From Luteolibacter sp. (GTDB lineage: Bacteria; Verrucomicrobiota; Verrucomicrobiia; Verrucomicrobiales; Akkermansiaceae), in the NCBI GenBank assembly GCA_030696085.1, contig JAUYNL010000070.1, forward strand, positions 38,504 to 102,503: 64,000 bases of DNA, written 5' to 3'. Below the pieces are notes generated by a model. That model was not told the origin of the DNA, did no database searches, and worked only from the letters and a program-made list of their open reading frames with translations. The position numbers and the translations under genes were made by a program. Positions within the stretch are counted from its first letter, which is position 1, and each line of letters starts with the position of its first letter. Of the stretch, positions 1-64,000 are shown in pieces.

Positions 1-1205
1 GAACTGGCGGAGCCGATCCCGTCGCGATACAGATGTTCCAGCACCAGACCGAGCGCCACGGCCCCCCAGCCAACGAAGATGGCGGAGGAATACAGATTGG
101 TGACTGGCGGGCGCCCTTGCAGATACATCCGCGAGAACATGCCGAACGAGTGAACCGCCAGCGCGAGCAACAACAGCAGGAAGGCCGTCTTGCGCAGGCC
201 TTTGGGACAAACCAGCCAGGAAAGACAGGCCAGCAGGAAGGCTCCCACGTAGAGCACCATGCTGTGATAGAAAGGTTCCATCTGGTTGAAGCGCAGTTCG
301 TAGGACGTGCGGCCCGCCCATTCCGGGTGCTCGATGTTGAGCAGGCCCGCGTATTCGCGCGTGACCTTGGAAAACTTGGCGGGATCGTTGGCGCGGAAGG
401 CATCGCCCATGTCCGCCAGGGCGGACACCGAGGCCGGAATCTGGTCCGGGGACTTCACCCGCATCAGGGCGGCTCCGGTGGTGAGCCAGTCGTCCTCCCC
501 GCCACCGGCGGGCGGCGCGACGACCATCAGATAGGAGAACTGCGACTGGCGCTCGTAGCGCGAAACTGCGGCGCGGAGTAAGGCCAGGCGATCACTGTCG
601 AGTGCGCCGGAACCATCGCCGGGGTTCGCAGCCCCGGCTGCCACGGCTTTGGCATAAGTGTCGATTTCCTTGCCGAACCCGGCGGTTCCTTCCTGATGGA
701 TACTGCTCTTGAGCCGCTGATAGAGCTGGATCGAGTTGCCGAGATTGAAGATGGCGGCTTGGAACGGCGTGCGTTTTGCGGACTCCATATCGGCCGCCAG
801 CCTGCCTTCTTCGGTGATCTTGGCGAGATGCGGTTTGAGTTCGTCGTAGGTGCAGTATTTCTTGTCCGCCTGCGGGAAGCCGAACATGCCGAGCACTTCC
901 TGGTTGGCAACAGCGAAAACCGGATAGGCATCCGCTTTCGCGGGATGGAACAACACATCCGCCAGCCAGCGCGATGCGCTGAGTTTGCCGCCCTCGGGCA
1001 GGCGCAGCGTCTGCTTGCCGCGCAGGATGAGCAGCGAGGTGCGGGCGACAGTGTCCATCGGTTTGATGCGACCGCCGGCCAGCACGGGAATGCGGTTGAA
1101 GGCTGAGAGATCGAACTCCCCGGGATCGGTCTTGGGATACATCCACGACGCGCCGATCCACAGGGCGGCCAAAAACAAAACAAGGTAGGGAACGAGGCGG
1201 TTCAT
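1..1205 (-). CDS. ccsA: CcsA/ResC-type cytochrome c biogenesis protein (3' end outside window)
   Basis: Open from an ATG at 1205 to the window edge, so the C-terminus is missing. This is the haem-handling partner of ResB in system II cytochrome c maturation at the inner membrane. After one N-terminal membrane segment comes a periplasmic region of about 260 residues that starts with a motif like IPVLAGGRIKPMDTVAR. Membrane helices follow, including the segment VTNLYSSAIFVGWGAV, which is characteristic of the CcsA family. The start overlaps the ResB stop in an ATGA, so the two are translationally coupled. The position at the downstream end of a multihaem cytochrome cluster fits a dedicated maturation role. 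The long N-terminal domain resembles the extended CcsA proteins of Bacteroidota and the PVC group, from family knowledge. Confidence 0.88.
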   Translation of the reverse strand, partial: MNRLVPYLVLFLAALWIGASWMYPKTDPGEFDLSAFNRIPVLAGGRIKPMDTVARTSLLILRGKQTLRLPEGGKLSASRWLADVLFHPAKADAYPVFAVANQEVLGMFGFPQADKKYCTYDELKPHLAKITEEGRLAADMESAKRTPFQAAIFNLGNSIQLYQRLKSSIHQEGTAGFGKEIDTYAKAVAAGAANPGDGSGALDSDRLALLRAAVSRYERQSQFSYLMVVAPPAGGGEDDWLTTGAALMRVKSPDQIPASVSALADMGDAFRANDPAKFSKVTREYAGLLNIEHPEWAGRTSYELRFNQMEPFYHSMVLYVGAFLLACLSWLVCPKGLRKTAFLLLLLALAVHSFGMFSRMYLQGRPPVTNLYSSAIFVGWGAVALGLVLEHLYRDGIGSAS

Positions 1206-2371
1206 GGCGCTGTGGCGGTTTTTTTGCGGCGGGAGAAGCCGATGAGATGGAAAAGAAACTGATAGATAAGACCGATGGACACGATCACGCAGGCAACGTA
1301 AGGGGCTTGGTAGCTGGGATTGCGCACGACCTGAAGAATGGTGCCGCTGTTGTCCGGCTCGAATCCGGACTGATAGTAGGTATCGCCGCGGTAGCGCAGC
1401 GGATGGTTCATGAAGATGAGCACCTGGCGGCTATCGTCCACCTCGAGATCCGATAGATTGACCTTGCTGGAGAAGTTTTTCGGGATCTGGGTGCCGGGAT
1501 AGGTTTCATGGGTGAAGTCCAGCAAGGTCAGGCTGTAGGGTTTGTAGTAGCGGGCGGGCCTGAGCTGGAGGCTCCATCTGCGTCCGCCGAACTCGAAATT
1601 CTGCGGGGCGGCCAGGGCGTCGGAGACGAGCCAGGTGCCGAGCGAATCTCCGCCCTTGACGGGGATGATTTCAAGCACGGCGCTCATCGAATCGCGATCA
1701 TTCATCCTGGTGGCGCGGGCGGCGGCGGTCACCGAGACGCGCTGGCCGGTTCCCTGACTGGCGGCGGGCACCGATGTGCCGCCCTGGCCGATCATTCCAA
1801 GTTTCGAGTTTTGATAGAACCCGCGCACTGCCAGTTGGAAGGGCAGCGATTCATGGGTGATGGTGCCGCCAGACGCCAGACGTTCGCCGGGCACTGCGGT
1901 GACCTGCTCGGTTTCCGGATCGGTTTGGTCGATGACGGCGAACTCCATTTTCATGCTGTCCTCCGAGTAGTTGCTATTACCGCCTTCCTTGATGCGCATG
2001 AAGCTGTGCACCGAGAACAAATCGGTGGCGAGGCCGCCGGCCAGCATGATGATGAGCCCGAGGTGGGTGAGCTGGATGCCGATTTTTTTCCACGCCCAGG
2101 AGAAGCGGCGGATGTGCGCGGCAATCAGGTTGCCCAGCAAGACCGCGCCAATGAGGTGGCCGCCGGGAAACACGGGCAGAGTGAAGTTTCCGGCAGGTGC
2201 CTGCCACCACACGAACCAGCTTTGAAAATACTCATCCTGCACCAGATAGAGGCCGAAGCGCACCTGCGCCAGCGTTCCCGCGAAGACCAGCACCAGCGCG
2301 GCGGCGAGGCAGAACACCGTAAGCCGCAGCGAGGACACGCCTTCTATCAATTGATTGAGAACTTTCATCAT
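1202..2371 (-). CDS. resB: ResB family cytochrome c biogenesis protein
   Basis: 389 residues. ResB works with CcsA to export haem and ligate it to apocytochromes c on the outer face of the inner membrane. Visible features are an N-terminal hydrophobic segment (about residues 15-35), further helices near 68-90 and 96-118, a long periplasmic region, and a C-terminal helix followed by a basic tail (FSRRKK). The phrase GTLAQVRFGLYLVQDEYF near the first helix is typical of ResB. The stop overlaps the ccsA start, and the upstream lipoprotein gene overlaps the ResB start by four bases. Given at least 20 c-type haem sites encoded upstream, this pair is probably what matures those proteins (inference). 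Confidence 0.9.
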   Translation of the reverse strand: MMKVLNQLIEGVSSLRLTVFCLAAALVLVFAGTLAQVRFGLYLVQDEYFQSWFVWWQAPAGNFTLPVFPGGHLIGAVLLGNLIAAHIRRFSWAWKKIGIQLTHLGLIIMLAGGLATDLFSVHSFMRIKEGGNSNYSEDSMKMEFAVIDQTDPETEQVTAVPGERLASGGTITHESLPFQLAVRGFYQNSKLGMIGQGGTSVPAASQGTGQRVSVTAAARATRMNDRDSMSAVLEIIPVKGGDSLGTWLVSDALAAPQNFEFGGRRWSLQLRPARYYKPYSLTLLDFTHETYPGTQIPKNFSSKVNLSDLEVDDSRQVLIFMNHPLRYRGDTYYQSGFEPDNSGTILQVVRNPSYQAPYVACVIVSIGLIYQFLFHLIGFSRRKKTATAP

Positions 2372-3534
2372 TCAGTGGTGTTGAAACGGATGGACTTGAG
2401 AAAAGTCATGAATTTGGTCTTTTCAGCAGCGACCAGGGCATCCGGGCCTGTGAATTTGAAAAACCAGGTCTCGCCCGCGTGCAGGATCCAGCCGGCGGCA
2501 CAGCGGCTTTGGGCACCGGTGGCATCGATCACCTTGAGCGTCCTGGGACCGGCGGTGACTTCGCTGACCGTGGTGGCGAGCGCCGTTTCATCGATAGGCT
2601 CCAGGCCGATTTGTCCGCGCCAGCGGTTGACGTTGGCGAGATCTCCACCGACATCGCCGGGAAAATGGGTGACGGCGAGTTCTCCCTTCGAGCCATCCGT
2701 TCCGGTGACCGCGATGGTGGCGTAGCGGGCGGCGCTGCCCACTCCCACGGTCCAGCGGTCCGGAAGTTGCCAGGTGACCGGCCCGTCTGCCGCCGGGGTG
2801 GATGAAGCGGACGGCGGCGTGAAGTCCTCTCCGGGCGGGGTGCCGTGCATCGGCACTTTTCCGGGTGCGGCAGGTTTGGCCGATTGCACCCATTGGATGA
2901 AATTGGATTTTTGCGCGGCGGTGAGCGCTGCGTTGCCGCGCATTTTGAAGAACCAGATGCTGTCATTCGTATGGGAGATCACCCCGAGAATGCGTCCGTC
3001 CTTTTTCGCATCGCCGCCTTCGGGGAGTCCTTCGAGATCGACCAACAGAGCGCTTCCAAGCTGGGTGACGAGGGTTTCCGCGGACTGGCGGAATGCGGCC
3101 TCGTCCACGGGCGGCAATCCGAGTTGGGCGCGCCAGCGGTTGGTGTTGTCCAGATCACTGCCCGCGTTGCCACCGAGAATGATCAGGGAAACATCTCCGG
3201 CCGCACCGTCCCCGCCCTCGACGAGGTAGCTGAGCTGACGCATGGCGGAGGCCGCCTGTTTTTTCCAGCCTTCCGGAGGACTGTCAGTCGCGGACGGGCC
3301 GCCTCCGAGGGCACCGAGCGCCGACAATTGATCGGCAGTCATTCCGGCATGCGGGTCACCGTCAGGCGTGCCCGGCACTGCGGCGGCGGGTGGCATGCCC
3401 GCGTGCGGGTTCGCGGTCGTCGCTGGCTCTGCCGGGGCTTCCCTGGCGATGCGATAGACTTTGATTTCCTTGTCTTGTTTGCAGGACGCGGCGGTGAGGA
3501 TGATGAATCCGGCGAGAAAAATAGAGGATCTCAT
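2368..3534 (-). CDS. Predicted lipoprotein with an internal duplication, in the cytochrome cluster
   Basis: About 388 residues from the ATG at 3534. I prefer this start over one further upstream because it begins a lipoprotein signal (MRSSIFLAGF...) ending in a lipobox TAASC. The mature part begins with a proline/alanine/histidine-rich linker that repeats NPHAG/DPHAG. Two copies of one domain follow, each with a phrase of the type N-x-NRWR-x-Q-x-GL-x-P-x-DE. In both copies this sits about 35 residues after a glycine- or aspartate-rich strand and before an aromatic WFFK phrase. I do not recognise the family. It has no haem motif. It overlaps resB by four bases and so is probably co-expressed with it. 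A periplasmic accessory or chaperone for cytochrome assembly is possible, but that is a guess from position. Confidence 0.75.
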   Translation of the reverse strand: MRSSIFLAGFIILTAASCKQDKEIKVYRIAREAPAEPATTANPHAGMPPAAAVPGTPDGDPHAGMTADQLSALGALGGGPSATDSPPEGWKKQAASAMRQLSYLVEGGDGAAGDVSLIILGGNAGSDLDNTNRWRAQLGLPPVDEAAFRQSAETLVTQLGSALLVDLEGLPEGGDAKKDGRILGVISHTNDSIWFFKMRGNAALTAAQKSNFIQWVQSAKPAAPGKVPMHGTPPGEDFTPPSASSTPAADGPVTWQLPDRWTVGVGSAARYATIAVTGTDGSKGELAVTHFPGDVGGDLANVNRWRGQIGLEPIDETALATTVSEVTAGPRTLKVIDATGAQSRCAAGWILHAGETWFFKFTGPDALVAAEKTKFMTFLKSIRFNTTE

Positions 3535-3636
3535 TGAGGCAGTTCGTGCGATATGTGGATACTTAAAACTAATGGGAGTTGCGTCAATCCGGAAGTCGGA
3601 AACGGGCAGCAAATCAGATATTCCAAGCCTTCAGGC

Positions 3637-5310
3637 TCACGCGTCACCAGAGTCGGGTGGTGTGAGTTCGCGGCGGGTCGGCTCGCTGACGCGAGTCTGT
3701 CGGGCACGCAGCAGGGTAAAGGCCACGGAGACCACCAGCAGCACGGTGCCAAGCGCAAGGAACGAGACAATCCGCTGGACCCCCGCCAGTCTCCCGATGC
3801 CGATGAAGAGCAGATAGGCCACGGCAAGCAACAAGGTGCCGTGCCCCATCCAGCGGTATTTCCGTGATTTGCCAACCAGCCAGATCCCGTAATAGCCCAC
3901 GGCAAGGCCGATCCATGAGGGAGCCACCCAGGCGCCTGGCGCGATGTGATGGAGAGCGTGCGGGAAAATGAAGAACGCGCAGGTCAGGTAGGCGTTGCGC
4001 ATCAGCTCGGATTTCAGTTCCAGCCGGTGCTTCTGCCGGTTGAGGACGGCAGCACTGATCAGCGCGACCAGCCCGAAACCCAAACTGATGCCGTTCTCGT
4101 CCTTTGCCACCACCATGTAGCAGGCGACCACGGCCAGGTAGATCATGAAATTTGCAACGACGATGAAACGCGAGCGGAACCAGATGGCGGTGGAAACCAC
4201 CAGCAAACTCTGCAGCGAGAGCCAGACGAACAGCTCCGGCAGGCCGCTGGCCCGGATCAGCGCCATGGTCAGCGCACCGTATCCTGTCATCGCATAGATG
4301 AAGGTCGCAAACCGGCTTTGCTCGCGCACCCAGAACATCACCGCTATTCCTAACAAAACTATCGACATGACCAGATTTGCCATCACAAAGTTCCCGCCAT
4401 GGGCGATCAGCGTGTGCAGCAGAAACATCGCGTAGCCCACCGCATTCGATACCGCGCCGACCTGCGCCACGGCGTCCTCGGTGGCGTGCCTGCGGCGCAA
4501 GGTCATCGCCAGCGCATTAAGAATCATCCATCCCGGCAGGAACCACACGCCCGCAAAGGGACCGGCCGCCACTTCAAGACGATTGCCGAATAGTGGATTG
4601 CCGAGCGCCCAGAGCAGGTAGGCGGGAAATGCGCCGCAACCCGCCATCACCACCAGCCACGGCCAGTCGCGCGATTGTGCCGAGACCGCTGCGGCAAGCA
4701 GCACCGCCGTCACCATGCCTAAGAAATACCAGGGAGTTCCAGCCGCAAGTGCCGCCGCCAGACCGGTCAACAGCGCCACAACCGTTAGATAGGCCGAACG
4801 GCGCGACCAGGCGATGGCGAAGTTGATCGCGAATGCCAGCGAAAGCGCCGCGCAGGCCGCGAAGGATGAAGGTGCCAGCAGCGGCTCCGCGCCGAAGGAA
4901 CACAAGCGCAGGGTCGCGAAAAACAACAATCCCATGCCGGCTGCGCGGAAATTGCTCGATATCAGGGGCAGTGAAGCATGCAGCCACGAGGCAAGCCCTA
5001 GCAACGCCAGCGCCAGCAGCCACCCGGCAGTGGATGGCAGTACCGCGGGAAACTGCGGCCACGGCTGCGAGAGCGTCAGGGCCGCGCCGATCGCCAGCGC
5101 CATGATGCCGATCCGGGCGAAGAGCGTCTGCCCCACCGCCATCTCAAACTCACCTTCGACCGGGGCGGCGATGGCTGTCTCGAAGCTACATTTTTCCGCC
5201 GGAGCCTCCTCATGAAGACCGAGCAGCAGTTCCACCCGGGCGAGCCGTTGCTCCAAGCGGGCAAGCCTCTCCGCTTGGTCTTCAGGTAGCTGAGGAGAGA
5301 CGGGGTCCAT
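3637..5310 (-). CDS. Large polytopic membrane protein, DUF2339-like
   Basis: 557 residues. The N-terminus is a short coiled-coil-like stretch (residues about 10-35, repeated LARLEQRLARVELL), and about 14-16 hydrophobic helices occupy residues 65-545. This layout, coiled coil then a long run of helices without charged loops, matches DUF2339-type membrane proteins. That assignment is by overall look, not by a diagnostic motif. It lies between the NrfD-module genes and the ResB/CcsA pair on the same strand with short gaps. It could be an accessory membrane subunit or a transporter. No catalytic residue is recognisable. Confidence 0.7.
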   Translation of the reverse strand: MDPVSPQLPEDQAERLARLEQRLARVELLLGLHEEAPAEKCSFETAIAAPVEGEFEMAVGQTLFARIGIMALAIGAALTLSQPWPQFPAVLPSTAGWLLALALLGLASWLHASLPLISSNFRAAGMGLLFFATLRLCSFGAEPLLAPSSFAACAALSLAFAINFAIAWSRRSAYLTVVALLTGLAAALAAGTPWYFLGMVTAVLLAAAVSAQSRDWPWLVVMAGCGAFPAYLLWALGNPLFGNRLEVAAGPFAGVWFLPGWMILNALAMTLRRRHATEDAVAQVGAVSNAVGYAMFLLHTLIAHGGNFVMANLVMSIVLLGIAVMFWVREQSRFATFIYAMTGYGALTMALIRASGLPELFVWLSLQSLLVVSTAIWFRSRFIVVANFMIYLAVVACYMVVAKDENGISLGFGLVALISAAVLNRQKHRLELKSELMRNAYLTCAFFIFPHALHHIAPGAWVAPSWIGLAVGYYGIWLVGKSRKYRWMGHGTLLLAVAYLLFIGIGRLAGVQRIVSFLALGTVLLVVSVAFTLLRARQTRVSEPTRRELTPPDSGDA

Positions 5311-5367
5311 GAGGTGAGGTGCGCGGCATGGCGCGGGTTTCCCGATTCAACCGGGCGCGGGACCGCA

Positions 5368-5823
5368 TCAGCCGCATCCGCAGCCACCGGCAAGCTGATC
5401 GGCCAGTTCGCAAATCGATTCGTAATAGTCATCCTTCTCCATGCCGAGGGCGGCGGCACCGAAGGTTTCGGCATCCTCGCTGGAGGCGAAGTCGCCGTAG
5501 TTGACCGCCACGAGCTGATAGAGCACCAGGTGTGGCACGCGCTGGAGCTGGGTCATGAAAACCGGATGCACGCGGATTTCAAATCCCTCCTCGGGTTTTT
5601 CGCCGTGCGGGTGGGCATAGGCGGCTTCACCGTCGTGCAGGCCATCCGCAGTGAATTTCACCTCGCAGGGATAGCGGACGAGCGCGCGGTCCAGCAGAAT
5701 TTCCTGAAGTTCCTTCCAGCCGATTTTCGGCCCGAAACGCCCGCGAATTTCCAAGCCCTTGTCGGCGACATGCTCATTGAGGGATCGCTTGGCATCCTCG
5801 GCAGTGGGGTGGCTTTGCGTCAT
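5368..5823 (-). CDS. Small conserved-looking protein with C-terminal GGCGCG
   Basis: 151 residues, soluble, no signal peptide. It starts 24 bases after the NrfD-type gene ends and so is probably in the same transcript. The middle contains a strand-rich region (RYPCEVKFTADGL, GFEIRVHPVF) and the C-terminus ends in GGCGCG, which could bind a metal or a cofactor. I do not recognise the family. A cytoplasmic assembly factor for the neighbouring iron-sulphur/membrane complex is one possibility suggested only by position and the terminal cysteines. Confidence 0.7.
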   Translation of the reverse strand: MTQSHPTAEDAKRSLNEHVADKGLEIRGRFGPKIGWKELQEILLDRALVRYPCEVKFTADGLHDGEAAYAHPHGEKPEEGFEIRVHPVFMTQLQRVPHLVLYQLVAVNYGDFASSEDAETFGAAALGMEKDDYYESICELADQLAGGCGCG

Positions 5824-5846
5824 GCGGAAGAAACGTGTGACGGGTT

Positions 5847-7127
5847 TCAGTGTGCTTCAATCGCCGTTTCCACCTTGGGTGGCAGGCCGTCTTCAAGCAC
5901 CCCGCAGCCTTCATTGGCACGCGCGAGCCGGCCTTGCAGGATCGGCACCGCCATCCGCAGCAGGATCGTGTAAACCAGCAGGCCGAAGGCCCAGATGCCG
6001 AACGAGATCAAGGTTTCATTGGTCGATGGCTGGTATTCCACGATCATGCCCAGAGTGCTCGGCACGAATCCGGGGATGACCATGCCCATGCCTTTCTCGA
6101 TCCAGATGCCGATGATCGACAGCACACAGGCGAGGTTGAGCCACTTGAGGCTGCGGCTCACCGGCAGCACCAGCAGGAACATCGCGATCAGGTTGAAGAC
6201 AATCGCCGTCCAGATCCATGGCACCAGCGCGTTGTGGCCGTGCAGGCCGAAGAACAAGTATTTGGCCGAGGCCACATGCGTGGCACCGGTGTAGAATTCC
6301 TTGAACAACTCGTTGATGAGCAGGAATACGTTGATGATCATCGAAACCTGGACGATCGAGCGCAGCGTGAGCAGCGCCTTGTCGCTGATCGGGTAATGGG
6401 TGACCGCGCGGATGACTTGCAGCGCCAGGATGATCAGCGCGGGCCCTGCGGTGAACGCGGAGGCGAGGAAACGCGGGCCGACGATCGACGAGTTCCAGAA
6501 CGGCCGCCCGCCGAGACCGACGTAAAGGAAAGCGGTGACGGTGTGGATCGAGACTGCCCAGGCGATGGCGATGAACACGAAGGGAATGTAGAACCAACGC
6601 GACGGCGTGCGGCCGCAGTAGCGGCAATAAAGCAGATAGCCGCAAATGTGGACGTTGAGCAGCAGGTAGCCATTGAGCACCACCACGTCCCAACTCAGCA
6701 TCGAGGCGGGAAAGTTCAATTGCCCGATGCCGGGAATCAGGTGCCAGAAGCGGTCCGGCCGCCCGAGGTCCACGGTGACGAAGGCGAGGCACATCAGGAT
6801 GGCGGCGACGGCAAGCAACTCGCCGAAAACCACCAGGTCGTGGAGCTCCTTGTTTCGATAAATATACACGGGAATGACCATCATCACGGCGGCGGCGGCG
6901 ACACCGACGAGGAAGGTGAAGTTGCCGATGTAAACACCCCACGAAACCTCATCGCCCATGCCGGTGACGATCAGTCCGTGGACGAATTGCTTGCAGTAGG
7001 CGTTGATGCCAAGAAGCACGATGGCGGTGAGCAGTCCCATCCAGGCGTAGTAGCGCCAATCGCCGACGAAGGCGATTCTCGCACAGCGGGTCAGGAACGT
7101 GATGTAGTTGCGAACGGCTTGGGTCAT
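5847..7127 (-). CDS. NrfD/PsrC/HmcC-type integral membrane quinol-interacting subunit
   Basis: 426 residues with nine or ten hydrophobic helices. Proteins of this family sit in the inner membrane and exchange electrons between the quinone pool and a partner iron-sulphur subunit. The helix pattern and phrases such as GDEVSWGVYIGNFTFLVGVAAAAVMM (quoted in part), FVTVDLGRPDRFWHL and the conserved histidine-rich turn SIHTVTAFLY are typical of NrfD/DsrP/HmcC proteins. The start overlaps the stop of the ferredoxin gene by four bases, the usual arrangement for an NrfC-NrfD pair. No molybdopterin or other catalytic subunit is encoded nearby, unlike polysulphide or nitrite reductase operons. Confidence 0.92.
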   Translation of the reverse strand: MTQAVRNYITFLTRCARIAFVGDWRYYAWMGLLTAIVLLGINAYCKQFVHGLIVTGMGDEVSWGVYIGNFTFLVGVAAAAVMMVIPVYIYRNKELHDLVVFGELLAVAAILMCLAFVTVDLGRPDRFWHLIPGIGQLNFPASMLSWDVVVLNGYLLLNVHICGYLLYCRYCGRTPSRWFYIPFVFIAIAWAVSIHTVTAFLYVGLGGRPFWNSSIVGPRFLASAFTAGPALIILALQVIRAVTHYPISDKALLTLRSIVQVSMIINVFLLINELFKEFYTGATHVASAKYLFFGLHGHNALVPWIWTAIVFNLIAMFLLVLPVSRSLKWLNLACVLSIIGIWIEKGMGMVIPGFVPSTLGMIVEYQPSTNETLISFGIWAFGLLVYTILLRMAVPILQGRLARANEGCGVLEDGLPPKVETAIEAH

Positions 7128-8071
7128 ACGTCAAAGTAGTAAAAGAATCTGGGAGAGGTTCCGAGTTCCTCCTTGAGCTGGATGAACACCCGTTTGGTGG
7201 AGAGAATTTTGCTGACCTCGCTCTCGGGATCGAGGATGTTGCCGAATTTTCGGGCACCGGCCGGGCACACTTCGAGGCAGGCCGGGTAGCGGCCGGTGCG
7301 CGTGCGCTGGACGCAGAAATGACATTTCTCCATGACGCCGATCTTGCGCGGGCGGTTGCCGAGATAGGCCATCTCCGGATTGAGGCGTTCCTTGGGAATC
7401 GAGGGTTTTGCGAAATTGAAATGGCGCGCGCCGTAGGGACAGGCGGCCATGCAGTAGCGGCAACCGATGCACCAATCATAGTCGATCACGGTGATGCCGT
7501 CCTTTTCCTGCCAGGTGGCGTTGACCGGACAAACCTTGACACAGGGAGGATTCTCACATTGCTGGCATTGCACCGGCATGTAGAAGAAGCCTTTTTCAGG
7601 AACTTTTTCCGGATCGTAGTTGTGATCGGACTTCTCAATATCGAGCGAGCCGTGCGGCATTTTGAGCACGCGGATGTATTGGATTTCCGGGCTGCGCGAC
7701 TGGTTGTTCTCGGCCACGCAGGCATGCACGCACTTGCGGCAGCCGATGCAGCGGGTGAGGTTGAGCGCATAGACGAACTCGACACCGTCCATCGGCCGGA
7801 GGTCGCGGACGTGGGGGCGCACGTCGTATTGCTTTTCAACTTCGCGGGAGATGCGCGCAAGTACCTTGGCCATGTCGGCGGGCGACATTTCCTTGTAATG
7901 CTTTTGGAGGAACTCCTCGGTGGAGGTGAACTTTTCAAGGTCCATCAGCGGCTTGAGACTGGCGGCCAGCGCGGCGGCCCCTGCACCGAAGATGGCGGAC
8001 GAGCGCAGGAAACTGCGGCGGCGCATCGAGGGAGCCGGGGCTTTTCCGGGGGCATCGGATTGCGAATTCAT
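7124..8071 (-). CDS. Tat-exported ferredoxin-like subunit with four [4Fe-4S] motifs
   Basis: 315 residues. The N-terminus carries a twin-arginine signal (RRRSFLRSS at residues 17-25) followed by an alanine-rich hydrophobic stretch, so the protein is exported folded to the periplasm. Four cysteine clusters follow: CIGCRKCVHAC, CQQCENPPCVKVC, CIGCRYCMAAC, and CHFC with a later CLEVC. This is the NrfC/PsrB/HmcB/DsrO arrangement, which wires a membrane NrfD subunit to a redox partner. Here the likely partners are the multihaem cytochromes encoded on either side. Coupling to the NrfD gene by overlap supports a two-subunit complex. Confidence 0.92.
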   Translation of the reverse strand: MNSQSDAPGKAPAPSMRRRSFLRSSAIFGAGAAALAASLKPLMDLEKFTSTEEFLQKHYKEMSPADMAKVLARISREVEKQYDVRPHVRDLRPMDGVEFVYALNLTRCIGCRKCVHACVAENNQSRSPEIQYIRVLKMPHGSLDIEKSDHNYDPEKVPEKGFFYMPVQCQQCENPPCVKVCPVNATWQEKDGITVIDYDWCIGCRYCMAACPYGARHFNFAKPSIPKERLNPEMAYLGNRPRKIGVMEKCHFCVQRTRTGRYPACLEVCPAGARKFGNILDPESEVSKILSTKRVFIQLKEELGTSPRFFYYFDV

Positions 8072-8074
8072 AGG

Positions 8075-8731
8075 TCAGTGAGTGTTGGATTCGCCGAAAT
8101 GGGCGGTGGCGACGGGATTCACGCGCAGATGGTTGGGGCGCGGAGCGGGCGCGCGCTGGGGAAACTTCGGCGAGTGGGGATTGTGGCAATTCACGCAATC
8201 CTGTTTGTGATACTCGCCTTTGGATCGGTCCCAGTAGCCGCTGGTGCGGCCATGCGAGCCATGTTCCCAATCGCGGTGGGTCGGACCATGGCAACTGCCG
8301 CAGAGCTGGGTGCTTTCCTCAAACTTCAAGGAATGACCGTCGCGCGTTTGCAGGACCAGCAGGTTTTCGCTGTTGTGGCAGTTGAAGCAATCGTTGTTGC
8401 GGCCGTGGCTGCCGTGGCCCATGACAATGTTTTCGTGTTCATCGGGCACTACCACATGGTTGTCCTTGTCGTAGGTCAGCTCGAGTTTCTTGCCCTCTTC
8501 GTGGCATTCATAACAACTGAAGGCCAAAAGTTCGTCCTCATCTTCCTTTTTGACCAGATCCGCGTAGGAGCGCCGCCAGGTTTGGGGCTGGAGGAACTCT
8601 TCATCCACCAATGGAAGTTGCCGCACCGGTTCGACGCGCCCCCAGAGGTCCAGGGAGAACGAAATCACCAGTGCCGCAAACACCACTCCGAGGGTGGTCA
8701 AGGCGAGACGGATTTTTTTGGGATCATTCAT
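8075..8731 (-). CDS. Membrane-anchored tetrahaem cytochrome c
   Basis: About 218 residues from the ATG at 8731. I chose this start because a basic stretch (NDPKKIR) then leads directly into a single membrane anchor (about residues 9-30); an ATG at 8767 is also in frame. Four haem-binding motifs are visible: CYECH, CFNCH, CGSCH and CVNCH. Additional histidines in HGSHGRN and HGSHGRT, each repeated just before a CXXCH, are likely distal ligands. It ends three bases before the ferredoxin start. A periplasmic electron carrier linked to the NrfD/ferredoxin pair, as in Hmc-type complexes, is the most likely role. Confidence 0.88.
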   Translation of the reverse strand: MNDPKKIRLALTTLGVVFAALVISFSLDLWGRVEPVRQLPLVDEEFLQPQTWRRSYADLVKKEDEDELLAFSCYECHEEGKKLELTYDKDNHVVVPDEHENIVMGHGSHGRNNDCFNCHNSENLLVLQTRDGHSLKFEESTQLCGSCHGPTHRDWEHGSHGRTSGYWDRSKGEYHKQDCVNCHNPHSPKFPQRAPAPRPNHLRVNPVATAHFGESNTH

Positions 8732-8841
8732 GGACTTGTGGTGGATGCGATTGGTGGTGACAGGCACCCGGATGGGACGCGGACGCGGGCGGCGGCTTCG
8801 GTGTGAAACCGCCTGCCCGGAGTGCCGCGGACTTGATTCGA

Positions 8842-9162
8842 TTATTTGAGGGAGCGGACGTATTTTACGACGGCGGCGATATCGTCATCGCTGAGGCCCT
8901 TGATCGGCTTCATGCGTTGCTTGCCGTCTTCGATCACGCCTTCCTTGATTGACTTGACGACCTGTTCGTCGCTGAGTTTTTTCTGCTCCACGGTCAGGTC
9001 CTTGATCTTGAGTTTTTTGCCCATGGGGGTGGCACCCTTGCCGTCCGCGCCGTGGCATTTCGCGCAATTTTTCGAATACACTTCCGCGCCGTCGGCGGCG
9101 CTCGCACTCGTTGCAGTGGCGACAAAGGCCGCGGTGGCGGCAATCATGATGATGCTTTTCAT
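8842..9162 (-). CDS. Small monohaem cytochrome c (class I)
   Basis: 106 residues with a clear signal peptide (MKSIIMIAATAAFVATATSASA). The mature protein has one haem site, CAKCH, near its N-terminus and the fold phrase GKQRMKPIKGLSDDDIAAVVKYVRSL, where the methionine is the probable sixth ligand. This is a short soluble periplasmic carrier. It is clearly similar in layout to the other small cytochrome at 10944-11252, so the two look like paralogues with different positions in the chain. It probably shuttles electrons between membrane and outer-membrane cytochromes (inference). Confidence 0.9.
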   Translation of the reverse strand: MKSIIMIAATAAFVATATSASAADGAEVYSKNCAKCHGADGKGATPMGKKLKIKDLTVEQKKLSDEQVVKSIKEGVIEDGKQRMKPIKGLSDDDIAAVVKYVRSLK

Positions 9163-9328
9163 GGATGTTTGGTTGTTTGATTTTGATTCGAAACAGAAAC
9201 GGGCAAAATGAAACGATTGCTCGTTCTATCCGATAGCATGAAGGATCAATTTCCCGAAGAAACCAGCAACGCCAAAATCGTTGATGCGGAAGAAATGAAA
9301 AAATCCGCGCATATAGGACTTACGGGTC

Positions 9329-10816
9329 CTATTCCATGTTCTGGCCGTTGTGGCACTCGGCGCAGTTCGGTTCCAGGTATTCCGAATCCAGATGGAAGAA
9401 GTCGTGGCCCTTGAGATTGACCTTCTCCAATTCCGCACCGGCTCCCTGGGCGGTGATCAGGTGGCAGGCGTTGCAATCGCTGCCCTTGATGGTCTTGCCA
9501 CGGTCTTCGTTGAAAAGGTTGCCGGCATGGCAGCGGAAACAGCCGTTGGTTTCCTTGTGGCCGATGTGATCCGGGTAGGCGCGCCAGTCGGCCTTCATTT
9601 CAGGGTAGAAATTGTTTTCGTAAATGACGAGAACCTCTTTGATCAGTGCATCCACGCGCGGATCGTCCGGGTATTCGGCATGCAGGAAGGCCGCTATTTT
9701 CTCGTTTGCCTCGGCGCGGGTGGAATAGGGCTGGACGAGCGCTTCAACCACCTTGGCCTTGGCCCAGGGGATCGACGGGGCGATGCGGCCCATCGCCATG
9801 GCCTGATCCACTGCGGCATTGGGACTGAGGAATTTGTGTGCCGGGCGGTTGTGGCAATCCATGCAGTCCATCGCCCGGATGGGGTGCTTGGAAATGTCGT
9901 CCTTGAAGTCCTCGCTGCGGTATTCGGTGACCTTGCCGTCGGCATCGGTGACGCGCACCCAGGGGATTTGCTGGCGCTCGGGATCCAGCGCTATGAACTC
10001 GATCTTGTTGGAAACATTCATGTGCGAGTGAATGCCCTCGACCACGCCATGCACGGGATCGCTGCCGCCGACCTTGAGGACCATCTGCACGGTGAAGGGC
10101 GAGTTGGTTTCATCGGCCAGGAAGCGCTTGAATTTCCGGTGCACGTTGCCGATGTGTTTTTCCGACCAATGGCAGGACTGGCAGGTTTCCTCGGCCGGGC
10201 GCTGGTTGACGTTGTGAAGCCGGACCGGCCGGTCGAAATTCCCCAGCACGGTGCGGTAGAGCTGGCGCACGCCGCTCACCTTGGTGCGGATGTAATTGCC
10301 GGCTCCCGGTCCCACATGGCAGGCGACACAGGCGACCTGGGCATGGGCGGAATGCTGGTATGCATTGTATTGCGGCTCCATCGGGACGTGGCAGGTCGCC
10401 CCGCAGAAGGAATTGGTTTCCGTGAGATGATAGGTCTGGTAGCTGCCGAGCGCGGTGAGGAAGATGAATCCAAAGCTGCCGATGACGAACGCAGTCAGCA
10501 GGCGGCGGTCGCGCCTGCGCGAGAGATTGACATGCAGGATGAACGGAGTCTGCACACCCGCTAGCGCCTTGCGGACTTGGCACGTTTCCAGGATGTAGCC
10601 AAGCAGAACCAAGCCCAAGCCCGCAAACAGGAACATTGGAGTCACCACGTAGGCGAGGATGCCCATGTAGGGGTTGGCGTGGACGGCGAACAGGTCCACC
10701 GCGAAGAGCAGCATGAACGCAAACAGCGCGGCCACGACGAGCACCGCGCCAGAGAGACTCAGCCAGTTGCGCAGGCGGCTGAGATGGCTTGCTTTGAGTG
10801 GAGGTTTCTCATTCAT
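9329..10816 (-). CDS. NapC/NrfH-like heptahaem cytochrome c with N-terminal membrane domain
   Basis: 495 residues from the ATG at 10816, preferred because the sequence before it lacks features of a signal and the next codons (NEKPPLK) lead into three membrane helices (about 17-45, 50-75, 105-130). Seven haem sites follow: CGATCH, which has three residues between the cysteines, then CVACH, CQSCH, CMDCH, CFRCH, CNACH and CAECH. The first site is followed by VPMEPQ, matching the NapC/NrfH quinol-dehydrogenase pattern in which methionine serves near the first haem. Members of this family take electrons from menaquinol and pass them to periplasmic partners. It is longer and carries more haems than NapC itself (four). 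A 166-base gap separates it from the next gene downstream. Confidence 0.9.
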   Translation of the reverse strand: MNEKPPLKASHLSRLRNWLSLSGAVLVVAALFAFMLLFAVDLFAVHANPYMGILAYVVTPMFLFAGLGLVLLGYILETCQVRKALAGVQTPFILHVNLSRRRDRRLLTAFVIGSFGFIFLTALGSYQTYHLTETNSFCGATCHVPMEPQYNAYQHSAHAQVACVACHVGPGAGNYIRTKVSGVRQLYRTVLGNFDRPVRLHNVNQRPAEETCQSCHWSEKHIGNVHRKFKRFLADETNSPFTVQMVLKVGGSDPVHGVVEGIHSHMNVSNKIEFIALDPERQQIPWVRVTDADGKVTEYRSEDFKDDISKHPIRAMDCMDCHNRPAHKFLSPNAAVDQAMAMGRIAPSIPWAKAKVVEALVQPYSTRAEANEKIAAFLHAEYPDDPRVDALIKEVLVIYENNFYPEMKADWRAYPDHIGHKETNGCFRCHAGNLFNEDRGKTIKGSDCNACHLITAQGAGAELEKVNLKGHDFFHLDSEYLEPNCAECHNGQNME

Positions 10817-10943
10817 GGAATTTGTTTTTCCGTAGTTGTGAGTGATCAAAAAATAGCGGCATCCCGGAAACAAGATGCCGCCTGAGCAACCGGGTTGGTG
10901 ATGGAGAGAGGGCGCTCTAACAGCACATCAACCGGGATGGTGG

Positions 10944-11252
10944 TTATTTTTTGAACTTGCGGATGTAAGCCACGAGCTCCTTGGCCTCGGCTTCGGTCAC
11001 CTTGTCCTTGTAGGTCTTCATCTTGCCCATGCCTTCGAGGATCGCCTTGACGCCTTCGGCATCGGACCATTTCTGGCCTTCCTCGGTGGTGTAGTCAATG
11101 ACTTTGCTTTTCTTGCCCATGGCCGTCTGGCCCCTGCCATCCTTGCCGTGGCAGGATGCACAACTCTTGTTGTAGATCGCCTCGGCATCGCCGAAGGCAA
11201 GGGGCGAGAGCGCGAGAAGCGCCAAGAATGTGGTGGAAGATGGGCATTTCAT
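10944..11252 (-). CDS. Small monohaem cytochrome c (class I)
   Basis: 102 residues from the ATG at 11252, which gives a normal signal peptide (MKCPSSTTFLALLALSPLAFG). A start further upstream would put charged sequence before the signal. One haem site, CASCH, is followed by a probable distal methionine in EGMGKMKTYKD. It closely parallels the small cytochrome at 8842-9162 in length and motif order. Located between the heptahaem membrane protein and the outer-membrane barrel gene, it is a good candidate for the soluble carrier bridging the periplasm. Confidence 0.88.
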   Translation of the reverse strand: MKCPSSTTFLALLALSPLAFGDAEAIYNKSCASCHGKDGRGQTAMGKKSKVIDYTTEEGQKWSDAEGVKAILEGMGKMKTYKDKVTEAEAKELVAYIRKFKK

Positions 11253-11330
11253 GGGGATATGGGATGGGTTTGAGGTGAAAACCGACCAAAGAACCCGAAG
11301 CATGAAGCCACGAACCAACCGTGAGCGGTT

Positions 11331-13505
11331 TTAGAACTGGAAGCGCAGGCCGGTCATGAGCGAATGGGCTCCTGCGGAAAGATTGGCGTAGGAGTCGTCC
11401 TCGTAGTAATCGAACTGATAGCCGACGACGAGTTGTTTGGTATCGTCGATGTCATAGGCGGCGCCGAGCGAGAAGGTGTGGAGCACGTTGTCAAGCGAAT
11501 CATCCACGGTCGCCAGTTCGTCGGCGACATCGCCGCTGGCGAGATTGCCGTCAGAGAGTGTCATGGTATAGGATGCCAGCAGTTTGAGATTTTCGCTCAA
11601 CTGGTAGTCACCGCCAAAGGTGAGCATGTAAACATCGATGGTGGAGTCCGTGTAAATGCCGGGTTCAAAGACCGTATTCGCTTCAAACCGACGGCTCTTG
11701 CTTTCAAAATAGAGCAGGTCCGCATCCATCTGCATCCAGTCGAATCCGGCGTAGAGGTTCAGATCCTTGGAGGGATTGTAGCTGACCATGGCCCCGGCGG
11801 ACTGGAGGGTGTTGCTGACATCCTGGGCATAGGAGAGGAGCGGCGCCACTTTATCATTGAACCGCAGGTCGTTGTTTTCCGCACTGCGGTAGTTGTAGTA
11901 TGCCGACCAGACGAGACCGTTTTCCGCCGTGTAGGTGACTGCGGATTTCAGACCGAGCACTTCCTCGGGATCGGTGACGAGGCCGGTTTCATCGGCGGTG
12001 CGATAAACACCGGTCACGCGGAAATTGTAGCCATTCCAGTTGAGCGCGCTCCAGCGCAGATACATTTCGTCATAGACGGTATCCGTGCGGTAGAGTGAGA
12101 CGCCTGGGTGAATCTCGGCGGGAGTGATGCTGCTGTAAGTCAAATCGCGTGATTTGTCCATGTGGCGCCAGCCGAGGGCGAAGGTGGAGCCCCATCCTTC
12201 CGGACGAACCAAGGCCGCCAGGTCGGTGTCCCATGACTCGATATCGTTGATTCGAGTGCCGAGGGTTTGTCCCAGGTTGATGTTGGTCAGGGTTCCGGCC
12301 GGAAAGGTCGAATTGTTTTCACGCTGGGCCCAACGCACCTCGCCTTCCATTCCGAACACGGGGGTGAACGAGGTGTCGAAGTTGATGAACGCCTCCTGAT
12401 TGACGATTTCCCCGGTATTGTAGTCCTGAGCCGACACATAGGAAGGGAAGGATTCCTGCTTGAGGCGGAAATCAAGATAACCGGCCGAGACGTTGGTATG
12501 ATCACCGAACTGACGCTTCAGATTGAGCGAATTGGTCAAGCGGCTGGCGTCCGGGATATAGCCCACAGGGCGGGTGGGATTGGTCACCGTGTATGGCGGT
12601 GAGACGATCGGAGTGAGGTCGCCAAGCATGGCGGTGCGCACGCGGTTGTCGAAGCGTTCGTAGCTACCGAGGTAGTTGATGTCGAACCAATCGCCGGGTG
12701 AAGCCTGCACTTTGAGAGTAAAGCGGTTCATGTTTTCATCCACATCCCGCGAGTAGGTGCGCCAGCGTTCGTTGACACGCGTGCCACCGGAACCACCGCT
12801 GAGATCGCTGCCGCCGAGCACATAGGATTGCATGGCAAGACCGTCACGCAGGTATCCGTCCCAAGCGATGTCGATCCGGGTCTTCTCGCCGAGCGCACCG
12901 GGCTTGATCTGGAAATTCGCGCCGTAGCTGAAGCGGTCCACGAAATAATCCGTGTCGGAGGAATCAAAATTGTTCCGCGAAAGAAAGCCGGAATTGGTGT
13001 TGGCGTTGGTGGGGTTGTATCTGGAATCCACACCGACGTTGGGGCCGAAGAGCCCTTCGACGACATTCGGAGAGAATTGGTAGCCGAGGCTGCCGGTAGT
13101 GGTGCGCAGGAAGTTGTAGTAGGAAGTCAGTGCGAAGGCCTCCTCATCCCATAACAACTCGCCGCCGTGGCGGTAAAACCCCTCGCCCCAGCGGGTGACG
13201 CTGAGCGACTTGTCATCGCCGTAGGCGTAGTTCAGATCGAAGTCCACATCGGCATAGAAACCCGAGCGGTAGTTGCCGTTGTAGCCCTTGCGGACGTTGT
13301 AGCGGTCCAGATAGGTGTAGCCGGAGTGGCCGGGGGCGTCGAAATAGTCGAAGCCGTAGAGTTTCGTGGTGATGCTGCCGGTAAAGTCACCTTGGGAGGC
13401 TGCGGGCTGGACCTCGGGTTCCGCCACCGGACCGGCCAAGACTGGTTGAAGGGCGAGGCAACCGAGTCCTACCAGAGGAAGATAAAGATAACCTGTCGTT
13501 TTCAT
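11331..13505 (-). CDS. Outer-membrane beta-barrel, MtrB/PioB-like
   Basis: 724 residues. A signal peptide is followed by a long series of alternating aromatic strands (for example DKSLSVTRWGEGFYRHG, FALGWRHMDKSRDLTYSS), and the chain ends in LRFQF, a typical C-terminal barrel signal. Length and placement directly after an MtrA-like multihaem gene match the MtrB/PioB family of porins that hold a decahaem cytochrome across the outer membrane. I did not see the N-terminal CXXC that Shewanella MtrB has. The match rests on barrel architecture and context. It starts 21 bases after the octahaem gene ends, consistent with co-expression. Confidence 0.82.
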   Translation of the reverse strand: MKTTGYLYLPLVGLGCLALQPVLAGPVAEPEVQPAASQGDFTGSITTKLYGFDYFDAPGHSGYTYLDRYNVRKGYNGNYRSGFYADVDFDLNYAYGDDKSLSVTRWGEGFYRHGGELLWDEEAFALTSYYNFLRTTTGSLGYQFSPNVVEGLFGPNVGVDSRYNPTNANTNSGFLSRNNFDSSDTDYFVDRFSYGANFQIKPGALGEKTRIDIAWDGYLRDGLAMQSYVLGGSDLSGGSGGTRVNERWRTYSRDVDENMNRFTLKVQASPGDWFDINYLGSYERFDNRVRTAMLGDLTPIVSPPYTVTNPTRPVGYIPDASRLTNSLNLKRQFGDHTNVSAGYLDFRLKQESFPSYVSAQDYNTGEIVNQEAFINFDTSFTPVFGMEGEVRWAQRENNSTFPAGTLTNINLGQTLGTRINDIESWDTDLAALVRPEGWGSTFALGWRHMDKSRDLTYSSITPAEIHPGVSLYRTDTVYDEMYLRWSALNWNGYNFRVTGVYRTADETGLVTDPEEVLGLKSAVTYTAENGLVWSAYYNYRSAENNDLRFNDKVAPLLSYAQDVSNTLQSAGAMVSYNPSKDLNLYAGFDWMQMDADLLYFESKSRRFEANTVFEPGIYTDSTIDVYMLTFGGDYQLSENLKLLASYTMTLSDGNLASGDVADELATVDDSLDNVLHTFSLGAAYDIDDTKQLVVGYQFDYYEDDSYANLSAGAHSLMTGLRFQF

Positions 13506-13526
13506 GGTTGTTGTTCGGATTGGCGG

Positions 13527-14324
13527 TTAGTAGCGGAGGTGTTGGTCGGTGGTGCTGCCATGGATGGATCCGTGGCAGGAGGTGCAGTTTCTAAGAGCCG
13601 CGCCCGAGACGGTCGCCCCGCCGCCGTTGCCTGCGGCATTGTGGCCGTGGCGGTTCTGGGCGATGCTGTGGCATTGGAGGCAGAGCATCGGCTGGCTGGC
13701 GGTGAGCATTTTGCGGATCGGCGAGCCGTGCGGGTTGTGGCAGTTGGTGCAGTTTTCGGCGACCGGCGGGTGTTCGAAGACGTGCGGACCTTGTTTGTCC
13801 TGGTGGCAGGAGGTGCAGAGACGGGTGGTGCTGGAGAGCGTGGTGCGCTTGTCACCGTGATGATCGTGGCAACTGGTGCAGTCCATCGCGCCTTCCTTGA
13901 TGGGATGGTGGGAGGCCATGTTGAATCGGGCGTTCACATCCTGGTGGCAGGCGATGCAGTTGCTGGTGCCTTTTTTGATGAGACTCTTGTCACCGCCGCT
14001 TTCGGCGTGTTTGGAGCCGGGTCCGTGGCATGCTTCGCAGCCGCGTTCGAGGCCCTTGTTGCCGGTGGTGATGATCTTGCCGTGAGTGCGGTCGTGGAAA
14101 TTTGAGAGAATATCGCCGTGGCATTCCTTGCAGGTTTCCGAGCCGACAAATGAGGCCCCTGGGATGCTAGGAGTATTCACCAGGGCGCGACCGCCGGTGG
14201 CGCAGGACATCAGGATCAGACCCGCCGACGCCCCGCCTCCCGCGATCCACAGGAAGTTCTGACGCAGGTTGCGAATCCAGCGGCTGGCAGCCGAGGCCCA
14301 TGGGAGATTCCAAGCGATTTTCAT
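13527..14324 (-). CDS. Octahaem c-type cytochrome, MtrA/DmsE-like, probable lipoprotein
   Basis: 265 residues. The N-terminus is a hydrophobic segment ending at a lipobox-like LILMSC (Cys41). Eight haem sites follow between about residues 65 and 250: CKECH, CEACH, CIACH, CTSCH, CTSCH, CTNCH, CLQCH, CTSCH. Spacing and phrases such as FVGSETCKECHGDI and the HGKI turn match DmsE/MtrA-type cytochromes, which normally carry ten haems, so this one is two short. It is the first gene of the cluster and directly precedes the barrel gene, as dmsE precedes dmsF. It is the likely outer-membrane conduit, assembled within the barrel. Confidence 0.88.
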   Translation of the reverse strand: MKIAWNLPWASAASRWIRNLRQNFLWIAGGGASAGLILMSCATGGRALVNTPSIPGASFVGSETCKECHGDILSNFHDRTHGKIITTGNKGLERGCEACHGPGSKHAESGGDKSLIKKGTSNCIACHQDVNARFNMASHHPIKEGAMDCTSCHDHHGDKRTTLSSTTRLCTSCHQDKQGPHVFEHPPVAENCTNCHNPHGSPIRKMLTASQPMLCLQCHSIAQNRHGHNAAGNGGGATVSGAALRNCTSCHGSIHGSTTDQHLRY

Positions 14325-14641
14325 GGAGTGTGGTTTGGTGGGTTGTTACTGAAATTTCTAACAGGATCTAATTGCCGGATGATACGCGAAAACACCTGCG
14401 GCCCATCAATGCCAAAAGTCGGCATTTTTACCGCCAGGCTTGGAATGAGCTGTGCATTGGGTTGTGGATTTTTCGCCATTGCGGTGCAAGTGGACTCCCA
14501 TCTGTGTGCGCTGAGGTACGTGGAATGGCAGGACAGTGACAGCCGCGCTCGAAGGCGCTACGCATATATTCTCACAATCCGCGCATTTCGGACGTCGGCC
14601 TGGTAGATTTCCGCGAAACTCTCACCGGGAGAGGTCGCCGC
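14325..14641. other. Intergenic region, probable promoter area of the cytochrome cluster
   Basis: About 317 bases with no gene on either strand that I can support. It lies upstream of the first gene of the cytochrome cluster, so that operon's promoter should be here. The one structure I see is a 6-bp inverted repeat (AATGCC...GGCATT) with a 7-nt loop at 14408-14426, followed by three T on the plus strand. No convergent plus-strand gene ends there, so I do not call it a terminator. I found no recognisable FNR-type site. Confidence 0.45.
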
Positions 14642-15445
14642 TCACCATCTGCCAATCGCTCCCGAGACGACGAGCACGGTTTTCTCACCAGGCCGGAGGA
14701 GTTTTTTCCCAACGGGGGTCTGCGGGAAAAGCGCCTCCAGGCACGTTGGCTTTCCGGCGCTGTCCGACAAGACCGCGCGCTCTGGAATTCCGATCCGGCC
14801 TTCGCACGGCCTGCCGCCCCAGGGATCGATGTAACTGACGGGAAATGAGCGGGCGCCTTTCTCCAACTTGCGGGGAATGGCGGTGAGCGTCACGAAATGG
14901 ACATCGATGACGACCGCTTGCACGGAGCCGCCGGGTTGAGGGCGCATGGCATGCCGGCGCAGGCTGAGGATGGGCGGCAGGCCCTTGGCAAGGGAGCTTT
15001 CCATGCGCTTGTGGACGCGGCGCAGAAGTTGCTCCGGGCTTTCGCGGGCTTTGAGGAAAAACACTTCCTCGCTGAGCTGCGGGAGGTAGTGGCCGTGGAT
15101 CATCTCATCGGCCATGTCCCGGAGATCGGAGAGGCCGACGCCGCGGCGGCTCCAGCGCGGGCGGCCGGGAAGGTGTCGGGACGGCCGCATGCCGATCTCA
15201 CGGATGATGGTGAAGATGCGCTCGCGATCGTTTTTTTCGGTGACGGCGTCCGCGGCGCGCTGCCAGTTGGCGTTTCCAAAACGGAAGGCATTCAGCAAGG
15301 CGGCGGGGCCGCAGGCATTGCCGGAAACCAGCAACTGATTCGCTGGCTGCGCCTTGGAATTAGGAACCTCGCGCGTCCCGGGCGCGGCCATTGCCGACAA
15401 CGCGAGCCACGGAAGCAGCGTGCTACTGAGAACCCACCGGCGCAT
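14642..15445 (-). CDS. Exported papain-like (C39-like) cysteine peptidase homologue
   Basis: 267 residues from the ATG at 15445, which begins a signal peptide (WVLSSTLLPWLALSAMA). Cys45 sits in GNACGPAALLNAF, the classical nucleophile context of C39/C93-type cysteine peptidases. His183 (VHFVTLTA) and Asp207 (YIDPWGG) lie at plausible positions for the triad. I see no other domain. Its start lies inside the 3' end of the subtilase gene, so the two are coupled. Substrate is unknown; maturation of, or cooperation with, the neighbouring protease is possible. It could instead be a non-catalytic relative of the fold, since I cannot check the full alignment. Confidence 0.75.
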   Translation of the reverse strand: MRRWVLSSTLLPWLALSAMAAPGTREVPNSKAQPANQLLVSGNACGPAALLNAFRFGNANWQRAADAVTEKNDRERIFTIIREIGMRPSRHLPGRPRWSRRGVGLSDLRDMADEMIHGHYLPQLSEEVFFLKARESPEQLLRRVHKRMESSLAKGLPPILSLRRHAMRPQPGGSVQAVVIDVHFVTLTAIPRKLEKGARSFPVSYIDPWGGRPCEGRIGIPERAVLSDSAGKPTCLEALFPQTPVGKKLLRPGEKTVLVVSGAIGRW

Positions 15446-17045
15446 AGGTTCCCACACGGCGGTCGTTCGAGGGTTCCGCATCGGTCAGCCCGCCGGAAAG
15501 CGTGACCTGCGAATCAATGGTGAAACGGCTCGTCGAAGTGGCGGGCGACAGGGTAATCGGAACCCGGACGGTGGTCACCGCATCAGGGGCGAGAGACGTT
15601 AGATTCACCGCCTGCATTCCTCCTCCGGTGTTGATATTGACGGTGGTGTTGACCAAAGTCTCAGTCCCTTGGTTTTGTATCAGAATCTCGACTTGGCCGT
15701 AGGGGTGACCCGCGTCTGGACCGATAATGGTGTGGGAATTGATTGCAGCGTCGTAGATGCCTGGGGTGCCGGCGTTCTCGATCCGGCCAATATCAGGTGT
15801 ACCCACGCCGCTCTCGTTGTCCTTACCAGCCTTTCCGGTGTCGTTCGAATAGGTGAAGACCTCGACCAACGCCTCATGGACGTTGAGATCCTTCTCCGTC
15901 ATGACTGCGGCGGTCGAACCCAGAACGATGGGGGCGCTGAACGAAGTGCCCGTGACACTCACCACCTCATCGCCAATGCCTGCGGCATAAATACCATATC
16001 CCGGGGCGGCGATATCGAGCGAGGAGCCAGTGTTTGAAAAAGCCATGATATTTCCGTCCGCATCCACGGATCCGACAGTGACCACCCCTGGGTAAGCGCC
16101 CGGAAGAGCTACCTGATCGATGCCGTTGTTTCCAGAAGGAGCGAAAATGAGCGCTCCCTTGTCGGTGGCATACTGGATGGCGTTTCGAACCAACGCGCTG
16201 TCCCCAAAGCCGCCCATGGAAATATTGATCAACTTGGCTCCGGCATCGACTGCGGCGATGATGCCCTGTGCGAGCAAATAGCTGTCCGATTGGCCGTTGT
16301 CATCGGCGACGCGGATATCAAGAATCCAGGATGCGGGTGCGACTCCAGGCGTTAGAGCATCGCTGCCGATGATCATTGAAGCCACTGCCGTGCCGTGTCC
16401 GTTCTGAGTCGAGAGATCTGCCGGAAGGGGAACCAGATTGATCGAAGTGATATTGGTTTTGAAAGCCGGATGGGCGGCCACGCCGGTATCGAGAATGGCG
16501 ATCAGCACTCCCTTGCCCCAGTTCGAATTATCGCCAGTGATTCCCAGCCATTCCAGCAGGTGGTTTCCCAGGGCCACCGCGCCGGGCTGCACCGATCCTT
16601 GCGGAAGATCCGGAACATTCACCGGGAAGATGAACGAAAGCTCCTCATCGCCATCCAACAGGAACGCCAGATCCGCAACATCGGAAAACCCGATGCGCAG
16701 GGCGTTGAGCGCGTCCAGCCTTCCCAACAGATCAATCCCCTTGCCCATTCGTTTCAGGAAAGCCTCCATGGCCGCCTTATCCTTGAACACCAGCACCCGC
16801 TGACCCTCCAGAGCGCCCAGCAATCGCGCCTCAAGGTCGCCTGGCCTTGAAGGCGGGCGCTCCGCCTTGCTGAACTTCGGTGCGGGTTCATCCTCCCCCG
16901 TGCGATTTGAAGGAATCTGAGAAGCCACCGCCTCCCGCTTTGGCTCCCGTTGCGGAGCAGCCGTGCCCGCAAGCCAATACCCGAGCAGCGCGACCAGCAC
17001 GAAACCCAATCCCAACAGCCAGTGGCGGACGCTCATCGCACGCAA
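15423..17045 (-). CDS. Subtilisin-like serine protease (S8)
   Basis: 540 residues. After an N-terminal membrane/signal segment (residues 5-28) and a pro-region to about 150, the catalytic domain shows Asp186 (AILDTGV), His217 (NGHGTAVAS), the oxyanion Asn306 (PSGNNG) and Ser368 (GTSFSAP). The last 130 residues form a CARDB-like beta domain (EILIQNQGTETLVNT). It is exported and probably surface or periplasmic. The C-terminal 23 bases overlap the start of the cysteine-peptidase gene at 15445, so the pair is translationally linked. It is intact by length and triad. Confidence 0.9.
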   Translation of the reverse strand: MRAMSVRHWLLGLGFVLVALLGYWLAGTAAPQREPKREAVASQIPSNRTGEDEPAPKFSKAERPPSRPGDLEARLLGALEGQRVLVFKDKAAMEAFLKRMGKGIDLLGRLDALNALRIGFSDVADLAFLLDGDEELSFIFPVNVPDLPQGSVQPGAVALGNHLLEWLGITGDNSNWGKGVLIAILDTGVAAHPAFKTNITSINLVPLPADLSTQNGHGTAVASMIIGSDALTPGVAPASWILDIRVADDNGQSDSYLLAQGIIAAVDAGAKLINISMGGFGDSALVRNAIQYATDKGALIFAPSGNNGIDQVALPGAYPGVVTVGSVDADGNIMAFSNTGSSLDIAAPGYGIYAAGIGDEVVSVTGTSFSAPIVLGSTAAVMTEKDLNVHEALVEVFTYSNDTGKAGKDNESGVGTPDIGRIENAGTPGIYDAAINSHTIIGPDAGHPYGQVEILIQNQGTETLVNTTVNINTGGGMQAVNLTSLAPDAVTTVRVPITLSPATSTSRFTIDSQVTLSGGLTDAEPSNDRRVGTYAPVGSQ

Positions 17046-17119
17046 TCAACCCCGGGATTCGGGAAAAGTCACGCCGTTCCTCAAACGCTTCTGGAATCAG
17101 CCCTTGAATTTGGTTCGCC

Positions 17120-17692
17120 ATGGCCGATCCCATCCATCATCTCAAGCGCGTGATGAACACCTCCGTCCCGCCCCCCGACACGCACCGCATGCCCCCGCCC
17201 GCAGCGGACGGACGCTGGTTTCTGGTGGCTCTGGGCCTCGCAACCGCCCTGATCGGCGCGCTTTTCATCTGGCTGATGGCGCGCAGCTTCCTCCGCGCCC
17301 GGGAAATGCGCGCCTGGCCGGAAGTCGAATGCGTGATCCTCAGCACCAAAATTCAGGAACGCCTGCACGACCCCCAATCCCCGCGCGAATACCGCGTCGA
17401 TGTCACCTTCGGCTACGAATGGCAGGGTGCCCCACACACCGGCGGGCGACTCACCCTGCGCGGCAACCCGTGGTCGTCCAATCGCGTCCTCACGGCACAA
17501 CGCGCCGCCCAATACCCGCCCGGAACCACCACCACCTGCCGAGTCGATCCTGGCAATCCGGGCTTCGCCGTGCTCAAGCCCGACTCGCTCGCTCCCGGCT
17601 ACTCGATCTGGTTTCCCGCCTTGTTTGTCATCGGCGGGCTTGGCATCTCCGGCCGCGCGCTCCTGCGGCAGCAAGGAAAAACACGTTTGTGA
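17120..17692 (+). CDS. DUF3592-type membrane protein
   Basis: 190 residues; an ATG at 17153 inside the frame would give a shorter form starting MNTSVPPP. Two membrane helices (about 32-56 and 160-180) flank a soluble domain with WPEVECVILSTKI, RVDVTFGYEW, YPPGTTTTCRVDPGNPGFAVL. That order, helix then W-P-x-x-x-G/E...V-Y-Y-like strands then P-G-x-x-V-x-V-x-x-P-x-P, is the DUF3592 pattern. Function is unknown. It diverges from the subtilase gene on the other strand. Confidence 0.75.
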   Translation: MADPIHHLKRVMNTSVPPPDTHRMPPPAADGRWFLVALGLATALIGALFIWLMARSFLRAREMRAWPEVECVILSTKIQERLHDPQSPREYRVDVTFGYEWQGAPHTGGRLTLRGNPWSSNRVLTAQRAAQYPPGTTTTCRVDPGNPGFAVLKPDSLAPGYSIWFPALFVIGGLGISGRALLRQQGKTRL

Positions 17693-17897
17693 AAATGCGG
17701 CGGAACTGCGGGCGATTACCGCCGCAAAACCCGTATTTCCTTACAAGGATCAAATGCGCACAGCTTTCCACAATCCTTGCCACAAGGTTTTTGTTGATTG
17801 ATCTAAATTTCATGGATTAACCTCGCGCCCCGCAGCTTCGTGTCCCGGCATTTCGTCAGACAGGAAATGCGCGGAACCATTTTCCCACCTAGACGCG

Positions 17898-20800
17898 ATG
17901 AATCCTGACCGAGCCACCCTCAATTTCCTCAACAGCTTCCCGGAGGAATCCCGCAAACGCGGCGAAATGCTACAAAAAGATGGAGCCGTAACCCAGATCT
18001 TCGGCAATCATCTCTTCATCCAGGGCCGCGTCGAGGACGAGAGCGGCACCTTCCGCACCAGTCTCCGCCTCCAGGGCAACCGCTGGTTTGGCTCCTGCAC
18101 CGCCGAGGATGAGATCATCGCCGGAGCATGCCAGTACGCCACCATGATGGAGCGCATGCACCGCGGCGAGGACCTCCCGGAATCACCTAACGAATTCGAC
18201 GACACCCCCGTGCTCGACATCATCGAGGAAAAACTCGGTCGTGAACTCGATGACAAGGAGGCGGATTTCGTCACCAAAATCGAAAAGCGCTACCGCCGCT
18301 ACGTCATTGAGGGGGAACTCCACGATCACGACATGGTGCGCATCAGCCCGCGCTGGGAAATCACCACTTACGAGCCGCTTGAACTCTGGCCGATGCCACC
18401 TGGTGACATCCTCGAATTCTGGAACTACATCGCCTACGCCTTCTACAAGAAGAAGCTCCCCTATCCGGAGTTCATGAGCACCATCACCGATCTCGGCCAC
18501 GTGCAGAAGAAAATGGCGGACTGGGAGCAGGAACGCGAAGTCGCCGCATGGTATGAGCGCATCGAACAGGTCAACGAACGCCCGCCGCAGGACGAACCGA
18601 TCACCGTCGTCTTCCGCCTCGTCGCCACCATCAACGAGGCCCGCATGGAGGTGAAGGAGACCAGGGCGACCACCTGGCTGCAGCTCCGCGAGAAAAACGA
18701 CATCGAGCACTACTTCAATCTCCACCACGAAGGCGCACTTCTGATGGACGCCTCCAGCCAGACCCTCTGGGAGCACTACCTCGCCTTCTATCGGAAATTC
18801 GGCGATACCACGCTGGACTTCGATCAGGAGGAGTCCTGCCGCTTCATGAACCGGGTCTTCCGCCAGCCCGCGCTCAGGGGATACATCGTCAATCTCGACG
18901 AAAAGGAATTCAAGGTCGTGGATGACGGCCTCCGCTGGGTCTGCGAGGACGATCCTTACGATGGCAAGAGCTTCGCCCTCCAACTCGTCACCGCCGGCGG
19001 CGAGAATGTCTCCCACTCGGTGCGCCTGCTGCCAGGCCGCAAGGAGCTCTATCAGTCCGATGAAACCGTGTTCCCCGGCCCGCCCCGCTGGCTGGAGGAA
19101 ACCGACGTAATGCCCCGCTACCTCATCCCCAAGCGTGTCATCGACTCGCTCGAAGGCGTCGAATTCCTCCGCAAGATCGGAGCCACCCTCCCGGAATCCC
19201 TGCGCAAGCGCGTGGTGGATCTCGAACTCAAACCGAAGTTCGAGATGAAACTCATCGCCGGCCTCACCGCCGCCGAGACCGAGCACCTCGTCATCGACGT
19301 CACCGCCGTCGAGACCAAGGGCCGCCGCACCGAGCGCCTCACCAAGGACGGCTGGGAACTCTCCGAGCAACATCCCGTCAAGGGCAGGCAACTCCTCCGC
19401 TTCGCCCGCGAGGCCCTCTATCCTGTGCCTCCCATCCTCGACGAAATGGGCCTCTCCTATGACGAGAAACTGATCTCGTTCAAATCCCGCATCACCAAGC
19501 AGTTCCCCGAACGCTTCGCGGAGTGGATCAAGAACATGCCCGCCGATATCGAGCTCGATATCGACCTGCGCCTCCGCTCCATCCTCGCCGATCCCGTCAC
19601 CGCCGCCGTGCGCTTCGAAGTCGTCGGCCAGGACATCGACTGGTTCGATCTGCGCATCGTCATCGACGTCCAGGGCGTCAACCTCTCCAAAGCCCAGATC
19701 CGCCAGCTCGTCGCCGCCCGCGGCGGATACGTCCGCATGGAGGACGGCACCTGGATGCGGCTGGAAATCAAACTCGATGCCGACCAGCGCGAGGCCGTCA
19801 CCCGCCTCGGACTCGATCCCTTCGATCTTTCCGGTGAAACCCACCGGATGCACGCCCTACAGCTCGCCGATCCCAAGGCCGCCGAGGTGTTCGATCCTAA
19901 GGCATGGGAGCGCATCAAGAACCGCGCCGGGGACATCCAGCTCGAAGTCAACCCGGACCTTCCCGATGGCCTCAACGCCACGCTGCGTCCCTATCAGATC
20001 GATGGCTTCAAGTTCCTCGCCTACCTCTCCGTCAACAACTTCGGCGGCATCCTCGCCGATGACATGGGGCTCGGCAAAACCATCCAGTCGCTCACCTATC
20101 TGCTCTGGCTCTTCGAAGAACAGCGGAAAACCAGCGCACAGAAAAAACCCGCGCTCGTCGTCTGTCCGAAATCCGTGCTCGATGTCTGGTTCAGCGAGGC
20201 CGGAAAATTCACCCCGCAACTCAAGGTCAAGATCCTCAAGAATCGCGACGACATCAATGTGGATTTCATTCAAAACCACATCGACATCCTCGTGCTCAAC
20301 TACGCCCAGCTCCGCGTCTGCGGCGAGGAACTCAACGGCATCAAGTGGCTCACCACCATCCTCGACGAAGGACAGCAGATCAAGAACCCCGATTCCAAGG
20401 CCGCAAAGTGCGCCCGCGAGCTGGATTCCCAGAACCGCCTGGTACTCACCGGCACGCCGATCGAAAACCGCCTGCTCGACATGTGGTCGCTGATGGCCTT
20501 CGCCATGCCCGGCGTGCTCGGCAGCCGCGCCTACTTCAAGAAACGCTTCGACAAGCGCAAGGACCCGCTCAGCCAGATGCGCCTCGCCTCCAGGCTCCGC
20601 CCCTTCCTGCTGCGCCGCACCAAGCTCCAGGTCGCCCAGGACCTGCCGCCGCGGACGGAAGAAGAGGTTTACTCAAAGATGGAGGGCATCCAGCTCGAAC
20701 TCTACAAAAACGAGCTCAAGCGCATCCAGAAAGCCTTGTTAGGCCTCGATTCCGACGAGGCGGTGAAGAAAAACTCCTTCGCCATCCTCCAGGGCCTCAT

Positions 20801-21398
20801 GCGCCTGCGCCAGATCTGCTGCCACCCCGGACTCATCGATCCGAAATACCTCAAGGAGGAGTCCGCCAAGATGGAGTCGCTTTTCTATCTGCTAGACCAG
20901 CTCCACGAGGAGGGACACAAGGTGCTCGTCTTCTCGCAGTTCGTCTCCATGCTCGACCTCATCAAGGCGCGCCTCGAACTGGAAAACCGCCCCTACAACT
21001 ACCTTACCGGCCAGACCAAGGACCGCAAAGGCGAGATCGAACGTTTCCAGACCACCAAGGACCCCTCTGTCTTCATGCTCTCGCTGAAAGCCGGCGGCTC
21101 GGGACTCAACCTCACCTCGGCGTCCTACGTCATCCTCTACGATCCATGGTGGAACCCCGCCGTGGAAAACCAGGCCATCGACCGCACGCACCGCATCGGT
21201 CAGAAAAACAAGGTCATCGCCTACCGACTCCTCACCCGGGAAACCGTCGAGGAGAAGATCCGCATCCTCCAGCACCAAAAGACCCAGCTCGTCACCAACG
21301 TGCTCGGCGATGAAGGCTTCGCCTCCAACCTCGGCCTCGATGACCTGCAATTCATCCTCACCCACACCATCGACGAGGACGAACCCGAGAAAAAGTAA
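17898..21398 (+). CDS. SNF2-family DEAD/DEAH-like helicase (Swi2/Snf2)
   Basis: 1166 residues. The C-terminal 550 residues are a complete SNF2 ATPase: Walker A in DDMGLGKTIQS (about residue 724), the DEAQ-type motif as LDEGQQIKNP, LTGTPIENR, and motifs V-VI in KAGGSGLNLTSASYVILYDPWWNP and AIDRTHRIGQK. The N-terminal 650 residues carry a region where a SWIM zinc finger is usual, but only two cysteines are present (GSC...GAC), so the finger looks degenerate. Such proteins occur in many bacterial genomes, often near restriction or defence genes, though none is visible beside this one. It probably remodels protein-nucleic acid complexes. Confidence 0.9.
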   Translation: MNPDRATLNFLNSFPEESRKRGEMLQKDGAVTQIFGNHLFIQGRVEDESGTFRTSLRLQGNRWFGSCTAEDEIIAGACQYATMMERMHRGEDLPESPNEFDDTPVLDIIEEKLGRELDDKEADFVTKIEKRYRRYVIEGELHDHDMVRISPRWEITTYEPLELWPMPPGDILEFWNYIAYAFYKKKLPYPEFMSTITDLGHVQKKMADWEQEREVAAWYERIEQVNERPPQDEPITVVFRLVATINEARMEVKETRATTWLQLREKNDIEHYFNLHHEGALLMDASSQTLWEHYLAFYRKFGDTTLDFDQEESCRFMNRVFRQPALRGYIVNLDEKEFKVVDDGLRWVCEDDPYDGKSFALQLVTAGGENVSHSVRLLPGRKELYQSDETVFPGPPRWLEETDVMPRYLIPKRVIDSLEGVEFLRKIGATLPESLRKRVVDLELKPKFEMKLIAGLTAAETEHLVIDVTAVETKGRRTERLTKDGWELSEQHPVKGRQLLRFAREALYPVPPILDEMGLSYDEKLISFKSRITKQFPERFAEWIKNMPADIELDIDLRLRSILADPVTAAVRFEVVGQDIDWFDLRIVIDVQGVNLSKAQIRQLVAARGGYVRMEDGTWMRLEIKLDADQREAVTRLGLDPFDLSGETHRMHALQLADPKAAEVFDPKAWERIKNRAGDIQLEVNPDLPDGLNATLRPYQIDGFKFLAYLSVNNFGGILADDMGLGKTIQSLTYLLWLFEEQRKTSAQKKPALVVCPKSVLDVWFSEAGKFTPQLKVKILKNRDDINVDFIQNHIDILVLNYAQLRVCGEELNGIKWLTTILDEGQQIKNPDSKAAKCARELDSQNRLVLTGTPIENRLLDMWSLMAFAMPGVLGSRAYFKKRFDKRKDPLSQMRLASRLRPFLLRRTKLQVAQDLPPRTEEEVYSKMEGIQLELYKNELKRIQKALLGLDSDEAVKKNSFAILQGLMRLRQICCHPGLIDPKYLKEESAKMESLFYLLDQLHEEGHKVLVFSQFVSMLDLIKARLELENRPYNYLTGQTKDRKGEIERFQTTKDPSVFMLSLKAGGSGLNLTSASYVILYDPWWNPAVENQAIDRTHRIGQKNKVIAYRLLTRETVEEKIRILQHQKTQLVTNVLGDEGFASNLGLDDLQFILTHTIDEDEPEKK

Positions 21399-21508
21399 GC
21401 GGCGAAGGAACCGCGGAGCGCGAACTCCAGTTCATTGCCTTTCAGGCCATGGGGAGACGATCTGTTTGACCCAAGGCAGTGGGGGCTCCGGGATGGTTTT
21501 GGCCGGGT

Positions 21509-22810
21509 TTAGCTGAAAATCGCGGTGACGGGTTTGCCCGTGTCGGCGATTTTGAAGGGCCGCCGGCTTGGCGACATCAGGACTTCCTCGTGGGAAATGC
21601 CGAGCGCGTGGGCGATGGTGGCGTTGAAATCCTGCACCGTGACGATCCCATCCTTGACCTTGCCGCCCGCCGCATCGGTGAGGCCGTGTTTGATGCCGCC
21701 CTTGACGCCGCCACCGGCGAGAACACAGGAAAACGCCGAAGGGTGGTGATCCCGCCCGCCCTGGTGTTCGGTTTTGATTTCCGGGGTGCGGCCGAACTCG
21801 GTGGCTACGACCACCAGTGTTTCGTGAAGTTTCCCGCAGGCATCCAGATCGGCGATCAAGGCGGCGAAGGCCTGGTCGAAGTCCCGGCAACGGCCCTCGA
21901 CGCCGGTGAAGTTGTCATAGTGGGTGTCCCAGCCGCCGAGCTGCACCTCCACGAAGCGCACGCCGTGCTCCACCAGGCGGCGGGCGAGCATGCACCCTTG
22001 GGCGAAGCGGCCCGGCCCATACAAGTCGCGGGTGGCCTGCGGTTCCTCGCGCAGGTCGAAGGCTTTCAAATCCTTGGAATTCATCAACGCGACCGCCTCG
22101 CGGTAGAGTTCCTCGTAGGCTTTCACGTCGGCATTCGGGTAACGGCTGTGGAAGCGGCGGTTCAGTTTGTCGGCCAGCGAGAGCCGGCGCTCGAAATCCT
22201 CGGGGGTGACCGCTCCGGCGCGATGCGAATCCTTGAGTCCCTCTTCCGGACTGCCGATCGGCGCGGCGGAGTATTTCGCACCGAAAAACCCGCCGCCGGT
22301 GAGGTCCGGCGAGCTATCGATGGCGACAAAACCCGGCAACTCGGGATGCAGGCGGCCACCGAGACGCAGCACCCAGGATCCGAGCGATGGATGCTTGATG
22401 GTACCGCGCATTCCATAACTCGTGTGCATGATGTACGCCCCTTGCTCGTGGGCTCCCTGGGTGGAGTTCATCGAGTTGATGACACAAACCTTGTCCATGA
22501 CTCCGGCGGTCTTTTTCAGATAGTGGCCGAGCATCACGTCGTCCGCCTTGGTGGGAATGGCTTCGGTTTTGCCCATCACATCCTTTTTCTTCGGTTTCGG
22601 ATCGAAGGTGTCGATATGGCTCATGCCGCCGGCCATGAACAAATAGATAACATGTTTCGCCTTTGCCCTGGGATTCGCGGCGGGTGCGGCACCGGCGATG
22701 GTGGGGCCGAAAATCGGCAGCAGATGCACGCCCAGCAGGGCGCGGGCGGCATTCGACATGAAACACCGGCGGGTCGGTTCGTCGGCCTGGAGCCAGGGAT
22801 GTGTGGACAT
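21509..22810 (-). CDS. DUF1501 protein
   Basis: 433 residues from the ATG at 22810, which starts MSTHPWLQADEPTRRCFMS. An N-terminal basic/twin-arginine-like segment precedes a hydrophobic run. The phrase VIYLFMAGGMSHIDTFDPKP is the typical DUF1501 opening, and the C-terminal VTAIFS ends the family domain. DUF1501 proteins of Planctomycetota/Verrucomicrobiota are exported sulfatase-superfamily relatives of unknown role. It is the second gene of a pair with the DUF1549/DUF1553 protein upstream (seven-base gap), a standard association. Confidence 0.88.
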   Translation of the reverse strand: MSTHPWLQADEPTRRCFMSNAARALLGVHLLPIFGPTIAGAAPAANPRAKAKHVIYLFMAGGMSHIDTFDPKPKKKDVMGKTEAIPTKADDVMLGHYLKKTAGVMDKVCVINSMNSTQGAHEQGAYIMHTSYGMRGTIKHPSLGSWVLRLGGRLHPELPGFVAIDSSPDLTGGGFFGAKYSAAPIGSPEEGLKDSHRAGAVTPEDFERRLSLADKLNRRFHSRYPNADVKAYEELYREAVALMNSKDLKAFDLREEPQATRDLYGPGRFAQGCMLARRLVEHGVRFVEVQLGGWDTHYDNFTGVEGRCRDFDQAFAALIADLDACGKLHETLVVVATEFGRTPEIKTEHQGGRDHHPSAFSCVLAGGGVKGGIKHGLTDAAGGKVKDGIVTVQDFNATIAHALGISHEEVLMSPSRRPFKIADTGKPVTAIFS

Positions 22811-22817
22811 GGGTTTG

Positions 22818-24704
22818 TTATTGCAGGAACAGGAATTCGGAGGACATGACGAGCGAGGAAACGATGTTGCGGCAGCCGTCCGCGGCACCGCGCACCTTGA
22901 TTTCATCGAGCATCCAGGACATTTCCTCGTCAGTAGGCGGACGGCTGAGAATCGAGATGTGGAGGCGGCGGATTTTCTCCGAATCCGATCGCGCCCCCTC
23001 CAGACATTGATAGAGATGGGCCTCCGTGTTGTTCACGAGACGGTCCTGCACGAAGCCGTTCATTAGGGACAGGACCTGGCCGACGTTGGGCTCCCGGCTG
23101 GAGGCGTCCACCACCTCGCGGTCCGAGGCACCGAACAGATAGAGGAAATGGCCGCGCGGCGCTGGCGAAGGCAACTCGGAAGCCCGCACCATCGCAGTCG
23201 CGGAGCGTCGCCCGGCAGGCTTCATCATCATGCCGTCCGTACCGTGCGCATCGCCGCGGCCACGGATTTCGGAAACGAGCTTGGCGAAATAGGCGCGCAG
23301 TTCCGACTCGGTCTTCAGGGCGAGCACCTCTTTGGAGAGCTGGGGCATGGCTTTTTTCCCGGCGAGCACCGGCTTGCCATCCAGATAAATCCCCTCGTCG
23401 AGTGGACCCGCCGGCATGAGGTCGGGATCACCTGAGGCAAGCGTGATGAGCGAATCCCAGATCTGCTCGGACGACAGCCGCTGGATCTTGCGTCCGTGAA
23501 AGTCATCACCGCCCTCCACGATGGACGGATTCGGATTGGTGGCGAACTGGAAGGTGCGGGTGAGAAGCAGGGCGTGCTGGAAGGCGCGGAGGTCGTATTT
23601 GAAAGCGGCCATCAGTTCCGCCAGCAGATCCATCATCGGTGGATGGTGGGTCTTTCCGGACGGCACGTATTCGTCCACCGGTTCGTAGAGCGCCTTGCCC
23701 ATCACACGCTTCCACATGCGGTTGGCGATGACCGCCGGAAAACGCACATCGGTCCGCGCGACCACCCATTCCGCGAGATTCGTCCGGCCGTCGTTTTCGT
23801 CGTGTTTTTCAGACATGCGGATGCTTTTCCCGAAGGGCGTGCGGGCACCGACGATTTCGCCGGGTTTCGCATCGCGGTATTGATAATCCCCCGGCAGCGG
23901 GATGCGTCCCGCGCCACCGCCGCCAAGCGACATGCCATAAATCTGGTCCCACAGGATGCGGGCGATGCGGTATTCCTCGGAGTTGGCGCGCTCTCCATCG
24001 CCGAGCTCCTTCCATAATGGCTGCATCAACCCGCGGCGCAGCGGTTCCTGGCCATGGGTGAAGGCGGCGAGTTGATAGAAATCATGTCTTTCGGTGCTGC
24101 CGAAGGGATCGTCGTGGCATTGCGCGCACTCCATGCGCTCGCCAAGGAAGATCCGCATCGTGTTGGAAAGGTTGTCCAGCGGCATGCCGCGGTCCCGCGT
24201 GTAGTAGCCGACTGCGGCGGTTTCCGGGTCCCATCCGTCCCCCGCGGAGGAGATCAGGCGGCGGGTGAATTGATCCCACGGCATGTTGTCGGTGATCGCC
24301 TTGCGCACCCAGTGGCGGTAGGGCCCGTTGTTGGCCGAGGAGCCCGCACGGCCGTCTGTCAGGCGCAGCAGATCGAAGGCCCAGTTGGTCATGTGGCTGG
24401 AATATCCCGGCGATTTCAACAGATATTCCACCACTTGCCCGCGCTTCGCCGGATCCTCGATCTCAAGGAATGCCAGCGACTCCTCCGAGGTGGGAATCCG
24501 GCCGATGGAAACCAGGAAGGCCCGGCGCAGGAAAGTCGCGTCATCAGTCACGGGCGGCACCGGCAGCTTCTTGTTGCGGTAGAACGCGGCCACCTGCTCG
24601 TCGATGCGCCGCGCCGCATCCTTCAGCGCGGCACCATCCGGCAAGGCGTTTCCCGCTGCGGACAGACCGGAAGCAAGAATGGCAAAAATGAAAATTCGCA
24701 TCAT
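22818..24704 (-). CDS. DUF1549/DUF1553 protein (Planctomycete-type)
   Basis: 628 residues with a signal peptide (MRIFIFAILASGLSAAG). The N-terminal half is a DUF1549 domain, including AFLVSIGRIPTSEESLAFLE and one CAQCHDDPF motif, which is a haem-type CXXCH. The C-terminal half is DUF1553, starting near LAEWVVARTDVRFPAVIANRMWKRVMG. In family terms these are exported proteins usually paired with a DUF1501 partner, as here. The single CXXCH suggests one covalent haem if the protein is mature in the periplasm. Function is not established. Confidence 0.88.
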   Translation of the reverse strand: MMRIFIFAILASGLSAAGNALPDGAALKDAARRIDEQVAAFYRNKKLPVPPVTDDATFLRRAFLVSIGRIPTSEESLAFLEIEDPAKRGQVVEYLLKSPGYSSHMTNWAFDLLRLTDGRAGSSANNGPYRHWVRKAITDNMPWDQFTRRLISSAGDGWDPETAAVGYYTRDRGMPLDNLSNTMRIFLGERMECAQCHDDPFGSTERHDFYQLAAFTHGQEPLRRGLMQPLWKELGDGERANSEEYRIARILWDQIYGMSLGGGGAGRIPLPGDYQYRDAKPGEIVGARTPFGKSIRMSEKHDENDGRTNLAEWVVARTDVRFPAVIANRMWKRVMGKALYEPVDEYVPSGKTHHPPMMDLLAELMAAFKYDLRAFQHALLLTRTFQFATNPNPSIVEGGDDFHGRKIQRLSSEQIWDSLITLASGDPDLMPAGPLDEGIYLDGKPVLAGKKAMPQLSKEVLALKTESELRAYFAKLVSEIRGRGDAHGTDGMMMKPAGRRSATAMVRASELPSPAPRGHFLYLFGASDREVVDASSREPNVGQVLSLMNGFVQDRLVNNTEAHLYQCLEGARSDSEKIRRLHISILSRPPTDEEMSWMLDEIKVRGAADGCRNIVSSLVMSSEFLFLQ

Positions 24705-24834
24705 GGGTTTTCAGACATTCCGGGCAACCTAGCCTGAATCCAGATGGAGTCAATTTGATGTTTCCTCGCAAAAACCGTGATTTTTTCGGCAAACCCTTGC
24801 CAGTCCGGGAACGGTCGTTTAATCCCCCTCGCCT

Positions 24835-26430
24835 ATGGCAAACTATCGCGTGCTGGTTTCGGACCCCATCTCGGAAAAGGGCGTGGACGCCCTGCGCAAC
24901 GCCCCGGGAATCGACGTGGACGTCAATACCGGCCTCCAGCCGGACGAACTCCTCAAAATCATCGGCGATTACCACGGCCTCGTCGTCCGTTCCCAGACGA
25001 AAGTGACGCCGGAAGTCTTCTCCGCCGCGAAAAACCTCAAGGTCATCGGTCGCGCCGGGGTGGGTGTGGACAACATCGACCGCTCCGCCGCCACCGACCA
25101 CGGCGTGGTGGTGATGAATACGCCGAGCGGAAACACGATTTCCACCGCCGAGCACGCCTTCACACTGATGCTCTCGCTGGCCCGCAACATCCCACAGGCG
25201 CACGCCTCGATTCTAGCCGGAAAATGGGACCGCAAGTCCTTTGAGGGCGTGGAAATGAACGGCAAGCGCCTCGCCATCCTCGGCATGGGACGCATCGGCA
25301 CCGAGTTCGCCAAGCGAGCCCAGGCCTTCGGCATGACCGTCGTTGCCTTCGATCCCTTCCTCACCGCCGCCCGCGCCCAATCGCTCAAAGTCGAGCTGGC
25401 CGAGAGTCCCGAGGATGCGCTCACCGGCGCGGATGTCGTCACCCTCCACATCCCGCTCACCGCGGAAACCAAGCACATCCTCGACGAAAAACGCCTGCGC
25501 CTGATGAATCACGGCGCACTGGTCATCAACTGCGCCCGCGGCGGCCTCGTCGATGAAGCCGCCGCCAAGGCATCGCTTGAGGCGGGCCACCTCGCCGGCA
25601 TCGCGCTCGATGTGTTTGAAACCGAGCCGCCAACCACTGAATTCCCCTTGTTTTCGGCGAAAAAATGCGTCTTCACACCGCATCTCGGCGCCTCCACGGC
25701 CGAGGCGCAGGAAAACGTCGGCATCGAAGTGGCCCAGCAGGTGCGCGATTTCCTCGTCACCGGTGAGATCCGAAACGCGGTGAACATGCCCAATCTCGAC
25801 AGCCGCACGCTTGAAAGCGTGGGACCCTACCTCGAACTCGCCAACTCGCTGGGAAAACTGCTCTCCAAAATCGCTCCCGCCCAGTGCGATGCGATCCGCG
25901 TTTCCTACCTTGGCCCTGTTTCCGAACTCGATACCGAGCTCATTACCCGCAAAACACTCACCGGCTACCTCTCCGCCGCCCATGACGAGGCGCAGGTGAA
26001 TCTCGTCAACGCCCCGGCCGTCGCAAAGGCGCTGGGCCTGCAGGTTTCCGAGGCCACCGTGGCGCTGGCGACCAACTGCACCGAGTTGATCGAGGTTTCC
26101 GCCGTGAAAGGCGACGAAGTCTGCACCGTGGCCGGCACTTTCTATGGCAAGGCTCCGCGCGTCGTCCACATCGCCGGCCACAATGTGGAAACCAGCCCGC
26201 AAGGCCGCTTCCTGTTTGTGGAAAACGACGACCGCCCCGGCATCGTCGGCCTGATCGGCACCTCGCTGGGCGGTGCCTCGGTGAACATCGCCAACATGGC
26301 CCTCAGCCGTGATCCGGAACACGCCCGCGCCGTCACGGTGATCGAAGTCGATTCCGAGCCACCCGCAGCATTGCTCGCCTCATTGCGCGCCGCGCCCGGA
26401 ATCATCCGCGTGCTCAGCTTCACACTCTGA
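24835..26430 (+). CDS. serA: D-3-phosphoglycerate dehydrogenase
   Basis: 531 residues, the length of the long type with an inserted ASB domain. It catalyses the first step of serine biosynthesis, oxidising 3-phosphoglycerate with NAD+. The Rossmann NAD motif is ILGMGRIG, and the conserved GRAGVGVDNID and TPHLGASTAEAQENV phrases are present. The C-terminal ACT domain is recognisable in FVENDDRPGIVGLIGTSLG and IANMALSR. It stands alone on the plus strand between two minus-strand clusters. Confidence 0.95.
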   Translation: MANYRVLVSDPISEKGVDALRNAPGIDVDVNTGLQPDELLKIIGDYHGLVVRSQTKVTPEVFSAAKNLKVIGRAGVGVDNIDRSAATDHGVVVMNTPSGNTISTAEHAFTLMLSLARNIPQAHASILAGKWDRKSFEGVEMNGKRLAILGMGRIGTEFAKRAQAFGMTVVAFDPFLTAARAQSLKVELAESPEDALTGADVVTLHIPLTAETKHILDEKRLRLMNHGALVINCARGGLVDEAAAKASLEAGHLAGIALDVFETEPPTTEFPLFSAKKCVFTPHLGASTAEAQENVGIEVAQQVRDFLVTGEIRNAVNMPNLDSRTLESVGPYLELANSLGKLLSKIAPAQCDAIRVSYLGPVSELDTELITRKTLTGYLSAAHDEAQVNLVNAPAVAKALGLQVSEATVALATNCTELIEVSAVKGDEVCTVAGTFYGKAPRVVHIAGHNVETSPQGRFLFVENDDRPGIVGLIGTSLGGASVNIANMALSRDPEHARAVTVIEVDSEPPAALLASLRAAPGIIRVLSFTL

Positions 26431-26442
26431 GTCTGACAACTC

Positions 26443-28740
26443 TCAGTTTCCGATGAACTCGTTGCGGCGCTCCTCGAGCACCAGCAGCCAGTTCATCATG
26501 GTGATGGGTGGCAGCTCGGCCGGATGGGTGATCGGCCTTAGATTGACGGTGATGCGGTTGGCCCCCAAGGCGCTGCCGCTCATCGTCTTGGAATCCATCG
26601 GCCGGACCGCCGAGGGATCGTCGTCCGAGGAAACGACCTTGTCCCCCTTCGCCAGGGAACCGACCTGCCCGCCCAGACTGACCGCGAAGGGATCCACATC
26701 CACCCCGTAGCGTTTCTCCGGCGCGAACAATGAAGCCGGCGGGTAATAAGTGCCGCCAGGGGTGTAGCCCGTCGGCGGCGTCCCTGGCACGACATTGAAA
26801 TCATCGCCGATATAGGTCCGCAGATTGGTGACCAGCGAGAACCCCCTGGTGAACGCACTGAGGTCCGCGCATTCCTGAAGGATGAGACCGTATTGGCCGA
26901 TTTCATCCGTGCATGGGATCTTCTGTTGCAGCGGATAAGTCGCCCCGATATTCGTGTAATCGACGTTCACGACGAGCGAATTGTTCGGCGTGGTGGCATG
27001 ATTGACCGGATCCGCATTGAGGGAGGCGAGCAAGGCGGGCAAACGCTGCGGATAGATCGCAATGCACGGCTTGCCGGAAGGAAGCTCGCTTTTTTCAAAA
27101 AGATAACTCGGTCTGAAATAGCCGGATTTCCTCGTGCCCACCAGCGGGTCGCCGAAGCGGTCGTTGTTGAAGGTGACGGAGCCGGTCACTCCCGTCTGAT
27201 AGGCCCAATAACCATTCAGCCCATACGCCACGTCCACCACGGCGGTGCCGAAGTCATAAGTTTGATCCTCGGCGGCGGCGTAGAGATAGCCGCCAGGCAG
27301 GTTTTTCTTCGCCCCGGTGGTGGCGGGCTTGGATGAAATGACATCCGTCTTGCGAACGCCCCCCTTGAAATAGCTGAACTTGTATTCTGTCACGGTTTTG
27401 TTCGTGGCACTTTCCACCTTGGTGATATCGAGACGCATGGCACATTGCAATGCGCCGACCGAATATTTGTTCCAGGTGGAGGGAGAAAGCGTGCCGCTCT
27501 CCTCGGAGACCACATTGGGGTGGAAGCGATCGAAGAATTCCGCGCCGCGGTTGATGGGAACGAAGGCGACGCGGCCGCTTTCCGAGGCGAGCGAGACCGG
27601 AAAAAACTCGCCGGTGGTGATCTGATGGGATTCCCGCACCCCCGGCGCGAAAGGATTATTGGTATTGGTGAGGATCTGGTCCGGATCGCCAATGACCGCA
27701 TCGTCCGACAAGGTCATGCTGCGGCGGCTGGCCAGTGCCGGCAACGTGGTCTCCCCCTCGACAATGGCCCGCCCGGCGAAGATGCCTCCTTGAATATTGA
27801 TATTCTGCCAAGCCTCGCCGGATTCCAGCCGGCCGAGCGACATGAAGGAATCTGCGGAAATCGCCAACTGCGATGGAATTTCATAGATGGAGAGCACAAA
27901 GTCGCGCTTGCGGTTGGCAAGCCTGGTCAAGCCGGCGTCGTGACCGGCCAGATTCATGGAAAAGGCCCACCAGTTGCGCTTGGCGACGAAGGGATCTCCG
28001 GGGCGGGCGTAGCCGAAGTTGATCTGTGGATAGCGGAGCCGGTTGAAAACCGGATAGGTGTTGACAGGAACGCCATACCCTGCGGTTCCATTGCCATTCA
28101 AACTCGCCGAGTTCAGCGCGGTTTGGGCGGTCGCGCCATAGGTCTTGTCATTCGTCGAAGCCGACCCCGCGGAATTGGTGGAAATAATCGGGTAGAGAAG
28201 ATCCTTCGCCTTGGTGCTGCTGCTGCTATCGAGCGGAGGAGGGTAACCCGTCATGGCGCTGGTGCCCGAGGTCATGAAGATTTCGGGAGTTTTGGCGTTG
28301 GCAGGAGGCGGAGGAATTTCCTCAAACACCGAATCCAACTGAAGCGCGGTGGTCGAATCCCCGGTGTTCGACAACCTGAGGTTCGCCACGTTGAGGGTGT
28401 TGCGCAGATTTTCAGGCAGCGAATTCCTCGCGTTGGACTGGACCAGCGCATCGCTGAAAATCTGTTTCCATGTGAGCTGGGCGGCATTGGTCGTGGCAGC
28501 GGAATTGTGCTGCATCGCCCGGATCGTGCGATTCGGGGTGAGGGCGACGATCGAGCGCAGAATGGCATCCTCCCTTTCGCCATAGTCCACACGCATCTGG
28601 ACGGCGGACTGCACCTCCATGGAGTTGATGGCGCGGCGGTAGGTGTACACCATCAGCAGGGTCAGGATCATGCCCGTGGATAGCACCATGAAATAGGACA
28701 CGAAGCCGGGTTTGCCGGCCCTGGTAGGATAGGAGATCAT
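26443..28740 (-). CDS. PilX-like large exported protein of the pseudopilin cassette
   Basis: 765 residues. It begins with a short cytoplasmic leader (MISYPTRAGKPG) and a single long hydrophobic helix with GFVSYFMVLSTGMILTLLM, the arrangement of PilX/GspK-type minor pilins. The remaining ~720 residues are extracytoplasmic and rich in N, S, T, G. I do not recognise the large domain. Verrucomicrobial 'Verru_Chthon' cassettes also encode a very large protein beside small prepilins. This one could be that, but I could not match it confidently. The start overlaps the stop of the upstream prepilin by four bases. Confidence 0.7.
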   Translation of the reverse strand: MISYPTRAGKPGFVSYFMVLSTGMILTLLMVYTYRRAINSMEVQSAVQMRVDYGEREDAILRSIVALTPNRTIRAMQHNSAATTNAAQLTWKQIFSDALVQSNARNSLPENLRNTLNVANLRLSNTGDSTTALQLDSVFEEIPPPPANAKTPEIFMTSGTSAMTGYPPPLDSSSSTKAKDLLYPIISTNSAGSASTNDKTYGATAQTALNSASLNGNGTAGYGVPVNTYPVFNRLRYPQINFGYARPGDPFVAKRNWWAFSMNLAGHDAGLTRLANRKRDFVLSIYEIPSQLAISADSFMSLGRLESGEAWQNINIQGGIFAGRAIVEGETTLPALASRRSMTLSDDAVIGDPDQILTNTNNPFAPGVRESHQITTGEFFPVSLASESGRVAFVPINRGAEFFDRFHPNVVSEESGTLSPSTWNKYSVGALQCAMRLDITKVESATNKTVTEYKFSYFKGGVRKTDVISSKPATTGAKKNLPGGYLYAAAEDQTYDFGTAVVDVAYGLNGYWAYQTGVTGSVTFNNDRFGDPLVGTRKSGYFRPSYLFEKSELPSGKPCIAIYPQRLPALLASLNADPVNHATTPNNSLVVNVDYTNIGATYPLQQKIPCTDEIGQYGLILQECADLSAFTRGFSLVTNLRTYIGDDFNVVPGTPPTGYTPGGTYYPPASLFAPEKRYGVDVDPFAVSLGGQVGSLAKGDKVVSSDDDPSAVRPMDSKTMSGSALGANRITVNLRPITHPAELPPITMMNWLLVLEERRNEFIGN

Positions 28741-29312
28741 AGCTGCATGGTTCCCGAGTATGTGATTTCCTCACCGGCTGGTCCGGTGAGCGTCATGCGC
28801 AGGACACCCTGCTGCATGGTGAATACGACATCATCGGGCTTGTTGGTGACGGACCACTGCGGATTGCCGAGCACGCCATTGGTCGGCACCACATAATAAT
28901 AAAGCGCATCCCCGTCGCCGCGGTCCTCGAAGGAGAGGATCGCGGCGCGCAGCGTGCCATCCGGTTGGCGAAAATTGAGGACGACTGCCGGAGATTCGGC
29001 ACCGAGAGCGGACCGGACCCCTGCCTTCGCGTCGTCCAGCGAATCGTGGAGACGGAAGCTGTCGGCCTTGCCGATGAGTTTGCCGACATGCATGCTGATG
29101 ATGGGAGCCTCTTCGGAGAGGAAACTCTGGGCGCGATAGACATTGACGAAGGCAAGCTGCTGATTGAACAGGACCATGATCATGCCGCTGATGGCGATGC
29201 CCATGACCATGGCGATGGTGAGTTCGATCAGGGTGAAACCCCGGCGCGATTGACGGAGCAAGGACACGGGCGGGACGCCCATGCCACACTTGAGTGGAAG
29301 CGGCGTCTTCAT
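28737..29312 (-). CDS. Prepilin-like protein (PilW/GspJ type)
   Basis: 191 residues from the ATG at 29312. Type IV prepilin-type leader RRGFTLIE, with cleavage expected after the glycine and the conserved glutamate at position +5, then a hydrophobic helix (TIAMVMGIAISGMIMVLF). The rest is beta-rich without cysteines. It overlaps the gene downstream (ATGA) and the gene upstream (stop/start at 29309-29312), so three pilin-like genes form one coupled unit. No ATPase, PilC or secretin gene is in the window. Confidence 0.85.
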   Translation of the reverse strand: MKTPLPLKCGMGVPPVSLLRQSRRGFTLIELTIAMVMGIAISGMIMVLFNQQLAFVNVYRAQSFLSEEAPIISMHVGKLIGKADSFRLHDSLDDAKAGVRSALGAESPAVVLNFRQPDGTLRAAILSFEDRGDGDALYYYVVPTNGVLGNPQWSVTNKPDDVVFTMQQGVLRMTLTGPAGEEITYSGTMQL

Positions 29313-29773
29313 TGAGAGCGGATCACGGTTCGGGTTTTCGCGTAGGTGCGGTTGCCGATCTGGTAGGTCAGCACGCTCTGGGCCTTCCACACCTTGATCG
29401 CGGCGGGGTTGGCGGCCAATGCCTGCTCCCGGGTCCGGCTGGCATCGCCACCGTCGATCGGATAGTTGTTGCTGTCCGCGAAGCGGGTGCGCGTCACGGT
29501 GCCGCGGATCACACCGCCGCCCGGCAGGCGGCCGATCGTCTCGTTCGCCGTGGTCGCCACGCTCGGGTAGGCAGGCCACAGCGAGTTCTCGGCCAGCAGC
29601 GCTTCAAAAGGCACCCGTTCGGCGAGGGCTCGCTCATAAGTCATGTAGGCGTCGGTCACCGACTGTTGCAGCGCCCACTGCCGTGGGTGAAGAACATTGA
29701 GCGAGAGCTTGAGCAGCGTGAGCCCGATCACCGTGAGGATGGAAAGCGCCAGCATGGATTCCAGCAGGATCAT
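29309..29773 (-). CDS. Prepilin-like protein (PilV/GspI type); true start uncertain
   Basis: About 155 residues if started at the ATG at 29773, but that ATG encodes the residue just after a prepilin-type cleavage glycine. In the frame immediately upstream, the codons read RKPRSARRG followed by MILLESMLALSIL, a convincing leader with E at +5. So translation should begin upstream of 29800. I find no ATG, GTG or TTG in this frame for roughly 60 codons, while the opposite strand here starts another gene. A frameshift, an unusual start codon or a sequence error is possible. The protein is the first of three coupled pilin-like genes. Confidence 0.6.
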   Translation of the reverse strand: MILLESMLALSILTVIGLTLLKLSLNVLHPRQWALQQSVTDAYMTYERALAERVPFEALLAENSLWPAYPSVATTANETIGRLPGGGVIRGTVTRTRFADSNNYPIDGGDASRTREQALAANPAAIKVWKAQSVLTYQIGNRTYAKTRTVIRSQ

Positions 29774-29830
29774 GCCCCGGCGTGCGGATCGCGGCTTGCG
29801 AAAACGCCCGCCACCACCAAGACTGCCGCC

Positions 29831-30427
29831 ATGTGCGGATGGATTCTCAGGCTGGTATCGCTGGCCATGTTGCTGCTGCTGGCACCCGGGCGGGCGGCGG
29901 CCCAGGGCGTGCTGGAGCCGCCTTTCGGCCTGCGCTGGGGCGATTCTCCGGAAAAGTTGATTGCTTGGGCATCCCGACATTCGCTGGACCTTACCATTTC
30001 GCTTCCCGGGGATCAACCCGGATTGCGGGTGCTCAAGATCCAGCCCCGCAAGGGCTTGTTGCCGGAAACCAAGGCGGGCGCGGTCGAAGGGCGCTTTCTC
30101 GGCGGCAAACTCTACGAACTCACGGTCCACTACTTCGATGCCGAGGCCTCGGCGGACCTGATCGAGACCCGTTTTGATGAGCTGCGCAAACAGGTGGCGC
30201 GGGAGCACGGTGCTCTGCTCACCAACCAGCAGCAGCGCTCGGTGGAGGATCAATTCGTGACGCGGACGCAATCGTTTCATCGGGAACCGGTGAAGGGCTT
30301 GTTTCTCCTGCTTGCATATACCGAGGTGGAGGACCTGCTGCGCAAATCCAAGGACGCCCGGTTTTCACTGATCTATCGAAATGATAATTTCCGGAAGGAA
30401 CTCGAAACGGCGCTGGCAAAACCCTGA
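29831..30427 (+). CDS. Exported protein of unknown family, opposite strand within the pilin cassette
   Basis: 198 residues from the ATG at 29831; an ATG at 29867 would also give a signal peptide. Signal peptide ends in GRAAAQG. The mature part opens with FGLRWGDSP and has an acidic C-terminal half. I do not recognise it. It lies head-to-head with the GspI-type pilin, overlapping that gene's probable leader, and its stop is one base from the stop of the gene at 30429, which runs the other way. That packing suggests a real gene with its own transcription. Confidence 0.65.
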   Translation: MCGWILRLVSLAMLLLLAPGRAAAQGVLEPPFGLRWGDSPEKLIAWASRHSLDLTISLPGDQPGLRVLKIQPRKGLLPETKAGAVEGRFLGGKLYELTVHYFDAEASADLIETRFDELRKQVAREHGALLTNQQQRSVEDQFVTRTQSFHREPVKGLFLLLAYTEVEDLLRKSKDARFSLIYRNDNFRKELETALAKP

Positions 30428-30428
30428 C

Positions 30429-31460
30429 TCATTCGATGGTGGTGACCGAGGCGTTCACATCTATGGTGCGGTCCACGTTAAAAGTGACATGGTCGAGCCG
30501 ATCAAGGTCGAATGGCGTGGCGGTGAGAATTTCCAGCGTCCACGGGCCGTCCTCATCGATCACCGCGTCCCAGTTGTCGATGACCAGCGCTATATTCTGC
30601 GGGACCGATTCATAGAATGCCCTGCCGGATCCGGGCACGACCGCCCCTTCCACGCCGAGCCGCGCTTCGCCCTTGTAAACCTGCGCGTAGATCCGTGAAT
30701 CCGGATAGAGATCATTGAAGGTGAGCGTGATCTGCGGAAGGGTGAAACGGATTGTCTGGTTCTGCGAGATACCAGCGATGCTGCCATCGGCCACCGGCCA
30801 AACCTGCATGTACATCGAAGCCAGTTGCGATGCGGGTGCCTGATAATCCTCAAGTGAAAATACCGAGAACCGCTCTTCTCCGGACACCTTCGAACGATCC
30901 GCGCCAGGAACGGAATTCAGCGCATAGCTCAATCGATGGACCGCATTGTTAACAAGGGAGACCTGGCTCAACAGGATCGCCTGACTGCGGTTGATCCCCT
31001 CGCCCGTTCCTCCGACGCCATAAGACTGGACATGACGAAGCAGTTTGACGGCTTTGGAAGCTGCCGGCGCATCCTCCTCGCTGCGGAGCCCCGAGGTGGT
31101 GATATCCACGATGAAGGGCCGGTCGGCGCGCGTCCTTGGGATTCCGGTGTAGATATAGGGATCCTCGGTGCGGATGATGATATCCGCCATCGGCACATAG
31201 GTGCCCACATATCGGGAATCCAGCAGGTACACCGTGAGGGGATCGGATTTGACGGTCCAAAGCTCGAAGCGGGCGCCACCGGGATCGATGGCCAGCGGCG
31301 ATAACATCTCCCCCACAGGCAGGGTGGTTACATCGTGTACCACTTTGGTGGGAAACTGGACCTGGCGGACGAAATTGGTATAGATATCTCCGGCCTGGCC
31401 GAAAGCTGTGCCATACGAGCACGAAAACAGAGCGAAGAGGGCTATCAGTTGAGTCTTCAT
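30429..31460 (-). CDS. Exported protein of unknown function in the pilin cassette
   Basis: 343 residues. Signal peptide MKTQLIALFALFSCSYGTAFG (an alternative lipoprotein reading is unlikely because no lipobox fits). The mature part is beta-rich, contains no cysteine cluster and no transmembrane helix, and has repeated acidic turns (DNWDAVIDEDGPWTLEI). It overlaps the stop of the upstream gene by four bases (ATGA) and so is co-expressed with it. I cannot name a family. A surface or periplasmic subunit of the pilin-like system is inferred from position. Confidence 0.7.
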   Translation of the reverse strand: MKTQLIALFALFSCSYGTAFGQAGDIYTNFVRQVQFPTKVVHDVTTLPVGEMLSPLAIDPGGARFELWTVKSDPLTVYLLDSRYVGTYVPMADIIIRTEDPYIYTGIPRTRADRPFIVDITTSGLRSEEDAPAASKAVKLLRHVQSYGVGGTGEGINRSQAILLSQVSLVNNAVHRLSYALNSVPGADRSKVSGEERFSVFSLEDYQAPASQLASMYMQVWPVADGSIAGISQNQTIRFTLPQITLTFNDLYPDSRIYAQVYKGEARLGVEGAVVPGSGRAFYESVPQNIALVIDNWDAVIDEDGPWTLEILTATPFDLDRLDHVTFNVDRTIDVNASVTTIE

Positions 31461-32008
31461 GGCTTGGCGATGGCGGTTTTGACGTCGGTTTCAGGGACTT
31501 TGAGAGGTAGCACGGAAATGGGGCCGCCCAGACAGGTGGCGACGACGAGATTCGAGCTTTTTCCAATCCGTTCGCGTGTCTCCTCGGCGAGGTCGAGATT
31601 ACCCTCCGCCTGCACGCGGGAAACCTCCACGGTGGTGATCCAACCGCGGTTGAGGGCGTAAAACTCCGCCCAGCCGACGATGCGCGAACCGGGCTGAAGC
31701 GTGAGCCGTTCCTTGTGATTGGTGGGTGTGGCGAGAATCGCTCGCTTCGGAACAAGAGTGGCCAGACCTCCAAAGGAGATGATGTCCGATTGTTCTAGCA
31801 GGTTGACCGGTTGGTTCGATTTGGAGGGGTCCTCGCCTGATGCCTGGATCAAGTCCTTCATCGGATCGTGTTGTTCCGAGTGGCGCAGTGCGCGGACGAT
31901 CTGGTCATGGGTGGCGGCATCCCGCATGACGGGTCTGGCCGGGCGCTGCGACTCGCCATATGCGGCGAGCGGCAGGATAATCAGGCAGGCAAGGGCGCGG
32001 ATTTTCAT
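31457..32008 (-). CDS. Exported protein of unknown function in the pilin cassette
   Basis: 183 residues from the ATG at 32008, which starts a signal peptide MKIRALACLIILPLAAYG. An upstream ATG at 32047 would put a charged histidine-rich stretch before it, so I rejected it. The mature part has a middle beta region with LVPKRAILATPTNHKERLTLQPGSRIVGWAEFYALNRGWITTVEV. This looks like an all-beta domain with a regular strand pattern, but I cannot name it. It is between two exported proteins of the same set, 35 bases after one and overlapping the other. Confidence 0.68.
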   Translation of the reverse strand: MKIRALACLIILPLAAYGESQRPARPVMRDAATHDQIVRALRHSEQHDPMKDLIQASGEDPSKSNQPVNLLEQSDIISFGGLATLVPKRAILATPTNHKERLTLQPGSRIVGWAEFYALNRGWITTVEVSRVQAEGNLDLAEETRERIGKSSNLVVATCLGGPISVLPLKVPETDVKTAIAKP

Positions 32009-32043
32009 GGAATTATCGGGATGGAACGGATGAGTCATGGCAT

Positions 32044-32937
32044 TCACGGATCGCTGGGAGCCGCTCCGCCACCGCCGCCCTCATCATCGACTGCCGGATC
32101 GGTGTCGAGATTGATGAACGGTGCGTTGCCGGGGTTGCTGGAGTCGATGCCGTCGATGTTGTTGCCGTGACCGTTGTTGGTCTTGGCTTTCGATTTGAAG
32201 GTCACCAGCAGGACCATGTCCTGCAGGTCGTATCCCGGATCCGACTTCTGCGAGTTGGTGTGGGTCAACTCCATGAAGACGATGACGTCCATCGGACCAA
32301 TCTGCACCTTGTTGGTGGCCGTGAGATAAGGCTTGATGAAACTCTCCAAGGAAGGTGCGTTGTATTCGGGGACATTGCTCGGAGGCGTGCTACCATTAAC
32401 CAGAGTGCGGACGTTGTCGGTGCCGCTCGAGGAGTTGAAATACGGACCCCAATTCTTGTTGTAATAATAGCGACCGCCGAAACGCAGCTTTTTGTTTTTG
32501 GCGATGGTGCGGGACCACACCACGGTGTTTGGATTCACCTGAAGGTTGGTTCCATAGAAAATCCGGGTATAATCCCCGCCATTATAACTCACCTGCGCCT
32601 CGGTCGGCACGAATGAGAATGACTGGCTGCCGGAACTGGACACGGTCACCCCGGCACCAAGCACGCGGATCTCGCAGTCGAGCTCCTCGTCCGCGGTGAT
32701 TGTGGATGGCGGGGTGATGGTCACGTAGTCCTCGACGACGGACGGGTAGTTGATCCCCCAGGTAAGGGTGGGATGGGTGCCAGTCTGCACGACGGTTGGA
32801 AACGCGGTCAGCCAGCCGGACGGCATGGCCGGAAAGGTGGCATGTCCGCTATTGCCTTGGGCAAGGCACGGGGATGTCGCGAGGGCACACATGGCGGTGA
32901 CGGCTGCCGATACGGCAGCCCATTGGCTGGTTTTCAT
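32044..32937 (-). CDS. Exported protein of unknown function in the pilin cassette
   Basis: 297 residues from the ATG at 32937, which begins a signal peptide (MKTSQWAAVSAAVTAMCALATSPCLAQ). After it come repeated strand phrases such as TLTWGINYPSVVEDYVTITPPSTI. The C-terminus is low complexity (GGGGGAAPSDP) after a NNGHGNNIDGID turn that could bind calcium. The protein lacks other recognisable motifs. It is the most upstream gene of this exported set, so a promoter should lie in 32938-33209, where I see nothing diagnostic. Confidence 0.7.
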   Translation of the reverse strand: MKTSQWAAVSAAVTAMCALATSPCLAQGNSGHATFPAMPSGWLTAFPTVVQTGTHPTLTWGINYPSVVEDYVTITPPSTITADEELDCEIRVLGAGVTVSSSGSQSFSFVPTEAQVSYNGGDYTRIFYGTNLQVNPNTVVWSRTIAKNKKLRFGGRYYYNKNWGPYFNSSSGTDNVRTLVNGSTPPSNVPEYNAPSLESFIKPYLTATNKVQIGPMDVIVFMELTHTNSQKSDPGYDLQDMVLLVTFKSKAKTNNGHGNNIDGIDSSNPGNAPFINLDTDPAVDDEGGGGGAAPSDP

Positions 32938-33209
32938 GGCTGGTTGTAAGGGTGGGTGTTTGGAACAATCCTTCCGTCTGACTCCTCGCGAGCGGGACAT
33001 CTCTTGAGGGACGGGCGGCCCGGTTCGGGCAAGGGCATGGGGAAACTTTCGCTTCACCATGCCGATTCGGGACAGAACCCCGATCCGGGCCGCCTGAGGC
33101 ATCATTGGGACGATGAGACCTCAGGAAAGGTGGGTGGTATCTTCAATTTCTAACTCGTTGTGTCAGTCTGGGGTTGGGTGTGGAACAGCAGTTGTCAGGG
33201 TGGGATGTT

Positions 33210-34004
33210 TCAGTGCCGCGGCAGGGCGGGAGCGCCGGACCAATCGTGCCAGGGGCCTTGCGGCACATCCCGGTCATCCACGAAGCGCCATTCGACGGTC
33301 GCACCGCTGCGCAGCTTGAGGAAATCGCGGGCGGCGGGACTCAGATCGATGCCGGCCGCCTGGTTGCGGTTCGGGCGCGGCGACCCGTTTCCAAAGACAT
33401 ATTGCCAGTGATCGACCTCGAAGGGACCCACGTCCTCCCATTGGGCATAACAAACGCGGCCCTGGTGATGGATGGCGACCCAGCGGCCCTTGCAGACCGA
33501 GATGCCGTCGCCGCGATAGGCTTCCCAGAACCACGGAATCACCTCGGAGGCCTCGGGACGGTGCGCGCCACCTTTGGCGACGTCGTTGTAGGGGAGTGCG
33601 ACGTAAAACGGATTGAGCTGGGGCGTGAACTCCGCAGGCCGGAAACCGTCCCGGCGTTCGGGGTGGTCGTAACCGCCGAAGTTTTCCTGCCAATTCTGAT
33701 CCCAGGCGCTCTTGGTGTTCGGTGTGGGGTTGTTTTCCGTGGGCGGTTCCCCCACCCAGAAGACGGTGGCGATGACATTGCGTTTCCACCGTAGCGAGGC
33801 ACGCATCGGGTCACGGGAGGCTTCCGCCACCACCCGCGCCGAGGCGGGAACTCCAAACGGATAACTGAGCGAAGGCAGCGCCTCCCGACGATCGGTTAAA
33901 AAGCGCTCATGAGCCCCCGCCAAGCGGTCCGAAAGGCGGGCTCCGGCGGCCATGCCCATGAGGCTGGCGCTGATGATGCCGAATGTGAGCCAGGAGTTCT
34001 TCAT
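33210..34004 (-). CDS. Exported RlpA/double-psi-barrel-like protein
   Basis: 264 residues from the ATG at 34004; an ATG at 34022 is in frame. I prefer the inner start because GGAAGGC lies just upstream and because the signal peptide (WLTFGIISASLMGMAAGA) then has normal length. The C-terminal half has VAIHHQGRVCYAQWEDVGPF and AAGIDLSPAARDFLKL, which parallel the double-psi beta-barrel motifs DRGPF and DLSxAA of RlpA-type proteins. That reading is by analogy. Role may be at the cell wall or surface. I am moderately sure of the gene, less of the fold. Confidence 0.65.
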   Translation of the reverse strand: MKNSWLTFGIISASLMGMAAGARLSDRLAGAHERFLTDRREALPSLSYPFGVPASARVVAEASRDPMRASLRWKRNVIATVFWVGEPPTENNPTPNTKSAWDQNWQENFGGYDHPERRDGFRPAEFTPQLNPFYVALPYNDVAKGGAHRPEASEVIPWFWEAYRGDGISVCKGRWVAIHHQGRVCYAQWEDVGPFEVDHWQYVFGNGSPRPNRNQAAGIDLSPAARDFLKLRSGATVEWRFVDDRDVPQGPWHDWSGAPALPRH

Positions 34005-34341
34005 GCCTTCCGAAGTGATCATCGGAGCGTGACCCGCTCCAACTTGGACGACATCGTAAAATTTTAATGAAACTTAACAAGAAAAATCTTCACTAATTTT
34101 GAACATTCCGAAGACCTGATTGTCTCAACTTTTTTCTTTTGGAAATCAGTGAGTTACAAAGCAGGCAAATCCGGAGATTTTTTGAAACCTTGCGATTTTG
34201 TGGCTCATTTCACAGATTTTTTCGTTCCGGCGGCACCTTGCTAATCAATTTTCACGGAAAAACCCATCATTTTTTTACAAATATTGAACATTTTGAAAGG
34301 TTGATTTTTTACGTGATCGCGTAGGACAGCCATTCCCCGGA
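34005..34341. other. AT-rich intergenic region
   Basis: About 335 bases without a supportable gene between two minus-strand genes. From about 34050 the base composition turns strongly A/T-rich with runs of T and A (for example ttttttt near 34268 and tttttctttt near 34130), unlike the GC-rich genes on both sides. The short open frames here have no codon pattern of a gene. It may hold promoter elements for the exported protein at 33210 or a foreign fragment. I see no clean inverted repeat. Confidence 0.5.
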
Positions 34342-36303
34342 TCAATAAATGACAACAAGCCGCATGAAACGGCTGGGACCGTCGCGGAGCACGGTGGCCG
34401 TTCGCATCTGTTCGGCATCCGGTTCGGTGAGCTGCACACCCGCCGGCGTCCAGTCGGAGAAATCGGTGCAGGTTTCCACCCGATAGGTGACGCCTTCGGC
34501 ACCGGCCTTGAAGCTCATGCGCATCTCGTCCGCCTCGAATACCGGCTGCGGAATGTCGCCGCTGAGGTTCAGGTTCGGGTTCAGGTCCAGCGCGTAGGCC
34601 AAGAGGAGACTGACGCCATCCCCGTTGGCGTCGTCCATCGGATCGGAATCCAGAGGCAGGCCGTAGGAGGTGAACCAGGAGGAAATGGGCCCGAGTTCGA
34701 CCGAGGGGTAGCCATTCCAGGTGGGCGCGGTGAAACCAATCGCATTCTTGAGGAAATAGACCGCGAAACCAGGACCCACATTCTGGAAGACGTTGAGACC
34801 GAAATAATTAGTATTCAGCCAATTCCCCTCAAAGTTCGCACGGGTCAATGAAGCGCAGTTGGCAAAGGCGGTGGAATTGACGGTAACAATCGACGCCGGC
34901 AGCGTCACTGAAGTCAATCCGCTACAATACCGGAAGGCGGATGTCGAAATCGTGGTTACAGTGGAAGGAATCAAAACATCGCCACCCAAGCCACCCGGAT
35001 AGGCCACTAGGCTCTTCCCTGTAGACGAATAGAGCGCTCCTGTTCCGCTTTTAAATCTCGGACATCCCGCATCCACGATGAACGACGTCAGCGAACTGCA
35101 ACCCAAGAATGCCTCCGTGTAGTATGCAGTAACCGAACTTGGTATCTGAACGGTCGTCAGACCCACTGCGAACCGGAAAGCCTCGGCCTGAATCGATGTC
35201 ACGCCCGACGGAATCACATAAGGACCGATCCGCCCTCTCGGATAGACCAGCAGCATTGTATTCAATTTATCGAACAGCACCCCATCCTGACTGCTGAAGC
35301 TGAGATTGACCGGATTCACCGTGATCGAAGTCATCGCAGTGGTCCCTTCGAAAACATTCGTCCCAAGCGTGGTGGCCGCACCCGAGGCGATTTCAAAACT
35401 GAGCAGCGAGCTGCATGACCTGAACGCGTCATTCCCGAATGCCGTCACGGAAGACGGAATGGAGATTGTCGTGAGTGACGTGCAGAGCTCGAAGGCACTG
35501 GTTCCGATGCGCGGCACTCCGGACGGGATCACCACTGATGTCAGCGCGCTGCATTGCAAGAACACAAACGTCCCGAGACTCGTGACCGTCGGGGGAATCA
35601 CGATGCTTGGAGGAACGGTCTCCGCACCGGATGTCGAGATACTGGTCAGGCTGGGACATTTCGCAAACGCACTGCCTTCAATCGCCGTGATCCCCGACTC
35701 TGGAAGCACCACCGACTCAAGGCTGATGCAGTCAGAGAAAGTTCCTAAATTGATCGTGGTCACCCCTGCCGGGATCTCAATATCAGTTAGACCGGTGCAG
35801 AACCCGAAGGCGTAGGTTCCGATAGAAGTCACCGTCGTGGGCAGGATCAGACCTCTCAAGCCGCCGCACAGGTAGAACGCCGCGTTCCCGATGCTGGTCA
35901 AGCCTTCAGGTAGCGTCACCTCAGCCAGAGCGGTACACTTGTTGAAGGCATTGTCGCCAATGCTGCTCACTCCTGCGGGAACCGACACGGAGGTGATCGC
36001 GGCGCAATTGATGAAGGCTTCCGCTCCAATCGCGGTGACCGGTTTCCCATCAATTTCAGCCGGAATATCAACCACTCCGGTCGCTGCTTCCGGATAATCG
36101 GTGATGGTGATGGTCTCGGTCTCGCCGACGACGACCACCGCGTAGGTGTAATCTCCGAATTGTTCCGCAGCCAGGGCGGAAATCATGCCACCGGCGAGCG
36201 CCAGGATTTTCCAGACGGGACTCGCGTTGCGGCTTCGCAGCCTGGAAGAAACAAACTGCGGCGACGGGAAACGAAGGATGGATTGAAAGGGATTTGCGAT
36301 CAT
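34342..36303 (-). CDS. BspA-like leucine-rich repeat surface protein (LRR_5)
   Basis: 653 residues from the ATG at 36303; a longer frame to 36456 would overlap mutL and was rejected. A signal peptide (KILALAGGMISALAAE) starts after a basic segment. About 15 repeats of the BspA type follow, each near 23 residues with AFxxCxxLTSVxIPxxVTSIG, from about residue 80 to 480. The last 130 residues form a separate beta domain with DDANGDGVSLLLAYALDLNP, which recurs in verrucomicrobial surface proteins. Such repeats usually mediate binding to host or matrix. No anchor motif such as PEP-CTERM is visible. Confidence 0.85.
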   Translation of the reverse strand: MIANPFQSILRFPSPQFVSSRLRSRNASPVWKILALAGGMISALAAEQFGDYTYAVVVVGETETITITDYPEAATGVVDIPAEIDGKPVTAIGAEAFINCAAITSVSVPAGVSSIGDNAFNKCTALAEVTLPEGLTSIGNAAFYLCGGLRGLILPTTVTSIGTYAFGFCTGLTDIEIPAGVTTINLGTFSDCISLESVVLPESGITAIEGSAFAKCPSLTSISTSGAETVPPSIVIPPTVTSLGTFVFLQCSALTSVVIPSGVPRIGTSAFELCTSLTTISIPSSVTAFGNDAFRSCSSLLSFEIASGAATTLGTNVFEGTTAMTSITVNPVNLSFSSQDGVLFDKLNTMLLVYPRGRIGPYVIPSGVTSIQAEAFRFAVGLTTVQIPSSVTAYYTEAFLGCSSLTSFIVDAGCPRFKSGTGALYSSTGKSLVAYPGGLGGDVLIPSTVTTISTSAFRYCSGLTSVTLPASIVTVNSTAFANCASLTRANFEGNWLNTNYFGLNVFQNVGPGFAVYFLKNAIGFTAPTWNGYPSVELGPISSWFTSYGLPLDSDPMDDANGDGVSLLLAYALDLNPNLNLSGDIPQPVFEADEMRMSFKAGAEGVTYRVETCTDFSDWTPAGVQLTEPDAEQMRTATVLRDGPSRFMRLVVIY

Positions 36304-36385
36304 CTCACCGATCCGAATATCAATAATTCCGAAGCGAAACAAGCCCCTTTTTGGCGGTATTTTAAAAAAACCGCCGAGTTTCCGC

Positions 36386-38137
36386 TCAGGATTTGGTGAT
36401 ACCGAAGCGGCGCTCCAGCTCGCGCATGCCGAACTCCGTGAGAGTAGGCCGGCCATCGGCGGTGCAGTAGGGCAGCTCGCAGGTGAACAAGTCCGCCAGC
36501 AGCGACCGGGCTTCGGCGAGCCGAGGGATTACAAGGTTTGCCGCGCGTTTGGCGAGCACTTTGGAGAGGCGCTCGAAGGCGAAACGGGCACCGGAAACGG
36601 GGTCGTGCAGCAGTTCATCGAGCAATTCACCGAGAAAGGCCCTGGGGTCCTCCACGCCGAGGCAGGCGGGCAGAGTGCGGATTTGCACGGTATTTCCACC
36701 GAAGGAGTCCACCTCTATCCCTGCGGAACCGAGGGCGATGCGTTCGCGCAGCAGCAGATCGAGGTCCCGCGGATCGAGTTCCAGCAGCACCGGCACAAGC
36801 AATCCCTGCGTCTGGAGGCTGCCATCGCGTTGGCGGAGCAGGTTTTCATAAAAAATCCGCTCCTTGGCCGCCTTCGGGTCGAAGAGAACCAGGCCATCGG
36901 CGCTTTCCAGGACCACGAAGCGCTGTTGCAGCATGCCCATGATGCGAAAATCCGGGGTGACTCCCCCGCCCTGTTCGGGTGCTGTTTCCGTGGGATCCTG
37001 AGCGGCGGCCGGAGTCGGCACCCAGCCCTCAAGCATCGGCTGCGGTGTCCGGAACGTGGTCGCCACGGGCGGCACGAGGATTTCCGGCAATTCGCTGCGG
37101 ACCACCTCGATGGCCGGAGACGCCGCTTTGACCGGGAGCACCGGCGCAGGCGGACGCAGCCCGCCGGTGACGGATTCCAGAATCGCCTCGCGCACATCGA
37201 GCGGCCGGTGAAAGCGCACCTCGCGCTTGGCCGGATGCACGTTCACATCCACCAGCGCCGGTTCCAGATCGAGCCACAACCAGGCGGCGGGATGCAGCCC
37301 GTCCGCGAGGGCTCCGCGGAACCCTTCGGCCAGCGCGCGGGAAATCACCGCATCCTCGACCGGCCGGCCGTTGAGAAACACGAATTGATGCCGCCTCCCC
37401 TTCCGCGCGTGACTGGAGGGCAGCACGAATCCCTCCACCGAGATGCCATTTCCATGTGTGAGCGGTAGCGCGATCAGTTCCCGCGCCATCTCAGGCCCGA
37501 GCAACTGGCGCACCCGGTCCACCGCTTTTGCCGCGGGCGGCAGATCGAACACCTCGCGGTCATCCCTCCGCAGGCGGAAGCGTACCCAAGGCGCGGCCAG
37601 TGCGTGCAGCCGGAGCTGGTGCTCCACATGCGCGGCCTCCGTGGTCTCGGCCCGAAGGAATTTCCGGCGTGCCGGCATGTTGAAAAACAAGGACTTCGCC
37701 TCGATCACCGTGCCGGGCGCACAACCGGCATCCCGCACGTCCCGGATTTTTCCGCCATCCACCAGGATTTCCGTTCCCGCCACCGCATCGGACTCGCGGG
37801 TGACCATCCGGAAACGCGAGACGCTGGCAATGCTCGGCACCGCCTCGCCGCGAAATCCAAGCGTCCGGATCGCCGCCAGATCTCCCGCCACGCGCAGCTT
37901 GCTGGTCGCGTGCCGCTCCAGCGAGAGCAGCGCATCCTCGCGAGACATGCCGCAGCCGTCGTCGCTCACCCGAATCAAGGCCGCGCCGCCCTGATCCATG
38001 TCCACGCGGATCTCGCGCGCCCCGGCGTCGATGCTGTTTTCAACCAGTTCCTTCACCACGGAAGCCGGGCGCTCGACCACCTCTCCCGCCGCCACCTGGC
38101 TGGCGAGAATATCGGGGAGCACTCGGATTTTCGGCAC
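36386..38137 (-). CDS. mutL: DNA mismatch repair endonuclease MutL
   Basis: 583 residues, near the family's usual length. The N-terminal GHKL ATPase has the motifs ENSIDAGA (N in motif I), DDGCGM (motif II) and GFRGEAVPSIASVS (motif III). A central linker rich in P/A separates it from the C-terminal MutL dimerisation domain, which ends in CELPYCTADGRPTLTEFGMRELERRF. I do not see the DQHA(X)2E(X)4E endonuclease motif; the usual position reads FDPKAAKERIFYE, so endonuclease activity may be absent. Confidence 0.93.
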   Translation of the reverse strand: MPKIRVLPDILASQVAAGEVVERPASVVKELVENSIDAGAREIRVDMDQGGAALIRVSDDGCGMSREDALLSLERHATSKLRVAGDLAAIRTLGFRGEAVPSIASVSRFRMVTRESDAVAGTEILVDGGKIRDVRDAGCAPGTVIEAKSLFFNMPARRKFLRAETTEAAHVEHQLRLHALAAPWVRFRLRRDDREVFDLPPAAKAVDRVRQLLGPEMARELIALPLTHGNGISVEGFVLPSSHARKGRRHQFVFLNGRPVEDAVISRALAEGFRGALADGLHPAAWLWLDLEPALVDVNVHPAKREVRFHRPLDVREAILESVTGGLRPPAPVLPVKAASPAIEVVRSELPEILVPPVATTFRTPQPMLEGWVPTPAAAQDPTETAPEQGGGVTPDFRIMGMLQQRFVVLESADGLVLFDPKAAKERIFYENLLRQRDGSLQTQGLLVPVLLELDPRDLDLLLRERIALGSAGIEVDSFGGNTVQIRTLPACLGVEDPRAFLGELLDELLHDPVSGARFAFERLSKVLAKRAANLVIPRLAEARSLLADLFTCELPYCTADGRPTLTEFGMRELERRFGITKS

Positions 38138-38232
38138 GGCGCAAGCCTTATCCTCGAAAGGATATTAGGAAACCACGAAACACTCGAAGCATCACGAAAA
38201 TCAAAGATTTCGGGATCATTTTCGCTTGCGAC

Positions 38233-38246
38233 TTAGCCAAGGCTAA
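38233..38246. promoter_or_regulatory. Candidate DtxR-family operator upstream of feo
   Basis: TTAGCCAAGGCTAA is a palindrome with two 6-bp perfect arms and an AA centre. It ends 22 bases before the ATG of the DtxR-FeoA gene. Its TTAG...CTAA ends match the known DtxR/IdeR-type box. Placement fits autoregulation by iron. The call rests on this match and on the gene it precedes; no second copy was found nearby. Confidence 0.55.
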
Positions 38247-38268
38247 TTTATTTACCCCCAACAAATTC

Positions 38269-39216
38269 ATGAGGCTCTTTGAAAAAACATCTTCCGGAAC
38301 ACTCCGGATTCAACTTGAGGACGCCCTGAAGCATTTGCTGGATTGCGACGAATCCGGGCGCGGAGCGACGGTCGATAGCCTGGCCGGCGCCCTGTCCCGC
38401 CCGCGCGGGGATGCGGCGGAAATTCTAGGCCAACTCCGCAGCCGTGGCCTGGCGACGGCGATCGGCGACGTCCATCGCCTCACCGAGGACGGGCGCTTGT
38501 ATGCCCTGCAGGTGGTGCGCACCCACCGGCTTTACGAAACATGGCTGGCCCGCGAAACGAGCACCCCGGCGGTGGATTGGCATCGCGAGGCGCACAAGGC
38601 GGAGCATCACCTGGAAGCGGCGGAGGTCGATGCCATGGCGGACCGCCTCAACAACCCGCGCTTTGATCCCCACGGCGATCCGATCCCCACCCGCGAGGGG
38701 CAGTTGCCGAAACGCACGCTCACCGCGCTAGCCTCATGGCCGGACGGCCGCAGCGCGCGCATCGAGCACATCGAGGACGAACCAGAGGCCCTCTTCCAGC
38801 AAGCCGAGGCGCTGGGTTTCTCCCCCGGCACTCGTCTCGACGAATCGCGGCACCTGGTGGACGGCTCGATCGAATGCCTCACGGAAGGCAGGCGCGTCAC
38901 GATTCCCGCCGCGGTGACGAGCTTGATCCATGTGGCGGCCCCGGAGCCCGGCGACCTGCCGCCCGCGGGGCTGGGCCGACTATCAGACCTGGCGGTGGGC
39001 GGCGAGGCGCTCGTTTACGCGCTGGCCCCATCCTGCACCGGTCCCGAACGCCGGCGCCTGCTAGATCTGGGCGTGGTGCCGGGCACGCGCATCCGTTGCG
39101 AGTTCGCCAGCCCCTTCGGCACTCCGCGGAGTTATGACATCCGCGGCGCGCTCATCGCCCTGCGCGAGCACCAGGCGGACCGCATTCTCATCCATGACAC
39201 AGCGGCAAAGGCATGA
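38269..39216 (+). CDS. DtxR-type metalloregulator fused to FeoA domains
   Basis: 315 residues. The N-terminal ~70 residues are a winged helix (ATVDSLAGALSRPRGDAAEILGQL, then a wing with IGDVHRLTEDGR). The DtxR dimerisation/metal region follows (HKAEHHLEAAEVDAMADRL and the signature PHGDPIP). The last 150 residues contain FeoA-type SH3-like sequence, with the phrase RRLLDLGVVPGTRIRCEF. The gene precedes feoB with a four-base overlap, so it is a regulator/FeoA combined in the iron(II) uptake operon. A fusion of DtxR and FeoA is known in other bacteria. I am confident of the parts. Confidence 0.88.
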   Translation: MRLFEKTSSGTLRIQLEDALKHLLDCDESGRGATVDSLAGALSRPRGDAAEILGQLRSRGLATAIGDVHRLTEDGRLYALQVVRTHRLYETWLARETSTPAVDWHREAHKAEHHLEAAEVDAMADRLNNPRFDPHGDPIPTREGQLPKRTLTALASWPDGRSARIEHIEDEPEALFQQAEALGFSPGTRLDESRHLVDGSIECLTEGRRVTIPAAVTSLIHVAAPEPGDLPPAGLGRLSDLAVGGEALVYALAPSCTGPERRRLLDLGVVPGTRIRCEFASPFGTPRSYDIRGALIALREHQADRILIHDTAAKA

Positions 39217-40022
39217 GCACCCCCGATCCCCACGAACCCGGCGCGACATGCGTGGCCTGCCCATCCCGCTTCAGCCAGCTGCGCAAACTCGGACTGCGCA
39301 TCCAGGACAGCCATTTTGTGGTCGCCCTCGCCGGAAATCCCAACACCGGAAAAACCACCGTCTTCAACGCCCTCACCGGCCTGCGCATGCACACCGGCAA
39401 CTGGCCGGGAAAAACCATCAGCCGCGCGGAAGGCGGATTTTCCTACGAGGATAAACGCTTCAAGCTCGTCGATCTGCCGGGCACCTACTCGCTACTATCA
39501 GCCTCGCCCGATGAGGAGGTCGCGCGCACTTTCCTGCTCTTCGGCCAGCCTGACGTGACGGTGATCGTGGCGGACGCCACCTGCATGGAGCGAAACCTCA
39601 ACCTGGTGCTCCAAGTGCTGCAAATCACCCGCCGCGCCGTGCTCTGCCTCAACCTGATGGATGAGGCCCGCGCCAATGGCATCGAAATCGACACCCGCAA
39701 TCTCGCCCGCGATCTCGGCATCCCGGTGGTTCCCTGCGCCGCGCGCTCAAGCCATGGAATTCCGGAGTTGATCCGGGAAATCTCCATCATGGCCCGGCGA
39801 AACGATACTCCCCCGCCCCGCCGGCTGCCGCTGGAAATTCCGGGCTTGCGGCTGGCGCTCGATCAGGTGGAGGCGGATCTGCACCAGTCCTTTCCTAACT
39901 TGCCGCAACCACGCTGGGTGGCGCTTCGTTTGCTGGAAGGCGATCGCGAGATCATGGAGGCCGTGCGTTCCGGCGAAATCGGCACCCTCGCGGAACCCGT
40001 CGGCGCACAACTCACATCCTGA
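39213..40022 (+). CDS. feoB: FeoB N-terminal GTPase domain as a separate gene
   Basis: 269 residues. It holds the complete G domain of the ferrous iron transporter: G1 GNPNTGKTT, G3 DLPGTYSL and G4 NLMD, and the FeoB-specific helical region after it. It lacks the membrane permease, which is encoded by the next gene. The stop codon and the next start share bases in a TGATG, so the two are translationally coupled. Usually FeoB is one protein of about 700-800 residues. The split seems designed rather than accidental, since both parts have clean ends, but a sequencing frameshift is not excluded. Confidence 0.88.
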   Translation: MSTPDPHEPGATCVACPSRFSQLRKLGLRIQDSHFVVALAGNPNTGKTTVFNALTGLRMHTGNWPGKTISRAEGGFSYEDKRFKLVDLPGTYSLLSASPDEEVARTFLLFGQPDVTVIVADATCMERNLNLVLQVLQITRRAVLCLNLMDEARANGIEIDTRNLARDLGIPVVPCAARSSHGIPELIREISIMARRNDTPPPRRLPLEIPGLRLALDQVEADLHQSFPNLPQPRWVALRLLEGDREIMEAVRSGEIGTLAEPVGAQLTS

Positions 40023-41431
40023 TGAAATCCCCTGAAGACGTGCTCAAACAAGCCGCGGAGCTGCGCTGGCAGTTGCCGCAGAACCTGCACGACCGCATCG
40101 CGGAGTCGATCCACGGCGAGGCCGCGCGCATCGCCGGGCGCAGCGCCACCCGCAGCGCGGGCAAGCGGCGGCTGGCATGGCAGCAGAAGCTCGACCATCT
40201 TCTAACCAGTCCATGGACGGCCTTCCCCATCATGGTGGCGGTGCTGGGTGCGATTCTCTGGCTGACCATCGTCGGCGCGAACGTGCCGTCCGGCCTGCTC
40301 GCCTCGCTGCTGGTGGACCAGGGGCACGCGCTGCTCACGGAATGGTTCCTTTCCGCCGGGGCCCCGGCATGGTTGAAAGGGCTGGTCGTCGATGGCATGT
40401 ATCTCGCCACCGCCTGGGTGATCGCCGTGATGCTGCCACCGATGGCGATATTCTTTCCCTGCTTCACTTTGTTGGAGGACTTCGGATTCCTGCCGCGCGT
40501 GGCCTTCAACTTGGACCGGATTTTCCAGAAAGCCGGAGCCCACGGCAAGCAGGCGCTGACCATGGCCATGGGCCTCGGATGCAACGCCGCCGGCGTGGTG
40601 GCCACCCGCATCATCGATTCACCGCGCGAACGCCTCATCGCCATCATCACCAACAACTTCTCGCTCTGCAACGGCCGCTGGCCGACGCAGATCCTGATGG
40701 CGTCCGTATTCATCGGCAGCCTCGCGCCGAAAGGCTGGGGCGGCTCGATCGCCGCGCTCTCGGTGCTGGTCGTCGCGTTGTTAGGATTCGGTTTCGCGCT
40801 GCTCACCTCATGGCTGCTGGCCCGCACGGTGCTGCGCGGCGAGGCCACCAGCTTCAGCCTGGAACTCCCGCCCTACCGCCCGCCGAATTTCTGGAAAACC
40901 CTCTACACCTCGCTCATCGACCGCACCTTGATCGTGCTCTGGCGCGCCGTGGTCTTCGCCCTGCCCGCCGGTGCCCTCATCTGGCTCTGCGCGAACATCC
41001 CAGTGGGCGATGCCAGCCTCGCCGCATGGTTCGTGCGGCTCTCCGATCCGCTGGCGTGGACGATGGGCCTCACCGGCGTGATCCTGCTCGCCTACATCGT
41101 GGCCATTCCCGCCAATGAAATCGTGGTGCCCACCATCCTGATGCTCACCGTGCTGATCACCGGTGCGGCGGGCGGCGCGGGTGCGGGCGTGATGTTCGAG
41201 CCCGACACGGAAACCGTGCGCGCCATACTAACAGCAGGCGGCTGGACCACGCTCACCGCCGTATGCCTGATGCTCTTCAGCCTCTGCCACAATCCCTGCT
41301 CGACCACTCTCTACACCATCTATCAGGAAACCCGCAGCGTGAAATGGACCGCCGTTTCCGCGCTGCTGCCGCTGGTGATGGGTTTCCTGCTCTGCGCCAT
41401 GGTCGCGGCCGTCTGGCGGGCGCTGGCATGA
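40022..41431 (+). CDS. feoB: FeoB C-terminal permease domain as a separate gene
   Basis: 469 residues. About nine or ten transmembrane helices make up the ferrous iron channel of FeoB. Recognisable motifs are GLGCNAAGVVATR, equivalent to the GCNVPA(I) gate motif, and the second gate region LCNGRWPTQI. It begins immediately at the stop of the GTPase gene (TGATG). It belongs to the same iron(II) uptake system, working with the GTPase and the FeoA part of the first gene. Functional partnership depends on the two proteins associating in the inner membrane. Confidence 0.9.
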   Translation: MKSPEDVLKQAAELRWQLPQNLHDRIAESIHGEAARIAGRSATRSAGKRRLAWQQKLDHLLTSPWTAFPIMVAVLGAILWLTIVGANVPSGLLASLLVDQGHALLTEWFLSAGAPAWLKGLVVDGMYLATAWVIAVMLPPMAIFFPCFTLLEDFGFLPRVAFNLDRIFQKAGAHGKQALTMAMGLGCNAAGVVATRIIDSPRERLIAIITNNFSLCNGRWPTQILMASVFIGSLAPKGWGGSIAALSVLVVALLGFGFALLTSWLLARTVLRGEATSFSLELPPYRPPNFWKTLYTSLIDRTLIVLWRAVVFALPAGALIWLCANIPVGDASLAAWFVRLSDPLAWTMGLTGVILLAYIVAIPANEIVVPTILMLTVLITGAAGGAGAGVMFEPDTETVRAILTAGGWTTLTAVCLMLFSLCHNPCSTTLYTIYQETRSVKWTAVSALLPLVMGFLLCAMVAAVWRALA

Positions 41432-41974
41432 TCAAGGGCGCGGTGGCGGATGCGCCGGATCGTCAGAAGTAAAGAGTTCGCCATCCGCTCCGCGAGAGCG
41501 GATTTCCAGGTGATCGCGGGAAATCATGTGGAAGAAATAGGGGTTTCCCCATGAGTCCAACAGGTTTCCAGCGGCATCCAGGCGCGGATGGGGGCGGGGA
41601 AAAAACCAGATGCGCTGAGGATTGCCACCTGCCAAAGCGTTGAGCACCTGGGCATTGTCCTCGCCGGCGGGGAACGCGCCGAATTCACGGCGATAGGCTT
41701 CCAAAATGTTCATCAACACCTCGATCTCGCGTTGCGGCGAAACGCCCGCCCTGCCGAATGCCGCACCTTCCGGATGCACCACGGCGGCGGGCGGCGTGTC
41801 ACCTGCGGTGCGCGAGACCGCGCGGCCCGGCGACCATGTTTCCTTAGTTGGTCCCGGCGGCGGTGTGATGCGGTTCAACCCATCGGATGTCACCACCGGA
41901 GCACGCGTGGGGAACCAAGCCAGCCAGCAGCCCGCCGCGATGGCCAGGAGCAGGGCGGCTATGCGGAATTTCAT
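41432..41974 (-). CDS. GspG-like protein lacking a prepilin leader
   Basis: 180 residues from the ATG at 41974. An N-terminal hydrophobic segment (FRIAALLLAIAAGCWLAWF) would act as a signal or anchor; there is no prepilin glycine-glutamate motif. The C-terminal part matches type II secretion pseudopilin GspG: NLLDSWGNPYFFHM, then RSRGADGELFTSDD, where the aspartates form the calcium loop. The helix of a true GspG is replaced by a proline-rich linker. It lies just after the DUF1501/DUF1800 pair on the same strand, so it may be co-expressed with them. Confidence 0.72.
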   Translation of the reverse strand: MKFRIAALLLAIAAGCWLAWFPTRAPVVTSDGLNRITPPPGPTKETWSPGRAVSRTAGDTPPAAVVHPEGAAFGRAGVSPQREIEVLMNILEAYRREFGAFPAGEDNAQVLNALAGGNPQRIWFFPRPHPRLDAAGNLLDSWGNPYFFHMISRDHLEIRSRGADGELFTSDDPAHPPPRP

Positions 41975-41999
41975 CAGGCGGACCTTGCTGGAAACGAAT

Positions 42000-43421
42000 C
42001 TAACCATTCATGAAGCCCAAATCGCTGCTGGCGAAGCGGCCGATGTTAGGCAGCACCAGAGGCAGGTCCGACGCGGAGACGCCGAACCAGCGGGCGAGCG
42101 TGGCGGCCATCTCGTCGGTGGAGATTTTCGGGATCCAGGAACCGCGCGAGCCGGTATCGTCCGGGCCGCGGATTTCCAGGGTCGGGACATCGCCATAAAG
42201 CCGGCCGCCGCGCACCGCACCGCCCAGCACGAGATGATGACCGCCCCAGGCGTGGTCGGAGCCTTTGCCGTTGCTGTTATACGTGCGGTTGAAATCGGAA
42301 GCGGTGAAGAGCGTGACTTTCTCGGCGAGCCCGAGATCTGCGGTGGCCTGATGGAAATCAGCGCAGGCGGTGGCGAGCTCACGCAGCAAGGCGTCGTGAT
42401 CCTGAAGCTGGGCGTCATGGGTGTCGAACCCACCGAGCGCGGCGAAGAAAATCTGCCGTTTCATACCGAGAGCGGATCGCGCCTGGATGAGCCGCAGGAT
42501 CATGCGGAGCTGGGCGGCCACGCGGTTGAGCGCGCCGGCGGACGAGGTGGAGTTAGGAAACTTCTCGCTGTATAAGGGCACGGTGGCGAGCACGGCCTTG
42601 AGCAGCGTGTCATTGGCCACCGCGCGATTCATGATGGCGGCGTATTCGGCCTCGAAGGCATGGCCGTAGGACTTGCCGAGGATTTGGTTGAGCGCCTGGT
42701 ATTGTTCCCGGACCGGCGACCAGGTCTCGTTGTATTGCGAGAGGCCGATGCTGCCCTGCGGCGTGACGTGGTATTGCAACACCTCGTTGCCGACCTGGAA
42801 GAAGTTGGATCCGGCGATGGAAATGTTCATCGATACCTGCGAGCCGGCGTTGAGCGATTGCAGGAGATCGGCAAGCCGGCCGCCCCAGCCGACCTTGAGC
42901 GGAGAATCCGGCACCGAGGTCTGCCACTGGACCTGCTGGTCGTTGTGGGAAAACAGGTGCGGCGGCAGCGCGGCGCCACCGGATAGATATTCGGCCTTGG
43001 TGATCGGCGCGACCAGCGTGCCGACATTGCAGACGAGCGCCATTTTCCCAGATTCAAAAAACGGATGCAGCGCGGCCATCGCCGGATGCAGCCCGAAATC
43101 ACGCCCATCACCCGCAGGCAGGGTGAGCGGCAGCAGCGTGTCACGGCCCAACGCAAGGATGCCGCGGTCGCGCTCGTAGGCGGCGTAGGCGGCCAGGTCA
43201 CGCGGGACCAACAGGTTGTTCGCATCGTTGCCACCGTAGAGGAAGAGGCAGATGAGCGCCCTGTCGTCATCCGCTCCGCCGGGCAGTCCCTGGGCGGAGA
43301 GAGTGGCGTTGAAAAGCCGCAGCGTGCCGATGGTGGAAAGTGCGCCGGCAAGGCCCAGCCCGGCGCAGGCGGACTGGCCGATGAAGCGGCGGCGGCTGAG
43401 ATTGGCGGAATCGGGTTTCAT
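42000..43421 (-). CDS. DUF1501 protein with Tat signal
   Basis: 473 residues. A twin-arginine signal (SRRRFIGQSACAGLGLAGAL) starts it. The DUF1501 domain follows (ALICLFLYGGNDANNLLVP, DDTGSRG), which belongs to the alkaline-phosphatase-like fold in family terms. It starts exactly where the DUF1800 gene stops (four-base overlap), the standard pairing of these families. It is different enough from the DUF1501 protein at 21509 to be an old paralogue. Confidence 0.88.
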   Translation of the reverse strand: MKPDSANLSRRRFIGQSACAGLGLAGALSTIGTLRLFNATLSAQGLPGGADDDRALICLFLYGGNDANNLLVPRDLAAYAAYERDRGILALGRDTLLPLTLPAGDGRDFGLHPAMAALHPFFESGKMALVCNVGTLVAPITKAEYLSGGAALPPHLFSHNDQQVQWQTSVPDSPLKVGWGGRLADLLQSLNAGSQVSMNISIAGSNFFQVGNEVLQYHVTPQGSIGLSQYNETWSPVREQYQALNQILGKSYGHAFEAEYAAIMNRAVANDTLLKAVLATVPLYSEKFPNSTSSAGALNRVAAQLRMILRLIQARSALGMKRQIFFAALGGFDTHDAQLQDHDALLRELATACADFHQATADLGLAEKVTLFTASDFNRTYNSNGKGSDHAWGGHHLVLGGAVRGGRLYGDVPTLEIRGPDDTGSRGSWIPKISTDEMAATLARWFGVSASDLPLVLPNIGRFASSDLGFMNG

Positions 43422-46400
43422 TTTTGGACGAATGCCTCCGGCGAAGTGAGCACGAGATAGAGTGCCATGCGGGCGCGTGACCGCTGGCGGTCCAGGGAAT
43501 CATCGAACCATGCGGGCAGGGCCGAGAACGCATTCCGGATGTCCTGCCGCAATCCGGCGCTCATCGCTCCGAAGAGCAAACGCGCATCCAGCCAGTCGAT
43601 GAGGCTTTCCCGCGCCTGCGCCGGGGTAAGCCCGGGAGTGCCGAGAATGGCGGCGAGGGAATCGAAATTGAGGCGGATGACATAATTGTTATTTCCCGCA
43701 TCACGTTCGGGGGTCCAGATCCCCCAACTGATGGCGCTGTAAAGCAGGTTGGATTGGGAGATCGCGGTGGTTTCCGAGAAAATCTGGAATTCGGGCGAGA
43801 GCAGGCCGTTTTCCGCGATGCGTCCGGGGCTGGCATAGACCGGCTGGAAGAAGTTGAAGACGGATGGGGATAATAGCGGGGCCTGCTCCGGCATGTTGTA
43901 TTGCATGTTGAGGAAATACCGGAAATCGCCGGCTTTCGGCGGCGCGGGCGGCAGCAGGCGGAGCAGGCGCACATATCTCAGCAGCGGTTCGGCCGGCTTG
44001 CCGAAGGATACTCTCTCACGCGGCGCGGCGGCGCGCGCCTCGGGATCCAACAGCACCGCGCGGAGCATCGCTCCGAGATCGCCGCGCACGCCCGATCCAT
44101 TATCCGCAAATGCGGCTGCCACGCGGTGGATGTATCCCGGAGCCGGATTGCTGGTGACGAATTTCTGGATGAACTGGCGGGCGATGAAGGGCCCGGTGTT
44201 CGGATGGTTGAAGATGGCATCGAGCGCGAGCTGCATCCGCGTTTCGCCGCCGGCGGTTCCGGGAACGAGCACGCCGCCGAGGATGGTGCGATCCTGCTGG
44301 TCGTGAAAATCCTGATAAAAACTCATCGGGCGCATCGCGTCGTAGCCCCAGCGGAACCAGTCTTTCCGCAGGGCGACCTTGCCATCGCTCCATGTCGGCG
44401 GCGCGGCGGGATCGTAGTGCGGCCCCCAGCCGGTGAACACATGGGCCAGCGCCACGGTTTCATCCTGATTGTAGGTCGGGATGGGCATGCCCTCGGCGTT
44501 GAGCTTCAGGCTGCCGTCCGGATGCATCCGCATCAGGCCCACGGAGAACAACTGCATCACCTCGCGGGCATAGTTCTCATCCGGCTCGTGGCCGGTCAGC
44601 GGATCCGGTTTTTGATTACGGATCATGCTCAGATAGGTGCCCATCATCGGACTGAGCGTGACCGCCTCGAGCAAGCCACGGTAGTTTCCGAATGCATGCT
44701 CCAGGAGAATGTCATAATACTTCGCGGCCCCCTCGTGCTGGATGTCGAGTGCGCCGAACTGGGAGATCACGAAAATCTGGCTGAGCGCCCAGGCGGCGCG
44801 CTGGCGGAGTTGATCGGGCGCGGTGAGCGCGTGCTGCCACCATGCCTCGTTGCGCGGGCCCTGCCAGCCATCGCTGCCATCGCGGGCGAGCAATTCGGCC
44901 CGGCGCGCCTGGACGTAGGGCAGATGATAGGTCGGCGGCAGGGCGATCTGGTTGCCGATCCACGCCGCGAAGGTCTGCGCCTGCAGCGCGGCGATCTCCG
45001 TTTCATTCGGCCCAAAGGTGGCCTGCGTGAGGAAACGCGCGGCTTCCGCGGCATCGGCCGGAGCCACGGGCGCGGGCGCGGGCGCCGCGGGCACGGGCAT
45101 CACGTCCCACGCGGGAGCGGAGGCGAGGTGAGCGAGCAGTTCGCCGCCTGGAAAGCGCGCGCTGCGAATGCGCGCCCACAGACGACCTTCGTCGATGGCT
45201 TGCAGGATCTCTTCGCGGGTGAGACCGCCCGCCGCCGCAAAATCCCAATCCAGATCCGGCACCTGGTTGAGCGGCAGCGCGAGCACCACCGGGCCCGCCT
45301 GGCCGTCCGTGCTGACATACAACTCAGCCGCTGTCTGCACGTCGCCGAGTCCGCCGAATGAGAGAACCAGCGTGCCGCCCATCGAGTTTCCGCTGCGGCG
45401 GAGCACGACCGTGCCAGAAGCTCCGGAATCGATCCCGGCTGGCGGGCGCAGCGCGGCGACGTATAGTTGATCCGGTGCGTCATCGATGGTGATGGCGGCG
45501 GACGACGGACTGGCGACCTCATAACCGGCACCGTCTTGAAGCGCCAGGCTCACGGTTTCCGCAGGCTCTATCAAATCATCCGGCAGTGCATGGATTTCGA
45601 CATACACCGAGCGTTTTCCCGCGGGAATTCTCACACTTCCCGCCGCTGCGGTGAAATCCGCGCCCGGCAGTGCGTCGCCGCCGGTCGTGTAGCCCACCAC
45701 GATGGGCCCGATGCCTCCGGCGCGGAAAATCTGGAAGCGCGCCGGCTCCGATCCGGGCGTCTCATAAGTACGCGCCGCGGCAACCCCGAGTGTGATGGTG
45801 TTCGGGCTGTCAAGGATGCGGGTAGCCGCCTCGTGATCCGGCTGGCGCGGCACGCTGGCGGCGAGCCGCGGGTTGAGACCTAACAGATTCTCCTCGAAAT
45901 CGTTCACCCCATCGCCATCGGAATCGACATGCCTGAAGTTGAGGCGGAAAAACAATGGTTTTCCTTCGGCACGCAACTCATTGAGCGAGCGACCGGTGGA
46001 GGAAAGGTGGGGTTCCCCGATGATCTCGCGGGCTCCACCGGCCATGCCCGGACGCGTCCACGCGACCGACAGGTGATCACCGCCGGAATACTCGCGCTGG
46101 AAGATCTCGAAGTAATAACTTTCACCGGCCGCCAGCGTGCGGGGCGTCGATTGCTGCGAGGGAAATTTCGTCCACTCGCGGAAAGCCGTCCACCCGGACA
46201 CGGAGGCGGCGAGTGTTTTCCCGGAGGGAGACTCATTTGACGAAAGCCATAACTCGCTGGAATCATCGCTTGCGATCCAAAAGCTGTAGTCACCGGATTC
46301 CGGTGCCACGATCCATCCGCGGATCCACTGGCCGAACTGATCGGCCGCAGGGCTGCTTTGCGGCACTTCCAGAAGGTCGAGGCGATCCACCAGGTTCGGA

Positions 46401-46897
46401 GTCGGCGTTCCGCTGGATGCGGCGTTTTTGATGTCCGTGATCCCCCCACCCGAAAGCCCCGTCCAGACGCAGCGCGCCACACCGCCGCTCGTGAAATCAC
46501 CGCCGAGGAAGACCGCTTCGATCTCGCCACCATCACCGATGCGCGCGGGACCGATCGGCTGCCAGATATTCAGATCGTTGGAAACCTCCGCCTGGTAGCG
46601 GATGCCTGCGACACCCGGCCATTTCTGCCGCACTTCCGTTCCAATGACATCCAGGGTCCCGCTGCGTGGAAAGTCCGCCCCATCGCGCGGATGAGTGCCG
46701 GAGAGTTCCTCTTCCGCATTGGTGAAGCCATCGCCGTCAGCATCCGAAGCCGGATCCAGCCCCTTGGCGAAGGCGGTCTCCCACACGTCACTCAGGCCAT
46801 TGCCATCGCGATCAAGCCTTTGGGCGGCCGCCGGGCTGATAAGCACGCAGACCGCCACATGAGTGGAAGCCGCCATTTTACGGATGCGTGTTTTCAT
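43418..46897 (-). CDS. Very large DUF1800 protein with PA14-like, Calx-beta and CHRD-like domains
   Basis: 1159 residues from the ATG at 46897; a longer frame to 47191 runs antisense through the release-factor-like gene, so I rejected it. A signal peptide (MKTRIRKMAASTHVAVCVLISPAAA) leads in. Near residue 20 comes a calcium-binding type-3 repeat (RDGNGLSDVWE). A PA14-like region follows (GWIVAPESGDYSFWIASDDSSELWLS), then a Calx-beta-like part (VYVEIHALPDDLIEPAETVSLAL), a CHRD-like part (RSARFPGGELLAHLAS), and finally the ~550-residue DUF1800 domain (NYAREVMQLFSVGLM). It is the paired partner of the DUF1501 protein. Confidence 0.82.
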   Translation of the reverse strand: MKTRIRKMAASTHVAVCVLISPAAAQRLDRDGNGLSDVWETAFAKGLDPASDADGDGFTNAEEELSGTHPRDGADFPRSGTLDVIGTEVRQKWPGVAGIRYQAEVSNDLNIWQPIGPARIGDGGEIEAVFLGGDFTSGGVARCVWTGLSGGGITDIKNAASSGTPTPNLVDRLDLLEVPQSSPAADQFGQWIRGWIVAPESGDYSFWIASDDSSELWLSSNESPSGKTLAASVSGWTAFREWTKFPSQQSTPRTLAAGESYYFEIFQREYSGGDHLSVAWTRPGMAGGAREIIGEPHLSSTGRSLNELRAEGKPLFFRLNFRHVDSDGDGVNDFEENLLGLNPRLAASVPRQPDHEAATRILDSPNTITLGVAAARTYETPGSEPARFQIFRAGGIGPIVVGYTTGGDALPGADFTAAAGSVRIPAGKRSVYVEIHALPDDLIEPAETVSLALQDGAGYEVASPSSAAITIDDAPDQLYVAALRPPAGIDSGASGTVVLRRSGNSMGGTLVLSFGGLGDVQTAAELYVSTDGQAGPVVLALPLNQVPDLDWDFAAAGGLTREEILQAIDEGRLWARIRSARFPGGELLAHLASAPAWDVMPVPAAPAPAPVAPADAAEAARFLTQATFGPNETEIAALQAQTFAAWIGNQIALPPTYHLPYVQARRAELLARDGSDGWQGPRNEAWWQHALTAPDQLRQRAAWALSQIFVISQFGALDIQHEGAAKYYDILLEHAFGNYRGLLEAVTLSPMMGTYLSMIRNQKPDPLTGHEPDENYAREVMQLFSVGLMRMHPDGSLKLNAEGMPIPTYNQDETVALAHVFTGWGPHYDPAAPPTWSDGKVALRKDWFRWGYDAMRPMSFYQDFHDQQDRTILGGVLVPGTAGGETRMQLALDAIFNHPNTGPFIARQFIQKFVTSNPAPGYIHRVAAAFADNGSGVRGDLGAMLRAVLLDPEARAAAPRERVSFGKPAEPLLRYVRLLRLLPPAPPKAGDFRYFLNMQYNMPEQAPLLSPSVFNFFQPVYASPGRIAENGLLSPEFQIFSETTAISQSNLLYSAISWGIWTPERDAGNNNYVIRLNFDSLAAILGTPGLTPAQARESLIDWLDARLLFGAMSAGLRQDIRNAFSALPAWFDDSLDRQRSRARMALYLVLTSPEAFVQK

Positions 46898-47032
46898 ACA
46901 AAATGACCGCACAAACAGCGGCAGAGTGAACTTCTCAACCTTTCCTAAAGATTTGTCAAACCCCCACTCGAATCCACACCTGGCTGCAAAACGGTCCTTG
47001 CGGGTCGGGCGGGATCGGTTGAGATCGCCCAC

Positions 47033-47443
47033 ATGCAGAATCCCCTCTCCACTGAAAAGCTCACCGCCCTGGAAGAGCGGATGGTGGCGCTTGGGATTTC
47101 GGAGGGCGAATTGCTCGAAAAATTCGTCCGCGGCTCCGGTGCCGGCGGGCAGAAGATCAACAAGACCTCCAACTGCGTGTTTCTCAAACACCTGCCCAGC
47201 GGAGTGTGCATCAAGTGCCAGATGGACCGATCACGGGAGCTCAACCGTTTCCTCGCCCGGCGCGAACTCTGCGAACAGCTCGAATCCATCCGCGACGGCA
47301 AAAGCACCGCCAAGACCCAGGCCATTGAGAAAATGCGCCGCCAGAAACGCAGGCGCTCACGCCGCTCGAAACAACGCTCGGTCGCCGACAAACGCCTGCT
47401 TTCGCAGAAAAAATCCCTGCGTCGTCCGCCTTCCGGCGAGTGA
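47033..47443 (+). CDS. Release-factor-like protein with GGQ motif (ArfB/PrfH type)
   Basis: 136 residues. The GGQ motif that enters the ribosomal peptidyl transferase centre is in RGSGAGGQKINKTSN. The C-terminal third is very basic (RRQKRRRSRRSKQRS), as in ArfB/YaeJ-type rescue factors that bind the empty mRNA channel. The domains that recognise stop codons in RF1/RF2 are absent. The gene stops at 47443 and the hemX frame begins close after. It is a plausible ribosome-rescue hydrolase. Confidence 0.85.
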   Translation: MQNPLSTEKLTALEERMVALGISEGELLEKFVRGSGAGGQKINKTSNCVFLKHLPSGVCIKCQMDRSRELNRFLARRELCEQLESIRDGKSTAKTQAIEKMRRQKRRRSRRSKQRSVADKRLLSQKKSLRRPPSGE

Positions 47444-47496
47444 TGCCACACTTTCGGCTTTCCAGCGTTACCGAATTCCAGCATTTACCGCCTCCC

Positions 47497-48264
47497 ATGG
47501 ACCGTTGGTTACTCGTTTCCGCCACCCTTCTCGCCTTATTTGGCGGAGTCTGGGGCATGGTCGCCGTGCACCGCGGCCATCCCAGCCGCTGGACCGTGGT
47601 CTGGATGCTCGCGGTGCTCGTCTGCCAGCTCGCGTTTCTGGGCATGCGCGGCAGCCAGCGCTCCGCCTGCCCGCTGGCCGACCGAGGTGAGATCCTGGTG
47701 TTCCTATCGTGGTCACTCACCCTCTTTTACCTGCTGGTGGGGCCGGCCTACCGGATTTCGCTGTTAGGAGTCTTCACCGCGCCGGTGGTGGTGGTTTTCC
47801 AATCCATCGCGCTGCTGCCGGGAGTTCTGGAAATGGAGCCGCAGAAAGTCGCAGGTGGAAACGTGTGGCACGAGACGCATGCGGCCACCTCGGTGCTGGC
47901 CTATGGCGCGCTGGCCCTGGCGGCCGTGGCCGGGATCATGTTTCTGGTGCTCGACCGGCAGTTGAAGGAGCAGCATTTGAAAAGCGGACTGTTCCGCAAC
48001 CTGCCGCCAGTGCGCGAATTGCTAGTCTCGCTGGAGCGCCTGCTCTGGCTGGGCGGCGGCCTGCTGAGCATCGGCATCCTCGCAGGTTTCCTGATGCCTC
48101 ACGAAAAATCGGCACTCGCCCACCTGCTCGCCGCCGTCTCGGTCTGGATCGGATACGCGGCCCTGTTGGCCATCAAGACCGTGCGCGGCCTCACCGGCCG
48201 CAAGCTCTCCCTGCTGACGGTGGGCTTGTTCATCCTCTCACTCGGAGTTTTCGCATTCGTCTGA
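47497..48264 (+). CDS. hemX: HemX/CcsA-like membrane protein
   Basis: 255 residues from the ATG at 47497; a longer frame starts at 47440 but adds a hydrophilic stretch before the first helix. Eight hydrophobic helices are spaced as in the CcsA/HemX family, with histidines at VWHETHAATSVLAYG and PHEK that would match the conserved haem ligands. Located directly before hemA, in the same order as in many bacteria, it probably affects glutamyl-tRNA reductase or haem handling. The stop shares bases with the hemA ATG. Confidence 0.85.
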   Translation: MDRWLLVSATLLALFGGVWGMVAVHRGHPSRWTVVWMLAVLVCQLAFLGMRGSQRSACPLADRGEILVFLSWSLTLFYLLVGPAYRISLLGVFTAPVVVVFQSIALLPGVLEMEPQKVAGGNVWHETHAATSVLAYGALALAAVAGIMFLVLDRQLKEQHLKSGLFRNLPPVRELLVSLERLLWLGGGLLSIGILAGFLMPHEKSALAHLLAAVSVWIGYAALLAIKTVRGLTGRKLSLLTVGLFILSLGVFAFV

Positions 48265-49274
48265 TGGAACTTCTCTGCCTCGGCCTCAATCACAAGACCG
48301 CACCCGTCGAAGTGCGCGAACGCTTCGCCGTGGGCCAGGCGAAACTCGGCGAGGCCGCCAGCGAGCTGAAATGCCTGGCAGGCGTGTCCGAGGTGGTGGT
48401 GGTCTCCACCTGCAACCGCACCGAGTTCTACCTGGCCGCCACGACCTCCGGAGAAACCCTGGAACTGCTGGAAGTCCACCTGATGGAAAAAACCGAGCTC
48501 CATGGCATCGCCGCGCCGCATTTCTATCGAATGGAAAAATCCGCGGCAGCCCGCCACCTGTGCCGCGTCGTGAGCGGGCTGGACTCGATGATGCTGGGCG
48601 AAACCGAGATCTTCGGCCAGGTGAAGCAGTCCTATCAGGCGGCGCACGCCGCGGGAGCCACCGCCGGCGTGCTCAACCGCATGTTCCAGCGCGCCTTCGG
48701 CATCGGCAAGAAAGTCCGCACGGACACCTCCATCCAGGAGGGCTCCACCTCCGTCGGCAACGTCGCCGTGGACCTCGCGGAAAAGATTTTCGGCCACCTC
48801 AAGGACAGCGAGGTGATGATCCTCGGCGCCGGGGAAATGAGCCGCATCACCGCGCAAAGCCTCGTTTCGCGCGGCGCGCGCTCGATCTTCGTGAGCAACC
48901 GCTCCTTCGACCGCGCCGAGGAACTCGCCGCGGAAATGGGCGGTTGCGCCGTGCGTTTCGACGATTGGCAGCGTGTGCTCGAACGCGTGGACATTGTCAT
49001 TTCCTCCACCGGATCGCCGCACGCCATCGTCCGCCGCGCCTATGTAGAGCAGGCCCGCCGCGCCCGGAAATACCGCCCGCTGTTCTTCATCGATATCGCC
49101 GTCCCCCGCGACATCGACCCCGCCGTAGGCGAAATCGAGGAGGTTTATCTCTACGACATCGATACCCTCGAACAACTCGCCGAGCAGGCGCGCGCCAAGC
49201 GGCTGAAACAAATCGAGCAATGCGAGCGCATCATCGATGCGGAGCTGGCGAAGCTGAACCTTCCGGGGACTTGA
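48264..49274 (+). CDS. hemA: Glutamyl-tRNA reductase, short form
   Basis: 336 residues, which is about 80 fewer than the ~415 of typical enzymes. It reduces glutamyl-tRNA to glutamate-1-semialdehyde, the first step of tetrapyrrole synthesis. The catalytic cysteine is Cys50 in VSTCNRTE. The NADPH site is LGAGEMS near residue 195. It ends at AKLNLPGT, just after the end of the long helix, so the C-terminal dimerisation domain is missing. Only about 60 bases separate it from ilvD. I saw no extra reading frame continuing the domain. Some lineages encode such a short form, so it is probably intact. Confidence 0.88.
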   Translation: MELLCLGLNHKTAPVEVRERFAVGQAKLGEAASELKCLAGVSEVVVVSTCNRTEFYLAATTSGETLELLEVHLMEKTELHGIAAPHFYRMEKSAAARHLCRVVSGLDSMMLGETEIFGQVKQSYQAAHAAGATAGVLNRMFQRAFGIGKKVRTDTSIQEGSTSVGNVAVDLAEKIFGHLKDSEVMILGAGEMSRITAQSLVSRGARSIFVSNRSFDRAEELAAEMGGCAVRFDDWQRVLERVDIVISSTGSPHAIVRRAYVEQARRARKYRPLFFIDIAVPRDIDPAVGEIEEVYLYDIDTLEQLAEQARAKRLKQIEQCERIIDAELAKLNLPGT

Positions 49275-49338
49275 GCCGGCCACGGGTTTCGCGCGGCCTT
49301 GACGTCGCCCCCCCGCCGTGCGGAATGCTCCCTCTACG

Positions 49339-51039
49339 ATGAACGACACCACACGACCCTTTTCCAGTCCGATGCTCGATGGCCCGGACCGCGCGCCGAG
49401 CCGCGCCATGCTCTACGCCGTAGGTTTCCAGAAGGAGGATTTCTCCAAACCACAGATCGGCATCGCCTCGACCTGGAGCGAAGTCACGCCCTGCAACGTC
49501 CACATCGACAAGCTCGCCCGCGAGTCCTCCAACGGCGTGAACGCCGCCGGCGGCAAGGGCGTCATCTTCAACACCATCACCATCTCCGACGGCATCTCGA
49601 TGGGCACCGAGGGCATGAAATACTCGCTGGTCTCCCGTGAGGTGATCGCGGATTCCATCGAAACGGTGGTCGGCTGCGAGGGCATGGACGGCTTCGTGGC
49701 CATCGGCGGCTGTGACAAGAACATGCCCGGCTGCGTGATGGCCATGGCCCGCATGAACCGCCCGTCCGTCTTCGTCTATGGCGGCACGATCATGCCCGGC
49801 TGCGCCTTGCTGAAGGGCGAACAAAAGGATTTGGACATCGTTTCCGTCTTCGAAGCCGTGGGCAAGCATGCCAACGGCGAGTACTCCGATGAGGAGCTCG
49901 AAACCGTGGAATCCTGCGCCATCCCCGGCCCCGGCTCCTGCGGCGGCATGTACACCGCCAACACCATGGCCAGCGCCATCGAAGCGCTGGGGCTTTCGCT
50001 GCCTAACAGCTCCGCCCAGGCCGCCATCTCGGATGACAAGATGCGCGATTGTTTCGATGCCGGCGCCGCCGTGCTCAACCTGATCAACCTCGGCATCAAG
50101 CCGCGCGACATCCTCACCAGGGAGGCGTTTGAAAACGCCATCACCGTGCTCATCGCGCTGGGCGGTTCCACCAACGCCGTGCTCCACATCCCCGCCATGG
50201 CCCACGCCGCGGGCATCGAGATCACCATCGATGATTTCGAGCGCATCGGCAAAAACGTGCCGGTGCTCGCGGACCTCAAGCCCTCCGGCAAATATGTGAT
50301 GGCGGATCTTGTCGGGATCGGCGGCACCGTGCCGCTGATGAAGATGCTGCTCGATGGCGGCCTGCTGCACGGCGAGTGCATGACGGTGACCGGCCGCACG
50401 ATACGCGAGAACCTCGAAAAACTCGCCAAACCCTACCCCGAAGGCCAGCAAATCATCCGCCCGCTTTCCGATCCGATCAAGAAGGACAGCCACCTGCGCA
50501 TCCTTTACGGAAACCTCGCCGAAGGCGGCGCGGTGGCCAAGATCACTGGCAAGGAAGGCGAGGTCTTCACCGGCAAGGCCCGCGTGTTCGAGTCCGAGGA
50601 TGCCGCAATGAAGGCGATCCTCGCCAAACAGATCGAGAAGGGCGACGTCATCGTCATCCGCATGGAAGGCCCCAAGGGCGGCCCCGGCATGCGCGAGATG
50701 CTCGGCCCCACCAGCGCCATCATGGGCCTCGGCCTCGGCAAGGATGTCGCTCTCATCACCGACGGCCGTTTCTCCGGCGGCAGCCACGGTTTCGTGGTCG
50801 GCCACATCACCCCGGAAGCCTTCACCGGCGGCGCCATCGGCCTGCTTCAGGATGGCGACGCCATCATCATCGACGCCGTCAACAACCGCCTCGATGTGGC
50901 GCTCTCCGACGACGAGCTCGCCACCCGCAGGGTCGCATGGAAACAACCCGAGCCGCGCTACACCCGCGGCGTGCTCGCCAAGTATGCCAAACTCGTCGCC
51001 ACCGCCTCCGAAGGCGCGGTGACCGACAAGTATCTGTGA
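49339..51039 (+). CDS. ilvD: Dihydroxy-acid dehydratase
   Basis: 566 residues from the ATG at 49339; a start at 49318 is less likely because it adds a non-conserved stretch. It catalyses the third step of branched-chain amino acid synthesis with an iron-sulphur cluster. Diagnostic motifs are CDKNMPGC (cluster ligands, after GG), [11 protein letters not shown] and [17 protein letters not shown]. Full length and normal codon use. It is the last ordinary gene before the transposon block. Confidence 0.95.
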
Positions 51040-51145
51040 TTCCACCACATCGCGCGGGCGGCATTTCAGGATTCGTTCCATTCCAACGAGAACGATTGAC
51101 CTGTAGCAACTGTATTTTCTTGTTAGTTTTTTTCCGCCGCAGGCC

Positions 51146-51203
51146 GCCATGAGGGGCTTCCTCCGACGAGTTTTAGGACCCATTCTCGGAAGCCCCTCAT
51201 GGC
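51146..51203. repeat. 16-bp perfect inverted repeat at the 3' side of the IS110-type transposase
   Basis: GCCATGAGGGGCTTCC at 51146-51161 is the exact reverse complement of the sequence at 51188-51203, with a 26-base spacer between. It lies 42 bases beyond the transposase stop and about 107 bases after ilvD. It would form a strong hairpin in RNA from either strand but is not followed by a T run. It could be a factor-dependent terminator, or part of the element's end. Confidence 0.6.
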
Positions 51204-51244
51204 TATCGGGAAAAGATGGGATTTGCTGCTGGGAATCGCGGAGT

Positions 51245-52192
51245 TCAGGTCGACATGGCGGCTTTTGCATAGTGCTCCTTGAGTTTCGCGTTGAGAATTA
51301 CCAATAGCCTGCGGGCGATGGCGACCAAGGCCACCTTGGCGGGTTTTCCTTTCGCGCGCAGTTCCTTGTAGGAGTCTTTCAGGGCCGGGTGGTATCTCAC
51401 CGCGCTGAGCGAGGCCAGATAGAGCGCCTGCTTCACGCGCGGCCTGCCAGCGCGGGTCATGCGCTTGCCCTCGCTCTTCCCGCTATCGCGGGCATAGGGG
51501 GCAAGGCCCGCGAGCGAGGCGGCCTCGCGGCGGTTGATTTTGCCAAGCTCGGGCATTTGGGTGACGAGGATGGTCGCCGTGACAATGCCCACGCCCTTGC
51601 ACTCCCGCAGCACAGAGGCGACGGGGGCGATCTCTGGCGACTGTTCCATCAGCGCGGCGATCTGCCGGTCCACCTTGGCCAGCGATGCGGCCGCTTGTCT
51701 GAGGCGTGCCCGGGAATGGCACCGGGCTTCCTTGGATTGCTGGTGCTCTAGCAGATTGCGCCAAAGGGTGATTTCCGAGAGCACGGCGGTGCGCACGGAG
51801 GAAAGTTCCCCGAGGGACTCGTGTTGGGGTTCCCGGGGGGAGGTGGCGGGAGGCTGGAATGCCCTGCCGAAGTCGGAGAGCATGGCGGCATCGACCGGAT
51901 CAGTCTTGGCCAGGGTGCCGCGCGCCTTGGCAAAAGACTTGGCCCTGGCCGGATTGACGACGGCGGCGGGAATGCCGGATTGCTGGAGGAAACGCAGCAG
52001 GGCGAGATGATAGGAACCGGTGGCCTCCATGACAACGAAGGCTGCGGACGGCAACGCGGTGGCAAGCAGGCGATGGCCCCCGGCGGTGTTGGCGAAATGG
52101 GTGGATTTACCCGCGAGGTCGACCTGGAGCGAATCCTTGGCGACATCGATTCCGATATGGACGGGCTGGCTGGATGATGGGATGGTGTTCAT
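51245..52192 (-). CDS. IS110-family transposase
   Basis: 315 residues from the ATG at 52192. The N-terminal DEDD (RuvC-like) domain has IGIDVAKD, VMEATGSYH and KTDPVDAAML. The C-terminal IS116/IS110/IS902 domain includes CKGVGIVTATILVTQMPE and ASLAGLAPYARDSG, where the serine is the second catalytic group described for this family. The frame is intact, so the element could be active. It is on the opposite strand from ilvD. Confidence 0.93.
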   Translation of the reverse strand: MNTIPSSSQPVHIGIDVAKDSLQVDLAGKSTHFANTAGGHRLLATALPSAAFVVMEATGSYHLALLRFLQQSGIPAAVVNPARAKSFAKARGTLAKTDPVDAAMLSDFGRAFQPPATSPREPQHESLGELSSVRTAVLSEITLWRNLLEHQQSKEARCHSRARLRQAAASLAKVDRQIAALMEQSPEIAPVASVLRECKGVGIVTATILVTQMPELGKINRREAASLAGLAPYARDSGKSEGKRMTRAGRPRVKQALYLASLSAVRYHPALKDSYKELRAKGKPAKVALVAIARRLLVILNAKLKEHYAKAAMST

Positions 52193-52334
52193 GTCTTTGT
52201 TTCTCAGGCTTGTGATTCGGGCGTGCGCAAGCAGCCCCGGCAACTGTTCGAGTTAAAAGAGACAAAGGTACCGCGACGGAGCCAGCTACAGGCCGGGTGA
52301 TGAACCCTGCGGCGCGTGCGCTCGCGGCGCGGTC

Positions 52335-52365
52335 GCTTCCGCATGGCCGTTCACCATGCGGAAGC
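52335..52365 (-). ncRNA. Strong hairpin upstream of the IS110 transposase, possible guide-RNA part
   Basis: GCTTCCGCATGG at 52335-52346 pairs perfectly with CCATGCGGAAGC at 52354-52365, leaving a 7-base loop (52347-52353). It lies about 140-170 bases upstream of the transposase start, in the region where IS110-family elements encode their bridge RNA. It is the only clear structure there. Assigning it to a bridge RNA is an inference from position; I cannot identify the loops that would match donor and target DNA. Confidence 0.35.
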
Positions 52366-52784
52366 CCTTTGCCGGGGGAATCTTAGCACATCACCAATAC
52401 ACAAGCGGCGCGTCTGTGACCGCCGCAAACTACCCAGAGGCTGAAAATGCCAAAGAAACCGCCCAAAAACCGCCGTAGCGTCCTCCCTTGGACCCCACCA
52501 TTCACAACCCATTCTCACGGACCGCCCGGAATGCCCCGGCTGCTTGTAGCAGTGCTGAAAAATCGCAAAGCGCATCCCGCATGGCCGTAGAGTAACAGAG
52601 GCAATATCGGTCCCTGCCGCGACAGATTCGAGCGCTGATGCCTTTCAATGGCCTTTTGAATTCGAGAGGACGGGGGGTGAAGACCAATCACTGCCTGGAC
52701 CTCTGAATGAGGCTCTGAGCCCGGAGCCAAGGACAATCACGTCATCCGCTGATCCGCAGCCACGGAAAACCGGCGCGCGGCGCG

Positions 52785-52788
52785 GCCT
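52785..52788. repeat. Left copy of the 4-bp target duplication of the IS21-type element
   Basis: GCCT immediately before the element's TG end; the same four bases follow the element at 55582-55585. IS21-family insertion usually duplicates 4 to 8 bases, so this supports a real transposition event rather than a recombined copy. Confidence 0.7.
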
Positions 52789-52850
52789 TGTCGGCGATCA
52801 CCCAAAGTGCACCACCCAATAATCACTTGTTAGACTTCAAAGTGCACCAC
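52789..52850. repeat. Left end of the IS21-type element with two binding-type repeats
   Basis: Terminal TGTC followed by two copies of CAAAGTGCACCAC starting at 52803 and 52838, 35 bases apart. Such multiple end repeats are the usual IstA binding sites in this family. Confidence 0.75.
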
Positions 52851-52907
52851 TTGCGGATGTAAAACCGCTTCCCTCAGGGCGCTGCCAAAGTGCTTGGATC
52901 GGGGAGC

Positions 52908-54497
52908 ATGTCCAACATCCTCGAAGTGCCCCAACAACAAGCCATTCAAGCCCTGGTCGCCAAGGGCTGGTCCGTCCGCCACATCGCCCGCTCGCTGGGC
53001 ATCAACCGCCGCACGGTGAAGCGCTACACCGCCGTGGCCCAGCCAAAGTGCACCACCGAAGTGATTACCGGCTGCGGGCTTCCCGAGGAGCCAAAGTGCA
53101 CCACCCAAGTGATCACCGGCTCGCGCAGCCTGTGTGCCGGGTTACAGGAGGTCATCGCGCCGATGCTCGAACTCGGATTGAGCGCCCAGCGCATCTATCA
53201 GGATTTGGTCACCGGGCACGGTTTTAGCGGCTCCTATCCTTCGGTGTCGCGCTACGTTTCGAGGCTCAAAGCCAGCGAACCGGAGCGGGTTTGGCGCATC
53301 GAGTGCGAAGCGGGAGAAGAAATGCAGGTGGATTTCGGGCTTGGCGCGCCGCTCGTCGAGGCGGGCGGCAAAACCCGGCGCACATGGTTGTTCCGCGCGA
53401 TTTTGAGCCACTCGCGCAAGGGCTACAGCGAGGTGGTGCTGCGCCAGGACACCGAGACGTTCATTCGGGTGATCGAGAACGCCGTGCGCTATTTCGGCGG
53501 GGTGCCGCGTTTGCTCAATTTCGACAACCTCAAGGCGGCGGTGATCAAAGCGGATTGGTATGACCCGGCCATGAACCCGAAACTGGCGGATTTTTGCCGT
53601 CATTACGGCATGACGCCGATGCCCTGCCGCTCCTACACGCCCCAGCACAAGGGCAAGGTGGAACGCGGCGTGGGCTACGCCAAAAACAACTCGCTCAAGG
53701 GCCGGCAGTTCGCCTCGCTTGGCGAGCAGAACGCCCATCTGCTTCACTGGGAGGAGCAGGTCGCCGACAAGCGCGTGCACGGCACCACCCGGCGGCAGGT
53801 GGCTGCCGTTTTCGAGGAAGAGCGCAAGGCGCTCGGGCCTCTGCCCGCGTCGGTTTACGAGAGCTATCAGGAGGGTCGCCGCCGGGTGCAGCGCGACAGT
53901 TTCGTGGAAGTCGCCAAGGCGTATTACGAGGCCCCGCCGGAGTTCATCGGGCGGCAGGTGTGGGTGCGCTGGGACGGGCGGATGGTGCGCCTGCTCAACG
54001 AGCGCATGGAGCAGATCGGCTGTCATGCGCGGCTGGAGCCCGGCAGATTCAGCCGATGCATGGGCGTGCGGGGCCTGCACGGCACGATCAAGGAAAGTGC
54101 TGACTACTGGCGTTCGCGGGCCGCCGCCTTGGGCGAGGCGGCCGGTCGCTGGGCGCAGCGGGCGCTCGATGCCCGCGGGGCCGAGGCGCTGCGCAGCATC
54201 ATGGGACTGTGCCACTTGGCCGAAAAACGCCGTGCCAGCGACGTCAATGCCGCCTGTGCCAAAGCCATCGCCGCCGCAGCCAATCTTCCATCCTTCCGGA
54301 CGATCAAACACCTGCTGGAAGCCGGAGATCAAGCCCCCGGACAGATCCAAATCGAGCTGCGCGAGAGCGATCCGATCATTCGTCCGCTCTCCGCTTACTC
54401 CGACTTCATCCGCAGCCAAGCCTCCGAAAGCACCGGTTTTCATCACACCGAATCCACCCCGCTAACAGAACCGCAAACCACATCCAAAGCATCATGA
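52908..54497 (+). CDS. istA: IS21-family transposase IstA
   Basis: 529 residues from the ATG at 52908, which follows GGGGAG directly and is better placed than an ATG at 52890. The N-terminal helix-turn-helix has WSVRHIARSLGINRRTVKRY. The DDE catalytic core follows (MQVDFG, LNFDNLKAAV and HKGKVERGVGYAKN carry the expected D, D and E). Between the two, residues about 46-70, two near-identical peptide repeats PKCTT(E/Q)VITG are encoded by DNA copies of the element's own end repeat, a peculiar feature. Overlaps istB by four bases. Confidence 0.93.
   Translation: MSNILEVPQQQAIQALVAKGWSVRHIARSLGINRRTVKRYTAVAQPKCTTEVITGCGLPEEPKCTTQVITGSRSLCAGLQEVIAPMLELGLSAQRIYQDLVTGHGFSGSYPSVSRYVSRLKASEPERVWRIECEAGEEMQVDFGLGAPLVEAGGKTRRTWLFRAILSHSRKGYSEVVLRQDTETFIRVIENAVRYFGGVPRLLNFDNLKAAVIKADWYDPAMNPKLADFCRHYGMTPMPCRSYTPQHKGKVERGVGYAKNNSLKGRQFASLGEQNAHLLHWEEQVADKRVHGTTRRQVAAVFEEERKALGPLPASVYESYQEGRRRVQRDSFVEVAKAYYEAPPEFIGRQVWVRWDGRMVRLLNERMEQIGCHARLEPGRFSRCMGVRGLHGTIKESADYWRSRAAALGEAAGRWAQRALDARGAEALRSIMGLCHLAEKRRASDVNAACAKAIAAAANLPSFRTIKHLLEAGDQAPGQIQIELRESDPIIRPLSAYSDFIRSQASESTGFHHTESTPLTEPQTTSKAS
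53044..53105. repeat. Two internal copies of the IS21 end repeat inside istA
   Basis: CAAAGTGCACCACC occurs at 53044-53057 and again at 53092-53105. Both copies continue with the same type of sequence (AAGTGATNACCGGC) and encode the peptide PKCTTxVITG. The same 14 bases form the left-end repeat at 52803, and the right end has them inverted. A shorter copy (CAAAGTGC) is at 52886. The repeats keep the reading frame. Confidence 0.75.
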
Positions 54498-55303
54498 GCC
54501 AAATCGCCACCCTCAAAACCCACGCCCGCAAACTCCGCCTCGGCGGCCTCGCCGAATCGCTCGAAACCCGCCTGCTGGAAGCCTCCTCCAACCGGCTCGG
54601 CCACGACGAGTTCCTCGAACTTCTCTTCCAGGACGAACTCGCCGTGCGCGAAGGCCGGACCACCGCCCGCCGGTTCAAGAGCGCCGACTTCCGCGAATCA
54701 CGCAGTCTGGACGGCTTCGACTTCAGCTTCAATCCCGGCATCCCGCGCGACCGCGTCCATCAACTCGCCACCTGCCGCTTCATCGCCGAAGCCCGCGACG
54801 TGCTGTTAGTCGGACCACCCGGAGTCGGCAAAAGCCACCTCGCCCAAGCCCTCGGGCGCGAAGCCATCCGCCACAGCCACACCGTTTATTACCGCTCCAT
54901 CTTCGACCTCGTGCGCGATCTGGCCGCCAGCGAAGGAGGCCCGGCGGAAACCCGCCTGCTCGCCCGCTACCTGAAACCCGACCTGCTCATCATCGACGAC
55001 ATGGGCCTCAAAACCCTGCCCGCCCGCAGCGGCGAACTGCTGCTCGAAATCATCCTGCGCCGCCACGAAGTCCGCTCCACCATCATGACCTCCAACCGGC
55101 CGGTGGACGAATGGGGCAAGCTGTTAGGCGACGTTCCCGCCGCCGGAGCCATCCTCGACCGCCTGCTGCACCGCGCCGAGGTCATCGCCATCAACGGCCG
55201 CAGCCACCGCCTGGCGGCCAGTATCGCGGACACAGCGCCAAGTGAGGGCGCTCCCACCAAAACGAAGTCCAAACCGCGGCAACCAGCGGACCACGGCGTC
55301 TGA
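54494..55303 (+). CDS. istB: IS21-family helper ATPase IstB
   Basis: 269 residues. The AAA+ ATPase has a Walker A motif VGPPGVGKSH, Walker B DLLIIDDMG and the sensor-like TSNRPVDEW. It loads at target DNA and activates IstA, from family knowledge. The start shares the ATGA with the istA stop. It ends with a basic tail (KTKSKPRQ). Frame intact. Confidence 0.94.
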   Translation: MSQIATLKTHARKLRLGGLAESLETRLLEASSNRLGHDEFLELLFQDELAVREGRTTARRFKSADFRESRSLDGFDFSFNPGIPRDRVHQLATCRFIAEARDVLLVGPPGVGKSHLAQALGREAIRHSHTVYYRSIFDLVRDLAASEGGPAETRLLARYLKPDLLIIDDMGLKTLPARSGELLLEIILRRHEVRSTIMTSNRPVDEWGKLLGDVPAAGAILDRLLHRAEVIAINGRSHRLAASIADTAPSEGAPTKTKSKPRQPADHGV

Positions 55304-55319
55304 TACCGCCCGGCTCGGT

Positions 55320-55389
55320 CCGGTCAAGCGCCTCTTTGCGGAACCTTTTCGACTCCCGACCCCTATTCCGCAAACAGCCGCTTGACCGG
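55320..55389. repeat. Nested inverted repeat downstream of istB inside the IS21-type element
   Basis: An outer stem of 11 bases (CCGGTCAAGCG at 55320-55330 with its complement at 55379-55389) encloses a second stem of 9 bases (TTTGCGGAA at 55335-55343 with its complement at 55366-55374). It lies 16 bases after the istB stop. It might be a structured RNA or a protein-binding site. I do not recognise it. Confidence 0.5.
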
Positions 55390-55418
55390 CCCTCCGCCGG
55401 GCAGGACTCGCTTTTCAT

Positions 55419-55443
55419 GACCCTTTGCCAAAAGCAAAGGGTC
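55419..55443 (+). terminator. Hairpin downstream of istAB, possible terminator
   Basis: A perfect 10-bp stem (GACCCTTTGC with GCAAAGGGTC) and a 5-base loop (CAAAA), followed by TTTG. The T tract is short, so it may be a weak intrinsic terminator for istAB. It lies about 115 bases after the istB stop. Confidence 0.5.
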
Positions 55444-55528
55444 TTTGCATCAGGAAAATGAATCCATCTCCGCGGCACAATCACCTTGCCAACCACCCCC
55501 TCAGCCCAGCAGAAAACACCCATCCGAA

Positions 55529-55581
55529 GTGGTGCACTTTGAAGTGATTACTGGTGGTGCATTTTGAGGTGATCGGTGACA
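55529..55581. repeat. Right end of the IS21-type element with inverted binding-type repeats
   Basis: Two inverted copies of the end repeat, GTGGTGCACTTTG at 55529-55541 and GGTGGTGCATTTTG at 55553-55566 (one mismatch), precede the terminal CA at 55580-55581. The sequence mirrors the left end. Confidence 0.75.
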
Positions 55582-55585
55582 GCCT
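55582..55585. repeat. Right copy of the 4-bp target duplication of the IS21-type element
   Basis: GCCT directly after the element's terminal CA, identical to the four bases before its left end. Confidence 0.7.
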
Positions 55586-55611
55586 CGGCTGGCTGGGATT
55601 CGAGGAAAATG

Positions 55612-56211
55612 TTACGCTGCGGGACTGGTACCATTCAAGTTCCTGCGCCGGGTGATCGCTCCGATCATTCCCATGCCGGCAAGGAACATCACGTAGGTCC
55701 CGGGCTCGGGGACGACTGTGTCGTTTGCATACGTGCGAAATATAAGATCGTAAGCAGGCCAGCCCGAGAGAGATGAAGAATAGTGAATTCCACGACTGTA
55801 TCGATTCTGAAGATCTGCCGCAGTCGCCAGATTCGACCCTGAAAACTCCAGATAATAAGTCGTATCCGGCGATATGCTGACTTCACCCCAATAAACATCC
55901 ACCCAACTTCCGCCCGCCCCCACGGCGCTACCAGTTGCAAGTAGCGTGGCACCGCTTTCAGGAAGCGGCAACAGGTCGTAGAGGTTGATCGTGATGCTTT
56001 CCGAGCCAGAGCCCTCCAGCAAAATACCAGCACCGACGATGTTGCCTGCCGCCTGTTGGAATGATTGTAGCTGGGACCCATTCACAAAGCTGGACATGAT
56101 TCCATCGCTAAACTGGGTGTTGTCCTGATCGATCACCACCGCGGCAGGCACAGTTCCAGTGAAAGCCAGGGCGAATGCGGGGACAAACAACTTGAACCAT
56201 TGTGGTTTCAT
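55612..56211 (-). CDS. PEP-CTERM protein
   Basis: 199 residues from the ATG at 56211; starts further upstream would run into the rlmN gene. Signal peptide MKPQWFKLFVPAFALAFTGTVPAA, a beta-rich middle, then a C-terminal sorting tail: VPEPGTYVMFLAGMGMIGAI followed by RRRN. Such tails are processed by an exosortase, which is not encoded in this window. The stop is about 30 bases from the end of the IS21-type element, so the insertion landed just outside the gene. Confidence 0.85.
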   Translation of the reverse strand: MKPQWFKLFVPAFALAFTGTVPAAVVIDQDNTQFSDGIMSSFVNGSQLQSFQQAAGNIVGAGILLEGSGSESITINLYDLLPLPESGATLLATGSAVGAGGSWVDVYWGEVSISPDTTYYLEFSGSNLATAADLQNRYSRGIHYSSSLSGWPAYDLIFRTYANDTVVPEPGTYVMFLAGMGMIGAITRRRNLNGTSPAA

Positions 56212-56293
56212 ATCCAAATGAGAGATTTCGTATGGGGTCAGAACTCTGGAATTCTGCAATGAAGACAACTCCGAGAAGACCGGAAACCAGCCG

Positions 56294-57373
56294 CTACAGG
56301 AGAGCCACCCGCGCACGTCTTTCCGCCTTGAGCATGCCGCAACCGGCGGCCACATCGATGCCGCGGCGCTGGCGGAAGGTGCAGGGGAAACCAGCGGCGC
56401 GCAGGATTCTCTGGAACGCGTGCCCCGAGCCGCTGGCCGTGCCGGAAAAGCCGCCGGTGGGATTGAGCGGGATCAGGTTGATGTGGGCGTCGATGCCGGC
56501 TAACAAAACTGCCAGGCGCGCGGCGGTTTCCGGCGAATCGTTCTTTCCCTCGATGAGCGTCCACTCGAAAAAGACGCGCCTTCCGGTTAGACGGCCGTAA
56601 TCGCGGCAGGCGGAGATGAGCATTTCCAGCGACCAGCGCTTGCTGGCGGGCACCAGCGCCGCGCGTTCCTGCTCGGTGGAGCCGTGCAGGCTGACGGCTA
56701 GGCGGTACGGGCTGTTTTCCTCCGCCATGCGCAGGATGCCCGGCACCACGCCCACCGTGCTGATGGAGATGTGCGACGGACCGATGCCGATGCCGCGCAC
56801 GTCGGAAATGATCTCAAGCGCGGTCATCACGGAGTCGATATTATGCAACGGTTCGCCCATGCCCATCATCACCAGATTGCGGAGGCGCTTGTGCGGATGC
56901 ATTTCCTTGAGCACCCGCCGCGCGTGCAGGACCTGGGCGACGATTTCCCCCGGCCGCAGATGGCGGACGAAGCCCATCTGGCCGGTGGCGCAGAACACGC
57001 AACCCATCGCACAACCCGCCTGGGTGCTCACGCAGACGGTGTGGCGGCCGTCGTATCCCATCAGCACGGTTTCGATCACCTGGCCATCGCGCAGGCGCAG
57101 CAGGAACTTGCGCGTCAGCCCGTCGCTGCTGCGGATCTCATCGACCACTTCCGGCGCATCGAGGAAAAACGCCTTGTCCCCGCCCACCGAGGCGTCGATC
57201 CAGCGCCGGAGCGGCGGCAGGAAACTCCGCGTCGTTAGATCGAGTTCGCCCTCGCGGTGCAGCGCGCGCCACAGCGCCTTGGCGTGGTGCGCGATCACTC
57301 CGCCGGCGGCCAAGACTTCGACGAGCCCTGAAAATCCGAGATCGTGCAGGGATTGTGGCACGGCGCGGCTCAT
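56294..57373 (-). CDS. rlmN: 23S rRNA/tRNA (adenine-C2) methyltransferase RlmN
   Basis: 359 residues from the ATG at 57373, the usual length. Radical SAM cluster motif CAMGCVFC. The methyl-carrying and catalytic region is at the C-terminus in AAGCGMLKAE, which holds the expected second cysteine. GMGEPLHN is the conserved SAM-side phrase. Its ATG overlaps the stop of the ymdB-like gene. Confidence 0.94.
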   Translation of the reverse strand: MSRAVPQSLHDLGFSGLVEVLAAGGVIAHHAKALWRALHREGELDLTTRSFLPPLRRWIDASVGGDKAFFLDAPEVVDEIRSSDGLTRKFLLRLRDGQVIETVLMGYDGRHTVCVSTQAGCAMGCVFCATGQMGFVRHLRPGEIVAQVLHARRVLKEMHPHKRLRNLVMMGMGEPLHNIDSVMTALEIISDVRGIGIGPSHISISTVGVVPGILRMAEENSPYRLAVSLHGSTEQERAALVPASKRWSLEMLISACRDYGRLTGRRVFFEWTLIEGKNDSPETAARLAVLLAGIDAHINLIPLNPTGGFSGTASGSGHAFQRILRAAGFPCTFRQRRGIDVAAGCGMLKAERRARVALL

Positions 57374-58209
57374 GCGGGCGGGGCTTCGGCCGTTGGCGTC
57401 GGCGCTGCGGCTTTTTCCGGAATCAACCGCGACAAGCGGCGGATCGCCAGGCACGCGCCGCTTTCCACGTCCACATCCACAATCGCGCCGCAGAGGCGGA
57501 CCGCGCCCTTGGCGACCGGGAAGCGCGTGGGCATGCCTGTTTTGAAGCGCCAGACGACGGACTCGATGTTTCTCCCGAGCACCGACTCCTCGGGTCCGCA
57601 CATGCCGGCATCGGTGAGATAGCCGGTGCCGCCGGGGAAGATCGTCTCATCCGCCGTTTGCACGTGGGTATGGGTGCCGAGAACTGCGGAAACCTTGCCG
57701 TCGAGGTGGCGGCCCATCGCGATCTTCTCGCTGGTCGTCTCGGCATGGTAATCGACGATGATCGGCCCCACGCCATCGGCCCGCAGGCGGATGGCCTCCA
57801 GTTCGGCGGCGATGTAGGGGTTTTCGAGAGGCGGCTGGATGAAGGTGCGCCCTTGGACCTGCATCACCGCGATGCGGCCCTTGGCGGTTTCGAGGACCAC
57901 GCTGCCCTTGCCCGGCGTGCCATCCGGGTAGTTGAGCGGGCGCAGCAGGCGCGGCTCGGTGGGAATATAATCGACGATTTCCTGCTGGTCCCAGACGTGA
58001 TCGCCGGTGGTGATGACCGCCGCGCCGGCGCGGAGCAGGTCGATGGCGATCTTCGGGGTGATGCCCTTGCCACCGGCGGAATTTTCCCCGTTGACGATGA
58101 TAAAATCGAGCGCTTCCTCCTGTTTCAGGATCGGCAGTTGCTCGATCACCGCCTTGCGGCCGGGCTCGCCGACGATATCACCAAGAAACAAAATACGGAG
58201 CGTGGACAT
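57370..58209 (-). CDS. TIGR00282/YmdB-type metallophosphoesterase
   Basis: 279 residues from the ATG at 58209. Metal-site motifs are FLGDIVGEPGR, VNGENSAGGKG, TTGDHVWD and, further on, VDYHAETTSEK and GTHTHVQTAD, the order of YmdB. The C-terminus has an extra proline/alanine-rich tail of about 20 residues. Proteins of this type hydrolyse 2',3'-cyclic nucleotides in Bacillus. It is coupled to rlmN. Confidence 0.92.
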   Translation of the reverse strand: MSTLRILFLGDIVGEPGRKAVIEQLPILKQEEALDFIIVNGENSAGGKGITPKIAIDLLRAGAAVITTGDHVWDQQEIVDYIPTEPRLLRPLNYPDGTPGKGSVVLETAKGRIAVMQVQGRTFIQPPLENPYIAAELEAIRLRADGVGPIIVDYHAETTSEKIAMGRHLDGKVSAVLGTHTHVQTADETIFPGGTGYLTDAGMCGPEESVLGRNIESVVWRFKTGMPTRFPVAKGAVRLCGAIVDVDVESGACLAIRRLSRLIPEKAAAPTPTAEAPPA

Positions 58210-58284
58210 GATAGGAGATTCGGAATGCACTGTGCCGCCGCTAGGATTCACGCTCCGCCACCCGCCGACAATCCAATTTCCCAC

Positions 58285-59592
58285 ATGCCTCCATCCGTCA
58301 AACGCACGCTGCCGCTGCTGATCGTTCTCGGTCTGGCCGCGCTGGCGATATGGATGCGTCCCAAGCCGGTCGTGCCGCCGCCCGCGCCCGCTCCGCCCGT
58401 CTCCCCCGCCCTGTCGGTGCTTGGGGAAATACCGGATTGGTCGAAACTCGAAGCCTTCCAGGAAACCATCACCCGCAGCGATTTCGAACGCCTGCTCACC
58501 ACGGTGTTCGTCACCGGCGGCGCGTGGCGGAATTTCATCGAAATCGACGACCACGAAGCACGCATCCGCGGCTCCGGCGAGGACATTTTCCACCTCCGCT
58601 TCGCCCCTCCCGGCCTGACGAAACCCACGCCGCGGCACTGGAAAACCACCGCGGACCTGCCACCCGCACCCGAGGGAAAACCGCTCGACAACCTCCACAT
58701 CGCCATCGATCCCGGCCACATCGGCGGCGAATGGGCGAAGATCGAGGAACGCTGGCTGCTCGTCGGCGATGGCCCGCCGGTCCGCGAAGGTGACATGACC
58801 CTTCAAGTCGCCAATCTCCTCAAGCCCCGCCTCGAAGCGCTCGGAGCCCGCGTTTCGCTGGTGCGCGCGAAACCCGAACCAGTCACCCCGCTACGGCCGG
58901 ACTCGCTGCTCACTCTGGCCGCGGATTCCGCCGATCCACCGGACTCCCCCGCCGCGCTGCGCAAGCTCGCCGAACGCTTGTTTTACCGCACCGCGGAAAT
59001 CCGCGCCCGCGCCAAGTTCGTCAACGATTCCCTCAAGCCCGACCTCGTGCTCTGCCTCCACTTCAACGCCGATCCCTGGGGCGATCCCGCCAATCCCACA
59101 CTCGTCGAACGCAGTCATCTGCACCTGCTGCTCAACGGCGCCTATACCGACGAGGAGGTGGCCCTCGCGGACCAGCGCTACGCTTTGCTAGATAAACTGC
59201 TGCGCCGCACGCATGAGGAGGAGGCGCTGGTCGGTGCCACCGTGGCGGATGTGTTCGCGGAGAAATCCGGCCTGCCGCCCTTCATCTATCCGGTGGATTC
59301 GCCCAATGCCCGGCCCGTCAACGGCCACCCCTATCTGTGGGCGCGCAACCTGCTCGCCAACCGCCTCTACGATTGCCCGGTCATCTTCATGGAGCCCTAT
59401 GTGATGAATTCCACCATCGATCTTCCCCGCCTCCAGGCCGGCGATTACGATGGCTTGCGCGAAATCAACGGCGCGCCCCGGCCATCGATCTTCCGCGAAT
59501 ATGCCGACGCGCTAACGGAAGGTCTCGCCCGCCACCACACCGCGCTGCGGCCGCCACCCGCCGGGCTTTACGAAGCGCTTCCGCCGCCCTAA
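58285..59592 (+). CDS. N-acetylmuramoyl-L-alanine amidase (Amidase_3) type
   Basis: 435 residues. An N-terminal membrane/signal segment (TLPLLIVLGLAALAIWM) is followed by a proline-rich linker. The amidase zinc site starts with LHIAIDPGHIGG, the glutamate is near REGDMTLQVANLLK, and LCLHFNAD carries the second histidine. This is the amidase_3 pattern for cutting peptide from glycan in peptidoglycan. Divergent from the ymdB-like gene; waaA follows 11 bases later, so the two probably share a transcript. Confidence 0.87.
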   Translation: MPPSVKRTLPLLIVLGLAALAIWMRPKPVVPPPAPAPPVSPALSVLGEIPDWSKLEAFQETITRSDFERLLTTVFVTGGAWRNFIEIDDHEARIRGSGEDIFHLRFAPPGLTKPTPRHWKTTADLPPAPEGKPLDNLHIAIDPGHIGGEWAKIEERWLLVGDGPPVREGDMTLQVANLLKPRLEALGARVSLVRAKPEPVTPLRPDSLLTLAADSADPPDSPAALRKLAERLFYRTAEIRARAKFVNDSLKPDLVLCLHFNADPWGDPANPTLVERSHLHLLLNGAYTDEEVALADQRYALLDKLLRRTHEEEALVGATVADVFAEKSGLPPFIYPVDSPNARPVNGHPYLWARNLLANRLYDCPVIFMEPYVMNSTIDLPRLQAGDYDGLREINGAPRPSIFREYADALTEGLARHHTALRPPPAGLYEALPPP

Positions 59593-59603
59593 TCTCCGCG
59601 CCG

Positions 59604-60902
59604 ATGCGTTGGTTCACCGCCCTGTTGATTTACCGCCTGCTGCTGCCGCTGCTGTTTCTGGCGGCCTTTCCCGGGTGGATCGTGAAAATGCTGCGCCGCG
59701 CTGGCTTCGGCACGCACTTGGGCGAGCGGGCGGCCATTTACACCTCGGAACCCGATTTCGATCCGCACGGCGCGGTCCACATCCATGCCGTGAGCGTGGG
59801 CGAATCGCTCCTGGCGCTGAAACTCATCCGCGAGTGGCTGCGCAAGGAGCCCGGCCGCCGATTCGTGCTCGCCACCGGCACCGCCACCGGACACGCCGTG
59901 GCCACCGCCGCCGCGATTCCAGACCTGCGAGTCACCTATTCGCCGCTGGATTTCCCATCGATGGTGCGCCGCTACCTGAAGCGCTTCGAGCCGGAGCGCA
60001 TCGTCCTGATCGAGGGCGAGGCATGGCCACACCTGCTGCTCGCCTGCCGCAAGCGCCGCATCCCGGTCTCGCTGGTCAATGCCCGCATGTCGCCGCGCTC
60101 GGCGCGGCGCTACCGCAAGTTCGCCACCTGGATGCGCCCGCTTTTCTCCATGCTCGATGCCGTGGCCATCCAGGAGCCGGAGGACGCGCAAATCTGGCAG
60201 GACCTCGGCGTGAATCCCTCGCGCATCCATCATACCGGCAGCCTCAAGTTCGATCCCGGCGGCGGCGAGCACCCTGTTAGGCGGGCGGAGTTCCAGGAAA
60301 TGCTCGATACCTTCGGAAAAAACCGCCGCGTCATTCTCGCCGCCAGCACCCATGCCGGAGAGGACGCGTGGATCGCGGCGGCCATCCGTGATGCCGCGCC
60401 GCACGCATTGCCCGTGATCGTGCCGCGCCATGCCGAACGACGCGCCGAGGTGGCAGACGAACTCAACCGCGCGGGCTTCGAAGTGGTGCTGCGTTCGAAG
60501 TTTCAAACACCCGAGACAACCGAAAATGGCCGCCATGCCCTGCTCATCGATTCCACCGGCGAGCTGCGCGATTGGACGGCGCATGCGGACGTGGTGATCA
60601 TCGGAAAAAGTTTCCTCGCCACCGGCGGACAAAATCCCAGCGAGGCCATACTCGCCCGCAAACCGGTGATTTTCGGCCCGCACATGGAGAACTTCCAACC
60701 GCTCGCCGATCATCTGGTGACGGCGCAAGGCTGCATCCGCGCGGCCGATCAGGCGGCGCTGTGCGAGGCCATCACCACCGCCCTCGATCCACCATGCGCG
60801 GCGGCGATGACGGATCATGCGGCACGCATCCTCGCCCGCCACGAGGGCGCGACCCAGCGCATCATCGGTCTTTTGACAGAGCCGGGTACCCCCGCAAATT
60901 GA
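59604..60902 (+). CDS. waaA: 3-deoxy-D-manno-octulosonic acid (Kdo) transferase
   Basis: 432 residues, the usual length. Glycosyltransferase GT30 motifs: N-terminal membrane anchor (FTALLIYRLLLPLLFLAAFP), HIHAVSVGESLLALKL (GE motif), VLIEGEAWPHLL, and the nucleotide-binding part GGQNPSEAILARKPVIFGPHMENF. It transfers Kdo to lipid A precursors at the inner membrane, which shows this organism makes lipopolysaccharide. Confidence 0.93.
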   Translation: MRWFTALLIYRLLLPLLFLAAFPGWIVKMLRRAGFGTHLGERAAIYTSEPDFDPHGAVHIHAVSVGESLLALKLIREWLRKEPGRRFVLATGTATGHAVATAAAIPDLRVTYSPLDFPSMVRRYLKRFEPERIVLIEGEAWPHLLLACRKRRIPVSLVNARMSPRSARRYRKFATWMRPLFSMLDAVAIQEPEDAQIWQDLGVNPSRIHHTGSLKFDPGGGEHPVRRAEFQEMLDTFGKNRRVILAASTHAGEDAWIAAAIRDAAPHALPVIVPRHAERRAEVADELNRAGFEVVLRSKFQTPETTENGRHALLIDSTGELRDWTAHADVVIIGKSFLATGGQNPSEAILARKPVIFGPHMENFQPLADHLVTAQGCIRAADQAALCEAITTALDPPCAAAMTDHAARILARHEGATQRIIGLLTEPGTPAN

Positions 60903-60942
60903 CCCAACGTGGAGTTTGTCATTTTGAAAATCGCTCTCTAGA

Positions 60943-62592
60943 GTGCGCGCCGTGAGCGATTCAAAAAACGATCCATTGAGCGACCTCCTGTCCAGTTTCG
61001 CACTGGGACCCTCATGGGCGCGCGCCACCGGTGCGGGCCAGCAGGAACGCCCGACCAAGCCCGTCTCCAAATCCGGCGAGCGTCCGCCGCGCCGCGATGA
61101 GCGCCGTGACGATGGACGCCGTGATGGCCCGCGGGATCGCGATGGCGGACGACGCTCTCCTCAAGGACGCGGCGAAAGATTTGACGACCGCCGCAGCGGC
61201 CCGCCACGCAATGAGGACGCACCACCCGCGGAAGGCGTGCATGTCATCCTTATTCCCCATGCCGAGGCCGTCCATCTCATCGGCAGGGAAATCCATCAGG
61301 TCGCGCGCGTCTATCCGCTTTACGATGTCGCCAAGATCCTGCTCGCCGAACGCGCACGCTGCCGCGCCGTGTTCGATGCGCCCGAGCCCCACGCGCCGCT
61401 CTATCGCGGCAAGCTCGATGAATCCCTCTTCCTCACCCGCGAGGACGCCACGCGCCACCTCTGGCAGTCCGAGTTGAAAAGCCAGTTGATCGAGGAGGAA
61501 ATCATCGAGGTCGATCCGCCGAGCGGAAACTTCCAGTTGGTCGCAAAATGCGGCCTCACCGGCTTGTGGCTCGGGCCGCCGAATTTCCACACCTATCAAA
61601 CCAACCTTCGCAGCATCCACCGTGAGTGCTTCCCGAACATGCCCTTCGCCGCATACTCCTCCAAGGTCCGCACCGAGCGCGGCGAGGAAGCCGTGAACGC
61701 GTGGCTGGAAACCATGAAGAAAAAGACCCGCTGGCGCATCAAGGGCGATGCCGACGATGCCTGGATCGACGACCGCGCCGAAGCCGAGCGCGCGCTGGCC
61801 ACCCGATGTTTCGACCTGGCTTTCCAGGAAACCCGCCATGCGGAAGTGCCCGCCTCCATCCCGCCGAAGAATCTCTCACCCTCGTTGATGACCTCGCTCA
61901 AGATCGCCGGAAATCACGCCCGCAATCACCCCGCAGTCCTCATTCCAGCCGTGTGCAAGGCCGTGGAAGCCGAACACCTGCCGGTCTTCAAACGCCAGGG
62001 AAAACTATTCACCGGCCCCGCCCGGCCGCACCCGCTGCCACCCGGCCAGACCCTCGCCGAACGCCCAGGCATCATGGTCGAATGGATCCGCGCCAACAAA
62101 CCCGCCAAACTCGAAGGCCTCTGGAAAGCCGTGCTCCCAGAGGGCAGCTCCGCCCCGCCCGCCGAGTTCGCCGCCGATCTCTTCTGGCTCCTGCACCAGG
62201 GACACATCCTGCTTTTCACCGACGACACCCTGGTTGTGCAGGAAATCCGCGAAAACCAAGGCCCGGAAACAGGCACTGAACCGAAAGCCGGCAACAAGAA
62301 GAAAAAGAAATCCAAAAAGACCAAACCCCAAGGCGAATTAGCCACCGGCGAAACCGCCGCCGCCGAAGCACCCCTTGCGGAAGCCGAAGCACCCCTTGCG
62401 GAAGCCGAAGCACCCCTTGCGGAAGCCGAAGCACCCCTTGCGGAAGCCGAAGCGCCCCTTGCGGAAGCCGAAGCGCCCCTTGCGGAAGCCGAAGCGCCCG
62501 CTTCCTCCGAAACGGAAACGTCCGAACGGACAGAAGATGGTGATTTGTCGAAGAAAACTTCTACCGGGGTTGACGACGCTCCCGCCCTATGA
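60943..62592 (+). CDS. Charged low-complexity protein with a 21-bp tandem repeat
   Basis: 549 residues if started at the GTG at 60943; a GTG at 60952 is also possible, and no ATG start is available. The first 100 residues are very basic/arginine-rich (RRDERRDDGRRDGPRDRDGGRR). A structured middle (about 100-430) has VHVILIPHAEAVHLIGREIHQVARVYPLYDVAKILL and ends near HILLFTDDTLVVQEI. A lysine-rich patch (KKKKKSKKTK) and an acidic repeat tail follow. I do not recognise the middle domain. RNA or ribosome binding is possible given the charge pattern. Confidence 0.75.
   Translation: MRAVSDSKNDPLSDLLSSFALGPSWARATGAGQQERPTKPVSKSGERPPRRDERRDDGRRDGPRDRDGGRRSPQGRGERFDDRRSGPPRNEDAPPAEGVHVILIPHAEAVHLIGREIHQVARVYPLYDVAKILLAERARCRAVFDAPEPHAPLYRGKLDESLFLTREDATRHLWQSELKSQLIEEEIIEVDPPSGNFQLVAKCGLTGLWLGPPNFHTYQTNLRSIHRECFPNMPFAAYSSKVRTERGEEAVNAWLETMKKKTRWRIKGDADDAWIDDRAEAERALATRCFDLAFQETRHAEVPASIPPKNLSPSLMTSLKIAGNHARNHPAVLIPAVCKAVEAEHLPVFKRQGKLFTGPARPHPLPPGQTLAERPGIMVEWIRANKPAKLEGLWKAVLPEGSSAPPAEFAADLFWLLHQGHILLFTDDTLVVQEIRENQGPETGTEPKAGNKKKKKSKKTKPQGELATGETAAAEAPLAEAEAPLAEAEAPLAEAEAPLAEAEAPLAEAEAPLAEAEAPASSETETSERTEDGDLSKKTSTGVDDAPAL
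62365..62499. repeat. 21-bp tandem repeat coding for EAPLAEA
   Basis: Six full copies of a 21-base unit at 62365-62490 plus a partial seventh to 62499. The first four copies carry GAAGCACCC, the later ones GAAGCGCCC, so two sub-types are present and the copies are otherwise identical. It encodes repeats of EAPLAEA in frame, so copy number can change without a frameshift. Confidence 0.9.
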
Positions 62593-62616
62593 TTGAAACC
62601 TCCCGACCCGCTTTCA

Positions 62617-62706
62617 GGAACGATGGCTGAGTGGTCGAAAGCACTCCCTTGCTAAGGGAACGTACGGGTAACCGTACCGAGGGTTCGAATCCCTCTCGTT
62701 CCGCCA
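62617..62706 (+). tRNA. tRNA-Ser (GCT anticodon)
   Basis: Acceptor stem GGAACGA at 62617-62623 pairs with TCGTTCC at 62696-62702, then G and an encoded CCA at 62704-62706. The anticodon loop TTGCTAA is closed by CTCCC/GGGA and reads GCT. A long variable arm (CGTACGGGTAACCGTACG-like pairing) is present, as expected for class II tRNA-Ser. The T loop is GGGTTCGAATCCC. Confidence 0.95.
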
Positions 62707-63057
62707 GCTCGTCGATTCGGGACCGATTGTGCGTCTTTATTCGTATTCATAGGGTATTCTGGGGTTCTGGTTTTCTGGGGTATCGCATGGTTGACCGTCC
62801 TGTACGGTCAAAAAGTTGGAAATCCGTTGGAAACCGGACCATTTTCTGTCGCGGATTAGGGGTTTGAACCCTCGGGTGACACGGCGGCGTTTCAAGCAGT
62901 TCATCACTGTCTCCTCTGCCAGAGTGAGAGCGCCTATCAAGATCTGATTTATGACATGCCTTGATTCATTCAGACTGGCATCTGGCGTAAGTCTCGGATA
63001 ACCCAACTGTCAGCGCATCAAACTGTCTTCGTGCCAGCCAAGCTGCCAGCACTTCCC
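62707..63057. other. Non-coding debris after tRNA-Ser
   Basis: About 350 bases with no supportable gene. An inverted repeat TTGACCGT/ACGGTCAA with a 5-base loop lies at 62791-62811. A T-arm-like string (GGGGTTTGAACCC near 62858) resembles the 3' end of a tRNA but no cloverleaf is present. I could not find a copy of the tRNA-Ser 3' end that would show an att site. It is probably degraded integrated DNA. Confidence 0.4.
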
Positions 63058-63348
63058 ATGGAAAATCTCTCTCAATTCGAAACCGATCTCTGGTCCGCCG
63101 CCGACAACCTTCGGGCAAATTCCAAACTCACCTCCAGCGATTATTTCATGCCCGCCACCAACGCCGCGCAACATACGGCCCGGCAGACCTTTGATCCCGC
63201 CGCCGACCGCGCCAAAGGTCTCATCAAACAGGTGGACCTGCTCTACAAGCTCGCCTCCCGAGTTGTTTCATCCGCCGCCGACCTCGCCGATGCCGAAACT
63301 GTAGCGGCGGTCTATGACCAACGAGTGCGCAATTACACCACTTTTTAG
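63058..63348 (+). pseudogene. Internally deleted type I restriction-modification methyltransferase (hsdM) remnant
   Basis: 96 codons from the ATG at 63058. The first ~35 residues, MENLSQFETDLWSAADNLR then SDYFMP, match the start of HsdM proteins. The last ~45 residues (KQVDLLYKLASRVVSSAADLADAETVAAVYD) match the helical C-terminal part of HsdM. The central methyltransferase domain (roughly 400 residues including NPPF) is missing, and the frame ends early. It is a deletion product with no activity to be expected. No hsdS or hsdR was found. Confidence 0.65.
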
Positions 63349-63791
63349 TGTTGTTGTAAATGTGAGACAATCGGCCAAGGCAGGGTTCTTCGGCAGAAGG
63401 GCCGCTTGCAGGGGTTGGCGGAAGCGGGTAAAATTTTCGCAGCGTGTCGGCGGCGTCGCAACAGCCCGAAAATGCCAACTGCCGCCAGTATGGCTGCGCT
63501 CGGTTCGGGAATAGCACTGCTGACAACTTCAGGAGCCAAGTCGGATTCTGCTCGTAGCCAGCGGTCAACGCTGGTCAAGTTCAGTGCCGTTTCGTCATAG
63601 CTATCAAGAGTCGTGCCGCGCCCTCTTCTGCTTTCCATTTGATGACTCATGCTTTGGCTGATCCAGCTTATGCTTTCGGGAGCACTTGCTTGGGGTGACC
63701 AAACATAAGCCGCTGCCGCAAAGTCTCGTTCGCCGTCAGCGGGCAGGCTTCGGAGCCACATTACAGCGGCCGTCGGATTCGTGTCCGTCAT
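63345..63791 (-). pseudogene. Fragment of a PEP-CTERM protein
   Basis: 148 codons. The C-terminal sorting tail, IPEPSAAILAAVGIFGLLRRRRH, is clear, but some 35 residues of unrelated sequence follow before the stop, whereas a working protein ends right after the basic cluster. In the other direction the frame runs up to a stop at 63882 without a signal peptide or a normal start. Both ends are therefore damaged. It overlaps the end of the hsdM remnant by four bases on the opposite strand. Confidence 0.6.
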
Positions 63792-63968
63792 CGAGGCGAC
63801 AACTCCCCGGATGGAACTGTATTCAACGGCAGCGGAGGATTCTTCGCCCAGCCTCCCATCAAGGAAGCGGATTTTTTTCCGTTAAAACGTTAAAATCGAT
63901 TGGTGCTGGTTGATCGGGCGATGTTCCGACATCGCCTGTTTGGAATTGAATTCAAACCAACCAACACC

Positions 63969-64000
63969 ATGAACGATCAGACAGGGACACAGGCACCGGC
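63969..64000 (+). CDS. Possible start of a new gene, cut by the window end
   Basis: An ATG at 63969 opens a frame MNDQTGTQAPA that runs to the window edge. Only ten codons are visible, so I cannot judge its function. The upstream sequence (CCAACACC) has no strong ribosome binding site. Listed because the frame is open and follows 85 bases of non-coding DNA. Confidence 0.3.
   Translation, partial: MNDQTGTQAP

Follow-up and report, generated by a model that had tools for sequence, protein, structure and literature searches.

Does a run of multihaem cytochrome genes in an uncultivated Luteolibacter bacterium form a route that takes electrons from quinol in the membrane to an extracellular acceptor? 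The genes lie at one end of a 64,000-nucleotide stretch of DNA (hereafter, the window) from a draft genome that is 96% complete. As the preliminary description stated, they are thirteen in number, co-directional and adjacent, all on the minus strand, and run from position 14324 past the window's first base. The features of the block, starting with gene 1, are as follows.

13527..14324, minus strand: octahaem c-type cytochrome, MtrA-related, 265 aa, 8 CXXCH
11331..13505, minus strand: MtrB-like 26-strand outer-membrane barrel (from predicted structure), 724 aa
10944..11318, minus strand: monohaem cytochrome c, first copy, one CXXCH, PF13442/PF00034 over cut-off; start likely the ATG at 11252
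10855..10882, minus strand: terminator-like hairpin found by scan, 12-bp stem, 4-nt loop, T-rich tail
9329..10873, minus strand: heptahaem inner-membrane cytochrome fitting the ImcH type, ORF of 514 aa, first ATG at 10816
8842..9162, minus strand: monohaem cytochrome c, second copy, 106 aa, PF13442/PF00034 over cut-off
8075..8767, minus strand: membrane-anchored tetrahaem cytochrome of the DsrP module, 230 aa, 4 CXXCH, one hydrophobic helix at 21-39
7124..8071, minus strand: DsrO-like FeS protein, 315 aa, NF045797 181.6 bits (below the cut-off of 200), Fer4_11 over cut-off
5847..7127, minus strand: DsrP-family NrfD membrane subunit, 426 aa, NF045798 423.1 bits (cut-off 350), PF03916
5368..5823, minus strand: 151-aa protein, function unassigned, no Pfam or NCBIfam family
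3637..5310, minus strand: DUF2339 membrane protein, 557 aa, PF10101 37.3 bits (cut-off 33.6)
2368..3612, minus strand: putative lipoprotein, 414 aa, no Pfam family over cut-off
1202..2371, minus strand: ResB, System II cytochrome c assembly, PF05140 69.1 bits (cut-off 24.6)
1..1205, minus strand, continuing past the window: CcsA, System II cytochrome c assembly, PF01578 86.1 bits (cut-off 29.9)

Haem sites across the block number 8+1+7+1+4 = 21, in line with the earlier count of at least 21: 20 of CXXCH form and a single CX3CH, which belongs to the heptahaem protein. These sites are not chance occurrences: the eight of the octahaem protein are invariant in a 20-row alignment, and the seven of the heptahaem protein are retained in every one of 20 rows, the window among them.

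MtrB has 26 strands. The barrel model also contains 26, and its best structural match is MtrB (6r2q_B), well above every other structure; the protein ends in LRFQF, as had been read from its translation. Its gene lies 21 bp from that of the octahaem protein, which matches the MtrA chain 6r2q_A at E 9e-34. The MtrB-like predicted fold and the similarity to MtrA support the MtrA-MtrB-type conduit first proposed. The family models suggested at the outset gave a more qualified answer: the window barrel falls below the Pfam MtrB_PioB model, which 13 of 17 members of its family match, and the octahaem protein scores 167.7 bits against the NCBIfam DmsE model (TIGR03508), short of the cut-off of 192.2. 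With eight haems rather than ten, it stands outside the MtrA/DmsE decahaem subfamily. It is likely a lipoprotein, judging by L-M-S-C at residues 38-41, a lipobox read by eye in the alignment.

The heptahaem protein had been called NapC-like, and PF03264 (NapC/NirT) indeed matches it at 126-235, its first three motifs being at 157, 182 and 231. It also carries the published hallmarks of ImcH, however, and is not simply NapC-like. It has three N-terminal hydrophobic helices (hydropathy peaks 34-52, 72-90 and 125-143), a CX3CH at 157 beside the transmembrane region, whose first cysteine is kept in 20 of 20 alignment rows, and six CXXCH. Geobacter ImcH, in the portions of PMC6295460 and PMC12307469 that describe it, likewise has three transmembrane helices, an adjacent CX3CH, six CXXCH, a length of about 500 aa and NapC similarity at the third helix and first motifs. 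With the class set by the description in PMC6295460, the window protein would fit the ImcH type. A search for solved structural relatives found none at E 0.001, and ImcH had no match in the plasmid record collection. According to the account of ImcH in that 2018 survey, quinol oxidation was the only role in which the protein had until then been implicated, and its homologues had turned up in Fe(III) reducers only and in no oxidiser. That a NapC-like protein fits this description strengthens the case for outward flow.

imcH is present in 20 of 118 relatives, and the block of barrel, cytochrome and imcH recurs in the genus. The octahaem, barrel and cytochrome genes all lie upstream of imcH in 16 of the 19 other relatives that have it; two more show a partial barrel at a contig end, making 18 with a barrel in all, and in the last just 362 bases upstream of imcH are available. 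Directly after imcH, only 10 of the 19 have the lipoprotein-ResB-CcsA trio, two are cut by contig ends and seven are without the trio in the stretch fetched; the putative lipoprotein gene precedes ResB in all ten relatives' loci that have ResB. ResB and CcsA form a System II pair, and the CcsA cut by the window edge is complete at 626 aa in the neighbouring sequence (L001). The window departs from the genus block in two ways: it has an MtrAB pair of a different type, and a DsrP module is inserted before the trio. Its barrel matches the genus-type barrels weakly: hhalign with 15 of the 16 gives a probability of 75 over 181 columns. Flank trees and distribution suggest that the outer-membrane pair may have been swapped in; such a swap is not resolved by the octahaem tree of 55 chosen rows, where support is 46. 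Recent transfer of the pair is unsupported by base composition (GC of 57.2-62.2% against 54.9-62.8% in other genes).

What had been described as a ferredoxin/NrfD pair is better described as DsrO/DsrP-like with a tetrahaem partner that has one predicted transmembrane helix. The N-terminus of the DsrO-like protein, read by eye, is twin-arginine-like. The module resembles the DsrJOP part of DsrMKJOP in combining an FeS protein, an NrfD-type subunit above the DsrP cut-off and a multihaem cytochrome; it differs in its tetrahaem cytochrome, where DsrJ is trihaem, in the sub-threshold DsrO score (181.6 against 200) and in the lack of a DsrA match in the genome, on which ground sulfate reduction, to which the names DsrP and DsrO might point, was rejected. 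Homologues of the 151-aa protein occur near DsrP in loci L077 and L087-L090, and the DUF2339 protein recurs alongside NrfD modules in relatives. Among ten relatives' loci whose DsrP module is without an inserted domain, NapA adjoins in eight and an octahaem HAO-like protein in three, one locus having both. These neighbours make the module a likely plug-in quinol dehydrogenase, which is likely the second quinol inlet here and may serve beside nitrate reductase in relatives. The two quinol entry points first described are therefore retained as predictions, of ImcH and DsrP type. Since two inlets near a porin-cytochrome pair recur in 5 of the 19 relatives, that arrangement is not unique.

The DsrP of close relatives has a cyclic-nucleotide-binding domain inserted in frame between two of its membrane helices; at the four same-genus loci that have this domain, the stretch examined contains neither NapA nor an HAO-like gene. 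The window DsrP has no such insert. In a 45-row tree, made up of 30 of the 120 matches listed (drawn with a domain-bearing query), 14 loci and the window, it is sister to the domain-bearing clade with supports of 97 and 100, and loss of the domain by the window DsrP is unsupported. The AF2 model of a domain-bearing homologue is poor (pLDDT 59.7, pTM 0.50). Tentatively, and with more doubt than confidence, we suggest that the second inlet could be a portable quinol dehydrogenase on which a second messenger acts as a valve, cAMP or a similar molecule gating export directly in the domain-bearing relatives, and that the window could hold the ungated sister form, wired into an imcH-mtrAB block with a swapped-in outer-membrane pair. 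With the domain-bearing relatives it would become possible to test whether a second messenger controls a respiratory inlet directly.

From the gene content, haem sites and similarities observed, we infer, with reasonable though incomplete confidence, that the block passes electrons from quinol in the membrane to an external acceptor, the direction being likely outward. The ImcH-type protein would oxidise quinol; alternatively, DsrP would do so and pass electrons through the DsrO-like FeS protein to the tetrahaem cytochrome. The electrons would then cross the periplasm on one or both monohaem cytochromes and reach the octahaem protein, which would sit in the barrel and deliver them to the cell surface, where humic substances or ferric iron would fit as acceptor. 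ResB and CcsA would attach haem to the block's cytochromes.

The original claim that no terminal reductase subunit is present bears on this reading, and it held up over a wider search. In the 12 kb past the window edge no reductase was found (nine ORFs against Pfam, CcsA being the tenth), nor were NrfA, DsrA or molybdenum reductases found in the draft genome; with no NrfA match, nitrite ammonification was rejected. The genome's only PF00384 match, which adjoins NuoH, is NuoG of complex I (463.7 bits to its best model, cut-off 470.05), and a molybdenum reductase was set aside as sink. DMSO-type extracellular respiration with such an enzyme nearby, to which the 167.7 bits against DmsE might point, is thus very improbable: the DmsE cut-off is unreached and the reductase would have to sit in the missing 4% of the draft. 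The reverse traffic, in which octahaem protein and barrel take electrons from Fe(II) or reduced humics and pass them through the monohaem cytochromes to oxidases, the quinone-linked proteins running backwards as proposed for MtoAB/PioAB, has more to recommend it. The block is without an extracellular MtrC-type cytochrome, like PioAB and MtoAB, which are tied to Fe(II) oxidation (PMC6344600); the two PF22113 proteins of the genome, one nonahaem and one sub-threshold pentahaem, are both away from it. Both monohaem cytochromes have domains of cytochrome-oxidase type, and the genome carries aa3- and cbb3-type oxidases, so inward flow is feasible. We nevertheless consider it unlikely, given the restriction of ImcH homologues to Fe(III) reducers in the 2018 survey's account and the company that the DsrP module keeps elsewhere, with NapA and HAO-like proteins.

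The hairpin between the first monohaem cytochrome gene and imcH (genes 3 and 4) raises another alternative, since it parts the outer-membrane genes from both quinol inlets. Its energy was reached by none of 100 shuffles of the window junction, a T-tailed hairpin is present in 17 of 18 relatives having the junction, and 8 of 12 stem pairs show changes on both sides, counts helped by selection of the best T-tailed hairpin per junction. In a sigma-70 scan 0 sites were seen, where shuffles gave 4.3. A terminator-like hairpin that is conserved tells against a single transcript, and the suggestion that all thirteen genes are transcribed as one is therefore doubtful. Genes 1-3 might then be an outer-membrane unit and genes 4-13 a separate quinol unit feeding oxidases or another periplasmic acceptor, all the more as the octahaem-barrel pair occurs without the other window genes in loci L004-L006. 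Yet 16 of 19 relatives also have the two units side by side and two more show partial barrels there, transcription can run on through a terminator, and the genome search found no acceptor of NrfA, DsrA or molybdenum type; two independent systems seem to us quite unlikely. Outward export by the block as a whole remains our preferred reading.

A literature search found no paper describing a conduit pair combined with two quinol oxidase families and cytochrome assembly. Maturation genes beside a conduit, part of the combination first singled out as unusual, have a precedent: the relevant part of Baker et al. 2022 (PMC8805035) describes mtrCAB clusters that also contain NetBCD or CymA together with ccm genes, so that there as here the mtr genes are accompanied by a quinol dehydrogenase and by genes for cytochrome maturation. 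The maturation genes of those clusters belong to System I (ccmA-I), four strains having System II elsewhere, whereas here System II is in the block. Shewanella MtrCAB (6r2q) shares the barrel fold and an MtrA-related multihaem partner but has ten haems in place of eight, an MtrC that the block is without, and CymA in place of the ImcH- and DsrP-type inner-membrane partners. If the reading is right, electron export would be built from swappable modules, namely outer-membrane pair, quinol inlet and assembly genes. The 2018 ImcH survey, in the part concerned with gene neighbourhoods, reported no mtrAB or mtoAB adjoining imcH (PMC6295460), whereas MtrA-like and barrel genes adjoin it here and in the genus; the block is thus a defined gene set for asking whether Verrucomicrobia respire humics or iron. 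Porin-multihaem clusters in freshwater Verrucomicrobia, mentioned in the preliminary description, were indeed published by He et al. 2017 (PMC5615132), who in the section on these clusters describe a porin gene next to one for a periplasmic cytochrome that has eight haem sites, as here, and propose extracellular electron transfer to humics; that section mentions neither ImcH nor a DsrP module nor ResB/CcsA next to the pair. Such pairs would gain an inner-membrane partner of known function, the ImcH type. Measured against the sections of these papers that bear on the subject, porin-octahaem pairs in Verrucomicrobia were already known; neither imcH adjoining mtrAB-like genes nor the DsrP insertion is described there.

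All 13 genes described as a co-directional block lie on the minus strand, with intergenic gaps of -4 to 166 bases; CcsA is interrupted by the window edge and completed beyond it, ending at C55:37828 of the draft genome. The 21 haem motifs counted in the preliminary description were confirmed as 8, 1, 7, 1 and 4 sites per cytochrome, in sum 20 CXXCH and one CX3CH. A reductase just past the edge had been raised against electron export; no respiratory reductase was found among the nine ORFs run against Pfam in the 12 kb past it, which encode a protease, an acyltransferase, a glycosyltransferase, a methyltransferase, a short-chain dehydrogenase, a DNA methyltransferase, an integrase, an RCC1-repeat protein and one protein without a family. 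Immediately downstream of CcsA lies a 1513-aa protein with RCC1 repeats and a cadherin domain (L001:6681-11222, beyond the edge).

The electron-export block is real and recurrent, in a new combination. Counting the window's own genome, 20 of 118 relatives carry its ImcH-type heptahaem protein; all belong to a single genus, which also has members without the protein. Octahaem, barrel and cytochrome genes stand upstream of imcH in 16 of the 19 other carriers; at loci L035 and L037 the genus-type barrel, the form found beside imcH in other members, is partial at a contig end, and L045 has just 362 bases upstream of imcH. Lipoprotein, ResB and CcsA directly follow imcH in 10/19, are interrupted in two (L032, L036) and are missing from the stretch fetched (1.9-12.1 kb) in 7/19. 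The joining of two quinol inlets with maturation genes, singled out earlier as unusual, is present, but its elements are shared: ResB-CcsA follows imcH in those ten carriers, and a different module (trihaem, FeS, NrfD) lies near imcH in 5/19. Between imcH and the lipoprotein, where the window has its DsrP module, a module is found in 0/11 relatives with the lipoprotein seen.

Downstream of the first cytochrome gene lies a hairpin with a 12-bp stem and a T run, its energy matched by 0 of 100 junction shuffles. Among 18 relatives having the junction, 17 carry a T-tailed hairpin; in L028 the stem is kept and the tail is weaker. Across the 16 distinct sequences, 98.4% of cells are paired, a figure favoured by the choice of hairpins for folding, and 8 of 12 pairs have changes on both sides; shuffles equalled these values in 0/500 and 1/500 cases, respectively, and a slid control was 40-52% paired. 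Conservation of this terminator-like hairpin indicates that the outer-membrane genes and the quinol genes probably belong to separate, or attenuated, units.

The second inlet had been described as a ferredoxin/NrfD pair. Its NrfD protein exceeds the DsrP model cut-off (423.1 against 350 bits), whereas the FeS protein scores slightly below that of DsrO, and the cytochrome partner is tetrahaem, unlike trihaem DsrJ. When 118 genomes in all were searched for the DsrP-module protein, 16 others matched at >80 bits, and 14 of these loci were taken (G011 and G019, fragments, were omitted). An inserted domain is absent from ten; each of these has NapA (8/10; scored with a model at one locus and elsewhere with tblastn) or an octahaem HAO-like protein (3/10) nearby, one having both, suggesting that the DsrP module is a plug-in quinol dehydrogenase. 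Two genomes, G050 (L085, L039) and G040 (L086, L032), hold a NapA cluster with a DsrP module on one contig and an ImcH-MtrAB-like block on another, so inlet and conduit occur apart within one genome. In the same-genus loci with the insert (L087-L090), NapA and HAO-like reductase are both absent within the stretch fetched. Here the DsrP/NrfD subunit carries an in-frame cyclic-nucleotide-binding domain after residue ~243:

L087:8304-10025, DsrP/NrfD subunit, domain read by eye
L088:8131-9852, DsrP/NrfD subunit, domain matched by PF00027 at 74.7 bits
L089:2528-4447, DsrP/NrfD subunit, domain read by eye
L090:3535-5454, DsrP/NrfD subunit, domain read by eye

Both domains are present in 120/120 database matches listed (P0138-P0257; 8000 scored). 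In our literature search the sole paper naming both NrfD/DsrP and this domain (PMC13332983) deals, in its accessible part, with formate dehydrogenase. At one locus, L042/L088 (G054:C176), octahaem-barrel, ImcH and ResB/CcsA stand in a row with two further modules, a trihaem NrfD module and a DsrP module that bears the cyclic-nucleotide domain, giving three predicted quinol inlets.

In a concatenated ImcH-ResB-CcsA tree (ten loci, midpoint-rooted), the window joins L028, L029, L038 and L039 with support 100, and these flanking genes place it inside the genus. The octahaem proteins of the same four loci share 41-43% identity with the window's, and genus barrels are barely alignable with its barrel. 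The window-type barrel has a strong match in its own genome only among 260 family genomes (1/260, plus one weak match); across the class 2/384 genomes match, the window's own and a second one. Three verrucomicrobial MAGs have this barrel, with no further window genes around the octahaem-barrel pair within the sequence fetched, and in one gammaproteobacterial MAG its neighbour is a decahaem protein. Given genus-placed flanks against a divergent, scattered pair, the simplest reading of these sequences is that the MtrAB-like pair was replaced in place. Support is 46 at the point of the octahaem tree bearing on this swap, and base composition of the block genes gave no trace of it.

Named relatives point to Verrucomicrobiota as the phylum of the draft. 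Elsewhere in this 96%-complete draft, three COX1 matches include one aa3-type and one cbb3-type oxidase, the one molybdopterin match has NuoG as best model, and neither NrfA nor DsrA was found. PF01578 matches the block's CcsA and a second CcsA on C41, so the block's assembly genes are not the genome's only ones; the third match is accounted for by a HemX-like ORF at window 47440-48264, which precedes a frame for glutamyl-tRNA reductase (347 bits with hemA, cut-off 209.55). On contig C50, a partly NrfH-like nonahaem cytochrome frame (L101:1072-2289) adjoins a GMC-type oxidoreductase frame (weak matches); the pair is possibly a periplasmic dehydrogenase feeding electrons in.

The block's content fits the outward export claimed for it, and electron flow through it is likely, if unproven, to run in that direction. 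In a search mostly outside subscription journals, we found no paper that combines imcH with mtrAB-like genes, ResB/CcsA and a DsrP module. The accessible parts of two papers report a porin with an octahaem cytochrome in six Verrucomicrobia MAGs (He et al. 2017, PMC5615132) and CymA, NetBCD and System I genes occurring with mtrCAB (Baker et al. 2022, PMC8805035). The heptahaem protein, claimed as NapC-like, does have NapC similarity, covering the third helix and motifs one to three, but its whole layout of three hydrophobic helices, a CX3CH adjoining the third and six CXXCH agrees instead with the published description of ImcH (PMC6295460, accessible part). There, Geobacter ImcH forms are 495-519 aa, ImcH is implicated in quinol oxidation only, and no mtrAB/mtoAB was adjacent to imcH; in the available portion of a review (PMC12307469), ImcH operates above -0.1 V.
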